Origin: Gracilaria domingensis
Taxonomy: Eukaryota > Rhodophyta > Florideophyceae > Gracilariales > Gracilariaceae
Direction of reading: 5' to 3'
Length of the DNA stretch: 64,000 nt
NCBI GenBank assembly: GCA_022539475.1
Contig: VCMS01000046.1
Coordinates: 19,609 to 83,608 of the forward strand
Part shown: in pieces, positions 1 through 64,000 of the stretch
Layout of the letters: each line of letters begins with the position of its first letter
Numbering within the stretch: the stretch's first letter is position 1
Position numbers and translations under genes: made by a program
The notes under the pieces: generated by a model
What the model was told of the DNA's origin: nothing
The model's input: only the letters and a program-made list of their open reading frames with translations
The model's database searches: none

Positions 1-200
1 ACGGGAGTCTGTTATGCCCCGCCTGAGCCAGAGAACTCGATTTCAACACACAGGATGTTGCCACAGAGCAGTACTAGTGGATCGGTGGAGACCTTGAGTG
101 ATGATGCGATACAAACCTGCGAATACTGGCTAAGGAGTTTTTGACAGACCTCGAAACCATATGCACCCACGATAGCCTCTATAGCTTACGGGTTGATCAG

Positions 201-734
201 ATGAGGAACTGGATAGAGTTTTCGGAGATACGGATGGATACCGTATCTAGCTCTGACTCCGGTGAGTTGCCTGCTCGATTTCAGAAGTTTTCGGAGTTGC
301 TATGGAAACCGATACAGGATATGCGTCATGCGGCAGGGTTCCATGTCGGCATTCACGCGAAACCTGATATTGAACTGACGAAAACCCCTAAAACTTCCGG
401 TAATGCCGAACCTTCTTCGACCAAGTCTGCCCCACCCCCACCTCGTCGAGAGTATATGAACCTCGTGAGCTCCGATAGCGACGAGTTCGAGAAGCCGGTG
501 AATCTTGCGGAGCATGAATCTCGGGTTGCCGGTTACAACATCCAAAAGACTGGTATTGAGCCGCCCATGAAGGGGATATCCAGTCTCCTTCGAATGAATA
601 TGGACAAGGTGTGGAAGGGGATGAGAAAGTCACACTTTGTAGCGTACAACTGTGACATGAAGGACCTGAGGCACACACACGAAACGTTTGTGAATCAGAG
701 TGAGATTTTATGGGTGAGGCACAGCTTGTCCTAA
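201..734 (+). CDS. N-terminal part of the DNA methyltransferase gene (separate frame)
   Basis: The frame is open from 141, but the first ATG is at 201. Residues in the middle are Ser/Pro-rich with acidic patches (SSDSDEFE), as in a linker. The last 30 residues (FVAYNCDMKDL...) resemble the strand and helix that normally precede catalytic motif IV of beta-class amino-methyltransferases. Motif IV itself lies in the next frame, which overlaps this one by 25 bp. I therefore read this as the front of the same gene, disconnected by a one-base frame change near 700-734. I saw no standard slippery heptamer there. Alternatives are a separate small protein or programmed frameshifting. Confidence 0.45.
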   Translation: MRNWIEFSEIRMDTVSSSDSGELPARFQKFSELLWKPIQDMRHAAGFHVGIHAKPDIELTKTPKTSGNAEPSSTKSAPPPPRREYMNLVSSDSDEFEKPVNLAEHESRVAGYNIQKTGIEPPMKGISSLLRMNMDKVWKGMRKSHFVAYNCDMKDLRHTHETFVNQSEILWVRHSLS

Positions 735-1699
735 CAGACCCTCCCTTTAACACTCGAAGGAAGAGGAACAAACGGAATAGTGGTCACGATGTCTTCAGTG
801 AGGAAGACATGATCCGTACGGCTGACTTAATAAGTTCCGCGCTTCGGTCAGGTGGGCACTTCATTATATTCTGTGCCATGGCACAGTTTCATGTGTGGCA
901 CAGGATACTTTCGGAAACGGCGAGTACGAAAGATGAAGCTGGAAGCGAAGGTAAACCAGAACTCATGCCTTCGTTTAAAGTGGATGCGAATCCACTGGTG
1001 TTCATCCGGGATCGCAGTAATGTTGGAGGGAATCCACGGAAGTTTGGGATACAGCCCGTAACGGAGTACGCCGTTCATGGGGTGAAGCGTGGATTGCGAC
1101 CATCGGAGGAAGCCAGTCTTACTCCATTTGAGGAGAACAATTTCATTCCTTCCACTTTCCCGGCTAACAGGAATGTAATTGACCGGGTGCCCAAACCGAG
1201 AGCGGGGGAGTGGTTGACATGGAAGGTACATGAGCCAGGTAGTTCAGTACCAGGTGGGCAGTACATAAGACCGGAGCAGAAGTCGAGGGAGTTGATGAAG
1301 GAGTTGATATGTCGCTTCACAAGACCGGGTGATCTTGTCATGGACATGTTCGCGGGAACTTTTTCTACGGGTATGGCGTGCCTATCGCTGACAAAGCATA
1401 GGAAGTTCTTGGGGTGCGAGAAGAATAGGCCATGTTTCAGCCATGCGAAGCACCATCTAACGACTCTTATGGCCGAAGTTATTCGCGGGGGGAAGAATGA
1501 CATCCTGGTTGAACAGGAGGTGGTGGATGCGGCTTCAACGACCTATGAACGGGTTCCACATCGGGACCGAGGTCGGCTTGAATGGGAGGCTCCATTTGGT
1601 TACCCCCAGTACCAAGTGATGCCTGGACATATTACTCAGTTCCTAGGAAGATACTGGAAGGACTGGACTTTGTCGAGAAGTGTGGACAGCGTACTGTAG
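710..1699 (+). CDS. Beta-class DNA amino-methyltransferase (likely N6-adenine or N4-cytosine)
   Basis: 329 residues from ATG 710. Catalytic motif IV is LVLTDPPFN at residues 6-14. The S-adenosylmethionine-binding motif I comes late, at about residues 206-221 (PGDLVMDMFAGTFSTG), preceded by RPEQKSRELMKELI and followed by RKFLGCEKN. The order motif IV, target-recognition region, motif I defines the beta class known from bacterial restriction-modification and phage enzymes. DPPF is more usual for adenine-N6 than cytosine-N4 (SPP) enzymes. The family methylates exocyclic amino groups in DNA. Only nine residues precede the catalytic Asp, so the usual N-terminus is missing here and appears in the overlapping upstream frame. 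A bacterial or phage origin by transfer is likely but inferred. Catalytic residues look intact. Confidence 0.85.
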   Translation: MGEAQLVLTDPPFNTRRKRNKRNSGHDVFSEEDMIRTADLISSALRSGGHFIIFCAMAQFHVWHRILSETASTKDEAGSEGKPELMPSFKVDANPLVFIRDRSNVGGNPRKFGIQPVTEYAVHGVKRGLRPSEEASLTPFEENNFIPSTFPANRNVIDRVPKPRAGEWLTWKVHEPGSSVPGGQYIRPEQKSRELMKELICRFTRPGDLVMDMFAGTFSTGMACLSLTKHRKFLGCEKNRPCFSHAKHHLTTLMAEVIRGGKNDILVEQEVVDAASTTYERVPHRDRGRLEWEAPFGYPQYQVMPGHITQFLGRYWKDWTLSRSVDSVL

Positions 1700-1736
1700 A
1701 TCTTTGGGAGGGAAGTACCGAGGAGCTCTGAATCTT

Positions 1737-2342
1737 ATGGATATGCATATGCTGTTGACTGTTGAAGCCAATCGCTATCGCTTACATATAGCATCTTCTA
1801 AGATTCGACATCCCCGTGCTGGTATGGGGGTGTTCACGGAACATAAGATATTGGCTGGGGAAACTATCTGTCATTTCTATGGAACTTTGGTATACACGGA
1901 TCTGACGAACCGGAAGGAAAGACACTTAACGTATGGAAGTGGCTGTCTCGGAGCAACTCCAGTGCGGTACAAGTTGTTTTCTATGATGGTCACTGTGACT
2001 GGTACGGAGTTTCTGCACCTGAGGAACAGACCAGGACAGGCTCAGGATAGAAAGGAGAGCGAAGTCTACATTGTCCCGGCGCCTTTTTGTATCGGGGGCT
2101 ACATTAACGACGCCGGATATCATGCCGGGGATCCCGATTTATCGGAGCCCCGGTCAAACAGGACTCGAAGTGCCAATGTGCAGGTGGTGGAAGCGAAGTC
2201 CGTGATACAGTTCAAGTCAGACCTTTCTAACTATGCTCTACTTCGTTGTAGAGCAGTAAGAGATATTGAGAGGGGCGAAGAGTTGTATTTCAACTACGGA
2301 GAGCAGTACGCCTGGGACTGGGCTCTGACATTGGAGCAATAG
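1737..2342 (+). CDS. SET-domain protein (putative lysine methyltransferase)
   Basis: 201 residues from ATG 1737. The frame is open back to 1680 and overlaps the methyltransferase end by 20 bp. Visible SET elements in order: GMGVFTEHKILAGETICHFYG (N-terminal SET core), GYINDAG...RSANVQVVE in the place of the usual NHSC/NxxH pseudoknot strand, and LRCRAVRDIERGEELYFNYGEQY, the classic C-terminal SET motif ending in a catalytic-type Tyr. SET enzymes transfer methyl groups to protein lysines, most often on histones. There is no pre-SET or post-SET cysteine cluster, so substrate cannot be predicted. It begins 37 bp after the methyltransferase stop, and a frame change in the overlap would fuse the two enzymes. 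The pairing suggests a joint chromatin-marking role for the transposon, which is inference. Confidence 0.8.
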   Translation: MDMHMLLTVEANRYRLHIASSKIRHPRAGMGVFTEHKILAGETICHFYGTLVYTDLTNRKERHLTYGSGCLGATPVRYKLFSMMVTVTGTEFLHLRNRPGQAQDRKESEVYIVPAPFCIGGYINDAGYHAGDPDLSEPRSNRTRSANVQVVEAKSVIQFKSDLSNYALLRCRAVRDIERGEELYFNYGEQYAWDWALTLEQ

Positions 2343-2591
2343 ATGAGTTCAGTACCGAATAGAAAGTAAATATGCTTGTGAGTGTTGCAGCTGCCTGCAA
2401 TACGCGTTGTTGTACATGTACACTGGAGCTCTTCATCTGTAACGGCGATATTTGCGACCCATTGGGCACCTCAAATTCCTAAAAAGCAGGAACTGCGGAG
2501 TCTCCCGGAATATCTGAACCATGCACCCCCCCCCCACCCCCTCCCCCCCTCCCCAACAATTTCGTTTCATTACCCTGTTTATCTCCACAAC

Positions 2592-3986
2592 ATGGGTATA
2601 ACGCCGAGAAAGCGAAATAGTACGCAGCGGAACAAGAGTGGACAGAAGAAGAGAAGAGCATCGGATGATACGAATCAGGCTACAAGCACCGCACTTCCTA
2701 AACGGAAGTCGTCCTCGACGAAGGAGAGAGTCAGTGGGCGTCCTTCTACAGGACTCTCTCGCCCATCTCGCAGCGGAGCGTCTTCCGGGATTGCGTCAAG
2801 AATTCGTGGATCAGCGAACGATGTCGTGCCGTCAACTGCCGATAATGCAAATCGTGCATCTGTCTCTGCTCCTCAAGAAGATGAGGTAACTCGGCCCAGC
2901 GGGTCAGGACAGGAGGGCATGACAACTGGAACCGAAGAGGTTCGTATGACACCAAAACCTTCATGTCCCCGGCCGATATCGAAGACCGGAGCTACTGGGG
3001 CGCGGGTTACGCCGCCCAGTGGATCTGGACAACAAGGGACAATGACGAGAAGTCGTGAGAGCCCTAGTATATTAAGATCGTCACGTCCATCCCTGTCTTC
3101 TAGAACTGGGGCCGCTATGAATCGTATCATGCCTCGCAATGGGTCCGGACAAGGGAGAAAGACAATAAGAAATCGAGAGACAACTGATAGACGAGTTACT
3201 TTTCGACCTTCCCCTCTTTCCAGAACGGGGGCCGTTGCAGCTCGTACGAGGCCCAATTCATCTGATATACCATGCCATGGAGGAGGACAGACACGGGAGT
3301 TGGAGCTCGGAGCCGTGCCAAGGGTGGACACAGAACGCCTGCAGCCTCTCGTGTCTAAGGCTATGGCACATGAGGATAGTTCCGATAACGAAATAACACC
3401 GAATCCTGCGGCATTACCGGGGCCTGTCGCCGAAGAAGCTAGGGAAATAACGGAAGATATCCAAACTGGTGTGAATTCAAGCTCTATGAACAGACCTGAT
3501 CTTTTAAATGAACTGAATTGCTTGAAAGAAAAGGTTAAGACGCTACAAGAGGACTTGATGGTTCGGGGAATTCTAGTGAAGGTCGCCCAAGAGCAGAGTA
3601 CGGCTTTGAAAAAGAGGCTTGAAGAGAAGGATCTAGTCATTGAAGGGCTAAGAGGGGCACTGAAACAGGAGGGAGATAGGAGTACACGTGCTGGTGAACC
3701 TGGGCAGACAGGTCGAAAGAAGCATAAAATTGAGGTGTGCGACGAGTTTCGAGGGGTTGCTCGAGCAGTGTATCACAACATGCTGACGTGGGCAAGGAGA
3801 GAAACAAGTGAGCTATGGCTCGAAGGTGAGTCGCTCACCCGAAATTGGGGTAACCGTGCCGAGAAGGTGGAAGACGCAACTGAGAGTGGGGAAGGGCTTA
3901 TTGAGCCGGAGGAAGGTGGTTCATACATGGTTCCTAAAAACCCGTGGAGCTCTTGGGCAGTTTTGGCATGTTCACACCGTCGGTAG
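2592..3986 (+). CDS. Unknown protein with 40-residue repeats and a coiled coil (N-terminal part)
   Basis: 464 codons from ATG 2592 (MGITPRKRNS); the frame is open from 2382 but without an earlier ATG. The first 100 residues are basic and Ser/Thr-rich (RKRNSTQRNKSGQKKRR), looking like a disordered, nuclear-type tail. Residues about 99-230 hold in-frame 40-residue repeats built on P-x-SGSGQ and a basic RTGA-x-x-R end. Near residues 297-356 there is a strong heptad pattern (LLNELNCLKEKVKTLQEDL, then ALKKRLEEKDLVIEGLRGALK), i.e. a coiled coil. I do not recognise a family. Coding character continues after the stop in two further frames (about 3950-4140 and 4105-4986), so this is probably one gene split by introns or indels. 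Confidence 0.6.
   Translation: MGITPRKRNSTQRNKSGQKKRRASDDTNQATSTALPKRKSSSTKERVSGRPSTGLSRPSRSGASSGIASRIRGSANDVVPSTADNANRASVSAPQEDEVTRPSGSGQEGMTTGTEEVRMTPKPSCPRPISKTGATGARVTPPSGSGQQGTMTRSRESPSILRSSRPSLSSRTGAAMNRIMPRNGSGQGRKTIRNRETTDRRVTFRPSPLSRTGAVAARTRPNSSDIPCHGGGQTRELELGAVPRVDTERLQPLVSKAMAHEDSSDNEITPNPAALPGPVAEEAREITEDIQTGVNSSSMNRPDLLNELNCLKEKVKTLQEDLMVRGILVKVAQEQSTALKKRLEEKDLVIEGLRGALKQEGDRSTRAGEPGQTGRKKHKIEVCDEFRGVARAVYHNMLTWARRETSELWLEGESLTRNWGNRAEKVEDATESGEGLIEPEEGGSYMVPKNPWSSWAVLACSHRR
2886..3300 (+). repeat. In-frame tandem repeat, period exactly 120 bp (40 codons)
   Basis: Copies start at 2886 (VTRPSGSGQE), 3006 (VTPPSGSGQQ), 3126 (IMPRNGSGQG) and a decayed fourth at 3246 (TRPNSSDIPC...GGGQ). 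Each of the first three ends in a Ser/Arg-rich stretch and a K/RTGA motif. Spacing is constant at 120 bp although the copies have diverged, which points to old duplication with selection against frame-changing indels. Confidence 0.8.
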
Positions 3987-4104
3987 AGGGGGGGCCAGAT
4001 GCTTTGCTGAAGAAAATGGTTGAAAGCGAGTTGAAGGAGTTGAGCTGGAAGGTATTAGAAAAGCATCTCTTACCGACAGGTGTATACTGGAACTTTGTGC
4101 AGAT

Positions 4105-4986
4105 ATGTGCCTTAGGCAGAGAATGCGGCAGACCATGAGTGACGTCGTGGGCGTTCGTAAGAGAAATACGAGGGATAAACTATTTCTGCTCCTGGGGTAC
4201 GATCTGATTTGGAGAAGAACAAAGCTGGTAGAAGAGAATGCTGACGAACTCACAATGCAGTTGAAGGAAGCGCAGGAGAACATACTGCGTCTTGACGAAA
4301 ATGGTGTACCGAACACTTCATGGTGGAGAAAAGCCCCATTTGTTCGTCTAAAGTACTCCAATGCGGACAATGTCGAGGATATGCCGACGGAAGATCAAGA
4401 CTTGTTCTTCCGAAACCGTGTCGGGGTACAAGTGCTGAAGGAGTTTATTGGGTATGATGTGGAAGACAAGGATACGGGCACCTTTTTAGATGGCACAATA
4501 CTGTTGCTCGCACGTTTGGACGCTTGGGTGTTGACGGTTGTGAGCCTTCTAAGTACGGATGTGTCAAGGGGTGGCCAGAGACAGAAACTGTTTACAAAGA
4601 AGTTTGCCCAACTGCTACCTCTGTGTTTAAAGAATGTTCTGGGGGATGTTAGGCAACGTGTCTTGAGGACCAATTCCAGCGAGTTTCATAATTTTGGAAC
4701 GACAACGGAAGATTGGACTAAGGTTCTTGGTAATGACATGAGAGAGGCTACATTTGGATATCGAATGCCGTCGAACGGAAGACTTTACCTCACTGTGAAA
4801 GAACAATTTTTTATTGACAGTGTGAGCCGAAGATTGGGGTCTATTAGCGATTGCTTCGTTGGTGAATGCGAGGAAGGGGATATGGAGTTCAAGGAAATGG
4901 TCATGAACGATTTCGGAAGTAACACAGGATCACAAGAAAAGGCACCACAAGGTGAACATGTAGAGGATGGAGCCCTTAATGTTTAA
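4105..4986 (+). CDS. Unknown transposon protein, C-terminal part
   Basis: 293 residues from ATG 4105. Contains a short amphipathic stretch (RRTKLVEENADELTMQLKEAQENILRLDENG) and then a globular-looking region rich in Leu, Phe and Trp (GTFLDGTILLLARLDAWVLTVVSLL; FGYRMPSNGRLYLTVKEQFFIDSVSRRLGSI). Ends in an acidic tail. I recognise no domain. Between 3950 and 4140 a third frame (GSFGMFTPSVEGG...LLKKMVESELKELSWKVLEKHL) looks coding and bridges the repeat/coiled-coil protein to this one. Three frames in succession suggest a single long gene with two short introns or two indels. It lies tail to tail with the transposase. Confidence 0.55.
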   Translation: MCLRQRMRQTMSDVVGVRKRNTRDKLFLLLGYDLIWRRTKLVEENADELTMQLKEAQENILRLDENGVPNTSWWRKAPFVRLKYSNADNVEDMPTEDQDLFFRNRVGVQVLKEFIGYDVEDKDTGTFLDGTILLLARLDAWVLTVVSLLSTDVSRGGQRQKLFTKKFAQLLPLCLKNVLGDVRQRVLRTNSSEFHNFGTTTEDWTKVLGNDMREATFGYRMPSNGRLYLTVKEQFFIDSVSRRLGSISDCFVGECEEGDMEFKEMVMNDFGSNTGSQEKAPQGEHVEDGALNV

Positions 4987-5226
4987 GGCTGTACAAGATC
5001 AACGTGCTCAGTTGGTCCTTCATCTGAATCATGATAGAATCGATTGATGTAGAATTGGTGTTGAAACCATTGAAGTGGAGGACAAAAAGGTGGAGCAGGG
5101 TAGTTTGATCGAACAACATGGACAGTTCCCTGTAGTGCAGAAGCCGGAACCATCCCGTACCAAGGAGTTAACTCTACGATAGTCTCCGCTTTGGAATGAC
5201 GAGGGAACGGAAGAGTGTGGTTCTTT
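4987..5226. other. Convergent intergenic gap
   Basis: 240 bp between the stop of the plus-strand unknown gene and the stop of the minus-strand transposase. No further gene seen; presumably holds both 3' ends. Confidence 0.5.
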
Positions 5227-8160
5227 TCATCGTTTGTAGCCCACCGTAAAGATATGCATTTCAATATGTGGTCGATGTTTGTTGCGGGGGGTAAAACCTC
5301 GAAATACCGGACGAATGCCACCTCTGGTGGCAAGTGCAGAATCAAGGAGAGATATTCGAATCAGAGCGACTACCTGGGCAACCCAAGTCTCTGAATCTTC
5401 TCCGCTTACCAATACAGTGGAAAACTTTGGCTTTCTACTGGGACCAAATGCTGGAGAAGCGAAGACACGTTGGATGATGGGGTATTTGGGTCGTCCCAGC
5501 TTAAGTGCCTTAGAAAACGAATCGAAGTGTTCAAGAGTCGGAACGAAACCGCCTTTCACGAGGGCCGAATTCACCAGAGTTATCCTTGTCTTTTCTGGGA
5601 AGTATGTAATAGAGTGCTCATCCAGTGTTTCTTTCACGAGACTGAGGAAAGGAGGAAGGGCCTGTTCACCAATTTGGTCAAGAATCGACCTTGTGTCCGT
5701 ACTTGAGAACATCTCTCTAACAGCAGTCCATGTTTTTGAACTGGACATACTTGAAACAAATTGTTGAAGAGCTCGTAAAGTGAAAGAACGCCCTCTCATT
5801 GCAAACCGAGGAAGCTGTGTGGAAGTTCCTGGTAAACCTGGATTACGCTGGTAAGGAGTATTGCCATTCCATTGCTTTCTAACATGTCCGTGCTCAATGG
5901 AGCGAATAGTCTCCTCCACAGCCGTTGCTGTTCTTCTGGACGTCTTTTTGTAGTGTCTCTTAAATAGCAGGTGTGCATGTTCGTATATGCCTGCGTCGTA
6001 GTACTTGATACTTCCCAGACGGCGAATATCGTCCACGAGATGATCGAGAAGATGAAACTTCAGAGTTCCCAGTCTGGAGGGATGAAAATCCGCCAGAGTC
6101 TTTGTTGCGGAACGCTTGAAGGCTTCAATCTCCGAACTAAGACACAGGAGAGAGCTTTCAGTCCAATACGGGTCACGATTGTATCTGAATAAGGTCGAGA
6201 GCAAGTCCGAGTACTGAGAGAAAACGGTTGTGATTGGGGCAACGTCCTGTTCTTCACAGCATATGTCAAAGAATGCTCCTATGAAGGGAAAGACCATGTC
6301 AAGTGCTTTGTAGTTTTTGGCCTCCAGCATTCCACGGAGACCGTCTTTCGTGAAGATACCATTCAAAGATTTGCCTTTCTCCTGCGTGGAGAAATCGATA
6401 TGTAAACCTTTGGCAGGAGAATCGCGTTCTATGGCAGCTAGAATTGCGTTTGCATGGTTGAGGAGTTGGGTGCGTATCGTTCGAAATGAACGCGATGCAG
6501 ATGTTCCTAATGTGGTGCACAGGGTGTCTGACTGCAGTCTCTCGATTGTGGCCGTTTTCATCAACTTTGAGATGCCGAGATGCAAGTTGTGTAATGGTTC
6601 GAATGAGAACAGACTGTATGGAGACAATCCCGGGATCATTCCAAGGCTTACGGAAGTTTCGAGGAACGAAGGAATGAGAGATATGGAATTTGAACGGATC
6701 AGAGTATCCGCTTGAGATCTCCTCTCCCTCGCACGACGTGGACGTCTTTCCGCCTCGTCTTTTTGTGCATGTTGCAAGATAGCTGTGTATGTCTTTCGGA
6801 TGCTTTTCGTGTGCTTTTGAGAACGTCCGTTGAATGAGGTGGTAATAGGACTGCATAAAGATGAGCGAGGGGCTTTGCATCTATGACACGGGCTTTCCGT
6901 TTTGGTGCCATGAAGAATAGACAGAATGTCCTTAGCCTCAGGAATATCCGCACAATAACTTGCAAGCAGAGGATGGCACACTCGACTTAGTTTGTCTTCG
7001 CCGATGAACTGAAAACCTTTCTGCGTGAGATTTAGAATGGGCTCCAGGACTTGACGAAGAGATTCTTGAAGGATTTGCATCCTGGACTCGCGTAGAGACT
7101 TGCCAGAAACAAATGGCATTGCGTCTGCTTCAGATGCGGAAACCTCGATCAGTGTGGTAGGGAAGTATGCCACTACTGTGAGGTCATCACGGATACACTT
7201 ACGGCGAAGCTCGTCGGAGAAGTTGAGAAATATGAGGTGAAGAGGATAGGCGGTAACCGATGTTTGCTTTAGAGTTGTTGAAGACTTATCGGTGTATACC
7301 TGCAGAAGACCTACGAAAGATTTACTGTAACTTATTTCTTGAGAGTACCACACTATTCTACTATCCAAAGAGCCCATGACCATTTCCTTAAGTTTTGAGG
7401 TGGCGTCTCTTGCGAGAGAGCCGGACATGGGGTGAGATATTTTCGTGGAGTGGGTCTGAGGTATAGGGTGGAAGAATGCGTTTTCGTTGTTAGCCAACTG
7501 GAGCTGTTTCACAAGTGTCTGAACGGGGTCTCTCGTGTAGAGGGTGGCGCTGAACTTACATCCTTCTGGCGAGACAGTTCTGCGATTGAAACCGTCCTTT
7601 GAGGCGTATCGTTCGAAAATGGCGTTCTTCAGTTCTGTACAGCGCTTGGAACTTGTTATGGTCTCGTTGAATCGCTTTTGCGAGAATCGCGGGTCCCGAA
7701 GTAGCCCAATTAGCTCGTCCGCCTCACCATGGCCAAGGTTGGAAGCTACTGAAGCCAGACAAACCGTGAGATAATCCATATGCAAATCACCAAGGGCCTC
7801 CTCAGAAGGCACTGGGCGGGAACTGCTTCCGTGTTCTCGCTCTAATGACGCGGGACCCGGGGAAGGAGAAACACAATGCGAAGTGTCCGGAATAGGAGGG
7901 GCGCACGGAGTGGGGTCGACGATGTCCTCGGACACTGGAGGCTCGGGAAGGCGACAAGGGGCAGTGACCGTTTCGGAAGATGCGGGCGCGGGCGCGGAAA
8001 GCTTGAGACGCTTGCTCCTCCGAATGGACCGGCTATTGTCGTCTTCCAGCGCTGCTTTCAGACGAAACGGGCAATGGTTGACATGCTGTTGAAGAGATAA
8101 GACTCCTCGGCGAGTAACGAAGGGGCTCCCACGCTTCTTATGTGTACAGTAGTAGACCAT
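5227..8160 (-). CDS. Plavaka/CACTA-superfamily transposase
   Basis: Uninterrupted reading frame of 977 residues from ATG 8160; upstream in-frame codons to 8244 add only a low-complexity lead. An N-terminal C2-x-H-C-type zinc finger is visible (YYC...LQQHVNHC, residues 3-30). Then come family hallmarks: VYTDKSSTTLKQ...YPLHLIFLNFSDELRR (about 288-320, first catalytic Asp region), CADIPEAKD...SPCHRCKAP (about 403-431), FEPLHNLHLGISK (about 520-532), and KYYDAGIYEHAHLLFKRHYK (about 719-738). These match the order in Plavaka transposases, cut-and-paste DDE/D enzymes described from basidiomycete fungi and related to CACTA/EnSpm TnpD. Length is typical. No stop codons, so it may be active or recently active. 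Confidence 0.8.
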   Translation of the reverse strand: MVYYCTHKKRGSPFVTRRGVLSLQQHVNHCPFRLKAALEDDNSRSIRRSKRLKLSAPAPASSETVTAPCRLPEPPVSEDIVDPTPCAPPIPDTSHCVSPSPGPASLEREHGSSSRPVPSEEALGDLHMDYLTVCLASVASNLGHGEADELIGLLRDPRFSQKRFNETITSSKRCTELKNAIFERYASKDGFNRRTVSPEGCKFSATLYTRDPVQTLVKQLQLANNENAFFHPIPQTHSTKISHPMSGSLARDATSKLKEMVMGSLDSRIVWYSQEISYSKSFVGLLQVYTDKSSTTLKQTSVTAYPLHLIFLNFSDELRRKCIRDDLTVVAYFPTTLIEVSASEADAMPFVSGKSLRESRMQILQESLRQVLEPILNLTQKGFQFIGEDKLSRVCHPLLASYCADIPEAKDILSILHGTKTESPCHRCKAPRSSLCSPITTSFNGRSQKHTKSIRKTYTAILQHAQKDEAERRPRRARERRSQADTLIRSNSISLIPSFLETSVSLGMIPGLSPYSLFSFEPLHNLHLGISKLMKTATIERLQSDTLCTTLGTSASRSFRTIRTQLLNHANAILAAIERDSPAKGLHIDFSTQEKGKSLNGIFTKDGLRGMLEAKNYKALDMVFPFIGAFFDICCEEQDVAPITTVFSQYSDLLSTLFRYNRDPYWTESSLLCLSSEIEAFKRSATKTLADFHPSRLGTLKFHLLDHLVDDIRRLGSIKYYDAGIYEHAHLLFKRHYKKTSRRTATAVEETIRSIEHGHVRKQWNGNTPYQRNPGLPGTSTQLPRFAMRGRSFTLRALQQFVSSMSSSKTWTAVREMFSSTDTRSILDQIGEQALPPFLSLVKETLDEHSITYFPEKTRITLVNSALVKGGFVPTLEHFDSFSKALKLGRPKYPIIQRVFASPAFGPSRKPKFSTVLVSGEDSETWVAQVVALIRISLLDSALATRGGIRPVFRGFTPRNKHRPHIEMHIFTVGYKR

Positions 8161-8244
8161 GGGAAGAAGAAATGAACGAGAAACGACGACAAAGACTGCA
8201 AGGGAAGGGCGTCCGAAGGGAGAAGGAGGTCGAGCGACAGTCAA

Positions 8245-8524
8245 TATCGACGTGTTGCTCAGAACGGAGAATATATTTTCAGTTTAAATCACGTGCTTTC
8301 GTTCAAAAAGGAACGTAGGTACACGTCGACCTCAACACAAGGGTGTACTTCTCGTATTATCTACCACTGGTTATAAACCTGTGGTTTCCCAACGTTGTAC
8401 GCTGTACACTTGTCCAATCTCGCACAGAAAAATAAATCTCTTCCCTCCGCCGCCGCCCCCGCCCGTCCGACGTCCGATCTTTTGTTACCGTCGTGATCCG
8501 TGCCATCCTCGCGTTCTACTCCGC
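8245..8524. other. Non-coding flank upstream of the transposase
   Basis: Probable promoter and terminal region of the Plavaka-type element. A weak inverted pair (CAAGGGTGTAC near 8340; GTACACTTG near 8400) flanks a short palindrome ACCAC...GTGGT. No convincing TIR or target duplication was identified. Confidence 0.35.
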
Positions 8525-8590
8525 TCCGTCGTACGTTTTTCCTCCCTCGCACTCGCTACGAAGTGCGAGGGCGGAAAAAAGTACGACGGA
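8525..8590. repeat. Long near-perfect hairpin
   Basis: Arms of 29 bp (TCCGTCGTAC... and ...GTACGACGGA) pair with two mismatches around an 8-base loop CGCTACGA. It stands about 280 bp beyond the coding limit of the Plavaka-type element. It may mark an element end or be a separate small foldback sequence. Confidence 0.8.
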
Positions 8591-8851
8591 TTACGAAGTA
8601 GCGTGCTGAGAATGGATTCCATTAAGCGGACATGAAGCGTACCTCATTCTCTTTCTCCGCCCTCGTCGGACGCCTCCATAAAGCGAACAGCATCCGTATC
8701 TCACGGATGTATTCCGTGCAGTCTTTCCGTGCAGTGTTTTCGTACGTGCTTCCATTTCCTTCTACGTATCTTTGTTCTAAACTAACCAATCCTCACCACG
8801 TCTCTTCGCGCTCTGCGACATGTAAACGGCAGGAAAAAGGCTTTGGGTTAC

Positions 8852-8995
8852 TTTTGCGAGTTACTAGGTCCCTCGACTTTTCTAGCGCAACGTTTCTGTT
8901 TTGCTCTTATCAATGGTACGTTCTATCGCATTTCAACTGTATCCAACGGAGCATTGACTAACTTATGGATACTTTCTGCTTGCGTATACAGGAAA
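8852..8995 (+). repeat. 140-bp direct repeat, copy 1, with intron-like signals
   Basis: Begins TTTTGCGAGTTACTAGGTCC and recurs at 9233-9380 with about 95% identity. Inside, ATG|GTACGT (donor at 8916) is followed by TTGACTAACTTATGG, a pyrimidine tract and ACAG ending at 8991, a plausible 76-nt intron with branch site. No convincing protein is read on either side. Confidence 0.6.
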
Positions 8996-9232
8996 ACGAC
9001 CAATTTCATTTCGTTGAGAGGCTCTCAAGATCGATCTCTGGCTGTTCGGGATAGGCGATTCTGGTACTTGGTTGGGACATAGGCTGCTCTTTCGTTTATC
9101 GCATCTTGAGGTATGTTTGCTGCATGGGCATTCTTAGTGTCCTTGGTTGTGAGTTCTCGCTTCGACACCTTTCGCGCTTTACGATGATGGTGGGCTGGTA
9201 ATCTAACCGATCCCTTTCCTTCTTCTTTTTCA

Positions 9233-9380
9233 TTTTGCGAGTTACTAGGTCCCTCGACTTTTCTAGCGCAACATTTCTGTTTTGCTTTATCAATGGTACG
9301 TTCCATCGCATTTCAAATGTATCCAACGGATCATTGACTAACTTATGGATACTTTCTGCTTGCGTATACAGGTAAATGAC
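9233..9380 (+). repeat. 140-bp direct repeat, copy 2, with intron-like signals
   Basis: Partner of 8852-8995, separated by about 240 bp of unrelated sequence. The same donor (9296), branch-like TTGACTAAC and acceptor (9371) are kept, again giving a 76-nt intron. Retention of all splice-type signals in both copies suggests they matter, or that the duplication is recent. Confidence 0.6.
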
Positions 9381-9417
9381 TTTTGATGCGGACGTAGCTC
9401 ACGAGTTGCAGGTGCAG

Positions 9418-9569
9418 GTTCCTCAAGTAGGGAACCATGCATCTGGGCATGGTTCCCTACATGAGGAACGGAGAGGATGAGGCGCTTCGCGCCTCATCCT
9501 CTCGGAGTGCGTATTTGTTCTACCGATACAGCCGATGGTGGACGTGCAGTCTGCGGCATCTGCCGCAGA
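9418..9569. repeat. Three hairpins in a row
   Basis: Hairpin 1: 9418-9440 with 9447-9469, 23-bp arms, one mismatch, 6-base loop. Hairpin 2: 9471-9485 with 9489-9503, perfect 15-bp arms (GAGAGGATGAGGCGC), 3-base loop. Hairpin 3: 9550-9558 with 9561-9569, perfect 9-bp arms (TCTGCGGCA), 2-base gap. All three fall within 152 bp. Confidence 0.8.
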
Positions 9570-10000
9570 TTGCGCCTACACCCGCTCCATCATGGGGATA
9601 TGGTACATGTAATATAGCGAAGTAGTGGTTAGCAAAAGCGGTCGATAGAAGAATAGATACGAATAAAACGGTATGATTTCATAATGGGCATCATCTGTAG
9701 TAGCACTAGTATTCCATGCGTTGCAGGGTATCATTCCGCAGAAGGTATCGTGTAATGTGCACCTTAATGGAAACTGAACCTAGACTTCGCGAAATACAGT
9801 TCAGGTAGCCCTCGACTAAAGAACTAGCACGAGTGGAAAACCCACCAGTATTTACTGCACAGCGATTCTGGACGACCCAAGCAATTATCTGCAAATTTTG
9901 AAATAATTGATCTCGATATTTTTTCAAAAACTTTACTGGACGACCCTTGCCAATTTCTGGACGACCCTCGCCAAAAACTAGCATCTGCAAGAGACAGACG
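9570..10000. other. No gene seen; short repeated motif
   Basis: AT-rich DNA without a supported gene. The decamer TGGACGACCC occurs three times (near 9869, 9937, 9957), suggesting a small local duplication. Confidence 0.4.
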
Positions 10001-11044
10001 TATCGGTTACGATATAAGAGGTGATCTCCCGGTCACCTCCTCCTTCAGTAAAGGGTAACCGAGTCCGGCTCTGGACTAAGTTCGCCTGGGCGAAGTGTAC
10101 AACTCCCTCAGGAGGGTCACCGCGTACGGTACGGATTGGATTCATCCCTCGGGATCACTCAGGCAATACTGACCATTGTGGCCTTGCCTTCGGGCTTAAT
10201 TATTCCGTGTCTTCGGACTTTCTGTTTCGTTTACTGTGCACTTGAACTGCTTTCACCACAATTGGTAGCGTTTCTGTTTCTGTATAGAGTTGTGCCGCGT
10301 GGGCTTAATACACATCGTCGTCTCCCGGCGCCGGGTCTGTTCCCGCTTGCCGCACGTCCCGCCGAGGGATTCCTCTCCTTTCCTCCCTTGGTTTTCCCTT
10401 CATTTTCCACTTTTGTCTAGGGCTTACACCGCTCTACGGTACCTTTCCTTCCGACCATTCCGTCACTTCTCGCCGAATTCTTGGATCAGGCCCGTTCACC
10501 CGTCAACCTCCGTAGGTATATCCCGTACCACGAGCGGTCTTACACCGGCACTATCCGTGTTCGGAGGGCTCACCACTGAGTTCACCTCGTCTAGAGACGA
10601 AAGAGAGATCTAAAGAGGGCAAGGACACCAACGCCTTGATAGACGATCCCATCGCTGGGGTTTTGCACTACAGTAAGTAACAGAAAACAAATAAAACACT
10701 CTAGAGAGTCCACTGTTCCACAGTACCTCCCCAAAAACCAATTGATCACTAATCGTGAGACTTCTCGACAAGAACGAGAACGAAAGAAAGAATTCAACCC
10801 GTTCTAAGTCGGGAGACCACTTGTAGTCTGAAGACACGGAATAAATAAGCCCCGAAGGCAAGGCCACAATGGTCAGTATTCTCTGAGTGATCCCGAGGGA
10901 TGAATTCAATCCGTACCGTACGCGGTGACCCTCCTGAGGGAGTTGAACACTTCGCGCAGGCGAACTTAGTCCAGAGCCGGACTCGGTTACCCTTTACTGA
11001 AGGAGGAGGTGACCTGGAGATCACCTCTTATATCGTAACCGATA
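10001..11044. mobile_element. Foldback (MITE-like) element with long inverted arms
   Basis: Left arm 10001-10219 and right arm 10826-11044 are inverted copies of about 219 bp, roughly 94% alike, starting TATCGGTTACGATATAAGAG. Each arm also has internal dyads (AGGTGATCTCC...GGTCACCT). The 600-bp centre holds only short, unconvincing frames. No transposase, so it would be moved in trans if mobile. A single arm plus adjoining DNA recurs at 20471-20735. I see no clear target duplication. Confidence 0.75.
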
Positions 11045-11382
11045 AATTAGTTAAACTAAATTAAATAATCTAATGCACACCTAAGCAGGTCCATACACGT
11101 GGTGCACGTGACAACCCGCGGCAGTGGCCAGTAAAATATCCAACAATCATAACAAGACATGTGTGAACACACCCATTCCTACACACGCGTACACGCGACC
11201 AATACGCATCTGCGCCACGTCATGGCCGACCCCTCAGGGTGCCATACCTCAATACTGCCGAAAAGTAACCCATCCGTGGGCCAATACTCATACCTTCCAA
11301 GTACCCGGAATCATCCTTACCAGGGGTTTATGAAATCATTTTCCGTATACCAGGCAAGCACGTTTTGCTCTACCAAAAGATT
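11045..11382. repeat. Sequence adjoining the foldback, shared with the copy near 20.6 kb
   Basis: The first about 105 bp (AAATTAGTTAAACTAAATTA..., then CACGTGGTGCACGTGAC and GCCAGTAAA) are matched at about 20622-20730. The repeat family is therefore longer than the inverted arm alone. The remaining part to 11382 shows no gene. Confidence 0.6.
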
Positions 11383-11982
11383 TAAATGTCGAGTTTATGT
11401 TTGCTGTTTGTAATGTGAATAACGTTTTACTGAAAAATGGAGAAACAATATTTACCTGAAAATATTTCTTATCAGTTAAAGAGAAGTTCTTGTTATTATT
11501 TACAAAAGAGGAAATTTTCAGAGCTTGATTGGGTTCACTTTAATATCTGTGTGGTCTACATAATAATGTTGACAATGAAATTTAGCTATCGATCAAAATC
11601 GTATGCAAATGATTGTTCAGCCAAAACAGAGCAGAGCTCAATTTTATGTCATAACAACATTTGTGATTGTCTAAGACGACGTTTGAACTGCGCTCCATGA
11701 GAAACAGCCTACCGCTTAATACGTTTAATTACTTATAGTAAGCTAGTGGAGATTCAAACTTTCTGTGTGAAGATAGTAAGTGTTTGACAAAAATGTTTTC
11801 AGAAACTTGCAAACTTGCTTTACTTTTAAACGAGATTTTTCAATGTATTTTTTTTCTATTCTTGTTTTGTGTCTATTAGTATCAAGGTTTGTCACAATAT
11901 AGAATCATTTGAGCCTGAAGTAGACAAAGATGATTTGGATTTTTTAGTCCTGAACATTATTTCCCGCAAGGTCTTGATACTC
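11383..11982 (+). mobile_element. Internal fragment of a PIF/Harbinger element
   Basis: Closely matches the reverse complement of 35497-36149, i.e. the 3' part of the DDE transposase gene of element D and following non-coding DNA. An 87-codon frame (11437-11697) differs from the counterpart in D at only about six residues. It lacks the 63-bp duplication found in D. Both ends of the homology are internal to D, so this is a partial copy with no inverted repeats of its own. Confidence 0.75.
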
Positions 11983-12161
11983 CTCGTAGAAAACCTATAT
12001 AACTTAGTATTTCACCATGCAACAACAATGTTGCAACACAACTGCGATGAAGGTCTGCAAGGATTTTTTTTGTCAAAACACGATTTTCCCGCACCTTCCA
12101 GCGAAAGAGCTAGCCCCTCCATCATCGCCGCCATTCCCTCCTTTCGGCTTCTCACACTGCC

Positions 12162-13927
12162 ATGCTTATCTTCAACGCTTCGGAAGAATGGCCTACCAAT
12201 GGAGAGGGAACTTTTGATCTTCCTCCCCTTGAATCGGCAGCCAACCCCACAGTGATCAACTGGCGCGGCGTTCGTTTTGCCGATGTCACTAAAGAGCTGT
12301 ACTACGAGAAAGATGGCCTTGAATTCTCCTGCGATTTCAAAAGCATGAATGTTTGCGCCAGGACTGGGGAGTCTCCTGACATCAATCCAACTGCTCTGCA
12401 ATGGCTCTACAAGCATACTCCGGTGCAAGTCAAGTGGGAGAACCTGACAGCCATGAGTGGCCTATACTACATTATGGCCGGTATTTCATTGCGTGAAGCA
12501 GTACAGGCAATTGGTCAGGGCCTCTCCAACTCCGTTCCTCTTCAAGAGGCATTCTATCCAATTTTAGGCTGCCAGGCGATTCAGAATCCAACATATACTG
12601 GGACATATATGCCGAAAGGGAACACAAAGATAGTGATGTGGACAGTAACCTGCATACTCTTACTTTGGCGGTTTTTTACGCTCACAAAGGTCCACAATCT
12701 CAAGGCCTTCTCAAAGCTAACGAGTTTCAGATTGCTCAACTTGAGGACCTTCTTTCTGCTATACGAGAAAATCCCCCGTCTAATACCAAGTATGTTCGTC
12801 TGTGGACAGACGGGGTCAACTCTGCGCACTTGGCGACGAGCGAGACGAAGGAACGTTCAAAATGGATATTCCACGGCTTGCTTCCATACGCCGTGTTTCC
12901 TGTTGCTTGGCTCAGCTCCGGAGAAGAGAAGGACGAGATCAGTATGTGGTCTACGTGTGAGCAAATTCTGGCTGATGGTGCTTTAGGGTGTCTGTTTTCC
13001 ATTTCACAAAGCTCAAGTGCATGCTATCCCTTGATTGGAAAGGAATTTTACTGCAATCGATTGCCAGCGACGGCCGTCAAAACTGTCGGGAATGGGCTTT
13101 CAATCAATCAAAACCTAGCAAAGCTGGCTGCTGCGATCCATTCTGGAGTTCTGGATGATACTGTTACTTATCATATTGCAGATGCCCAAAACTTCATACG
13201 ATTGTCCTACTATATGACAAGGAAAGCAGATGTGAGCATGGCACATGCTGTTAACTGCGAGGAATGCCTCCATGCCACATTCCGAGAACATCAAGGCTTT
13301 CTTACTGCTCTCCATGAGTGTTGCGACCTGTATAGAACTGATACCGACGAAGATCTCCAGTTGCGACTAAACAAGACTTGGATATCTTACCCGTACCCCA
13401 AAGTAAGAGCCAGAAGAGGGTACGTCGATTGGCATGGAATAAGAGAGTTTGCACCCGGAGCTGGAAGGTTTGCCAAGCTAATGCTTCCAGTGTTCGCTGA
13501 GACGTTCAAAGAGAATCTGCACATTGTTGCGATTTCTCATAATGGTCTGCCTAGCTTGGAGTAATGTCTAGTAGTATCGGCATATCCATGTTCAGACGGT
13601 CCCGTGAGATACATGGTTTTGCTCGTTCATGGTCGGAAACTTTTCTGTTTGGACTGCCGCCTTTTCTACTAAGTTAGACTGAACATCAGAGATTTGAACA
13701 GAGTACATGACGGACTACAAGGACGTTCCTTGAAAGGAAAGATCAGCGATCCTTTTAGGCATCCGAAGATGGACGAGCTACTAGAGAGCTTCGAGTTCAG
13801 TGTGTTACAAGATGTCTCTTCTGTCAATTGGGGAATGTGGGGTCTCAAGAATCTCACAGAGGACGAGGAAGAACACCACACCATTGCAAGCAGTGTAACT
13901 GAGAAATTCAAGTCCTTAACGGCATAG
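12162..13927 (+). CDS. Spliced gene of unknown function
   Basis: Starts at ATG 12162 (MLIFNASEEWPTNGEG). Reading runs in one frame to about 12565, then in a second frame (LPGDSESNIYWDIYAEREHKD...) to 13560, so an indel or tiny intron lies near 12.57 kb. An intron at 13561-13689 (GTAATG...TACTAAG...CATCAG) joins the second frame in phase to a last exon ending at 13927 (stop TAG), rich in acidic and Ser residues. Total about 540 residues, no signal peptide or obvious membrane segment. The stretch RLWTDG...KERSKWIFHGLLPYAVFPVAWL faintly recalls HET-type domains, too weakly to name. Could be a degenerate host gene or element cargo; no TIRs seen around it. Confidence 0.5.
13561..13689 (+). other. 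Putative intron of the unknown gene
   Basis: GGA|GTAATG donor, TACTAAG branch-like site 20 nt before the CATCAG acceptor, 129 nt long. Joining gives GA+A in frame with the downstream exon; the ORF otherwise stops directly at the donor. Confidence 0.5.
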
Positions 13928-14261
13928 GTATATGGTTCGATTTGTAGAGTTGTGCGCAGGGCTACCGAAAAATGTATTGCAATGTTTTATTTGTAAAAAC
14001 TGAGCCTCGAGATCGCAGTTCGGAGTATGCAGTGTATCTGGGTACAGCTCTTACGTTGAAGGTCAGTTGGGCTGTTGCGCCAAAGCCGATGCCTCTCATC
14101 ACAGAATTACGGTATTATTGTTCGCTAGGTTGACGAGCTTCCGCCCTCAAGATCTTAAATGTCTCATAAAAAGGAGGGGGGGTGACTGAAACGGACCACG
14201 TTCCCGTCGTGCGAATGGAAACCTTCCTAAGCACACAGCACCTTTTTACGCACAGGCACTG
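13928..14261. other. No gene seen
   Basis: Non-coding DNA between the unknown gene and the SINE; nothing further supported. Confidence 0.4.
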
Positions 14262-14645
14262 TAGCGGCCATAGCTCAGTCGGTAACCACCTTCGTGTGCT
14301 TTTTGTGTGAGCTCGGGGTCCTGGGTTCAAACCCCGGCTCTGCTTTGCTCCCCTCTCGGTACACCACAGGCTGGGAGGGTTGGGAAAACAAAACAACCAG
14401 GATCGACGTAAATCTACTCCCCGAAATGCTATTGCGGTGACGACGAAGATCGAATAGAACCCGACGGCGGCGCAATCGCTCGCACCGCCAGTGTAGATTT
14501 TGTTCCTGTAGAGCAGCATAAGTCCGAGGCGTGTCAATTCGCTCAATTCAGTGCTTTGAGGAGCAAGCTTCCCCAAGGGAAAACCTCGCAAAGCGCTTTT
14601 GCTGACAAATTTGATAGAGTATGCCTAAGACAAAAAAGTAAGTAA
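14262..14645 (+). repeat. tRNA-derived SINE
   Basis: The 5' head carries an RNA polymerase III A box (TAGCTCAGTCGGT at about 14270) and a B box (GGTTCAAACCC at about 14324) with tRNA-like spacing. The arms do not fold into a sound tRNA acceptor stem. A unique-looking body of about 300 bp follows, ending in an A-rich tail (AGACAAAAAAGTAAGTAAA) near 14645. This is the standard layout of a tRNA-derived SINE. LINE partner and target duplication not identified. Confidence 0.65.
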
Positions 14646-17280
14646 ATACGCTCACGTAACTGTTGAAGAGTTGATATGCAATTTGCTTTGAATTAGAACT
14701 TACTGATAACTTATTTACGGTACCTAGCTTATAGAAGTCACATCGAACAGTTAGCTATGGGGCATATTTGGATCGTTTCAAGTTTAAAATAGTACGAGAC
14801 TGAAAAAAATATTTGATTGGGTGTGCTTTTCTTGCGATCTAAACGCAGTAACAGTTTTTGACCGTTCTTTGAAAAAGGGTGTCCCAAAGTGTAAAATTTA
14901 TAATTTGTTTTGTTCTTTGTTTATGATGAAAACCTTTCTCTTGTCTAGTATCTCTGTACCAAACTTATGGCAGTGGTAATGACAAAACATTTCAAATGAT
15001 GACGTCAATTCAACTTGCAGAATATGTACAGGCATTTTTTCCAAATTGATGAGATCAGTGCCTAGAGAAGCAAGCTTCTCTAAGAAACGGTTGCAAAGCT
15101 CCTTTGAAAACAGTTTGCTGTGAATGCCGTGTTGTAAGTCGCAAATGTTTATAATATCGTTCATTAGTTAACTTCGCTTTTAAATACAGAAAGGTACTTT
15201 ATTTGTGCAAACTACAAAAGAATGTGATGCAAAGACTTAGAGAAGTCGAAGCAGCTCTTCCAAACATCTGTGGAGTAGTAGAATAAAATAGAAAATATTT
15301 TGGAATACTATTTGGGTATATATCCAAAACGTCTGCCTACAAAGATTTCCGCTTGGGTTGAATTTTATTCATTGGCATGTCACATATCTAAAGTAGATTG
15401 AACCTCCAAAAAGAGGCCAAAATGCGCCTTGTTTCACTGCGCATTTTTTTAAAATATTTTTCTTTTGTTTTATACTGTCTTTGAAAGAAAACACGCAATT
15501 CTATATACAACTGGCAAGATTTGACAGTGTACCAACTAGTCACCTACTAATGCCAAAAGAAAGCTTACTTGGCACAAAAAATAAGAATATTCTTTAGAAT
15601 AGCTCTACATTAGATCTGCAAAGCGGGTGCCCAAAGTACCAGGAGCTTTCTAACTAAATGAAAAATAAAAAGCAGATATGGTTTGTGTTACATCAACTAT
15701 AAAGAAGAACTACAGTTGTTACATATGTAGTGGTGGAGCTTTTAAGTACAAGGTGTTACGTATCGAAAGATAATTTCTAGGGAAGCCTTGCGTCTTTTAC
15801 TTTGAGAAGTTCAATTTTTCAAAAAGCTAATTTATGCTTATTGGAATTTGTTCCTTGTATCTCAGTAATCTTGCTAAAATGGTTTTCATTGGGGGTTTTC
15901 ACAGATGGGGCGTTCACAGTATTTGCTGCCCATTACTCTCGTTGAATTAGATCCCATTCTTAGCCATCAATGAGCACAAAGACTTATGCATACATGCATA
16001 GTCGTATACATTGTAATTCAAATTCCTTTCTGACAACAGAAGAGTGAGAAAGTATTCATTACGATGCACTAAAATAGGACTTCGGCCGTATTCAAAAACT
16101 TGTGCATGAAGGTAACTGACCTCCCACAAATTCTTCTGAAAATTTTTAACCCCTCGTTTCAAACAGACCACCATCAAGTCCCATTTTTGCGGCAAACCTT
16201 GAAATGTCTCTCAAAGACGAAAAGTTATATCGTCTCTCTCCACAACAAATGAGAAGACCGTTCTGATCCCCTCTGGTGTTAATCGGAAAGGTCTTCCTCC
16301 CAACATGCGACAAAGTGGAAAAATGCATATGAGAGGCGCTCACGCAAAGACACACAGAGAGAATTCTCCCCGCAGTGTTTTGTACCAAACAAGTGACTGA
16401 TAAAGGTTGTTTGGGGTTGTCGGTTGTATTTTTTGTTTTTTTTCGCGTGTTTCTATGACGCTTAAGGGTTTGATTTTTATGCGTTCTTGCATGTGTATGA
16501 AGCAATTTTGTTCGGCTAGCTTGCGAAAATGTTTGTAGCCCGTTCGAGACGGGAGAGGAGTCAATTAAAAGCTTATCATCTCAGCTCTTATATGCCGTAA
16601 GTGAAAGAATTGCTTCGTGTTGAGATCTATCGTTAGATCTGCTCTGGTCCCGGAGTGGGACTAGGCAGAAACAGCACAGTCCTGTGTCGCGGCTTGGGGG
16701 TGGGCTGTTCGAAACGACGGAAATTAGGCGCACAGTGGCAGCCCGCCGGTGGGCTGCATGTGCAACGCAACTTACGGCTCCTGCGGAGAGCTGCGTCGCG
16801 CTTGCAGACTTACGGCTCTGCGTAGAGCTTCGTCACGCTTGGTCAAAGACAGTCTTAAGGCTCTAGTTTACTGAGTTGTAGATAGATACAGTAAGATAAT
16901 TACCACCAGACTAAAGACGATCGCTACCTATCCAGATCTAAGTACAAGTGCGCCGGCGACGGCGTCGGCAAGCGGGGACGTTCTCAACGCCTCATACAGA
17001 CCTTTAGCCGCCGTCGTCGAACAGGGCGCAGTTTGCAGAGGGTCCCCTATAGGCTTCTCCCACGACACTTTGAAGATCGCTGAGTTCTAGCAGGGACAGT
17101 GTGAAGCTCTCGGAGTTTTGAGGTGCTGCTAGGGATTTGCAGAAGGTCGGATAAGTGTGATTCTTATACTTGTTTACAGTCCGCGAAATTCCAATAGCAG
17201 TAGCTCTGACATCTGCTCCGCAGACCCATCTTGACCCAACTGTTCTAGCAGGACCACACCAGCCGCTTTTGATAGCCTTC
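14646..17280. other. AT-rich stretch, no gene supported
   Basis: Several short frames (for example 14898-15164 minus, 88 codons) are no better than chance in AT-rich DNA. Around 16765-16845 a roughly 36-bp unit (ACTTACGGCTC...GAGAGCTGCGTCGCGCTT) is duplicated in tandem. The part 16.6-17.3 kb is more GC-rich and may belong to an unidentified repeat. Confidence 0.4.
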
Positions 17281-17487
17281 CCGCCATGCATAAAAGCATG
17301 GTAGCACTAAAAAATTAGCGTGCGTTGCCGCAGTATAAAATACAATACGTAGCTCAATAAAAAGAGGGCAAAAGTACAAAGCTCACGAGACATTCTTTAA
17401 TAGATGACACAGTAACCTTAGTACTTTGTGGCATCTCTTTTCTTATCAATGACAGCCAGACACCTACGCCTGATGCTGTTATACAGC

Positions 17488-18447
17488 TTAAGCAAGTACT
17501 CGGGCTCTATCGACGCGCACGGCTCGACAATAGCGGCCTTCAATTCCTGAACATTCTCGTAGGCTTCTTTGACCTCTGTAAATTCTACGGACCAGATAGC
17601 CCCTCACATTTTCAATTAACTTGAGGTAAGAGGGCCTACCGGGCGACGGTAGGGTTCGTTTATGGCGCGTACAGAGCCAGTCACGGCTCAAAGCAGAGAT
17701 GTCGATAACGGCGTTATCTTGTTTAAATATAAATGGATGCGATTCTCCAAAAGTGTGAACTAACAACGGAAGCAAATCGAACCTCAATGTGTTACAGTAC
17801 TTCTCAAAGTTCTGCTTAACATCTAAAAAGACAATATCCGAAACGCCATAAAACGAAATGGCACCCCACACCATCACTGAGCCACCTCTATTCTGACGAG
17901 TACAGAAGCAGCGTGGCTGCTTCCGTAAATCGTGCCAGGATTTAGCAAAACCATCCGGGCCCTCTAAGTTAAACTTCTCCTCGTCTTAACATATTACGCG
18001 AACCCAGAATAGATCCCCTTTTGTTACGTGGCGACAAGCCCAAACCAGCCTGGCCTCTTTATGTTTTGAGGTCAGTCTAGGACTCGTTTTGTAATTTCGA
18101 TACTTGAGGTGAAGTTGCGCATGCAATATCTGCTGAACGTGGCGAACTGTGATGGGTAAGTCTAAACGCTGACGCAGTTGAGAAGCGCTATAATCACCTG
18201 TATAATCCAGTCCAATCAGGAGCGCTTTGACCCAGGTTGATACTTCCGTTGCATTTGTTGGCTTAAACTGTTTGTTTTTTAACTTCTGTCGCTTTAAAAA
18301 GCGATAAATGGTCAAGTTGGAATGCTTTATTGGTCTGCAATGACACAGATAGGTACAAGAGCATGGGCTAATGCCAGGATTTGACGCTGCTCTATTGTGC
18401 TGAGGTACCCGTTCTTTGGCATTGAGGGGATACAAGCTATGAAACAA
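17488..18447 (-). pseudogene. Tc1/mariner transposase (DD34E) relic
   Basis: One reading frame of 320 codons, broken by a single in-frame TAA at 17986-17988, where relatives have a Ser just before the first catalytic Asp. N-terminal part: helix-turn-helix type (SASQLRQRLDLPITVRHVQQILHAQ). After the stop: DEEKFNLEGPDGFAKSWHDLRK (first Asp), GGSVMVWGAISFYG, FIFKQDNAV (second Asp) and KLIENVRGYLVRRIY (Glu). Thirty-four residues lie between second Asp and Glu, i.e. DD34E. The usual SPDLNP before the Glu is degraded to RPSYLKL. The enzyme would have inserted at TA dinucleotides. I could not find clear TIRs in 17.28-17.42 or 18.45-18.65 kb, so boundaries are open. Probably inactive. Confidence 0.8.
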
Positions 18448-18924
18448 AGCTGCTCACGTGAGTGGGACAGCTTTGTGATCTATGAAACACTACGGATGTC
18501 TTCATATATATGTTTATTTGGCGCCAATTATGGCGCGTGGGTGTTTGTATTCGTTGTAACTTCGCGGTCGCTTTTGGCGCCATCGTACTGTTAATGACAC
18601 TAACGCCGGGTGCGGGAGTCAATTTGGATTTGGTTTACACACAACCCTTTAATGAGCGAGGTCCTTTACTGTGATGCTAAAAAAGATTCGAGAAGGAATT
18701 AAGGACTGAGCTATGCTATTGTCTGTGCTTGGTGTTATTCGATTTTCGCCGACTGTAATGGATCTTTATCTCTCAGGCACTGGGTTGGTATAAAGTCCTT
18801 CTCAACATACAAAATATGAAATAAAACGCAAGAGGGGCAAATATCTGGATGGAAGATTGTGTCGTGGACGTCAGGTACAGTGTAAAAATTTCAGATATAA
18901 GACAGTTCCCAGATCCTCCGAACA
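18448..18924. other. No gene seen
   Basis: Non-coding flank between the mariner relic and the piggyBac left end. No feature beyond a weak GGCGCC palindrome near 18520. Confidence 0.4.
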
Positions 18925-18946
18925 TTAACCCTTTTGAGACGGTTCG

Positions 18947-19061
18947 CTTATGTCTAGCTCACTAGACATAAGCGGCGAACATGATTGGACAACCAATAAA
19001 ACCGTTCGTCCTCAGCGCGCCACTTGTTTGCTTCGCTTATGTCTAGTGAGCTAGACATAAG
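18947..19061. repeat. piggyBac subterminal palindromes (left pair)
   Basis: CTTATGTCTAG-CTCA-CTAGACATAAG at 18947-18972, and the same palindrome with loop TGAG at 19036-19061. A third copy is at 27625-27650 near the right end. Likely transposase-binding or structural sites. Confidence 0.75.
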
Positions 19062-19758
19062 CGAAATCGCTGCCAATGGCTGCAAATTCAATCGGTTTGA
19101 GATCAGACCAATCATCGTAGTAATTGTGTCGCAATCTTTGACCCAATAGAATTGCATAGCAAAGATAGGCCACATAATCTGCACCATCTATCTGAAGATG
19201 AATGTTTGCATGCCGCTGCATGTGGCGGGGAGCGCATAGCAGCGTAACAGCGGTTTCGCAAATGCCCATAATACCGCCAATTTTGGTGGTCACTCTCTAT
19301 CTGTCTCACGGCCACCATGCCTCGTTTCAACCGCCGACGTCTCCCCGGTTGTCCTCAAACTCGCCGGCCAACACTACAGACAGTACAAACACCTCTAAAA
19401 CGGCCAAACGCACTGCAGGCGCCGCGCCAGTCGTGCCTTCATCTCCACCGCCTCCAGCAGCACCAGCACCATTTTCAGTGCCACAAACCTTGCGCTTCTT
19501 TGGTCCCTCTTGAGTACACGCAAAGCCGCTCCTCCACGCCTACATACGTGCCGCCTGCCGTCCAGATTGCCAGATTGTCTTCCTCCGCCAGGTTTCCTGT
19601 CGTTGCGCCCACTGGGCGCACCATCTTGTTCCCTGAGAGCACCCCGTCTGCTGGACCCAACACTTGTAGCCTTCCGTCAGCACCGTGCCTGTTTGTTCGT
19701 CCTTGGAAACACTAAGAAAAGCTGCGCATCTTTGTTTACAAATATTGTTCAATGTGGT

Positions 19759-22104
19759 ATGGCAGAAAGCGCAGCAATCGCTCAGTGTCAATCGTCTAAT
19801 GCCAATGCACATGTAGAAAGCAATACTTTGGAGTGCAACTCTGAAGAGTCACATACTCTCCTCAACGACGATAATGACGACGAAGAGTTTCAAATTACTG
19901 CACTAGGTGCGCCAGAACTGCGTGACTTGTATGCCAGCAACCCCTACTGTTCCAAATGGCGCGATAACAGTGGTCTACATCTATCGAAAGAGGCTCTTAT
20001 CATAAGGTCCTACGCCCACAAGAAAGAATTGAGGTTGTTTCTATTGTTTATGAACACATCCTTTTTCAATTGTATACGCATTTGGACGAGCACAGAGCTG
20101 ATCAAACGGGGAAAGCGAAAACGACAGTTACGAATGCACGAAATGCTGGCCTACGTAAGGCTTGAACTCGCTACGTCAGTACACAAATTAAACAGATTGA
20201 AAGACTACTGGTCGACTAATGATCTACTAGGTATACCGTTCTTCAAAAATGTATTGGGACGCGATGCGTTCTTGAGCATAAGATCCGCTCTTCGAGTATA
20301 TCCTCATTAGGAAGAAGATGTGGCTTTAGAGGACCCAGTTTGGCACAGTCGCAAACTTTTAGAGCATTTTGTGCGCAACAGTGCAACTTTGGAAGTACCT
20401 ATGGGGGTGAGTACACTTGACGAAAATACATTGAGGTGCAAGGTGCGGACTCGCGCACGCTCTTACATGAAATCGAGGGATGGAGCTAGAACGTACCGTG
20501 CGCGGTGACTCTCCGGGAGGAGTGGTGCACTTCGCGCAGGCGAAACTGGTCCAGAGCCGAACCCGGTTACCTTTTACTGAAGGTGGAGGTGACCGCGAGG
20601 TCACCCCTTATACCGTAACCGGTAAATTAGTTAAACTAAATTAAATAATCTAATGCACGCTTGTGCGAAGCGGCACACGTGGTGTACGTGACCAGCGCGC
20701 GTCAGCTGCCAGTAAATAATTCGACTGTCGAAACAATTCCTCTGTGAATAGACCCAAATCAGACCACGTGTACCCACGATTACTCAATACCACGTGCCAC
20801 ACCATGGCCAGTCCAGCGGACATTCCGACATCCAACCACCTCAAAATATCCCAGTTTTGGGCCAAGTTTCATACTTTTCTCTTCTACGATCAAACCTCGG
20901 TGCACGAGTTATGAGTATCAACTTCGCTGATACCGCGTTACCGCGTTTCCTCTACATCCGGCTGGTTGCGAAATCATCATCGTCAGCGTTGTGGTGCGCA
21001 CAAGTAGCGCACCAGACGAAACTGCACCCAACTCCTGAAAATGGACCACTGATTGTGACAGATAAATTTTATACTCGTCATGTTCTTGCCCAGCAGTTGG
21101 CGAGTTTGAGTGACGGAGAATATAAATTAATTGGCACCGTACGTTTCAACAAAGTGGATGGCTTGAATAGGCCTGCACTAAAGGAAGCCATCGAACGTAT
21201 GAAGCACGCAAAGCGAGGGGACTGGTGTTTGGTTCAGGTATATGAGAAGCAAAACCCTTCAGAAACCACAGTCTCGGTGGCCAAAAATACTGGATTTGTG
21301 GTCTTCAAAGACCGCACGGTGGTCACTTTCTATACGAACGATTTGGAAGAAACGCGAAGATTTCGAATTCAGAGCCCGGAAGATCAAGCTGTTCGATGCA
21401 TTCATGGCCTGGCGGCGTTACCAAGATGGACAGGAGATGAGTCTATGAGCAGGACTATACGACGTGTACCTGCAGTGATCGTAGCGTATAACCTCTTCAT
21501 GAACGTCGTGGACTGCTTCGATCAATTGCGCTCAACTTCAGCTACTTTGAGAAAAGAGAAACGAGTGACAATGAGTCTCCTCACCTTTATATTAGATGCC
21601 AGTGTCATCAACGCACATGCGTTGTTGAATGCGATCTCCAAGAAATGAGAACCTATTATTGATGTCATCACCATGAAACATCGGATAATTCAACAGCTGG
21701 TGGCCGAGCATGTGGACTACAGACAACCTCAAAGTTCTGTACTGCCTTCCGCTCTCTTGGCGGAAGCCGTACCGGATGACTCTCGATCCACATCAAACGA
21801 TTCTCGCAAGCATATCTTACTTCAAACCCAAGAACGCAAGAGCGTTCTTTGCGCACTGTGCAACCTCACTGCGAAAACTGGTCGTGGAAAGTGCTCCATG
21901 TATTCTTGCAGCGAATGCAAGCAAGGCTTCCACGTCAATTGTTTCGCTTTCTATCACAACAAGGAAGACCTGCGCGAAATTCGTCCTGATCTGTATAAAG
22001 CAATAAGAGATGCACAACTACAGTTGTGCACAAAAGCAAAGAGGAAAAGAAAGAACGCAGTGACTTCATCGCTTGCTACCGCTAAAGCTGTGCACAAGAG
22101 CTGA
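19759..22104 (+). pseudogene. piggyBac transposase, interrupted
   Basis: Probable start ATG 19759 (MAESAAIAQ), followed by an acidic N-terminus (NDDNDDEEF) typical of the family. The first domain reads well to 20307 (RLKDYWSTNDLLGIPFFKNVLGRDAFLSIRSALRVYPH), meets an in-frame TAG, then continues (EDPVWHSRKLLEHF, MGVSTLDENTLRCK...TRARSYM) until about 20470. There a foldback-family arm is inserted. Coding resumes near 20.9 kb: TDKFYTRHVLAQQL, GTVRFNKVDGL, FYTNDLEETRRF, and VPAVIVAYNLFMNVVDCFDQLRS, the conserved C-terminal piggyBac core. After a stop at 21646 a last frame (21673-22104) has the cysteine-rich zinc finger CALC...CSECKQGFHVNCFAFYH. It would excise and insert at TTAA. Inactive now because of stops and the insertion. 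Confidence 0.85.
20471..20735 (+). mobile_element. Single arm of the foldback family inserted in the piggyBac transposase
   Basis: Matches 10900-11150: CGCGGTGAC...TTCGCGCAGGCGAA, GGTTACC..TTTACTGAAGG, GAGGTGACC, then the shared AAATTAGTTAAACTAAATTA and CACGTGGTG. No inverted second arm nearby. It splits the transposase between the SLDE-like motif region and the catalytic core, so it inserted after the piggyBac copy landed or in its lineage. Confidence 0.7.
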
Positions 22105-22670
22105 GCTCTCGATGAGGATATCGATGTGAGGTTGAAGCCCGTACGCTTAGAGATGCACCGAGAGCGCTTCTGTTCATATTACCGCGCAAGAGTAAAGCAG
22201 TAGTAGAACTTTGAACTCTTTGCGACTTGACATTCGAACATGAAGAATCCGGAACAAGTTCAATTCTGGCAGGATACGTTCGCGATGACTGCTCGCGACG
22301 ACTTGGTGGCATGGATGACACAGGAGCTCCCTCCCGTCAAAGTGCATGGCGAGGCAACACTTATCGCAACAACCTTGATAGTGTGCTGCGCCTCGTCACA
22401 GACCAAAAACAAGAGCTGACCCTGCTTTGGGGACTAGTAACACGCTCTCCGTGGGGATACGGTAGTGACCTGAGTGAGTTAGAGAGGTAAGGCGAGGATG
22501 AAGAACCTGGAAACTCGATAGAGATGGCCGTAAGAAGGTGGTGTGAAAAGGCGAAGCGGAGGGGCACATAGCCGAAAGTGAGCTTCACATGGTTGTAAGC
22601 GAAGGCTGGGGCTCTCGAGGATACTGTGAGCTCGCCGCCACCATCACAGTCCGACCTCCCGCCAGCCGCA
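22105..22670. other. No gene supported
   Basis: Between the transposase and the cyclophilin fragment. An 87-codon frame (22227-22490) shows no family features. Confidence 0.35.
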
Positions 22671-23223
22671 ATGCGGCCAGCCGCAGTGCCACCAGTCGGT
22701 GACATCGACCCGTACACGTCGCCGCCGCCCATAACTCAGCCAGTATCAATCCCCATCCCGCCGCCGCACACGCAGCACATCATTGTCGCGCTAAACGGCA
22801 CACTGATCCCTCAAACGGTGGAGAACTTCCTCCAACTGACCGAAGCACATGCGTACGATAACACGCCGGTCTACCGCATCGTGCCAGGCCTCACCGTCGA
22901 AATGGGCCATACGCTCCACAACAAGGGCCGAACTGGACGAGCGGCGACAACCTCGGGCAGTCTAGGCGCCGGGAGCTACCGCACTTGCGCTCAGCGGCCG
23001 GCATCTTGTCGTGGTGGGCGACGGAGTGGTGGACAGTCGCTTCCTCGTGATGACGCGTTGCGGTGTCAGACTCTATCTGGAGGGCAAGTACGTGACGTTC
23101 AGGGGCGCAGAAAGCGGGCTCGACGCGCTGTTCGAGCTGGAGCGCGATGCAGCCAATAAGACGCCACAGGCACGAAAACAATTGTCCCTGGCTGACATTG
23201 TTGGATTGCAGGGCAATACCGTA
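22671..23223 (+). pseudogene. Cyclophilin-type peptidyl-prolyl isomerase fragment
   Basis: From ATG 22671 a Pro-rich lead is followed by the cyclophilin core start: IIVALNGTLIPQTVENFLQLTE (about TVENF) and YDNTPVYRIVPGLTVEMG, the family's Y-x-x-T-x-F-x-R-V-I-P-x-F equivalent. HNKGRTGRAATTSG then keeps frame. The second half appears in another frame from about 23010: VVDSRFLVMT...LEGKYVTFRGAESGLDALFELERDAANK, matching the DSQFFI...LDGKHVVFG segment. At least two frame changes separate the halves. GTAAGT at 23221 follows the last codons and looks like a surviving intron donor, implying a genomic rather than mRNA-derived copy. Cyclophilins isomerise prolyl bonds; this copy is not functional as read. 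It sits inside the piggyBac ends. Confidence 0.65.
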
Positions 23224-23324
23224 AGTAACAGATATGTGGAGACATTTTCGGGGTAGGTGTCCCAGGAATCTCCAAGGAGACCCCCAAACTTTTTTCGCCA
23301 GCCCACTAAAATCAGAATGAGGGC

Positions 23325-23760
23325 GCCGGTCAGACGCCGCGCCCTCATCTTGATCAACAAACCCCCCACAGCAAAGACGCCGCGCCCGTTGGCGCGGCGC
23401 GTCAGACAGAAACGCCGCGCTGCGCTGGCGTGGCAGGCCTCAGGACAACGCCGCGTTGCGCTGGCGCGGCGCATTATGAAGACGCCGCGCTGCCAGCGCG
23501 GCGCATGATGAAGACGCCGCGTTGCCAGCGCCGCGCTTCAGGAGAATCGCCGCGTCTCGTCGGCGCGGCGCATCAGAATGTGGCCCCGTCGTTTGACGTG
23601 GGACATCAGAAACACGCCGCGCCAACTGCCGCGGCCTGTCAAGGAGACGCCGCGCCGCGCTCGGGCGGCGCAACTGGGAGTCGCCGCGCCTCGCTGGCGC
23701 GGCGCAACTGGAAGTCGCTGTGCCTCGCCGGGGCGGCGCATCGAGCTGTTGCCTGTGTGG
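23325..23760. repeat. GC-rich minisatellite
   Basis: About a dozen diverged units of 32-38 bp, each with an ACGCCGCG start and a GCGCGGCGCA-like end that can pair within or between units (starts near 23376, 23413, 23449, 23483, 23515, 23548 and on). Every frame gives Arg/Ala/Pro-rich low complexity. Flanking GTGTCCC...CTCC motifs occur on both sides (23258, 23779). Treated as non-coding satellite-like DNA. Confidence 0.65.
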
Positions 23761-25279
23761 AGGCGTTTCTAGGGGGTGTGTCCCGGTACTCCCTAGGACA
23801 TCTCCCCGACATGAGTGAAGCACCAGATCACCAACAGCCAACCATCGACCTACATAACAGAGGATTGTAGGTCGACATCACTACATGTTATGGATGGTGA
23901 GTAGCACTACGGTATTTACGACTACACGGTGAGCAAGTTACAACTTAGGGTATACGAACCACAAGAATTGTAGATATAAACCCCCGCGTTCGGGCGTTCG
24001 TTGCCAACTCAACGGGGGCAGACCACTTTCTCCCTTACGACGACCGCCCCAAACCTCTCTCATCCCTCTCCATCTCCGTCGTCGACCCTCGCCTTTGGCA
24101 TCCCCACTTCTTTTCAGCACGGTCTGTGCTTCCCTGCCATCAACCTTCTCCCCCTCTCCCTTTCTTTCTCTCTACGGGCGGCTCGGTCTCCCGCCCTGTT
24201 ACTTGAAGTTGTAGTGTGCGGCCCCCCGTTGGGCTCGTCGGCACACTACGACAGTTCTCATCGTACCGACGTCCTTGTTCTCTCTACTAGCGTGGGACGT
24301 GCAGTGCATCTAATAGCTACTTGGACTGCGTCTCTGTCGTCGGTTGTTGGTCTCGAGGTTAACATTGAGACAGGCCGTGTGGCTTCAGTTCTGTTGTGCG
24401 GCTGTTGCGTTTATCGCTGAGATACCGTATTATCTTTCGCCGTTTAGGGTGGTACTCTCGGGCATTTGTTGTGTTGCTCTCCTTGGGTTTGTCACCACCC
24501 GCACTTTTCCGTTTGTTTACGAAAAATGGCGTCCACAAGGTCCATAACAGGTAGTACGAGATGCTCAGCTACGAGCGTTATCTCTCCTTGAAACACTTGA
24601 ACGGGAGCATCAAGCAGCTGAAGAGCGCGTGAAAAAAACAATGCAAGAAGTGGAGAAATCGAGATTGTTATCGGCGCGGAGTGAGGCGGAACGAGCTGGG
24701 TAGATTCACGCTGCAGCATGTCGTTCGCCGACCATGTCTCTGTCCAAGATCCACATTCACTTCTCTCGCATTTGTCCATGGAAGCTTCATCTGAACTCTC
24801 GCCGTCCAACGCTTCGTCATCCAAACACTTGCAGTTCAACTCCACCACCACGCCTCCGTCAAAATGTCGATGATACTCACGATTGTCAGCTTTGCGTACG
24901 AGATAATCGCGGATCCAGTCCGACAGCACCGTTGTGCTCGCGCCCATTCTGCCATCTTCTGCTTGTAAACCCTGCGGCAACCTCGCGCGCATGCACACCG
25001 TTCACAGCACCTCGAACATCCCCAAACAAATCTTTCGCCGGACACGCATCTGCTCCGGCTGCTAGTGCGTAAACGGCAAATTCTACTCGTCACCGTAACT
25101 GGTCAGAATCAAGCTCTTTTTGTCAGACCAATGCATCGTCATGTCCGCACTCGTGCATTGGCACGTGCATGGGCGCCATATGGCGTGAAGCCAATCTCCG
25201 CGACCGTCGTCCTTGTCAACGCGCAGAAGCTGTGTCTTCTTCGGTGCGCATCCCGTCTGCAAGAGACTCTCCATAGTGC
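23761..25279. other. No gene confidently supported
   Basis: Contains a pyrimidine-rich stretch (24030-24200) behind a TATA-like ATATAAA near 23974, which looks promoter-like. A 168-codon minus frame (24492-24998) has an acidic middle (DDEALDGESSDEASMDKCERSE) and no known domain. It may be another captured fragment of the piggyBac cargo. Confidence 0.35.
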
Positions 25280-25750
25280 ATGTACGCGGCGAAGCAACAG
25301 CTTGGAGTGGGCTCTAAGTTAGTCTCAACCGCCATTGACACGATGATAACACACAGTTGTAAGGAGGTTGCTCTGGAAGCCGAAGTAACTAACAAAGTGG
25401 CGTTGCCTCTTCATCAGAATCTAGAATTCATTAGAGATAAGCGTCTCGAGAAGTACTACCTCAATCGCAATGACGCTTTACGCCTCAGACTTAAGCTGAG
25501 GGCCACGCCCGCCTACAAATACATGCAGTCCACGCAGTCTTGGCAGCTAGCCGTTTTGAATCTAATGCAATCAACACCAGCTGTTGCAGTTCAGTGCAAT
25601 GGGCTGCCCTCGTCACAAATCTTCTTACACCTTTTGTTACTTCTACTCTTGGTGAATATATTCAACAATCTTCATCAAACTTCGATTCGAATGCCTCTCA
25701 ACACGCACGAGAGGAAATGCCTACTTATTCAAACTGACGAAGCTCTTTGA
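25280..25750 (+). pseudogene. NAA30/MAK3-type N-terminal acetyltransferase fragment
   Basis: MYAAKQQLGVGSKLVSTAID matches the GNAT acetyl-CoA-binding motif A region (R/Q-x-x-G-x-G/A-S-x-LV). It is followed by KEVALEAEVTNKVALPLHQNLEFIRDKRLEKYYLNRNDALRLRLKL. The series EVTNK-x-A, GF/EFIRDKRL-x-x-YYLN-x-x-DA-x-RL-x-L is characteristic of NAA30, the catalytic subunit of the NatC complex that acetylates protein N-termini on ribosomes. Only the C-terminal half of the domain is in frame; the upstream half is absent or scrambled, and residues after about 25510 look like read-through. It is a truncated copy inside the piggyBac borders, on the same strand as the transposase. Confidence 0.65.
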
Positions 25751-25779
25751 AAGCCGCTCTTGAAGCCCCATCGCGCTTT

Positions 25780-26288
25780 CTAAATAAACCGTGCTAGTCC
25801 GGCCTTCAACATCTCTTCCCTGACACTCGAAGAGCTCACATGTGAGTCCAAACCACCAGCAGTCGACACTAAGATGTCACCAATAACTTTTGACGGCCCT
25901 TGCGTCCATGAGACGGAGGCGTTCACTTCTTTTCCATATATCATCTCCTGCAGATATTCTCCAGCAGGGATACCACATTGGTCGTCTTCCGCAGGTACAA
26001 CCACATTAGCGAGTGCAACTTCCACCGCAATTGGAGCAGCTGTTGCAACGCCACGTACGGTGCCCAACTTCATATGTCTTGGATTGACACTCGATCTTCG
26101 TTTCCGTAGTCTAAGATACGAACATCAATCCCGCCAGACTTATGCACATAGCTGATACACGCCCTGTAACATTCTTTATCTGCGCTGAGCCTCGCCGGTA
26201 CCACTTGTGCGGGTCGCAGTCCTGCACTTGGAGTGGCGGCCTGACTGCGAAGTGATGTGAAACGCAGACCAGATTCACTCGATGCCAT
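25780..26288 (-). pseudogene. Tudor-SN (SND1) C-terminal fragment
   Basis: Reading leftwards from 26288: VVPARLSADKECYRACI...GGIDVRILDYGNEDRVSIQD is a Tudor domain core (A-x-x-S-x-D-x-x-Y-R-A, DYGNED). A one-base frame change near 26073 leads into ALANVVVPAEDDQCGIPAGEYLQEMIYGKEVNASV...VREEMLKAGLARF. That matches the final staphylococcal-nuclease-like segment that follows the Tudor domain in Tudor-SN. This order is specific to Tudor-SN, an RNA-binding nuclease-fold protein of the cytoplasm and spliceosome context. N-terminal SN repeats are absent. The copy stops soon after LARF, short of the normal C-terminus. It lies opposite in strand to the NAA30-like fragment and only about 30 bp away, consistent with a mosaic of captured pieces. 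Confidence 0.65.
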
Positions 26289-26822
26289 GGCGAACTTACA
26301 AGTATCTCGATTCTGTACAAAAAGACGTCACCCAAGCCCAATCTCACACACGGCTCAAACAAAACTCTTCGCTTTGGACTGGTTCTGTTGCTCTGCAGTC
26401 AGATCGGAAGCGCTGCGTTCTACGTAGCACTTCCATAATCTGGCATGGTGATGGCTTGCACCACGTCTTTCGCCACGTTTTCGTCCATGAACACAGGCGA
26501 CTCTGGCAATTGGGAAAGCATGTTGGTTGCCACAGCGCACAACGTTTTGCAGGTCCTGGAAACATTCCAGGCGTCTCGTATGTTGCTGGAGATATGCATG
26601 TCGTCAGCGCCCATGGGCTTTTGCAGCGCGCGCAGCAAGGGGTCATCGGGTAGATGTAGCAGCTGCAATGGGCCTCCCGAAGAGAAGCGGAGCCTATCTC
26701 CCATCTAGATAGTGTCGCATGAAATCGTGAGCGAGTGAAACAGTGAGTGGGAGAAGCCACAATGAGATACCCGTGCTGGATGCTGATTGTAGCATGGATT
26801 TACCCGGTCGCGGATTCCCTAC
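26289..26822. other. No gene supported
   Basis: Overlapping short frames on both strands; none has recognisable motifs. May include upstream sequence of the Tudor-SN fragment. Confidence 0.3.
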
Positions 26823-27413
26823 TCACATTGTCCAATCTTCTTTAAAGCCCATGTACGCGCCTTTCTCGTCAGGCCATAAACTGCGGATGGCTTCCAGAAC
26901 GCACTGCGGAAGCTGAAGTCGATGTCCAGCTCCCAAGTATCCGTATCTTTCTCGAACGTAACATTTGTAGGCCGTTTTACGGGCCAAGTTGTTGTGGCTG
27001 CTATCCTCACAATGTAGTGGGTACTCAGCAACGGTTGTATCTACAACAAATCTGCCGTACTTAAACCAGTAGCATGGCGTGCCCCCGCATTTGGGGCACG
27101 CGACGTCTTCGTTTGCGCACGTTATTCTCGATATGTACATAGGTTGGTTGTCTTCTGCTGCGATGTTGGCACGAAATAAGAATCCTTTACGTTCGTTCTT
27201 AGAATCTTCATTTGCTGTATTGGAGTCGTTCGTGAATGCGGTGGAGCGTTCCAAGCATTGACCGGTTGACGAAGCGGTAGCACGTTTTGACTCCGCGAAA
27301 GTAAGTGGCAGATTCGCAGTTTTGTGTGCTTCGTTGTTGGGAGTGCGGCAGAGATTGTTGTTGTTCATATTGCTACAAAAAGGACTTTGTAGTAGGGCTG
27401 AAAACTTTGGCAA
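26823..27413 (-). CDS. Protein with a P2RX7-like C-terminal cysteine domain
   Basis: 196 codons from ATG 27413. The N-terminal 90 residues look disordered (Asn/Thr/Ser-rich). The C-terminal part has CPKCGGTPCYWFKYG, HCEDSSHNNLARKTAYKCYVRERYGYLGAGHRLQLPQCVLEAIRSLWPDEKGAYMGFK. The A-Y-x-x-Y/F-x-x-x-x-x-GYLG-x-x-x-R-x-x-LP-x-C-x-x-x-x-IR-x-x-x-P-x-x-x-G-x-Y-x-GF pattern is that of the cytoplasmic ballast-like domain of the P2X7 receptor, a zinc/GDP-binding fold that also occurs in stand-alone proteins and in transposon proteins. Here there is no channel domain. It lies 260 bp inside the right piggyBac end, antisense to the transposase, so it may be genuine element cargo. Frame is open throughout. 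Confidence 0.5.
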   Translation of the reverse strand: MPKFSALLQSPFCSNMNNNNLCRTPNNEAHKTANLPLTFAESKRATASSTGQCLERSTAFTNDSNTANEDSKNERKGFLFRANIAAEDNQPMYISRITCANEDVACPKCGGTPCYWFKYGRFVVDTTVAEYPLHCEDSSHNNLARKTAYKCYVRERYGYLGAGHRLQLPQCVLEAIRSLWPDEKGAYMGFKEDWTM

Positions 27414-27624
27414 GTAGAGTTGATCTAACGAAAGGACACCGCGGTGGTGAAGAGAAAAGTTGCATGGTGATTTTGATTTGCATTAGCGCATTAAAGGGCA
27501 TCCTGTGTATAGTGCACGTTCTGAGATGGGCAAAGCAGTCGCGCAGTACCGTATGTTTCAATCAACAACTGAAGAGTTCCCAGCCACAAACTTCGATCAT
27601 TTCGTTCAATCTCATTGGCTACTT

Positions 27625-27650
27625 CTTATGTCTAGTGAGCTGGACATAAG
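27625..27650. repeat. piggyBac subterminal palindrome (right)
   Basis: CTTATGTCTAG-TGAG-CTGGACATAAG, one mismatch from the left copies, 20 bp from the right TIR. Confidence 0.75.
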
Positions 27651-27956
27651 AACTTTTAGTCCCAAAAGGGTTAAATATGGATGTGAGAGACATTTGTGGC
27701 ACTTGTCATGCCCGACAGGACCCGCCACCTTCTCTCGTGTGCGTGTGTTCTAGCTTATGTTCACCCTTGCACACCTGTTCTCATCCGTGGAGCAAGGGAG
27801 CCCGGGAAATTCAACATGTTTCTCACTACGGATACAAATATAAACAAGTAACTACCAGTCATTAGATTTGTAACGTTTTACAAATGTAACTGATAATGGT
27901 ACAAAATACTCGTATTGCAAAACAGTGAAACAAAGAACAATATTAAGTACTTAATA

Positions 27957-28840
27957 CTACTGAGTCACAGAAACAGATACAATATTGTTCTTTCGAGCGT
28001 ATTTGTCATCCGGCGCCTTCAAATCCACATAAAGAATGTACGTTCCATCGGGAAAGTCAATAAGATTTTGACGAGGAATGTGCGTTTCGACAGAGCACGG
28101 AAGTTGAATACGACAGTATGAGGTAACGACATCTTCCGTTGTCTTTCTTAAACTTTTCAAACTTCGCTTGAAACCTTGAATAGTCGGATGGTAGCCTTGC
28201 ATTGCATTAAACTGACGATTAAGCCATTTGCTGTGCAACAGCTTCATATCTATTAGTGGCTCAGGCTATTGTACGACAACTTCAAAAAAACGTCCACGAC
28301 AGATAACCTGTGTGCTTATCATCTCAACTTTTACACCCGAAAACATTGAGATCGCCAGAGTAACAAACTGGACAGTTGTCTCTTCGTTTTCCCATTCTGA
28401 TGAAAGAACAAGAGGATAAAACTGCCCTGGTTTCAGAATCGGTCCGGTAGCAATAACATCATCATCCTCTTCTTCATTGATTTCTACATTGCCTTCAATG
28501 TCTACATTCAGAGGTGCTAACGTACCTCCTCCTGAAATTCGTGCCTGTATGTTAGACAGTAAAATAGAGTCTTCAAAACGGTTAGAATTGATGAAAAAAT
28601 ATTGGATTTCTATCTCACACTTACCTTTTTGTTGCTTTATCTCCTTTTTCATCCGAGTATATCTATTCTGAAATGCAGCCAAACGGTAGGCTCCAAAGAC
28701 AGGATCCATTTTATAAACTTCTGAAGGGTTCTCGGCCCCAGTGATCTCGCCTTTTTCGAACATATCTCGGAGACGCCGAACTAACTCGGAGTCGTTTGTG
28801 AGACGTGGTACTGGCCATGACGATTTTGACCTTGGCTATT
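27957..28840 (-). pseudogene. Harbinger accessory (DNA-binding type) protein, element A
   Basis: Second gene of PIF/Harbinger element A. A short basic N-terminus (ELVRRLRDMFEKGEITGAENPSEVYKMDPVFGAYRLAAFQNRYTRMKKEIKQQKG) leads to an intron at about 28554-28626 (GTAAGT...CTAACATACAG). The body is acidic and strand-rich, with LKPGQFYPLVLSSEWENEETTVQFVTLAISMFSGVKVEMI. An in-frame TAG at 28266-28268 separates it from a further 96 codons (LLHSKWLNRQFNAM...SYCRIQLPCSVETH). The protein in element D aligns with the same intron position. In the superfamily a second protein, usually Myb/SANT-like, helps nuclear import and TIR binding; I cannot show a Myb fold here. The gene is disabled and its start codon unclear. 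Confidence 0.55.
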
Positions 28841-28954
28841 GAACCTCTTGTACTACTTGAGCAATTGGAGAGGCGTTGATGCGGAAAGATTGTCTGCTGC
28901 CGTGAGAAAGACAGCGTCTTGTACAGTTCCCAAACCGTCATTGAAGCTTTTGAG

Positions 28955-29214
28955 TGATAAGAAGGAGATATAACGTATCATGTAAGTGTTGTGAATTTGG
29001 TATCTCACGTTGATACAGTAGGGCAAATCTCCCAAATAGGTATTGTTGTGGAAGCTACATGCGTGGGGTACAAGATGAAGTAGGTGATAGACTCCCTGTG
29101 ATAGTCGTCTACTTAGGGTATCGGTTTAGCAGGGTTTACGATCCCCATATATATCAGGAGAACCAACTCAGAGTTGGGAGTAAAACGTCTCGGCGCTTAG
29201 CCGTCTTGCGATCA
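28955..29214 (+). repeat. Copia 5' LTR
   Basis: 260 bp, TGATAAG...GCGATCA, matching 33282-33536. Preceded by target duplication TTGAG. Confidence 0.9.
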
Positions 29215-32200
29215 GTAGTGGCATCGAGCTCCCTGGTTAAGCCAGCCTCTTCAACCCAATCTCTGAAGATGGAAGAAGACGGCCAGAGACGCATTCCTCG
29301 CTTCTACGCAAAACGAGGGGAAGATTTCATTCTTTGGCAAATGCGCTTTGAGGCGCTACTGGAGTCAAAGGAATTACTTGAAATGGTAACAGAAGACCAA
29401 TTGCAGGATCGTGAAACATCTGCGCTCGGAGATGAGCAACAACTCAAACTTTCTGAGGCAAGAATGTTTCTAGTACAAGCGCTAGGTGACAAACCCCTTC
29501 GTACGATTGCAACAGATCGGCGCAACCCGTAGATAATGTACTCGAAGTTGAAGGAAAGGTATGCAACAGTTAATACATCAACTCGTGTGCAACTCCAAAC
29601 GGAATTGCATCAGAAGAGGTTCACAGACTCTTCTACGATGTCCGAGTACATTGATGGAATGGAATCTATCTTTAATCGTCTGAATGCCATGGATTCTGCC
29701 GACCAGGAATCAATGCAGGTAGCTATATTACTTGAAAGCTTTGAGAGTGCAGCAGAATCTCCCTACGGAGCAGTAATTAGCGCACTGCAGACGCTTAAAG
29801 ATTCTGAACTAACATGGGAGTCTGGAACAGCTCGTTTACTTCAAGAATATTCTATTCGGCACTCTCCATCAGCAATGCAGACGGACGAGGGCAATGACAG
29901 GACTGAGCGAGCCTTGAGAACAAAATCCAGCATCAAATGCTTTAATTGCGGAAAGTTCGGACATTATAAGAGAGAATATCGTAAGGGTAAGGAGAGAAAC
30001 AGAGACCGCAACGGCGTGCAACAGTTTGCTCTGGTGACAAGAGGCAGTGAACAGAACTGAGTGTTCATTATCGACTCAGGAGCTACCCGACACATCGTGA
30101 ACAGCCCTACTTTGGCCAGGAACTTCCGTCCAGCAACCCCTAGGACCATTACATTAGGTGATGGAAGGAGTGTTGTTTCAACTACGGTCCGAAACATCCT
30201 GGTAAAAGAGATGAACCCAAGGCCACTAGGGATTTCCCTTCCACTTAGGAACGTCATTTTGGTACCTGAGCTTGACTGCAATCTAATTTCCTGTCGGGCA
30301 CTGGCTGGTGATGAAATTGGAACGATCATCAAGAACAATGAGTGCAAATTGATATGCCAGGGCATCAGCATTACTCTCCAGAACAATGATGATGGACTCT
30401 ACAAATTGAGGGGGTATGTAACGCCACTTGTCTCTCCGGAGCAAGCTAGAGCAGCCACTACAACGAAAGAAACTGGTGTAGAGCTTTGGCATTGTAGATT
30501 TGGTCATTTGGACCGCAACCGGATCCGAAAGATAGAAAAGGAGAGCGCAGTTAGTGGCTTGGACCTATTGGTGAAAACCGACGAAGGCCTGAAATGCGTC
30601 CCCTGCATCGAGGGAAAGATGTCTAGGCTGTCATTGAATGAAAGAGGCTCTGAACCTTTTGGAAGTCGGAGAGATAATATACTCCGACATATGTGGTCCA
30701 CTGAATCAACAAAGCATTGGAGGTAATAGGTATTTTATAACCTTCACTGACGGGCGCTCGGGTTACAAGTCTGCCACGCTTATGAAACGGAAAAGCGAGG
30801 CCCAGGAAGCATTCGTGGCATTCCACAGATCCTTTGAGAGGAAGTATAGTTGTAATTTGCAACCCCTATATTCTGATAAGGGTTCAGAATATGTTGGCAT
30901 GCAAAGGTACCTTAGGAAACTCGGAATCCAGTGGATAACTTCTGCACCCCACACCCCGCAACAAAACGGGGTTGCAGAGCGTCTCAACAGGACATTGATG
31001 GATATGGCTCGATCCATGTTACGACATGCTGGTTTACCCCCCAGATTTTGGGGCGAAGTTCTAATCACAGCATTTAATCTTCGAAATGTCATTGGCACAG
31101 TCCAAAATGATGGCAAGACTCCAATTGAAGTCCTGACGGGGAGAAAGCCTTTGTAGGAAACTTGTGAATCTTCGGATGCGAGATATGGATGCACAAGCCT
31201 TTGAGGAAGAAACTTGAACCGAAAGCGACTAGAGGCATTCTCTTCAGATGTCTACCCTATAGAAACTACAGGGTGTATGATATCAACTTCAGAAGGATCC
31301 TTAAGGTGCGCCACATACGTTTGAATGAGATGGTCTTTCCAGGGTTTGAGGTATTTAATAGCCCGAGAAAGATCCTCAGTGAAACTAACAACCATGAAGA
31401 TGGAGTCAGTGAGATTATGATTATCGAAGAAGGAGATGACGGCCACGAAACTGGCATGGCGAAAACTGGTAGCGGTAATTCTTCGGCACCTAATGAGGAT
31501 ACATCTGAAGACAGTAACCAAGAAGTTACCCCTGGGACACATGAAAGTAACTCACCGGATCATTCTACAGCAAGGCAGTTCACTGAAGAAGAATTGGAAC
31601 TACTCACTCATTACCCAATACGCCGATATCCGGATAGAGAAACACGACCACCATCTCGTTTCGATGCATCTAGAGTAGCACGTACTGAGGATAATCAAGC
31701 GCACAAACTGGAAACAATTCCGAAAAATATATCTGAAGCTCTATCTCTACCCTACGCAGCCCACTGGAAAAAGGCCATTGAAGATGAACTGAATACACTT
31801 GAAGGTGTATCAACCTGGCGACGGGCACAAGTTCCAGCTGGACAACGCGTAATCCAATCGCGGTTCGTGTTTGTGAAGAAGAAACTTGCCGATGGCAGCC
31901 TGGATAAGTATAAAGCCAGACTAGTGGCTAAGGGTTGTCAACAAGGCGATGTTGATGATCTATATGTGCCAGTAGTGGACTATGGCAGTGTGAGAGTCGT
32001 AATCGCTCTTTTTGCCATGCTGGGATACGAAGTACATCAGATGGACGTAAAGTCGGCCTTCTTGAATGGTTCATTAGCCGCAGAAGAGCCGGTGTACATC
32101 TATCCGCCCCAGGGTTTGGACATGGGACTGAGAAAAGGTGAAGCTTTACAGCTCCTCCGCGGTCTGTATGGTCTGAAGAACTCGAACAAAATCTGGGCCA

Positions 32201-33281
32201 AGACTTGGAAGGATGCATTAATGAAGATGGGCTACAAACCCGTCCTTTCGGAGGAATGTATCTTTGTTAAACAAGCAGAATCTGGTCTTATCTGGGTACT
32301 TGTCTATGTGGACGATGTGCTTATTGTTTCACCGGAAAGAAAGGCAATTACCGAAGCAAAGGCTGAGTTGCAAACAGCCTTTGAGATGAAGGACTTAGGC
32401 CGTGTGAACTCATTCCTGGGTGTGGAATTCATACACCACGAGTATGAGATAATGCTTCGGCAAACGGCTTTCACGGACTCATTGCTCCATTCTTTTGGTA
32501 TGAGTGGATGCAAGACCGTTAACACGCCGTTGATACCGTCCAAAGAAACTGATGACAATATTTTGGTTGGTGAAGCTGAGCAAACCCAGTTCAGAGAGAT
32601 TGTCGGATCACTGCTCTACTGGGCATGCCGAACCAGACCAGGTATATCAGTAGCGGTGAACTCTTTAAGCTGAAAACAGATGCAAGCCACTGGAATGGAT
32701 ATGATTGCAATGAAGCGCGTTTTTCGTTACCTGCAGGGAACGAAAGATTTTGCTCTACAATATCCACATGCTCTACAATATCCAGCTGCAACCAGTACTC
32801 TAATTCGACTAGCCGCATATTCAGATAGCGACTGGGCTGGATCGGGAAACGACCGAAAATCTGTTTCTGGCTTTGTTATCTTTCTAGGACCCTGCTTGGT
32901 GGCGTGGAGGACGATGAAACAAAAGTGCGTTGCATTATCGTCCTCTGAAGCAGAGTTTGTTGCATTATCTGAGTGTGTCAAAGAAGTGAAGTGGATTTGT
33001 TCGTTGCTCGGCGAGCTTGGGTTTCCTCAGAACGAACCCACTGTCGTCCACGAAGACAACTCAGGAGCCATTGCTTGGGCAAACAGTCAAAAGCGCCGAA
33101 AACACATTGATATTCGATATCATTTTGTTAAGGAAGCTGTCGATGAAGGCATTATTGTTGTGGACTACTGCCCAACCGATCGTATGCTTGGCGATATTAT
33201 GACAAAGGCGTTACAGAAGGCTCGATTTGAAAGGTTAAGGAACAAGTTAGGACTTGTGAACACTAACATGATGGGAGAGGA

Positions 33282-33536
33282 TGATAAGAAGGACATATAA
33301 CGTATCATGTAAGTGTTGTGAATTTGGTATCTCACGTTGATACAGTAGGGCAAATCTCCCAAATAGGTATTGTTGTGGAAGCTACATGCGTGGGGTACAA
33401 GATGAAGTAGGTGATAGACTCCCTGTGATAGTGGTCTACTTAGGGTATCGGTTCAGCAGGGTTTACGCATATATATCAGGAGAACCAACTCAGAGTTGGG
33501 AGTAAAAAGTCTCGGCGCTTAGCCGTCTTGCGATCA
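33282..33536 (+). repeat. Copia 3' LTR
   Basis: 255 bp, TGATAAG...GCGATCA, followed by TTGAG. Differs from the 5' copy by a few substitutions and one 5-base indel. Confidence 0.9.
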
Positions 33537-34878
33537 TTGAGTTACATGAAACTGCAAGTTGCGCATGGAACGGGCAACATTCGATCCACACAAGTACAGA
33601 AGTATCTACCAGAATATGTTTCATGCCATATCTTCAGGCATTGGACATCGTCAGAATCTGGATGCAAGGCCGTTTCGCCTTCTTACAACTTCTTTGTTGC
33701 TATTTGCGCGCCAAATTTGTTTTGGTAAGTGTTTGTCAGGCGACAACTCCAAATTTTCAGAACGATACATTAACATTGAACAGTTAGGAATATATTAAAC
33801 AAGAGCATGAAATATTCACGTTACAAGTATTTTTCTCTGCTAAACAACTCCTTAAGTATCTTTTTTGTAAAGTATTAAAATCGAAATCTACATGAATATC
33901 TGATAGTATTTTGCTATGATCTTCATATCTATAAAAAACTAGAACACTTATCTTCTTGACTTTTGCAGCAATTATCAATGTATGCGGGAACAAAACGCCG
34001 AAATCATGTGATTTGAGCTATGTTCTGCACTTCGTTTTTTGTTTCTATTTGTATAACTCAAGAAACATTTTGGTACAATGAGTCTTTCTAATACTTCCAA
34101 CGAATTTGAACGCCTATATTTTCATCTAAAGGAAAACTTAATTTGTTAACTTCAAGTTACAATTGTGGTCTTGAACATTACTGCAAACATATATACACAT
34201 GTTCCTAGACGAACGTCGATACAATAAGATCGTACATTAGAAAACTTAAAAAAATAGCATTTCAAGGAACGAAGAAGATATTTTATCTAGCGGTGCGTAT
34301 GGTGACGCAACTGTGAAGGACATGGACTTGGCAAACCGATTGTGTCAGTGAGACCGACAGCGAATGATGCAATGAGGCTTGGCCTCCGCGCCGTGGTGAG
34401 ATATTTGAGCTGACAGCATGGGAGAATCTCTATTGTCAGCAGAGTGGACGCTCAAATATCGGCTCGCTGCACTGGGGTACCTCGCTTGTCCATTATATCT
34501 GGTTTCAATCCACGCGCATGTGATCCACGTCTTCGACCACACTCACTGCCGCCTCTGTTTTTCTTCCCACCCATGCCCACCCCTGGGGTTGCTGGTCGCT
34601 AATGGATGATACGATCTCATCCAACCACCTGAGGTACGCGCCCTCTTCGCCCCTGCGGTCCAAGAGTTGCTCTCGAGCTAATGGGACGACGCCTTGGGCT
34701 GCGCCTTTTCCCAACAGTAGCAATAAACTTCTGTTTATTGGGTTCTATCTAAAACGCTCTGGCACCATGACAGCTTAGCAACTGATGATGTTACATTCGT
34801 TCTTACCATACGCTACATAATGTGTAAGAATCAAGTTATGTTACAGGAGTATGCCCAAAATGTAGAACCTAGGACCTG
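33537..34878. other. Remnant middle of Harbinger element A, no gene seen
   Basis: AT-rich sequence between the copia and element D insertions. By position it belongs to the divergent intergenic region of element A. Its short frames are not convincing. An 11-bp inverted pair (GATATTTGAGC near 34400, GCTCAAATATC near 34451) is present. Confidence 0.45.
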
Positions 34879-34895
34879 GGGAGCACGGGAAACGC

Positions 34896-35834
34896 AACAT
34901 GTCCTCAAATGATACGTCCTAAGAAGAATGTCGGTTCGTCAAATTAATTGCTGTATGAGTATTTGTTTTTTTATTTTCATAGAATTCTTTTTCCTGTTGG
35001 CCTTGTCATGGTTCATGTAGGCACCGTAAAACGTAAGCTGTAAGATGCAAACAACGAGACGCTTTAAGAAAATGTGTGCAGGTTAATGTATCGTCGCATA
35101 CTTCAAATATTTGCAGTGCGTGTTGAAAAATCTGCAATATGTCTTTGTCCATATTCAAAATTATTAATCTATTTGTCCAATTCTGATGCTTATGCAAAGA
35201 TACATAGATGACAAAAGTATTGGCTTCAACCGAACAGCCAGTAAAACGATAAAATATAACAAACATTGCGCATTTTGCTCCAAAACAACGTTTTTTGCAT
35301 TATATACATTGTTATACTGCTTAACAAAGCGGTGGTAGTGGCACAACTTCATGATATCTTTTTTGTACTTCTCATATATAGTTTTGCTACACAATCAAAA
35401 TTTAAACATAGATGTGGGCCTGCCCATAGAAATCAAAGAAACTTTTGTGTGGTGAAATGTTCGGAGAAACATTTACGTCGTCTACAATAATGTATTCAGG
35501 ACCTTGCGGGAAATAATGTTCAGGACTGAAAAATCTAAATCATCTTTGTCTACTTCGGGCTCAAATGATTCTATATTGTGACAAACCTTGATACTAATAG
35601 ACACAAAACAAGAATAGAAAAAAATTCATTGAAAAATCTCGTTTAAAAGTATAGCAAGTTTGCAAGTTTCTGAAAACATTTTTGACAAACAATTACTATG
35701 TTCGTTTAAAAGTATAGCAAGTTTGCAAGTTTCTGAAAACATTTTTGACAAACAATTACTATGTTCACACAGAAAGTTTGAATCTCCACTAGCTTACTAT
35801 AAGTAATTAAACGTATTAAGCGGTAGGCTGTTTC
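34896..35834. other. 3' flank of the element D nuclease gene
   Basis: Non-coding except for weak frames. Homology to the 11.4-kb fragment starts at 35497. Confidence 0.5.
35641..35766. repeat. Exact 63-bp tandem duplication
   Basis: Unit 35641-35703 is repeated at 35704-35766 without change (GTTTAAAAGTATAGCAAG...ATGTTC). The related fragment at 11.7-11.8 kb has one copy, so the duplication is specific to this copy and recent. Confidence 0.9.
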
Positions 35835-36971
35835 TCATGGAGCGCAGTTCAAACGTCTTCTTAGACAATCACAAATGTTGTTATGACATAAAATTGAGCT
35901 CTGCTCTGTTTTGGCTGAACAACTATTTGAATACGATTTTGATCTATAGCTAAATTTCATTGTCAACATTATTATGTAGACCACACAGATATTAAAGTGA
36001 ACCCAATCAAGCTCTGGGAATTTCCTCTTTTGTAAATAATAACAAGATCTTCTCTTTAACTGATAAGAAATATTTTCAGGAAAATGTTGTTTCTCCATTT
36101 TGAGAAAAACGTTATTCACATTACAAACATCAAACATAAACTCGACATGTAAACTTTTGTCGTGGCGAAAGCGATGTTGCAAGCACGAGAATTGCTTCAT
36201 CCGAGAGTGCAATTTTTCATGCCGTGCTCTGTATCGACAGTGAATTTCTGTCACAGAATCAGGTACATTATCCGGTGTTAAGCATGCAGAGGATTGATAC
36301 CCAGTATCAGTCAAAACAAATTCATTTTCCAGCAACATATTGTTCAATTTAGACGTAAGTATAGATTGGTCGGTATTTGTTCCACACGAAAATGGACCGT
36401 TTATCCATACGATCTCATCTGTAGCCAAGGCAATTCCAATCTCGTAACGAAGTCCTGCTGCTGGAAACTTATAAGAAAACCATTCCTTACTGAAAGGTTT
36501 TGGCTCTTTAATACGAACATCTACTCCATCAATACTCATAAAACGATTAAGAAACGGATGAGGATTAAGACGATTATAAAACACAATCTTTAGATTGTCA
36601 GTTACGGAGAAAATGTTGAAAGTGCAAATCAAAATTCTTACCCTCTGTATAGAAGCTATTCTTTGAACCACATAAAGTGACCACTTTCGAAAAGTTTTTT
36701 CATCAACTCCACACAAAATGGCGTTTTTGTGTTCGGTATTGTACAGTTTCAAAAGTAACAAAGCCCACAGTAAGTGCTTTTCCTTACAAGAATGTATAAT
36801 TATAGGTAAAAGTTCTTTCCACAATGCGAGGACATGGATAGGTTCCACTCCAAAGATACTACAAAACCGTTGAATGTAGTACGCATTTTGATGACGACTT
36901 TGCAGCTCAAGAATTTTGTCTGCCTCAGCGAACAATTCGTGTTGAACAGACCAGCGATTAACAAGATCCAT
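35835..36971 (-). CDS. PIF/Harbinger DDE nuclease, element D
   Basis: Open frame of 378 codons from ATG 36971. N-terminal helical region (HVLALWKELLPIIIHSCKEKHLLWALLLLKLYNTEH...DEKTFRKWSLYVVQRI) then the nuclease core: SIDGVDVRIKEPKPFSKEWFSYKF (first Asp), FVLTDTGYQS (second Asp) and RARHEKLHSRMKQFSCLQHRFRH (Glu). This is the DDE_Tnp_4/Harbinger pattern; the enzyme inserts at 3-bp sites. A 54-nt stretch starting GTAAGA after QRIASIQR, with no stop and a multiple of three, coincides with the donor position in element A's gene, so it is probably an intron. The natural C-terminus may be near LKMEKQHFPE; the next 80 codons are open in both this copy and the 11.4-kb fragment. Possibly still functional. 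Confidence 0.75.
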   Translation of the reverse strand: MDLVNRWSVQHELFAEADKILELQSRHQNAYYIQRFCSIFGVEPIHVLALWKELLPIIIHSCKEKHLLWALLLLKLYNTEHKNAILCGVDEKTFRKWSLYVVQRIASIQRVRILICTFNIFSVTDNLKIVFYNRLNPHPFLNRFMSIDGVDVRIKEPKPFSKEWFSYKFPAAGLRYEIGIALATDEIVWINGPFSCGTNTDQSILTSKLNNMLLENEFVLTDTGYQSSACLTPDNVPDSVTEIHCRYRARHEKLHSRMKQFSCLQHRFRHDKSLHVEFMFDVCNVNNVFLKMEKQHFPENISYQLKRRSCYYLQKRKFPELDWVHFNICVVYIIMLTMKFSYRSKSYSNSCSAKTEQSSILCHNNICDCLRRRLNCAP

Positions 36972-38439
36972 GACGAAACCGATGATTGTTGAGCAGACCT
37001 ACAACAAAGATTCTGTTTCACTGATATGGATTTATACTGGAATCTATTGAAGCGTCATGTAGAACAGTGTACAGTGTTTACTTTCACACAGTTGTAAACC
37101 TGGTGTATCTAAGTTTTGAAGGCGTTTCAAATTCGTACGCTACAGAAAACACCATGCTGTATGTAAATATTTGAGATATAACGGGAGTATATCTTTGAAG
37201 AGATGGCCACAAATTAAAGGAGGGTATATATACCCATGCTCTGAAATTACCTTATCCTTCATTGTCATTGTGTTTGGTCACGGATGCTTTTACTTTACGT
37301 TTAAAATGTTGCAAATTTTGTACCCCTCGGAAGTTCGCGAACATTCGCGAACATTCGCGAACATTCGCGAACATTCGCGAACATCTAGTTCACATATCTT
37401 AATGTTCGCTTTCTGAAAGTAAAAATCTTCTCTGAACGCTCTACCGTCTACGTAGTGCATGGAAGCTCATTAAAGCACTCTTTTTACCACGTGTGCCGTT
37501 TCTGTGCTCATATATGTTATTTTGTGTACTGTTCAAAATCTGTTGCACTAGCCAGTCAACAGAATATCATAGATCTAGATACTTGATCGTATGTTTGCTC
37601 TTTTTAAGTCTCGGAATGCCTTTCGCTAACCTTTTGCCCGACGAAGGAAGTATTTGTAGTAAGCTAAGTCATTAAGCTAAAGCAGAGCTCGTCATTCTTG
37701 TTATAATCTAACATAAATTGTATTCAATTTCGTGATATTCGTCATATTCACGAACATTCTGGTTTTCGTTCCTGCGAATATTCATACTTGTAGTATATGT
37801 TATCCTACATTCTGAACGTCACATATGGCAAAAGTACTGTTCTTTCGAAGTGTCAAAGAGAATTACTTTGCTCCAAGCGTAACACAAAAAATTCGGCGTT
37901 GAAAGAAGTGGATGTTCAATATAGAACATCATATTCGTTTATATGTTCGCGAACTTTTCGGTATTATCTATTGTCGTATTGCTCACTCAGCATGCTTTAT
38001 TTCGCAAGATAAGGAACGCTCCGAGTGCGTGACGAAAACTACATAATCTGACAAAAAAAAGCCCACTATCTGCCTCTCATGGTTTTCTCTCACAGTGTAC
38101 GAAACATGAACAGACAAAATTCGCAGTTTGTAATTTGTTGTGATGACATTGAACTAACAGAGTATGATAGGTGAGAGTCATATCTCCCGACGAGATTACA
38201 TAGAAAAACATGGTTGTAAAGTTAGGTAGTGTCCCAGAATGAAGATATGTGCAAAATGAAAAAGCTATGAAGTATCTCTACGACGGGTCTAGGGTTTAAT
38301 AGTACTGTCGAAGTAAATTTTACGAGTCTGCAAAACTTGAGATGTCTTTAAATACTGTATTGTCGTACCAAGCTTCTCATTGTCGCATCAGTGCGTCATC
38401 TTCGTCATCACTTCAAATCTTGTTACTTCGTATCCTAGA
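36972..38439. promoter_or_regulatory. Divergent intergenic region of element D
   Basis: About 1.5 kb between the nuclease and accessory genes; should hold both promoters. Contains the decamer array at 37334-37383 and further single GTTCGCGAAC-type sites (for example near 37950). No gene seen. Confidence 0.4.
37334..37383. repeat. Five tandem decamers TTCGCGAACA
   Basis: Perfect array of a 10-bp unit; each junction recreates the palindrome TTCGCGAA. One unit per helical turn, as expected of repeated protein-binding sites. Located between the divergent genes of element D. Confidence 0.85.
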
Positions 38440-39342
38440 ATGCCGAACTCTACAAAGAAGAATAAGCGAAAGAGGCTCACTGCGAACTCCAACGCAGTGA
38501 AGATGTTGCGAATGAAGCTTCAAACAGGCGAACTTCAAAGAAATGAAAAGGCAGAGAAGGTTTGGCGTTCTGAACCTTGTTTTCAAGAACATCGCCTGGA
38601 TAGGTTTCGCAGTTGTTATAATAGAGTGAAGAAAAACTTAGGGTTGCCTTTGAAGGGTACGTTTTAATGTTGTGTTTTCTTTGAAGCCGTTTACTAACTT
38701 CATGTCGTTATGTCAGGATCAACGCCGAATATTTTAGCTCAAAGCAATGTAGACGACCATCGAAAACACGATCGCCAATCTAATCTAACAGCTTCGGATG
38801 TTATAGAAGTTGAGGACTCTGGTAGTCAAGTCTCTAATTCAGTGGATTTAAATAAGTGGTTGTTGTTTGATGCTTTCGATTTGGAACCGTTTTCTTTTAT
38901 ATCAGAGTGGAAGGAACGTCAGACGACTACCAGACGAATATCTGTTGCGGTGTTGATGCCTTCAGGACTTCGAAGGAGAGAAGTTTTTGTACGTGTTTTG
39001 GAAAATCAATTTTTGGAGATAAAGGTTCACGCACCTAGAGCTATGATATTTGTCGAGGTTCTACACGAAAAATGGTTGGGAAGCACCGCAGTTAAATATA
39101 CGGATTAGCATCCGGAAATGCTTGGATTTGAAGAGGCTTTGAAATTTTTGCCCGAACACAGCAAAGATAGGGTGCTGACTACTACAAGAATTCCTCTTCC
39201 TTTCGCTGTAGAGCCGAGTTTCGAATCAGAGAATTTGAGATTTCATTGTGGTTCAATTGTATTCTCTGCTCGTTTGAGAGCTAAGGCTGAAAACTACGCG
39301 CATGGGGGGCAGAATACAGATCAGTTTGTCCTTGTCAATTGA
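38440..39342 (+). pseudogene. Harbinger accessory protein, element D
   Basis: ATG 38440 (MPNSTKKNKRKRLTANSNAV), a strongly basic N-terminus with a nuclear-signal look, then KVWRSEPCFQEHRLDRFRSCYNRVKKNLGLPLK. An intron at 38657-38716 (GTACGT...TTACTAAC...GTCAG, 60 nt) joins in phase (G+GA) to GSTPNILAQSN. The body has an acidic linker (DVIEVEDSGSQ) and LEPFSFISEWKERQTTTRRISVAVLMPSGLRRREVFVRVL, then an in-frame TAG at 39106-39108 and 78 further open codons (GFEEALKFLPEH...RIPLPFAVEPSF). Aligns throughout with the element A protein, including the intron. Role by analogy: DNA binding or nuclear import partner of the nuclease. No family domain is recognised. Confidence 0.6.
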
Positions 39343-40545
39343 AAACGTAGAGCATGGGTTTGTTGTGTTCACGTTCAAAATTTATATATCTCGAAAATTG
39401 AATTTTATCATGTACATGCTTCGTAAAATACATCTGCATTGAGCTGGGTGATATGGCCTAAAACAGTCATCTGATGAGTATAACTGTTATTGACATCTAC
39501 TTTTATAATAAGGAATTAGTCGTCTACGTAATAGTGTTGAAGATGCAATACAGCTAGCGGTCTTGCTTAGACTTTGTTCTATGAATCCTTCTTGCGTTTT
39601 GTTCAGCATGTGACTCAATTTTTTCTTGTTACCTAATATTGATCATTCAAAACTGTTTGTAGACAAAAATATATGACGCAGAATTTGTAATCGTTTACAT
39701 ATGTACCCAGAACCTTTTGCCAGGAAGCAGCGGGAAGTGGCCAATATTGGACTCTCAAGGAAAAAAGAGAATTAAAGACGTTTCAGAATTACAGTAGACT
39801 AGCTTGTGCTTTACATTCTAGCCTTAACGCCTGGAAAAATCCTACAAAATCGGTAGTCAAAAAACCCTAATGCTCATCGCTCTTTTATTTTCTCGCGTTA
39901 CCACGTGACATCGTTTATCGAGAGATGTGCATCAAAAACTTCGGCTAAGTAGCCTGAAACTATGCTACTTCGCCAATGTGTACGACACATATTGAACATA
40001 TTACAAGTATGTAACATATAGACTTTTGCACAAAGGTATTTACCTCCATATTTTTAGCTTGTGAGTAGCTTTCTCCAAAACCTTATGCTGTACGTATAGA
40101 ACATCGACATACTAACCACTAGTACTAATGTCTTCAAAAAACTATACGCTGCTGCAGTTGCTAATCCAGTTTGTTTAACGCATATATGTGCATTTTGAGG
40201 CATATATACGCATTTTTCAAAAGCTGTATCTCTATTTTGCAAGCGTTTCATAGCTTGAAAACTCGTTGAAGCAATGATCCCCAGCTGCAAAACAGAGGAG
40301 CAAAAAAGCAGAAACAACAAAAGAAGCACCTCTCAGTTACGGCCATTATAATAAGTGTTCTAGAATACATATGTTCCATGCATGAAGAGTGCAGAAGATC
40401 AAAGCGCTTTGCGCAAACCTTTACGTTTTCGCATGACTTAAGGAAAGAAGTAAAGTCTATAATGCTACGTTAAGACTCTTTTCGAAGCAATCGGAAAAGT
40501 CATAAAAGACGCGGGCAGGTGATGAGAAGGGGTGGGAAGGGTTGG
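39343..40545. other. No gene seen (element D interior)
   Basis: AT-rich stretch between the accessory gene and the DIRS insertion; short frames only. Confidence 0.4.
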
Positions 40546-40774
40546 GAAAGAAACGGACATAGGGAGCAAGGTAAGAGCGTTGTGGCCGCGCTCTCGGCGT
40601 CATAAGCACTCCCTGTGACGCGCCGTGGCGTCCGTGCGACGCGATCAAATAGCCTCGATTGAGCGCGGTCGTGCGAGGAGGTTTCTTGAAACGCGCGGCA
40701 TGCTCCACGACGGATGTAGCTGCTTGCTATTCTTTGTGACATCCTTCATGGCTGTTATCGATAACAGTAGGGAT
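40546..40774 (-). repeat. DIRS terminal repeat (3' side)
   Basis: 229 bp, GAAAGAAACGGACATAGGG... to ...GTTATCGATAACAGTAGGGAT, matching 44549-44777. Confidence 0.8.
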
Positions 40775-43700
40775 GAAGAGTGTAGAAGAGACCAAAAAGT
40801 TGTAGACTTGCATTCCTGGCGAGGCAAACATACAAGTCTATTGTAGCTGAGGGCGCAGCGCCGACTGAGGAAGAAGCTCTTCAAAGAACCATTCCGAAGA
40901 GCTAGAGAGAGTGACCGAACTGTCAATATAGGTTTGTATCATACGGGCGGACGTCCAGTCGAAACGATGCATTATAATTTCCTTTGAGCACCCGAGCAAA
41001 AGTAGTTCGTTCATAGCACCTATTCGGAGGCTATGGGAGCTGTACGAAAAGCCTTGTGGAGCAACAACGTCCAGATTCTGCAACATAGTGTGAAGAGCAG
41101 ATTCAAGTCCACCTGCGGGGGTTGTTCTGGCAAACAAAACATCCTGTTTGACTCTGCGCAGCCATTTGCGAACCAAGATAAACGGGGAATGAGTGCAGGG
41201 CCACGTTGTGTTTCGCCAGTATTTGAGCACAAGAGGGCGAGAGTGCGACTTTCCTTTGCGGCGTCTGACAAAACGTTCAATGCAGTGAGGTCTAACCGTG
41301 AGGTCATTCTTTGAAATTGCTTCCAAGCTGACAGACCGCAGATGGAACACGTATGCGACGACGGCTGCGCAGGAACTGGCGATGATACCGTCTTCAGAAG
41401 AGTCACAGCCTTTCTGCACGATGCGCTGCAGCAACTGGGCGGGACATCCGATTCGGATGTTCGTTGTCTTTGTGCGGCAATGTTTGCGGTTGTAGGCTTG
41501 TCTAAGGTCCGACACCAGTTGTGAGTTCGTGGGTGACGAACGTCCGTGATGTTCATGATACTTTGATATGGCTGAAAGGTAGTGAGGAAGGGACGACGGG
41601 GAAATTCTTCCTTCGTGCGACAAGTAGCCAATGAACGCAACTACTTGGGCGTCGGAGTCTACGAGTGGGGTGACGCCTTGTTCCTCGCAGAAATTGAACC
41701 ACTTTGTCAATTGTGTAGCTCGGTTTGTCCAGGTAGAACGTGCGTATCCGAACTGCCCCACGAGCTCCGCTGCGCGCTTCGCGTGAGCCCTGCCTCCGGT
41801 GGAGTCCGCGTGATGTAAAACGGATTCACGTACAGTTGACTGATAATCCCTCAGCAGCGAATTCGGGCTATGACGACGGACCATTCCGCTGCGTGTCGCC
41901 GACCGTATAGTAGGCCGAACGGGACGACGTGCGGGTGCAACACAGTTACGCTCGTAGCGAGGCCGCGTAACCGATGGTACCAGCTCTGGTTCGGCCAATG
42001 TGGCGCTACCAGTACTCCCTTTGCTGCTTCGTTCTCTATCTTGGCTACCACCAGACTCATGAAGTCGAAGAGGGGGGTCCAGAGGTGGCATACTGTCGTG
42101 TCCCATGGGTCTTGCAGGTGTTGTGTGAGGTATTCGCTGCGTGCTGCGAGTCTCTCGCCGAGTGGGCGGTTCCAAAAGACGTGCCGGTCGAACTCGTATT
42201 CTTGCTTCAACGCGCGTATTAGATGCGTGGTCGCTCGTGCGTCCGAGGGAAGCCACGTCCTCGACAGCCTGTCTGCGAACTTGTTCACGGCTGAAGGGAT
42301 CCATTGGGCTTGAATGTCGACCCCCAGATGGCGAAGCAGGCAGTGGAGTTTCCGTAGCTCGCTCACCATGGCGGGCGATGCTGATACCATGGCGTTCAGT
42401 ATACAAGCCACGGCTCGATTGTCTTCGTGAACTAACAGATGTCGTGTGGACGGCTGACGCAGGAAGTCAGCGAAATGGCGTGACAAGAGAAGACCAACGG
42501 CTCGCAATTCGCGAAGAGCGATGCATTCTTGTCGGTCCTTCGTCCGCCATAGTCCACGCCCTGCCCACAAACCTGGGCTTCCAGGAGCGAGCGAAGGTCC
42601 GAGAGTGCCGCCGTATCCTAGGTCCGCTGCGTCGCTGTGTAGCGCCAGATCTGGCTTCGGCGGATGCAAGGGTCGTCCATGGTTTTGCGTAAATAATCGC
42701 CAGTGCCTCAGATCTCTTAGGGACTGTCGAGATAGCCTGACCGTTTTGGGTGCTGCTTTCCCGGCTTGCTTCTATGCCCTGCTAATATCAGTGTACAAAG
42801 AACGAGTATAAAAGCGCGCCAGAGGGTATGCTAATGATAGCGCGATACAGACACCGACAAACTGACGTACCAGCGTTATTGACACGAGACGGCGATGCAA
42901 GCAGCTCTGGCGGATTAGCTTTGTCGCAATAACGTGTACTCTAGCGACTTTGTGCGGGACCACGAGAACCTCCATGGCGACTGTATCGATTCGGAATCCG
43001 AGATGGTCGATACGTTGTGACCCGGACCATTCACCTTTCGTCGGGTGCCTCGTGATACCTAGCCGTTTGAGCACGCGGTCCACCCGACGGGTTGCAACAT
43101 TGCAGTCCTTCAATGTAGAGATACGGCCAAATGGCGATGGCGCTATCAGAAAGTCATCGATATACGGCAAAATGCGGTATCCGAGCTGCTCTCTTACGTA
43201 TCGGACGAGTGGCTTCAGCAGCTTGGTGAACCATAACGCTGAGCGGCCCCATCCGAAGGGTAGAGAAATACATCTGAAGTAACGCCCGTAGTAGTGAAAC
43301 AAGAAATAGTCTCTCATTGAGGGGTGCAGGTAGAATGCCCGATAACCGCCTTTGATATCAAAAGATAACAACATGTCATTCTGCTGCAAGTCGAGCGCGA
43401 AACCCGGAAGCGTCTCCATCTTGATACTTCCGCGCTCCCAATGCTTTGACTGCCTGCAAAAATTAACGACAAAGCGGCCTTTAGTCTCTCCGGAACTGTC
43501 TGTATGCCATACGGTAAATGCGGAGGGTAGCATTTTCCCCTCCGCGACTCTGGCCATTGCGTACTCTTCTGTCACCTCTTCGTATATCTTCTCTGACAGC
43601 CCTTTGCTGAGGTCTTTCTCAGCGTAGTCCCGGTCTACGGGACACTGTGGGATCGACAGTAGCACTATGCCTTCGGTAAACGGTGTCTTTGGAGGATCAA

Positions 43701-44548
43701 AGATTCCGTACTGAACGGCACGCACCGTGTAGGAAGAGGCCCCGAGAAGTGTTCGTCACGTATGGGCCTTCTCGGATGTCTTCCTCCAAAGAGGCCTGAT
43801 CCCGCGATCCTCTTTGGAAAATAAAGTGTTGGACATTACTTCGCCGCCGGACCGGCCGTAGGCTGGCTCGGTCCTTTGCGTTTGGAGGCTTTCTGAGAGA
43901 GCATGAGTTTTGCTAATTCCTTCGCCGCTTCAATTTCCAGTCTACTGAAAAGGGCCTCGCGCAGCGTGCGATGCGCTTCAGAGTGCACGGCATCGTGAGT
44001 TTGTTCAACAAGGAAAGCTTGCTGGCGAGCTAGCTCTTGACCCTTTTCGATTACGTCCTTAAAGTATTATCCTCTCATGGACAAAACTTCTAAGCTCGCC
44101 TTTATGCCGGTATAGCTTATCTTAAGCAGCTTAGAAGCTTCTAATGGGTCCTTCATGCCCATCGCGAATGTCCAGGATGCCATTGCAATTTCAAGCCAGA
44201 CCCCTGCGGCGTTTAGGTACTCCCATTCCTTGTGCGATCGGCGGTCTCTGTTGTTGAGCTCCATGATAAACACGTTTGGCTCAGGCTTGAAGTATGCCAT
44301 GTGATCAATTGGTACATGCGGACCGCGATCAAAGAGCGTTCCTTGTCCCATATTTCTTGCATCGGATAGAGCAGAAGATACCAACTTGTAGTCTTGATGT
44401 TCACACTGAGCGGAGCTGATATGTTCTTTAAGATCGGTCCAGAATGAGGCAAGGGCTTTGTCCTGTGTAGCAGTATTGTCGGTCATGATTGCGCTTAGTG
44501 CACGCAAGGTTTAAAGATGTCGCCGCTTTGGAATGGAAGGCAAGTTTT

Positions 44549-44777
44549 GAAAGAAACGGACATAGGGAGCAAAGTAAGAGCGTTATGGCCACGCTCTCGG
44601 CGTTATAAGCACTCCCTGTGGCGCGCCATGGCGTCCGTGCGGCACGATCAAATAGTCTCGATTGAGCGCGGTCGCGCGAGAAGGTTCTTCGAAACGTGTG
44701 GCATGCTCCACGACGGATGTAGCTGCTTGCCATTCCTTGTGACATCCTTCATGGCTGTTATCGATAACAGTAGGGAT
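44549..44777 (-). repeat. DIRS terminal repeat (5' side)
   Basis: Second copy of the 229-bp repeat; ends in the palindromic ATCGAT-centred GTTATCGATAAC. Confidence 0.8.
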
Positions 44778-45436
44778 ATATCCCACATTAGGTGGCAACA
44801 TGGCAGAGACAACGTCATATTCGAGAAACGAGAGTATTTCTCAGAACGCGACAAAATGCGTTTCGTTACACGTAAATGTCACGAACATGCTTTTGAACGT
44901 TTTAAATATTTTTAATATATATATTATACTTGTCTTTTCGTTTTTTGACGAACACAATAAAGAAGTCTTTGTATTGTGCGAAAAGGCACCTCTCTCGTTT
45001 TCTGTGGCAAAAACTGTCAAGCGTCAAAATACACGATTTTCCCGCAGCTCCCAGAAATATATATGTATATATATTATAAGCCCTATACGTATCTAAAATA
45101 AAATTTTAGATTTTTATGAAAATACGAGAAGCAAATAAATGTTATTTATCATCTCCGTCAGTGAAGCTTTTGACCTAGATAATGATTAGAATGTATTCCG
45201 TAGATCTTCGTATTGTTTTCATAACATGAAATATGTAATATATACAACGTTTCTTGCGAGGTCCATGAAACATTTCTTTCCGCTTTGAAAAATGTGCATT
45301 GTAGGGAAGTATCTTGCAAACTTTCAAACGCCAGCGAACATTTGAAATACAGCAATGCAATTCATTTTAATTCTACGTGACAAATACGATTGTCTTACCC
45401 ATACAAACTTTAAAACAGAACATTTGAGAACTAAGC
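44778..45436. other. No gene seen (right end of element D)
   Basis: AT-rich DNA with microsatellite-like TATATATA runs near 44930 and 45065, leading to the right TIR of element D. Confidence 0.45.
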
Positions 45437-45673
45437 GCGTTTCCCGTGCTCCCCTGTACCTTGTATCTTTTTTTATCTCCAGGAAAGATTACCCAACACA
45501 AATTCAATCGCGGTAATACGAGTAATTTACACTGAGGCATTATCCCCAAAAGTTTATTGTTCCGAGATTTTCGCACATGTCCTACGCAGATGCAGCACAA
45601 ATTTACTTCATAAAGGCCTGTAGGTCTCTTTATTTGATAAAGTTCTGTAGTCACTAAAACGTTCTCAACAACC

Positions 45674-46541
45674 ATGAAGAACTGCAAAGCTAGTCCAGCT
45701 ACTTTTCTCGCAGCTAGCATAACAATTCTTCGGAGTACCAGACGTCGCATGTCAAACGTATGCAATCAACGGTTTCGATCTTTTTTTGGATTAAGTCATA
45801 AAACGAGTTCAATACTATGGAACCGTCTAACCAACATTATTCCTTCATATGCGAGACCAAAACATTTGTTGTGGACTCTATTCTTTCTTCGCCATTACTG
45901 TTCGGAACCTTTTAATTGTTCGGTATGCAGCACGGACGAGAAAACATTTCGAAAATGGGCATGGATATTTATATCTGTTATTGTGCAAACATCACCAGTA
46001 CGTTTTCACTTTTCTTTCTGATTAAATGAATAGTTACTAAAATCTAATGAAGATGAAGTTTGAAAACAGATTAAAAGAAGAATCGTTATTTGGATGCAAA
46101 ATATCCGTAGACTGTACTGATTTTTGAGTTCAAGAACCTGCTCCATTTTCTAGTGATTGGTATTCTCACAAGCCTTGGAATATCTATTCCGACGGGAAAT
46201 ATTATGTGGGTTCATGGGGGTTTCCAGCTGGAATCTTTCCAGATCTGAAAATATTTCGTTTGGCTTCAAAGTCTCAATGGCATTCTACAGAGAGAGTTTT
46301 AAGCGATGAAGGGTACTCGGACTCTAAAGGTCTAAGATGTGGTGAATTGAGTGGAAGCCTAAAAAGTATTCATTCTCTTATAAGATCTCGACATGAGACG
46401 CTGAACAAGCGTCTCAAGCAATTTCTTGTTCTTGAGCATAGATTTTGGCATCCCCTGCAGAAGCATAGTCTATGTTTTCATGCGGTTTCTTATATTGTCT
46501 ATTTGGCAATTCAAAATGGTGAACCACTTTTTGAGATATAG
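45674..46541 (+). pseudogene. PIF/Harbinger DDE nuclease, element A
   Basis: Exon 1 from ATG 45674: GLSHKTSSILWNRLTNIIPSYARPKHLLWTLFFL...STDEKTFRKWAWIFISVIVQ, aligning with element D. A donor CCA|GTACGT at 45998 and acceptor AAAACAG at 46069 give a 72-nt intron at the same place as in D. After it ISVDCTDF...VQEPAPFSSDWYSHKPW carries the first Asp, with an in-frame TGA directly after DF and a one-base frame change upstream. Then YYVGSWGFPAG, VLSDEGYSD (second Asp) and IRSRHETLNKRLKQFLVLEHRF (Glu), ending PLFEI. All three catalytic residues survive but the gene is disabled. It is the partner of the accessory gene at 27.96-28.84 kb across two insertions. Confidence 0.7.
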
Positions 46542-46820
46542 TAGATGATCAATTTCGTATGTAAAAGACCAAAGTGGGTAATGTGCTTGACATTATGAGC
46601 TTCTTGTGAAGCATATACTTCCGAAACGCTACAAAACCAAATCAGAACTTACTTCTTCTTGAAATATATGTAATTTACACTGAAAAATGTAAATATATCA
46701 TTGAGTAGGCGCATTTCCCGTAGTCCCCAGGGACTAAGTCCCCGTGAGACACATCGAATGCGTCCGGATGTGCTGAACAATGCAGCGGAACCTGGCCGCA
46801 GCAGGGTACGATTACAGGTA

Positions 46821-46853
46821 CCCGGGGTCGTTTAAGCCTTAAACGACCCCGGG
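46821..46853. repeat. 33-bp GC palindrome left of the SNF2 relic
   Basis: CCCGGGGTCGTTTA-AGCCT-TAAACGACCCCGGG, 14-bp perfect arms. Decayed relatives (TTAAGCGACCCCGGGCGCG) follow to about 46910. Confidence 0.8.
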
Positions 46854-46981
46854 CACGATTAACCGTTAAGCGACCCCGGGCGCGCTTAAGCCTACACGTG
46901 CCCGGATGCTGTACGGAAGCGTAACCCGCTTGTTGTCGTTCTTGGCTGTAGCAACATATTCTGCACCCCCCGCCGCCTCCT

Positions 46982-48515
46982 GTCGTCGGTGGTGTGCTTG
47001 CGGAAGAGATGGGTCTCGGTAAGACCATCATCGCTATCTCGCTCATCGATTCAACCATCGAGCATGCGCGTCAAAGTCGATATGCCTCCGTTGCTGGCCA
47101 TCGTTCGGATCTCATCAGCAATGGCGCCACGCTCGTCGTCTGTCCCGTAACGCTGCTCAAGTAATGGGAGCAAGAGTTTAGAACAAAGCTACGGAATCTA
47201 TTACGCGTGCTCACGTGGTACGGCGCGCGTACGAAGGACTCGAACAGGATCGCGGGTTATGATGTTGTGCTCACAACATACGGCGTGCTTTCGTGCAACA
47301 ATTATGACTCGCTGACTAAGATCCACTGGTATCGCCTTATCATCGACGAGAGCACCTATCTGCGTGGTGGCGCGAACAACTGTGCATCTGTGCTAAACTA
47401 TGAATTGGTGTCTTCTCAACGATGGACAATCTCTGGGACGCCGTTTGGAAACCACTTACCCACTTTTCTCGGTACGATGCGCTTCCTAGAAGTGGTACCC
47501 TTTTCGTCCTCGAAAGACTTCGATTTCATCACATCCACATTCAACAAGGCCCCACTCAGGAACAATGCCGTGAATACCGACAGCATCTTCTTTGTTCCCC
47601 GCCTGGCATATGTGCCCAAGAGCCTCGTGATGAGGCACGTCAAAGATCAGGAGTTCCGTGGCTCCGCTCTGGTCGAGTTGCCTCCCGCCTCTGGCCGCCT
47701 GGTCAAAGTGAAGGCGGATTGTTTGGAAAAGTCAACGTACAAGACTGTAGAGGAAAAGATTCAAAGTGCTGCGTTTCCGCGCTTGTAGAGTGAGCGGCAG
47801 TTCGGTGCAAATGTACTTCCGCTGCTCCAGTCGCTGATACCCGTCCGAATGATGGCGGACGGGGTTGTGCTCGAGGCTCGCGTATGGAACGTTGGAATTA
47901 CTTCGCGCATCATCGGTTACTGCGGCAAAGCATCGGACGTACAACTGCCCCGGGGATTCATACCGGAGCGAAGATCAAGCAGCTGATCGACGACATCACA
48001 TCGTACCGAGTGAGGGATGAGATAAACAAGTTCGTGGCCTTCTCGGAGTTCTGGGAGGTTCAAGCGGCCATCAGGACTGCACTGGAGCGCGCCGGTCACA
48101 GGACTCTCACGCTTGAAGGCTCCATGAGCGCGGTGAAGCGCGGCAAGATCATTCGGCAGTTTTCAGAGGGTGTCGAAGTGTCAGCAATGGTGTTCAGCAT
48201 GCGCTTGGGGGCGTGCGGACTCACGCTGACGATGGCGAATGTAGTTGTGTTGCTCGAGGTGGGTGTGGACCATGCACTGGAGCTGCAGGCAGTGAATCGC
48301 ATCCATCGTATTGGTCAGACCCGTCGCGTGGAGACGCTCACGTATTTCACGGAGGATACGGTGGACGAACGTGTGATGACCGTGAGACACAGATGGGGTT
48401 TACCGAGATACTTTGGCGACCTTGACAAGATCAAGAGGGAGAAGGGCGATACAGGTTGCACCAAGCTAGACGAAATGAGAACTATTTATGATTGGTCGCC
48501 TTGGGTACGGTTATA
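46982..48515 (+). pseudogene. SNF2-family (RAD5/RAD16-like) helicase relic
   Basis: VVGGVLAEEMGLGKTIIAISLI is the Walker A region of SNF2 ATPases. Next come TLVVCPVTLLK, then an in-frame TAA (47162-47164), VLTWYGA, YDVVLTTYGVL, HWYRLIIDEST (motif II, normally DEAH) and RWTISGTPFGNHLPTFLGTMRFLEVVPF. A stop at 47786 and a frame change follow. From about 47980 the C-terminal lobe reads KFVAFSEFWEVQAAIRTALERAG, TLEGSMSAVKRGKIIRQF, LGACGLTLTMANVVVLLEVGVDHALELQAVNRIHRIGQTRRVETLTYFTEDTVDERV, i.e. motifs V and VI. The long loop after TISGTP fits the RAD5/RAD16/SHPRH branch. No HIRAN or intact RING seen. Family members remodel chromatin or act in damage tolerance. It starts at the Walker region, so the N-terminus is missing, and GC palindromes bracket it. 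Confidence 0.8.
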
Positions 48516-48519
48516 GTTA

Positions 48520-48552
48520 CCCGGGGTCGTTTGAGACTTAAACGACCCCGGG
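48520..48552. repeat. 33-bp GC palindrome right of the SNF2 relic
   Basis: CCCGGGGTCGTTT-GAGACTT-AAACGACCCCGGG, the same palindrome as 46821-46853 apart from the loop. Confidence 0.8.
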
Positions 48553-48553
48553 C

Positions 48554-48845
48554 AAACAGACTGTGACCATGAGTCTTTCGATACGCGGCTAACCCATAGT
48601 ATTGCAACAAAGGCCTTGCACTGTAGGCTTTTTTACTGTGAGATGAACATGTGTGAACATGTGTGAACATGTGTGAACATGTGTGAACATGTGTTCATCT
48701 CACTGTGAGATGAACATGTGTGAACATGTGTGAACATGTGTGAACATGTGTTCATCTCATAGTAAAAAAGCCTACAGTGCAAGGCCTTTGTTGCAATACT
48801 ATTGGGTTAGCCGCGTATCGAAAGACTCATGGTCACAGTCTGTTT
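48554..48845. repeat. 292-bp palindromic element with decamer core
   Basis: Outer arms of about 85 bp (AAACAGACTGTGACCATGAG... and its complement) match except for one indel. The core consists of two blocks of tandem TGTGAACATG units, each block closed by GAGATGAACATG...TGTTCATCTC. Short foldback MITE-like structure; no coding. Confidence 0.85.
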
Positions 48846-49483
48846 GAGATGATCAACGGCCGACCACTTAGGGCCGTACAACTCTTGACAAAGGTTTCTC
48901 CGATCCGAAGAGTAGCACAGATCAAAGAGTAGCACTTCCGGACCTCAAGACCGCTTCAAATTCCTCCGGGCACGTCTATATAAAAGGCTTAAACGTGCGC
49001 GGGCATGTATAAGCCTCATCCGACACCGGGCACATTTATATAGTTAAATTTGCCCCGGCAAGGGTATCTGTACCCGCAGCAGAACCTAAATGGCAAGGCC
49101 TGTTCTGTTTCTCTAAATGACACAACTGCTCTCAGTTCCGATAATTCTTATGTACACGTCCACAGTGCGGTGCGAATTCCGCAGCTTGCAGCTGGGCTCA
49201 GTAAGCTGTTACCGTAGTGCTGGGCTCCACAATTTCGCAAGAGGCGCTAGAAGCCAAATTGCTCCTACAGAGGAGGCGGATCCAAAGCCCGTACTTGGTC
49301 ACAAGATCATAAAGAATTTAATTCCGAAAGGAGAACTGCTTGTGACAAACGTGTGGCGCATTTGAGGCGGCACATTCAGCGTAGAATCTATGTTACCGTG
49401 TCCAAGGAGACATGAAGTTGGCTGGACATGTCAACAACATGTAACCGTCATATTCCAAATAATCCAAATAATCAATGATTGAA
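48846..49483. other. Mostly non-coding; CGGGCA-type repeats
   Basis: Around 48960-49080 diverged units (CCGGGCACGTCTATATAAA..., GCGGGCATGTATAAGCC, CCGGGCACATTTATATAG) resemble the TTAAACG...CGGGCA motifs left of the SNF2 relic. An 82-codon frame (49117-49365) has no recognised features. Confidence 0.4.
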
Positions 49484-49644
49484 CTACGGGCTCCGAGCGG
49501 CTTGTACCAGGGTAAGGCACCTCAAAAGCTCTTGTCACAGAGCATTGCTCTGCATTGCTCTGCGACAAGACATTGCTCTGCATTGCTCTGTGACAAGAGC
49601 TTTTGAGGTGCCTTACCCTGGTACAAGCCGCTCGGAGTCCGTAG
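49484..49644. repeat. 161-bp palindromic element
   Basis: About 60-bp arms (CTACGGGCTCCGAGCGGC... / ...GCCGCTCGGAGTCCGTAG) with one mismatch. Centre: repeated ATTGCTCTGC. Probable foldback MITE. Confidence 0.85.
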
Positions 49645-50090
49645 TCGCTCACTGGGTCAGGAGTGTGGAGCGCATATGGTGTCAGACCTTGAAGAGCTTG
49701 ATGATATCCGTGCGCGACAATCATATTGGCATGCTTACAGCGACGCCCGAATCGGACGCCGGCTCTTATTCGTCCGTGTTTCGTACGAGTTGTTCCATTG
49801 AAGCGTTGTCTAACTCGACCAGTGCTGATATCAATCGGGCCTGGAGAAGCGGGTCTTGTCGGGTCATTTGCATCCTGTTTTCAAAATAAATTTTCGGCAC
49901 AGCATGTGATGGTAAAATAGCGAACAAACTGCAACCAACACGTTGCTTTATCTTCATCATTGGAATGCAGACAAAAGTGCCTTGCATAAGGATTTTTGCT
50001 AAAAATCGGGATATAGCAAAACTGACGGGGGAGGCAGTTTCGCTATATCTCCATCACGTTACTGTTCTAACAATCGTTAGATAAGGTTAT
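49645..50090. other. No gene seen; small hairpin
   Basis: A 14-bp inverted pair (ATATAGCAAAACTG at 50011, CAGTTTCGCTATAT ending 50048) with one mismatch. No supported gene. Confidence 0.4.
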
Positions 50091-50202
50091 GTCGAAACCT
50101 GGTGCGATAACGGGTCACTCGACAGCTAAATTGGTCCCTCGCCTTCGGCTCGGGACCTAATTTAGCTGTCTCGTGCCCCGTTATCTGCACTTGGTTGTCG
50201 AC
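50091..50202. repeat. 112-bp palindromic element
   Basis: GTCGAAACCTGGTGCGATAACGG... pairs with ...CCGTTATCTGCACTTGGTTGTCGAC; inner part GACAGCTAAATT/AATTTAGCTGTC. Several mismatches, so older than its neighbours. Confidence 0.75.
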
Positions 50203-50788
50203 ATGACTCCTACATATTTTACTGGCGAGCCCTCCCATACTGGGTGACTCCTAAAAGCACAAATCGCATTTTGAACATACGTATTTTTACACGTGGGTGC
50301 ACAATAGTTTGGCTTTGTGTGCACGCAAATGATTAGATTTGTCGGAGCCTGTAGCACGGACGAGGTTGACTGTGTACTGTACACAAATGTTGGCGTTCGA
50401 AAAAATACTAAGAAATCAAGATGGTTGGTTTTACAGTCCCCCATAAACTGTGTCATCCTGCACAATTTGGGAGTCGTCGGGCACGGTATCCTAGTTTGTC
50501 ACGATCGGTCACGTTTTCCTCGGTACCATATTCTGTTTTTAGGAATCTTCCACTCACGCGACACTTCGTCATACGTCATTCTTCTTTGCTTCAACATCTC
50601 ATCATGAGAGTACACGCTCCTGACCATCCGTAGATTGCAGGGTACAAGCATGCTTTCGGTATATAGTCCTGTTGCTCTCACTCTGTGCTCCCTTTCTTCC
50701 TCCTTCACTCCTGTGCCCAAGTTCTTCACTTTCTGTCTTCCTCATCTGCCCCTTCCTCACCACCTTCCGTTTCCTGCGGAATAACAAA
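50203..50788. promoter_or_regulatory. Upstream region of the pyruvyltransferase fusion gene
   Basis: No gene supported. The last 100 bp are pyrimidine-rich (CTCCCTTTCTTCCTCCTTCACTC), typical of a compact eukaryotic promoter or 5' leader. The frame is open upstream of the ATG but without another ATG. Confidence 0.4.
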
Positions 50789-53209
50789 ATGCCCCTTCCC
50801 TACGACTCGCATCACCGTCCTCGTCACAACCTTGAACTCGCTCGAGAACCGTCATCATCTCTGCCCACCGTCGCTCGAACCTCCCCGTTCGTCTTTCTTG
50901 TTATCTTTCTCATCTGGTGGGGTTGTCACAATCTGTTTGCGCTTCACGCTCAACAAATTCTCAACTCCAACGTACGAGTACCTCACCTTTTCGTTGACCT
51001 TTCGTTCGCCCAGATACTTCTGGGATTTCTCATGTCGTTTGTCTTTACAAAGCTGCCCACCCAACCCGATGTTCCGAAGAAGTCAGACGCACCTGCGGCC
51101 ATTGCTTCCAGCGATCTATTTTCACCCGCTAGGTTTACCCCTCTCATGTTATCGATAGCAGTCTTTCATTTGGCAGGAACGGTTTTCACCAACTCTTCGT
51201 TTGCGCTTATCGGATCGACTACAACGCTCGTCTGGAAGCTCACCGAACCACTGATAGCTGTGTTTCTCAAGCGTATCATACTTCATGAACGCACTTCTCT
51301 CATGTCTCTTGTTGGCATGAGTCTAGTGCTGTCTGGTGCGCTTCTCTTCTCCGCGGCAAATTTTTCGCTCCAATTCTCCCCAGTCATCCTGTCAAATCTG
51401 TTCATACCCCTTCGCAACATATTCCTCAAACGGCGTCAGTACACAGAATCACAACTGTTGTCATCCTCTCACACTTTCTTTCAACTATCCCTCTGCGCGC
51501 TTCCGTTCTGCCTTCTCTCCTTGTTACTGAAGAACGTTCTTTTTGGCTTTCGTATGGCTCCGCTTTACCCTCTGCTTCAGAACGCACTGCTTTACAATTC
51601 GTATCAACTAGCGAGCATAGCTTTGCTAGAATGCATGGATGTGCTAACGCATTCCCTGGCCAATACTTTGAAGCGTTTCTCTGGCATTGCTGTCACTGCC
51701 TACGCGACTGGTGAGGAGTTTTCCGCTGCTCGATTCTTAGCGTTGCTTCTAACCGCAATTGGCTTTCCCGTACATGTCATGGCCAAGCACAAACCCCATA
51801 CCCGCGTTACATGCAAGAGCTACGGTCTTGCATCTGTTATACAAGCGGTTCTACTGCTGCTGTTTCTCATCCGAACGTGTAACGAATTTGCCTTCCTCGA
51901 AGATTTCATGCAGAAAATGACGATTTCGAAGGCGATATTCTCTATGGGTGACGTGAACAGTTTGCGAGCCACAAGCAATTTCGTTTCAGCTTTTATGAAA
52001 CCACAGCCTGTTCCCATTCCGGGCGAAGGAAACTCGGAAGAGAGAAAATCTCCACACGAAGTATCATCCAACTTTGTTATTTCTCAGGCGGGACGCTACA
52101 TTTCAACAACTGATATGTATCACTCGGAACAAGAAGCGTTGACATTCCCGGATACCAACTGCGGAAATATGGTTTGGCAGTACGGCGGTTTCATAAAACT
52201 TGTGGACTTGACAAAGTCGGAAACATGCAACGACACACATGTGAATTGTAACAAGGTGAATCCCTCGATGAAGAACAGGCGCATGGTGCATTATCGCCCC
52301 GCTGCGAATGGCTTTAATCGAAAAATGAATGTTACATTCCATGACGCATTTACAAGACTGGGATACGAGGGCGATGTGGTTCTGTATATTGGCATCGGGA
52401 TGCAATATTCCTTCAAGGATGATGAATCAAAGAACGACATGTTTCACGGTCAGAAAATCGAGAACACTGTTAATACATTCAGGTTTACTCCGCAAGCCTT
52501 GAAGTTTTTGAAGAGAATGGATGATTTGCAGATGCCTATGTTTATGAGGGGCGATTTCACACTTCAGGTCTCCCGGCTCGCTGGGTATCAGTATGGTCTT
52601 TCCACCGGGTGTCCAAGCCTTTTCATCAACGAAGAACTTCACTTGGGAGCCTTGCTCGAAGAAAAATACCGCAGAATAATGAATCGTAGTGGGAAAAAGT
52701 CGTTGAAGATAGCGTTCAATCTCACTGGACGTTACAGGCTTTTCGGATGGATGAAGTTGATTGCTGATCAGCACCCTGGCAGTCTGTTCTACGCACAGGG
52801 ACCTGAAGATTTTCGAGTATTGCGGAATCACAATGTATCCTTCGACAAAGTACGCTTTTACGGGAATATTCCAGACTGGCTGGAAAGTCTTTCGCATATG
52901 GATTTATCCATCGGGCCTCGAATTCATGGCAACATGGCCGCTATTGCAGCTGGCGTCCCAGCATTTGTCGTGGCGCCGGACTTTCGCGTTGTGGAAATGG
53001 CCGAAAGAATGAAAGTGCCGCACACGACTATGTATGACGAAACCTTGAAGAATGGAATGAATGTAAGTGAAATGATTTCCAAAGTAGGCTTCGATGGACA
53101 TATGTTTGATACGAATCGATGTCAGATCGCGAAGCTGTATAAGGAGCATTTGGGCAAGTTTGGAATACAACTAGCGCGGCATGTTGAAAAAGTTTCCCAG
53201 ATATGCTGA
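50789..53209 (+). CDS. Fused TPT-family (probable phosphoenolpyruvate) transporter and polysaccharide pyruvyltransferase
   Basis: Intact, intronless frame of 806 residues from ATG 50789. Residues about 31-335 form roughly ten membrane segments of the triose-phosphate translocator family: VWKLTEPLIAVFLKRIILHE, SNLFIPLRNIFLKR, and DVLTHSLANTLKRFSGIAV, which matches the family's SPVTHSVGNTVKR signature. A further hydrophobic segment (SVIQAVLLLLFLIRTC, about 350-364) leads to a soluble domain, about 440-806, of the polysaccharide pyruvyltransferase family: GNMVWQYGG, VVLYIGIGM, MRGDFT...STGCPSLF, and GPRIHGNMAAIAAGVPAFV near residue 709. Such enzymes add pyruvate ketals to sugars using phosphoenolpyruvate. 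The TPT family includes phosphoenolpyruvate carriers, and fission yeast needs both a Golgi transporter and a pyruvyltransferase (Pvg1). A Golgi membrane protein coupling import to transfer is inferred. A nucleotide-sugar substrate for the transporter is the main alternative. Confidence 0.85.
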   Translation: MPLPYDSHHRPRHNLELAREPSSSLPTVARTSPFVFLVIFLIWWGCHNLFALHAQQILNSNVRVPHLFVDLSFAQILLGFLMSFVFTKLPTQPDVPKKSDAPAAIASSDLFSPARFTPLMLSIAVFHLAGTVFTNSSFALIGSTTTLVWKLTEPLIAVFLKRIILHERTSLMSLVGMSLVLSGALLFSAANFSLQFSPVILSNLFIPLRNIFLKRRQYTESQLLSSSHTFFQLSLCALPFCLLSLLLKNVLFGFRMAPLYPLLQNALLYNSYQLASIALLECMDVLTHSLANTLKRFSGIAVTAYATGEEFSAARFLALLLTAIGFPVHVMAKHKPHTRVTCKSYGLASVIQAVLLLLFLIRTCNEFAFLEDFMQKMTISKAIFSMGDVNSLRATSNFVSAFMKPQPVPIPGEGNSEERKSPHEVSSNFVISQAGRYISTTDMYHSEQEALTFPDTNCGNMVWQYGGFIKLVDLTKSETCNDTHVNCNKVNPSMKNRRMVHYRPAANGFNRKMNVTFHDAFTRLGYEGDVVLYIGIGMQYSFKDDESKNDMFHGQKIENTVNTFRFTPQALKFLKRMDDLQMPMFMRGDFTLQVSRLAGYQYGLSTGCPSLFINEELHLGALLEEKYRRIMNRSGKKSLKIAFNLTGRYRLFGWMKLIADQHPGSLFYAQGPEDFRVLRNHNVSFDKVRFYGNIPDWLESLSHMDLSIGPRIHGNMAAIAAGVPAFVVAPDFRVVEMAERMKVPHTTMYDETLKNGMNVSEMISKVGFDGHMFDTNRCQIAKLYKEHLGKFGIQLARHVEKVSQIC

Positions 53210-53819
53210 ACAGAATGACTCAGAATGATCTAGAATGGCGTAGCCGTAGCGTAACACAGAAACGTGTCTGTTAGTGATCCTAGTCTAGTCGTTTAGATTC
53301 GAAACATAAATGAGGAAGATGAGATATAGTCTGCAGTGTCAAATTGGTAACTTGGTAAAGTGGGATAGACGTTCAACGTCTAGTTCAGTGCAAAAAAGCG
53401 TGAATAATTCCCCAAAAATAAGTTCCCGGAAAGGCAAGAATCAAGTCACAACTGAATCATTCAATACTTTGGACAAAGACGAGTTGTCGAAAGTGTCAGC
53501 TGAATTATAGACCGCGAATTTGGGTGCTCATTTTTGAAGTTGAAAAATTCAAAACGAGAAATTTCCTAGAAGATCAAAGTGAAAATCAAAAAATTCATAG
53601 AGTTTTTAATTATGAAAATGGTTTAGATTTTTCCCTGCATTACACTAAAAAAATTACTAAAGTGTAATTCTTTTCGAAGATGTCTTCTTCCAAATTGATA
53701 ATTCTTCACGGAGTAGGACGGAAAGCAGTAAGAACTTATCGAGCTTTGTTGGCGGTTTGAGCGAAACCACAAAAGAGCGGGACATTCTGCATTCTTCTAA
53801 GTCAAACTACGAATTTTGC
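53210..53819. other. No gene seen
   Basis: AT-rich 3' flank of the fusion gene; presumably holds its polyadenylation signals. Confidence 0.45.
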
Positions 53820-54541
53820 TTAAATTTCAAATTTCGACTCACTGAGATCTTCTAAAACGACAGCAGCACACTCAAACTTGGATTCCGAGCCCACTCGCGC
53901 TCGTTTGCAGCATGTCTCCAGAATCTGCATAGCAAGAATATCGTAGTCACCAGGATTCTTCTCACAGACAATCTGCATTTGTTCTGCGGCCTTAATGGCA
54001 CAGCTCCTAATTTTATCCGATTCTGAAGTAGCTTTCCCAATGCTTCCCCTGATCACAAATCTTGACCATCCGGGTGTAACATTAAATACTTCAGACTGGC
54101 GACACGTAAATACCCGTGCCGCGGTAGACTCGGGAGCATTTTGAGACCAGGCAAACATTGAAGAGCACTTTTCCTTATCGAAAGTGAGGGGTTTTGTGTC
54201 CTCTGCTTCTTGCTCAGTCAAAACTGTTCGGTTTTCGCATCTGTGAAGCACTGGTTGAGCATACGTGGAAAATTTAGTTGGAGTTGAGACGGTTACAATA
54301 CCGAGTCAAATAGAAGGCTGTTCTCAATGCAGTCAATGGTCGCATTGCTTCTTCCAATGGTATCCATTCCTTTTCTGGAGGCTTTCCAAAAGACAAGGCT
54401 TCTAGCTACCTGTGCCTCGTACTTATTGCGTGGATTAATGCCAAAAATACGCACGAGTTTTACGGAACATTTCTCGGTGCCGTTCTCCAAATTACTGAGC
54501 CCAATGACAGCTGTGATGAGGAAGAGCAAAGCAAAAGCCAT
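53820..54541 (-). CDS. Possible small secreted cysteine-containing protein, two exons
   Basis: Exon 1 from ATG 54541 begins MAFALLFLITAVIGLSNL, a convincing signal peptide, followed by about 60 mostly polar residues with two cysteines. A second frame (53820-54251) carries CENRTVLTEQEAEDTK, MFAWSQNAPESTAARVFTCRQ, and a C-terminal part with CC and several spaced Cys. An intron between about 54297 (GTATTG) and 54240 (TTCACAG) would connect them, but the obvious sites do not join in phase, so exact borders are unknown. No family is recognised. If real, it would be an extracellular or vacuolar protein of about 200 residues. Confidence 0.35.
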
Positions 54542-57500
54542 TGAGCATTACGTTCTCATGTTCTTTTTGCGAAGGTATGTTTGAGAAAGAGTAATAGTCG
54601 TCTGAGTTGTCAAAGACTTCATTTGCTATATCAGAATTCATTCCAACTTATACCAAGCGATGACTGTGATAGTTATTGCGTGATATAGTGATGAAACTTC
54701 AAGGAACCGCAGAAGTAGATTTATTTGAGAAATTGTTTTAGCGATCAGGCGTGAGATGCTCTACCTCTTTGTGAAGCGCAATGATGGAGACTGTCGCAGT
54801 CGCTTCATAAAGTTGAGAGTTTTTACATATCTCTTAATCTCCGCCTGATCACTCTTTCAAAACCCTCCCACACATCCCGGGACAGTATGTTGATGTAGTT
54901 ATTGTTGTTCTGTCGGGACACGCGCAGCGCGCGATTCTCTTACGCTAGCTCCCTGGATCATGCGCCCCGCCGAAGCTTACGAGGAGTCCCGGGGGCGAAT
55001 AGGTGGAGCATGGCGCATAGTAAAGAATAGCCTCTAGCTCCTGCTTGGAAGAAGCAAGAGGACTAAGAAAGAGAACGAACGTTTTCCCTGCTTTGTTTGC
55101 CCAGTGTCAGAGCACCCACTTGAAGTCGCGGCTCGCTGTGCGACCGCCAGGAAGGCAGATAATTGCACGTCTTGCCCCAGGTAGGGGCCCAGAGCCATTG
55201 TCATCAAAAATTGCAAACGCTCATGATGTACCACAATTTGCCGCCACCAAAGATTTGTTTTAGTAACGTCGTTATATTTCGGAGTGGTTCAACACAGTTC
55301 GCATCGCCGCCGAAAAAAACCGGAAAGGAGATATAATACTATGTTCACTATTCTCAGACGGCTTTTTGTTTACCACGGTCTTTTCCGTGCGCAGAAAAGC
55401 ATATTTGAAGAAGTTCAAGCATGGGTTTGCATACAGTACCCCGGGTTGCTTTAAAAAATTATTTTACAGCTATGTTCTGTAAGAACTTGCGTTACGAAGA
55501 GGTAATATAAGCCTTATATTACCTCTTCAAAATATAGGAGAAAGTACGCATTTTCGCAAACGATGAAATACATGAGCACAGTAAGCAAACTCATTGAAGT
55601 CACTCTCGTCATCACCGCCGTCCCCACCAACGCCGTCCAGAAGCAAGCCCACGCCCCCGGCGCCTCCGTCACCCCAATCACCAGCTTCTCGGATATCACT
55701 GTTACCTCTATCCTCACCATCCGCCCTATCTCCTTCAACCACGCTTGTCCCTGCACAACCGCAATCTCCGCCATCTTTCAATTCCACGTTCGCGCCCCTT
55801 TCTCTTCCATTCCCCTTCTTCCTCCTTCAATAAACGTAAAGCCGCCAAATGCTTACATGCCTTCCTTTCCGTCCACGCCTCTTATTCTATGCAGTCTGCT
55901 GCCGCGACCGAAAAAACTGTAGATCCCGTCACAGCCATCCCTTAAGTCCATTATTGCGTAGCCGTCGTTGCGGAGGTCTCTGATCACAGGGAACTACATT
56001 AAAACAGCTAGATAAAAATTTCCGAGCGATATCCCCGCTATATTCGGTTAACTAGTCAGTTTTTTCAACACTGTATTATGCCAGAAAGCTGGTCTGCCTA
56101 ATGTCTAAGAGCACAGTGACAATGGCTTTTCAATAAAAACGTACTTCCGCTGTCTGCTAGACGCTGGTTTAGTGCGGTCTGTTCGGTAAAGGAACGCATT
56201 GGCGGGGTGATATTACTGAGAGCAAGCGAGGTAAGTTGCGGCGGTCACCATGTGTACCGAAACATGCGGAGCATAATAGCAATAAATACATGGCAATACA
56301 TATTGATAAAATGAATGGGTTTAACTCACTCTGATGCAAGAGAAATATTAAGCTCCAGGTGGCAGTTTTGGCAATGAATCTAGCATTGGAGATACGTTCG
56401 TACTCGAGAAAAGCTTATGCAGACAGCACTGCGCTTCGACCGTTATCGGATCTTTGGTGTTGAAACAGTCAGAACCAAACGTTGAAGGCCTCAGAGCACA
56501 ATCTGCGCGAGCCGTTGATTGAAACAGCTCTTTTCCGAGTGGATTAACAGCGATACACTTTGCCAACTTGATGCACAGAATGTTCTCTAAAATGTCTCTA
56601 AATTTAGTTTTCGGATAGGTAATATAAGGCTTAAAGTGCAGCGCTGCACTTTAAGCGTCATATTGCTTGTCTGTAAACTACCGCTTACTGTAACACCGGC
56701 AACTGTATGCGTACCCGTTCAAGCATGGGGTCGAATTGATTTTCGTCAAAAACACCAGATTCAAGCAGTTCAAGGGAATGTAGACTTGGTGTAATTAAAA
56801 GTCTCCAATTTCCATGGTTAAAAGACTAATATCGTCCTTCAACAAAGTCTCCAATTGCTGTCGCAAGAACACTAAAGACTTGGTAACTTTTGTTGATTTT
56901 TTTGGAAGAGCTTGCGTCTCAGCATTTGGTTCATGCTCGATTCAAGTCTTCGACTCATATTGATGTTGATTAACAATGCAAAGCTTCCGCAGCACACTCT
57001 GCATAACTCTGTTTTGCAGCTCTTCGACCTTACGCAATCTCGCGCAAAACAGAGACAGAAAGCCGTTGAAGAGGGCTTTCGTCAGGGCCGTATTTGTGAC
57101 TAGATTTTTGACCAAGTCGAAAAGTCAAAGTGACTCAAAAAATTTCGTAGTCAGTCATATTTAGTCACATACTTTTGCCCTTTTCTAAGTGTGATTGGCT
57201 TGAAAATAAAACGCACTACTCTCGGCTTGAGATATATAAGTATACATATCAGCTTGTTTAGGCTCTAACAATGTATATTCCTTCTAAAGAATGTTAATTC
57301 AAACTTCAAAGTTTTTAAAAAGATTTTAAAAATGAGCAAGAAATTGAAAACAAAGGCAAACGTAAGCAGAAAAAGCGATAACTCACCGACTATTTAACTA
57401 TCTAAACTATTTTCAGTGGAAGCAATACGAAAACTTAATTTTAAATCCATTTGAGCTATTATGTTGCACACGTGTGAAATTATGAGTAATTATGAACGTG

Positions 57501-57742
57501 ACACGTGTCTTTGTTGCCAAGTGTACTTTACATGACTAAACATGGCTAGGTTTTTATTGCATATGCTAGTCAGTCATAAAAGAAATCCTACATGATTTAT
57601 TGAACTATATGCGAGGAAACGCTTTCACTCATGAGTCATTTATATTTCTATCAAGACAGTCAGTCACAAAAGCGGGCCTCGCTTTGGTTCGTAGGCGGTA
57701 ATACCAAATAGCAGAGAGATTTTATACTCTCTAGTTGGAACT
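54542..57742. other. Gene-poor stretch
   Basis: No supported gene. Proline-rich frames at 55563-55945 look like low-complexity noise on both strands. Palindromes: 55499-55525 (GAGGTAATATAAG/C/CTTATATTACCTC) and 56629-56656 (GCTTAAAGTGCAGC/GCTGCACTTTAAGC), both beside a GGTAATATAAG motif, perhaps relics of one repeat family. Confidence 0.4.
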
Positions 57743-58324
57743 TTGAAGACCTTGCTGATTCCTAAAACCATGAAAGGCATGAAGTCGAAATTTAAAGATT
57801 ATTTCAGAAAGGTGAAGGAAACATCCAATGCACTGGCGCTGCAAAATCCGTGCATACTGGGGACAAAAGAAGACAGCAAACTGAAAAATATTATGTCCAT
57901 CAAAAAGCCTGAGGCTCCTCAAATTCTGCTTTATCTAGACGATCCAAATTTTGTTCTCTACTGTCTTTTGTCTGAAACAAAGTCAGTCCCTAATGAACTC
58001 TCCAAAAATGCTCCTAAAGATCTCGGTCAACAGAAAGTTTATAAAGCTTTTTCTTCTTTTGGATTTCAAGATTTTGATCGGAAGCAACGTCAGTGAGAGT
58101 CTTCTCCCGCTGATGGAAGCATGAAAAAGAACAAGAACACGAAAAGCTCTCTACCACTTTTTAATCGCGGCAAGAAAAGCTCTAACCCGCTTAATAAACG
58201 ACAGAATACAAGGAACGGTTCCTGTTTTGATTTCGGATCCACGCAGCACTACAGGCACTTCAAAGAATGCAAGTACAAGAATTGTCGGACCCACCTGCAG
58301 AAGATGATACCACTTGGAAAGTAG
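57743..58324 (+). pseudogene. Gag-like fossil (LTR-retroelement kin)
   Basis: Basic, Lys-rich protein remains ending in a zinc-knuckle-like CFDFGSTQHYRHFKECK region, reminiscent of retrotransposon gag. Broken at one point at least. No reverse transcriptase or integrase next to it; family undetermined. Confidence 0.4.
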
Positions 58325-61109
58325 TAGACCGAGAAGAATAACCCCTCTGATGGTTTTCTTGCAAAGACGCCACCACTTTGATAGCCAATCAATCTCAATC
58401 CTAAGACGTGAAGCCAACACTTTAAAGGAAACGACCGACCTGAACCCCATATTGGACCTCGGTTGAGCAGGGAGTGTTGGTTGCGTGAATGCGGCGGTTC
58501 GGATCGCTCGGCTGATAACCGTTTAACCAAGCCCCCTTATCACCAGATCTACTGGCTTCGCGAGCGGGAATACTGGGACGAATTGGTTGCTGAGGATGCC
58601 CGTATCAAAGAGATTCAGTTCTTATTCGAGTGGCGCAACCAGGAATATTTTGATAAGTCGATTGTTATGCAATCCCACTAGTGGGCTAACAAGAGCCGAG
58701 TCGCGGAAAGCGCATCTACAGAGTGTTCGAAACCTGCTCTCTATAGAGGTAGATGCAGCTGCAGAACCCTCTGATAGAACCAGCGCGATGCCCGGTGTAT
58801 GTCCGGGTGGCCCCGATCTGAGCGTGCAGTAAGAGGTAAAGGGGAAGAATCGGCGTAGGTATCCGGTTGTTTCGTCGAGCCACAGCGAGTGGGGATATGC
58901 AGACCAACAGTGGAGGGCAGCAGAGGATCAGCAAACGAGCCGCAGTGCGGAGCACTGACTCGTGATAAACGGAAATAAGTTCAGAGACTAGCGGGCCAAA
59001 CCTGTATAACAAGACAGAGAAACAAGAGCCGTATGATAAAAATAATAACGAATAAACAACAAAAAGGTGCCGTAACGACGGCCTAGGGCTCCTCGGGGAC
59101 AGAGGTGGATAGCAACACCGGGGATGCGGCGGTTTAGCCCGGTTAGGGACGAAGAACCGTTCGCACGCGGCAAGAAGCTAGGTCTAAAGGCCTCCTTGAG
59201 GTTTGCTTCCCGCACAATGGCTGCAAGTGCCACCACCTATATAGGGCACTTGAAAATATCAACTAAAAATATCTAACTATCCGGCGCTGCCGGCCAACAC
59301 TCTACACGTGTGGAACCGTGGCAAGTTTGCCACGGCGCACCCGGCATCGGGCCAACTCGGCATATGTGTGCAGAAACATTACCCTTCGTAGGCATACCCC
59401 AAAATAGGGACATTACCACCAATGCACTACCTCCATCGAGAGCGTTACCGCCGAAACCCCATAGAAGTGAGCATGTCCGAAAGAGCATTGCTCTACATCT
59501 CCCCCTTCTCAAGGCGGGAACATCCAAGAAGTACCGTTTCTTAGACCCTTTGTGGACTTCTTCAGTCGGACATCCATATTTTCGGCGTTGCTTCATCGTA
59601 CCCGGAACAATCTCCCATCCGCGCTGTAGCGGCTTTAGCAAGTCCTAGACATCCCCAGAGCGGTCGTACGTCCTCTCCAGAGAGATTCCACTCCATTAAA
59701 GTGGGCATTCTGGAACAAAAGCTCCTGAATAATATCGTCTACAGTAGCTTGCTCACGAACTTCGCTCGATCCGACTTTCCGGCTTTCCGTATTGCACGGG
59801 GCGAGCCAGCTCCTCCGGTACTTTTTCTAAGCCGTACGAGACGATTGAGCTAAAGAAAGCCGGATTTGAACACCGGGAAGTGCCTCAAACGAGGTCGTTT
59901 CGGTTCGGCCTTACTGTGAGCAACCGAAAATCGGCGAACGGAACACCTCCGCTGGGCGGCTTGAATAATAACGGAAGTCAGCGTTCTTTACCACTACTTG
60001 TAGCTCTATCGAAGCTCTGTTCGGAGGCCCGTTCCCGAAGTAATCGGCAGCCGCATTGCGAAGATAACGCACTCCCAAGTTGTGCTAAAAATAGCTCCAT
60101 CGAGGTATGTTTCGCGAACGCCATAACTCAGGAACCGTTGCAGACGGCAATGGGCTGTCTCTGTTAAGTTTACGTTTCTCTAATTGGAGTTCATTGATGT
60201 TAAAAAGTCCGAATTTACGCTCGATTAAGTGGGTCAAACGCGATCGTTTCAGTTCGGACGTCCCGAAGGGGCAAGTTGATTGACCGACCGAGATGACTTC
60301 GGAACTTCGTGCTCAGTCTTCCCAGAAAAAAAAGTCCTCACAGAGGGGCTCCATACCATCCAGAGAGGTGGCCTATTGATGCCGAGATCTGCGCGAATGC
60401 CGTGTGACAGATACAGCACAGGTCCGGTGCAGTGTACTGAAAGCGCTGTAGAGCTCAACCCTTCACCACGAATGAAGGCATACCGTTAACGAACGGACTC
60501 CATACATGCTGTAGAACGGTGGAACAGGCGCCAGACACCCATGAGCGTGCATACATCCCAAAAATAACTGGGTTATGAAACCGTGAACAGCTCGAACGGT
60601 TAAGCGCAATTTCCCTGTAATGGCAAATGTAAAATCCGTCTTTGCGGCAAAGAAACCGACGAGATTCGGCATGTGCGACATGTAGTGGCACCTAGGGGTG
60701 ATAAAGACGGCAAGTCATGCCCCGTATAGTGGATGTAATTCATCAAGCCGTTGCCGGCATGGCTCAAAATTTTCTTCTTGTTCTCCCCCTTCTCAGTAGG
60801 CAATACCTCGTTCGAGGCTGTTGCAAATGGCCCACGGGAAAGGGCTTACTTTCTGCAGAAGCGGCTGTAGCGATAAAACTTCTTACTCTTCCTTCCAGTG
60901 TCCTGGCTTCTTCTCCTTCTTCTTAGGCTTGTTTCTTCTTCATCTTCTTCTCCACTGTACGTGGCTTCCGCGTTTCGCGCCTGGTTTGTTCAGCCATGGC
61001 TGTCCGCATGGAGCGGCATTTTCCGTCTGAGACGGCATAAAACTCACAAATCGTGGGTGGTCAACCCAATTGGGCTTTGTCCAGCGTAGCCGGTATCGGT
61101 GTCGGTGTG
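58325..61109. other. Unassigned repeat-rich DNA, possibly LTR or 3' region of the chromovirus
   Basis: More GC-rich than the previous stretch. A motif CAAACG-x-G-x-TCGTTTC-x-GTTCGG occurs at about 59887 and 60236. Short frames on both strands show no families. By position it may contain the 3' LTR of the minus-strand chromovirus, but I could not pair it with a 5' copy, which lies outside the window. Confidence 0.35.
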
Positions 61110-64000
61110 CGACGGTGGTACTGTAGGACCTTAGAGCGAAGTAGATGCTCGATAGGCTCATGTGCGTCCTACGAAGAAGGACAGCCGTACCAACCGACTC
61201 GATACAATAGCTCTCCATCAGAGGCGTAGCCGTGACTAATCAGACGGTCCATAACGTACTCCCTGTCAAGGACACGCCGCTCAGTGTGCGGTTCGGTTAT
61301 TGTGCTCTCTTCTGAGGTGTCGTTGATTTCTTTTCGTCGAGGGCATCGTTGCCAAACGGCTTCCGTCCTGACGGCACTGCGTTCTGTACGCCAGGTGTTC
61401 CTGGTGACGATTGTGTGTTCCTGACATTTAGGCTTCCAGATTTCTGGCTTTCCTTCCCGTGTTGTCGGGCTATGACCTTATCTTGGTCCTCTCGAACAGC
61501 GAGCTTCTGGCGTTCCGGCGAGGTCTCCCATCGTGAGGCTGAACGGTCTGCATTGCGGTGCGCCAGCGAGTGGTGCTGTTGTGTGCGCCGTGGCGGCGTT
61601 TCGTCACTCACTGCTGGTGATGGGGCCTGCGCCGTTGCCCGGCTGTACGCTGCTGATTCGAATTCGGAATTTCCGTTTTCGCCGATCGCGAGCCTTACAG
61701 CAGGCACGTGCCCGGCTCGTGTGTTGTCATCCTCCACTTGAGGCGGATCGCCGGCGAAGCCAGACACTTGGCGCGTTGTGTGCGCGCTGCAGCGTTGTGT
61801 TGCTTCCCACTTACTGTGGCGTATCGGCTCGCCATATCAGCGGTTTCCTCCGTGTTTTCAACGGCTTCATCACTCGATGCTTCACTGAGATCTCCCGAAG
61901 TCGGGTCTGCCGTAACAGCACGGTCTCTTTTGACAAACTTTTCTTCTGGACTTCCGGCTCTTTTCAGCGCAAGTGCGCTACCGCTGTCGGTCTCTGGCTG
62001 CGGCAACCGTGTATTTTCCGCATTTCACGCGGCTGTTGCGGTGTTTACCACACTCGTTTTTGGCCTGCCGGTTTCACGCTGCATAGCTGGCACAGGCTCC
62101 TGTCCTTCCGTCTGTGACGGCAATACAGTATCATCCGCGGGCGAAGCGGCGGCTTCTGCAGCAGCTACATCCTGGTGTTCTTCCGGTTTTCCGGCTTCGT
62201 GCTCTACCGAAGTGTTGCGTTCCTCCTCAGGCTTCCGCGATAACTGCGGGTCAATCTCTTTGCTCCGGGTCTCCGGCTGCTTCTCCTGCGTCAGCGCGTG
62301 CCGCGGCGGGACAGAGGCCTGCGAAGGGAATTCCGTCGACGACGGTGACAACGACGAAGAGCGATCTGCCTCCTCCCCCTCCTCATTTGGAGCGTCGAGG
62401 GCGGTAGTTAGTATCCCCGGAGGAGCCAGTATCCGCGTGCGTACGTGGTCGGCGGCAGAGACTAACTGGTACGATTCCGGCTTATCCGGCAAATCAGCAA
62501 ATCCGCGGTTAGGCTGCGGCAATACTGAAAACGAAGTGCGCGTTTCTGCTTCGGCAGCTGATTCCACAGTAGGCGTAACGGTGTCCGGCGTTTCCGGTTG
62601 CGTTTCCTGAGAAGCAGGCGTTGGCGCAGGCGTTACGCGATCCCGCGAAAAACGCTCGTGCTCTCCATTGATGTCAAGGACAACCGTAGTGTTGGTAACT
62701 GAAATGACGCGGTAGGGACCATCCGCGATACGAGAAAGCTTGTGGCGCTTCTCCTTCTCGGGATTGTAGTATTCCTTGCGTATGAAGGCATAGCTACCTT
62801 CCCTGATCTGAGCGGCGTGTTTGCGCACTCTGGCGTCAAAATTCCGCTTGTAGCCGGCTTGTGCCTTAGAGATATTCTGCCTAACCGTAGGAATAATTGT
62901 CGTGAGCCATCCCTTCCACGCCTCCCTATGTAGGCGGGGCGAGGGGAACTTGTCCAGTACTGGCTGTGGCTCGATGACCACCGACGGTGGAACGCGTGAT
63001 AGCACAAGCTCGAACGGCGAGATCTGAGTAGTACGATGGACCTGCGTATTGTAGGCATACGTCACCGCATTGGTGTATTGATCCCATTCCGACGGATGCT
63101 TGGCAACGAACGTCCGTAATGCATTGAGCATTTTACGGTTAAAGCGTTCAACCTGCCCATTACTCTGGGGATGATATGTTGTCGTGAACCAGTTTTGGAT
63201 CCGCAAGATGCGGCAGACGTGCTGAAAGAACTTAGCCGCAAACTGCAGTCCATTATCCGATAGCAAATCAATCGGCTGTCCGTAGACAAAAACTCAGTGT
63301 GTAACGAAAGCTTGGGCGACCGCACTGGCGGTAACCTTCTTCAAAGGCACAGTCCGTACCAGCTTATAAAAGCGGTCGGTGATCACTAGTAGAAACCGGT
63401 TTCCCTGGCGAGTGCGAGTAAACTCACCCAGCAAGTCAATAGCCACGAATTCGAGTGGAACCGTAGCAGGGAAGAGTACCAACTTCTTGGAGTACTTCCG
63501 CAGTTTGACGAGGTTCTTTGCGCAATCAGAACATCCACGAACAGTGGCATACGCATCAAAAGCCATCGCTGGCCAGTAGAAGTCCTTCCTCAGGGTGTAG
63601 TACAACTTCCTGCCTCCAAGGTGGGCTGAGAGCTTCACATAGTGCGACAGACGCAGTACTCGTGACTGAAGTGAGTGCGGAACCACAATCTTTGGCCTGT
63701 GTCCGACAGTTAGGATGAGGAATCCTTGGTCGTTCTCGACGAAAGACAGCCGTGCTCCGCCGTTCAAACGGCTACGAATCTCCGTACAAAAACGGTACGT
63801 GTGCTGCTCTCGGATGAGTTCTTCCGGCTTGATCGGTACGAAAGAACCCGGTTCTGGGCGCGTGTCTGAAACGGCTAAAACAGCATCGTAGATGTCCCAT
63901 CCTTCCGAATCTTCATCGGCATCGTTCGAGCCGTCTTCCCCGAGGAAGCACGGTATTTCTAGGTCATCGGCTGGCGCAGCTTCAGCCGCTGTTTCCAAGC
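61110..64000 (-). mobile_element. Ty3/gypsy chromovirus, 3' part (fossil, truncated by the window)
   Basis: Minus-strand pol end. The integrase zinc-binding region (SHYVKLSAHLGGRKLYYTLRK...CSDCAKN, about 63.5-63.65 kb) is followed by the catalytic core (AIDLLGEF, LSDNGLQFAAKFF, YHPQSNGQVERFNRK) to about 63.05 kb, and a GPY/F-type region (LSRIADGPYRVI near 62.7 kb). A long Pro/Ser/Glu-rich C-terminal extension follows. A chromodomain-like stretch (about 61110-61262; LISHGYASDGELLYRVGWYG) marks it as a chromovirus. Protease, reverse transcriptase and 5' LTR lie beyond 64000. It is broken at a few points in the part seen. Age cannot be judged without paired LTRs. Confidence 0.85.

Follow-up and report, generated by a model that had tools for sequence, protein, structure and literature searches.

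A candidate Plavaka transposon in the red alga Gracilaria domingensis that may carry genes for an adenine-type DNA methyltransferase and a SET-domain protein

We describe a locus of Gracilaria domingensis that may represent a Plavaka transposon carrying, besides its transposase, an adenine-type DNA methyltransferase, a SET-domain protein and an accessory gene. The window, that is, the whole stretch of DNA analysed, comprises 64,000 nt of contig VCMS01000046.1 (positions 19,609-83,608, forward strand; assembly GCA_022539475.1). In its first ~8.2 kb, a block of plus-strand genes runs towards a minus-strand Plavaka transposase gene, so that the two are convergent (Table 1). On balance, we favour the reading that the window holds most of one element in which these predicted genes are jointly carried. 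Rfam and tRNA searches of the 64-kb window gave no match.

Table 1. Predicted features of the first part of the window (positions are those of the window)
Feature	Position	Strand	Remarks
Upstream ORF	201-734	+	177 aa from ATG; no family assigned; may encode, in another frame, the N-terminal region of the methyltransferase
Beta-class DNA amino-methyltransferase	710-1699	+	TDPPF precedes a late FAG motif; motif of adenine type; Pfam N6_N4_Mtase 2.2e-16
SET-domain protein	1737-2342	+	GMGVF, YINDAG, EELYFNYG; Pfam SET 9.6e-9
Accessory gene, 5' part	2592-3986	+	P0007 residues 2-68 match 3675-3944, 4.5e-5
Accessory gene, 3' part	4069-4986 (ORF 4105-4986)	+	other frame; P0007 residues 95-327 match 4069-4815, 5e-63
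Plavaka transposase	5227-8160	-	one open frame, 977 aa; Pfam Plavaka 1.8e-18
G-rich plus-strand segment	448-8319		covers the cargo genes as well as the transposase; right border at 8269-8319

A preliminary description of this DNA had proposed that a Plavaka transposase converges on the plus-strand block, and profile searches bear this out. The Pfam Plavaka profile (PF18759) aligned with the predicted protein of 977 aa over profile positions 41-273 of 325 at 1.8e-18, the E-value being 2e-18 for the longer frame of 1005 aa that is obtained by counting from an upstream TTG, and on this sequence evidence we regard the family assignment as correct. The one relative returned, P0006, aligns with 54% of the query at 45% identity (5.7e-146; 7992 candidates scored), and the comparison with solved structures gave no meaningful match. 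Candidates for the catalytic D, D and E, picked out by eye, lie in YTDKSS (residue 289), CADIPEAKD (403) and IYEHAH (725); a CHRC motif lies at residue 425, between the latter two. The motif PLHNLHLG at residue 522 has the form H-x2-H, a spacing that is not exactly the H(3-4)H given in the accessible part of Kojima 2025 (PMC12730594).

The first cargo protein was correctly recognized in the preliminary description as a beta-class amino-methyltransferase. Its motifs occur in the order TDPPF (residue 9), RPEQKS (187) and VMDMFAGTFSTG (210), and because TDPPF lies ahead of the AdoMet motif, the protein is placed in the beta class of these bacterial-type enzymes. Among solved structures, the best sequence matches were 5hek/5hfj (labelled DpnA, adenine-specific; 3.1e-9 for 5hek) and CcrM (4e-7). 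A Foldseek search with a predicted structure of the methyltransferase (mean pLDDT 54.6, usable for the core only) returned M1.HpyAVI at 6.9e-12, with M1.HpyAVI and CcrM filling ranks 1-14, N4-cytosine enzymes appearing from rank 19 on and the bdelloid N4CMT (8s9o) at rank 26. Because the top sequence and fold matches are adenine enzymes, the predicted product is likely to be 6mA rather than 4mC, in keeping with the DPPF motif. One glycine of the AdoMet motif, present in all five relatives (P0001-P0005), is replaced by F in the protein encoded in the window, and methyltransferase activity is therefore not assured. These five distant matches (24-48% identity) came from a search covering proteins of ~181-576 aa, and none of them was named as eukaryotic in a listing that carries no taxonomy.

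The methyltransferase gene is probably interrupted. Upstream of it lies an ORF (141-734, with an ATG at 201) in a different frame, which overlaps the methyltransferase frame at ~704-731; base 201 itself is outside the methyltransferase frame. The two frames perhaps constitute one gene, as their overlap suggests, and a Pfam search of 111-731 gave no match at E 10. From overlapping open frames, we infer two frame changes in this region, at ~704-731 and near 141. Further left, an open plus-strand frame occupies the window from base 1 as far as ~141, which hints that the gene block continues leftwards beyond the window.

Only 37 bp separate the methyltransferase stop from the start of the SET frame, a spacing and a domain that the preliminary description had reported and that we confirm: the Pfam SET profile is matched over its whole length (1-105 of 105). 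The usual motif of SET domains is NHxC; at this position, the protein reads YIND, and the catalytic activity of the predicted SET protein is uncertain. Its best match among solved structures is KMT2A, at an E-value of only 0.0058, so that naming H3K4 as the SET target amounts to a guess. The SET protein had no match in phage records.

How many genes make up the remainder of the cargo? The preliminary description had noted a separate repeat/coiled-coil protein. When the translation of ORF 2592-3986 is read by eye, its N-terminal half is indeed basic and rich in repeats, and a heptad-like, coiled-coil-like stretch is seen, but this ORF appears to be part of a longer accessory gene. The sole relative returned for ORF 4105-4986 was P0007, the hypothetical protein FGB62_257g02 of Gracilaria domingensis (45% identity; database E-value 1.3e-52). 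Because a six-frame comparison placed matches to P0007 on both ORFs, in order and in different frames (Table 1), we take the two ORFs to be one gene on grounds of homology. Between them, P0007 residues 68-81 match a piece in the third frame, which is collinear and, by itself, weak (20.8 bits). With short-query settings, it scores 19.7 bits, and 21.4 or more is reached by at least 5 of 500 shuffled versions of P0007. By homology, the accessory gene is thus spread over at least two frames, probably three. A structure model of P0007 was useless (mean pLDDT 34.4) and was dropped.

The description of the locus as uninterrupted therefore applies to the transposase only. The break in the accessory gene may be a frame change or an intron, and if the breaks here and upstream of the methyltransferase are all read as frame changes, they go in the same sense. 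Decay, a systematic indel error of the assembly and, in the accessory gene, introns each fit the breaks. A rival reading starts from these breaks: the locus might be a mobile fragment that has decayed, or owe its breaks to indel errors in the assembly, and the arrangement would have no present function. We regard this as somewhat doubtful, and it is compatible with the other readings. It accounts for an accessory gene in two or three frames and for the two changes of the same sense upstream of the methyltransferase; it has more difficulty with a transposase that is open over 977 codons and with domains that score well despite the breaks, and introns could account for the breaks as well. The interruptions also weigh against joint carriage, in that the cargo, unlike the open transposase frame, may be undergoing decay.

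What suggests that cargo and transposase belong together? First, the plus strand is G-rich across both, with a GC skew of 0.16 over 500-8000, as compared with a span of -0.069 to 0.070 in the 485 overlapping 7.5-kb windows that start after base 8000. The best-scoring G-rich segment (Table 1; 474-8269 at another offset) has a score of 308. None of 2000 shuffles reached this value, the highest scoring 226; in this control, for which one of the four offsets was used, 500-base blocks from bases 8501-64000 were placed in random order and orientation. Second, all six frames of the block show an excess of G on the plus strand when fourfold-degenerate sites are counted (0.17 to 0.51; 0.20 in the minus-strand transposase), compared with -0.19 to 0.12 in eight other frames of the window; the excess is small in the upstream ORF and the SET gene (1.1 and 1.6 standard errors). 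Because the silent sites are G-rich in the minus-strand transposase as well, the bias is a property of the DNA strand, whichever way the genes run. Third, the right border of the segment lies upstream of the transposase gene, 110-160 bases from its start, which is where the end of an element is expected, and we place the probable right end of the element near 8.3 kb.

The skew is uneven. Two stretches, 2343-2591 (-0.27) and 2501-3000 (-0.084), are rich in C. The G bias weakens over the first 450 bases, and its start at ~450 falls inside a reading frame. Strand skew can have other causes. Joint carriage is also favoured by the single relatives returned for the accessory protein and the transposase, both at ~45% identity, and by the precedents of TET/JBP genes in Plavaka and SET genes in HarbingerS and MuDR. 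Together with the tight spacing, the composition and its border make joint carriage plausible and give it a stronger case than neighbourhood alone would, and in this respect the proposal of a single Plavaka element is partly supported.

Inverted repeats, target duplications or a second copy that would show the genes to be one unit were not found within the window. Termini of the form TGT..ACA or CATCA..TGATG with a target duplication of 2-3 bp were sought. A comparison of 1-710 and 4960-5260 with 8150-9500 yielded no inverted-repeat ends with a target duplication, and a second scan, of 1-700 and 4950-5260 against 8161-9000, yielded none above chance: 1-700 gave two candidates, as against 0-3 per shuffle, and 4950-5260 gave none, as against 0-1 per shuffle (10 shuffles for each stretch). 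No element end was thus detected at 5.0-5.2 kb, the interval that the preliminary description had singled out as telling against a single unit. An exact 12-mer pair (225-236 and 8691-8702), the only match in the first scan, was considered as a pair of ends and rejected, as it lies in a reading frame, shows no target duplication when inspected by eye and is unlike Plavaka termini. A search for a second copy of the transposase within the 64-kb window returned self-matches only. Because the element probably reaches beyond the left edge of the window, the outcome of these scans neither proves nor refutes that the genes form one unit.

Two further explanations of the plus-strand block, both of which we consider unlikely, place it outside the Plavaka element. 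The block might be part of a different large element, such as the remnant of an endogenous DNA virus or a giant repeat of intron-poor genes, which Plavaka flanks or beside which it has inserted. The possibility that the block runs off the left edge of the window would suit this idea, as would the similarity of the methyltransferase to phage families (phrog_67, 1.5e-24) and its matches in 231 of 50,697 phage records, the best identity among the matches listed being 28.9%. However, the junction between cargo and transposase (4987-5226) is also G-rich (0.23), the frames scanned contained no viral family of the Pfam library, and a search of IMG/VR with short exact sequence patterns confirmed no relatives. 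Nor were relatives confirmed in the GTDB contigs scanned.

The methyltransferase, SET and accessory genes might instead belong to the host, as ordinary genes or through horizontal acquisition, and have a Plavaka transposon next to them by chance. An annotated relative of the accessory gene exists in Gracilaria domingensis; none of the methyltransferase and transposase matches returned, subject to limits of length and to missing names, was named as coming from this species; and the coding-strand skew at third positions is 0.21 to 0.39 in the cargo but -0.16 in the transposase. Moreover, because algal genes can be compact, tight spacing is weak on its own. Against such a chance association, the neighbourhood is rich in transposons, with six of the ten frames scanned above the Pfam cut-off for a transposon family and two more below it, and the unit of shared composition has its border just upstream of the transposase rather than at the junction with the cargo.

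If the genes do form one Plavaka element, how might it work? The DDE transposase would cut and paste the whole unit; the methyltransferase, with its adenine-type DPPF motif, would place N6-methyladenine on the DNA of the element; the SET protein would methylate histones there; and the coiled-coil-like accessory protein might recruit the two enzymes or join them. These marks might then keep the element in chromatin that permits transcription. The two layers of marks are deduced from the predicted domains. Anti-silencing is the most economical idea, by analogy with the proposal made for the TET/JBP proteins of fungal transposons in the accessible part of PMC12730594. The opposite, self-silencing, is also possible, as the bdelloid N4CMT marks transposons for silencing according to the available text of PMC8885841. 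We give the permissive-mark mechanism as such little credence. The fuller picture, of a red-algal Plavaka with a dual chromatin-writing cassette (adenine methyltransferase and SET, possibly in one polypeptide or transcript) that puts 6mA and an active histone mark on the element to evade silencing, is offered as a tentative and rather improbable model. If a Plavaka element did carry a DNA-adenine writer together with a histone writer, two co-occurring marks of eukaryotic chromatin, 6mA and H3K4me3, would be under the control of one selfish element, and a natural system would be at hand for asking whether 6mA promotes expression.

Such co-occurrence has been described in the accessible part of PMC12695648: of 18 unicellular eukaryotes, those that encode AMT1 have their 6mA downstream of transcription starts, where it overlaps with H3K4me3. 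The 6mA writer in those species is an MT-A70 enzyme, of a different family from the methyltransferase in the window. In one amoeba, inhibitors of H3K4me3 left 6mA almost unchanged (PMC12695648), and the two marks therefore need not be coupled.

In comparing the locus with known transposons, the preliminary description had turned to the KDZ group. The comparison is loose, since Kojima 2025, in the part accessible, groups Plavaka with EnSpm/CACTA-like transposons and not with KDZ; it also reports TET/JBP genes from some Plavaka families (PMC12730594). The remark that no described Plavaka with a methyltransferase and SET pair was known agrees with our survey, in which no paper in the literature within reach, a body that leaves out most subscription journals, paired Plavaka with an amino-methyltransferase and SET. 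The transposons with epigenetic cargo described in the available sections of PMC12730594 carry one kind of chromatin enzyme, which in Plavaka is TET/JBP, oxidising 5mC. The nearest of them, PlavakaB of Agaricus bisporus and Gymnopus confluens, likewise combines a Plavaka transposase with the gene of a DNA-modifying enzyme. It is fungal, its enzyme is a 5mC-oxidising TET/JBP and its ends and target site duplications are known, whereas the red-algal locus has an amino-methyltransferase of the writer type together with SET, and ends that our scans did not find. HarbingerS and MuDR transposons (Phytophthora; cited in PMC12730594) resemble our locus in being DNA transposons that include a gene for a SET histone methyltransferase, but they belong to other superfamilies, and the accessible text mentions no DNA amino-methyltransferase in them.

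In the Plavaka-flanked giant repeats of Amoebidium (PMC11244446, accessible part), Plavaka also lies beside clusters of intron-poor genes. Many of the genes in those repeats encode tyrosine recombinases, with hits in dinoflagellates or red algae, and a methyltransferase and SET pair is not reported in that text. Finally, the bdelloid N4CMT, as presented in the available portion of PMC8885841, is likewise a bacterial beta-class amino-methyltransferase in a eukaryote, linked there to histone methylation and presented together with SETDB1 variants. In contrast to that host gene, which has a chromodomain, an SPPY motif corresponding to 4mC and a role in silencing transposons, the predicted enzyme of Gracilaria domingensis has DPPF and is encoded beside a transposase.

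Judging from the DDE_Tnp_1_7, Copia-like, DDE_Tnp_4 and integrase-core frames, the neighbourhood of the presumed Plavaka element is rich in transposons. The DDE_Tnp_1_7 coding sequence is piggyBac-like. By eye, the 87-aa frame and the C terminus of the DDE_Tnp_4 frame are near-identical.

Positions of features in the window
Position	Strand	Feature	Basis
8525-8590		Hairpin, 29-nt arms, 93% complementary
8852-9000, 9233-9380		149-nt direct repeat, 95% identical
10001-11044		Inverted 201-nt arms, 96% complementary, 642 nt apart
11437-11700		87-aa frame
12162-13564		Two overlapping frames
19510-21648		DDE_Tnp_1_7 frame(s)	Pfam
20601-20624		Arm-like terminus, 3 mismatches
30061-32673		Copia-like frame	Pfam
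35835-36971		DDE_Tnp_4 frame	Pfam
40838-43725	minus	Phage-integrase-like and reverse transcriptase frames	Pfam, integrase below cut-off
50672-53209		Single 845-aa frame
62025-63266		Integrase-core frame	Pfam, below cut-off

The direct repeat sits immediately to the right of the presumed end of the Plavaka element, and the hairpin lies near the right border of the segment whose plus strand is G-rich. The inverted arms begin with TATCGGTTACG, and the terminus that resembles theirs is flanked by two DDE_Tnp_1_7 frames.

In the 845-aa frame, a triose-phosphate-transporter-type domain and a polysaccharide pyruvyl transferase domain are combined. The overlapping frames look like a single unassigned gene whose reading frame changes near 12638; a Pfam search of 12638-13561 matched no family. 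Finally, the integrase-like and reverse transcriptase frames together look like a DIRS-type retrotransposon.
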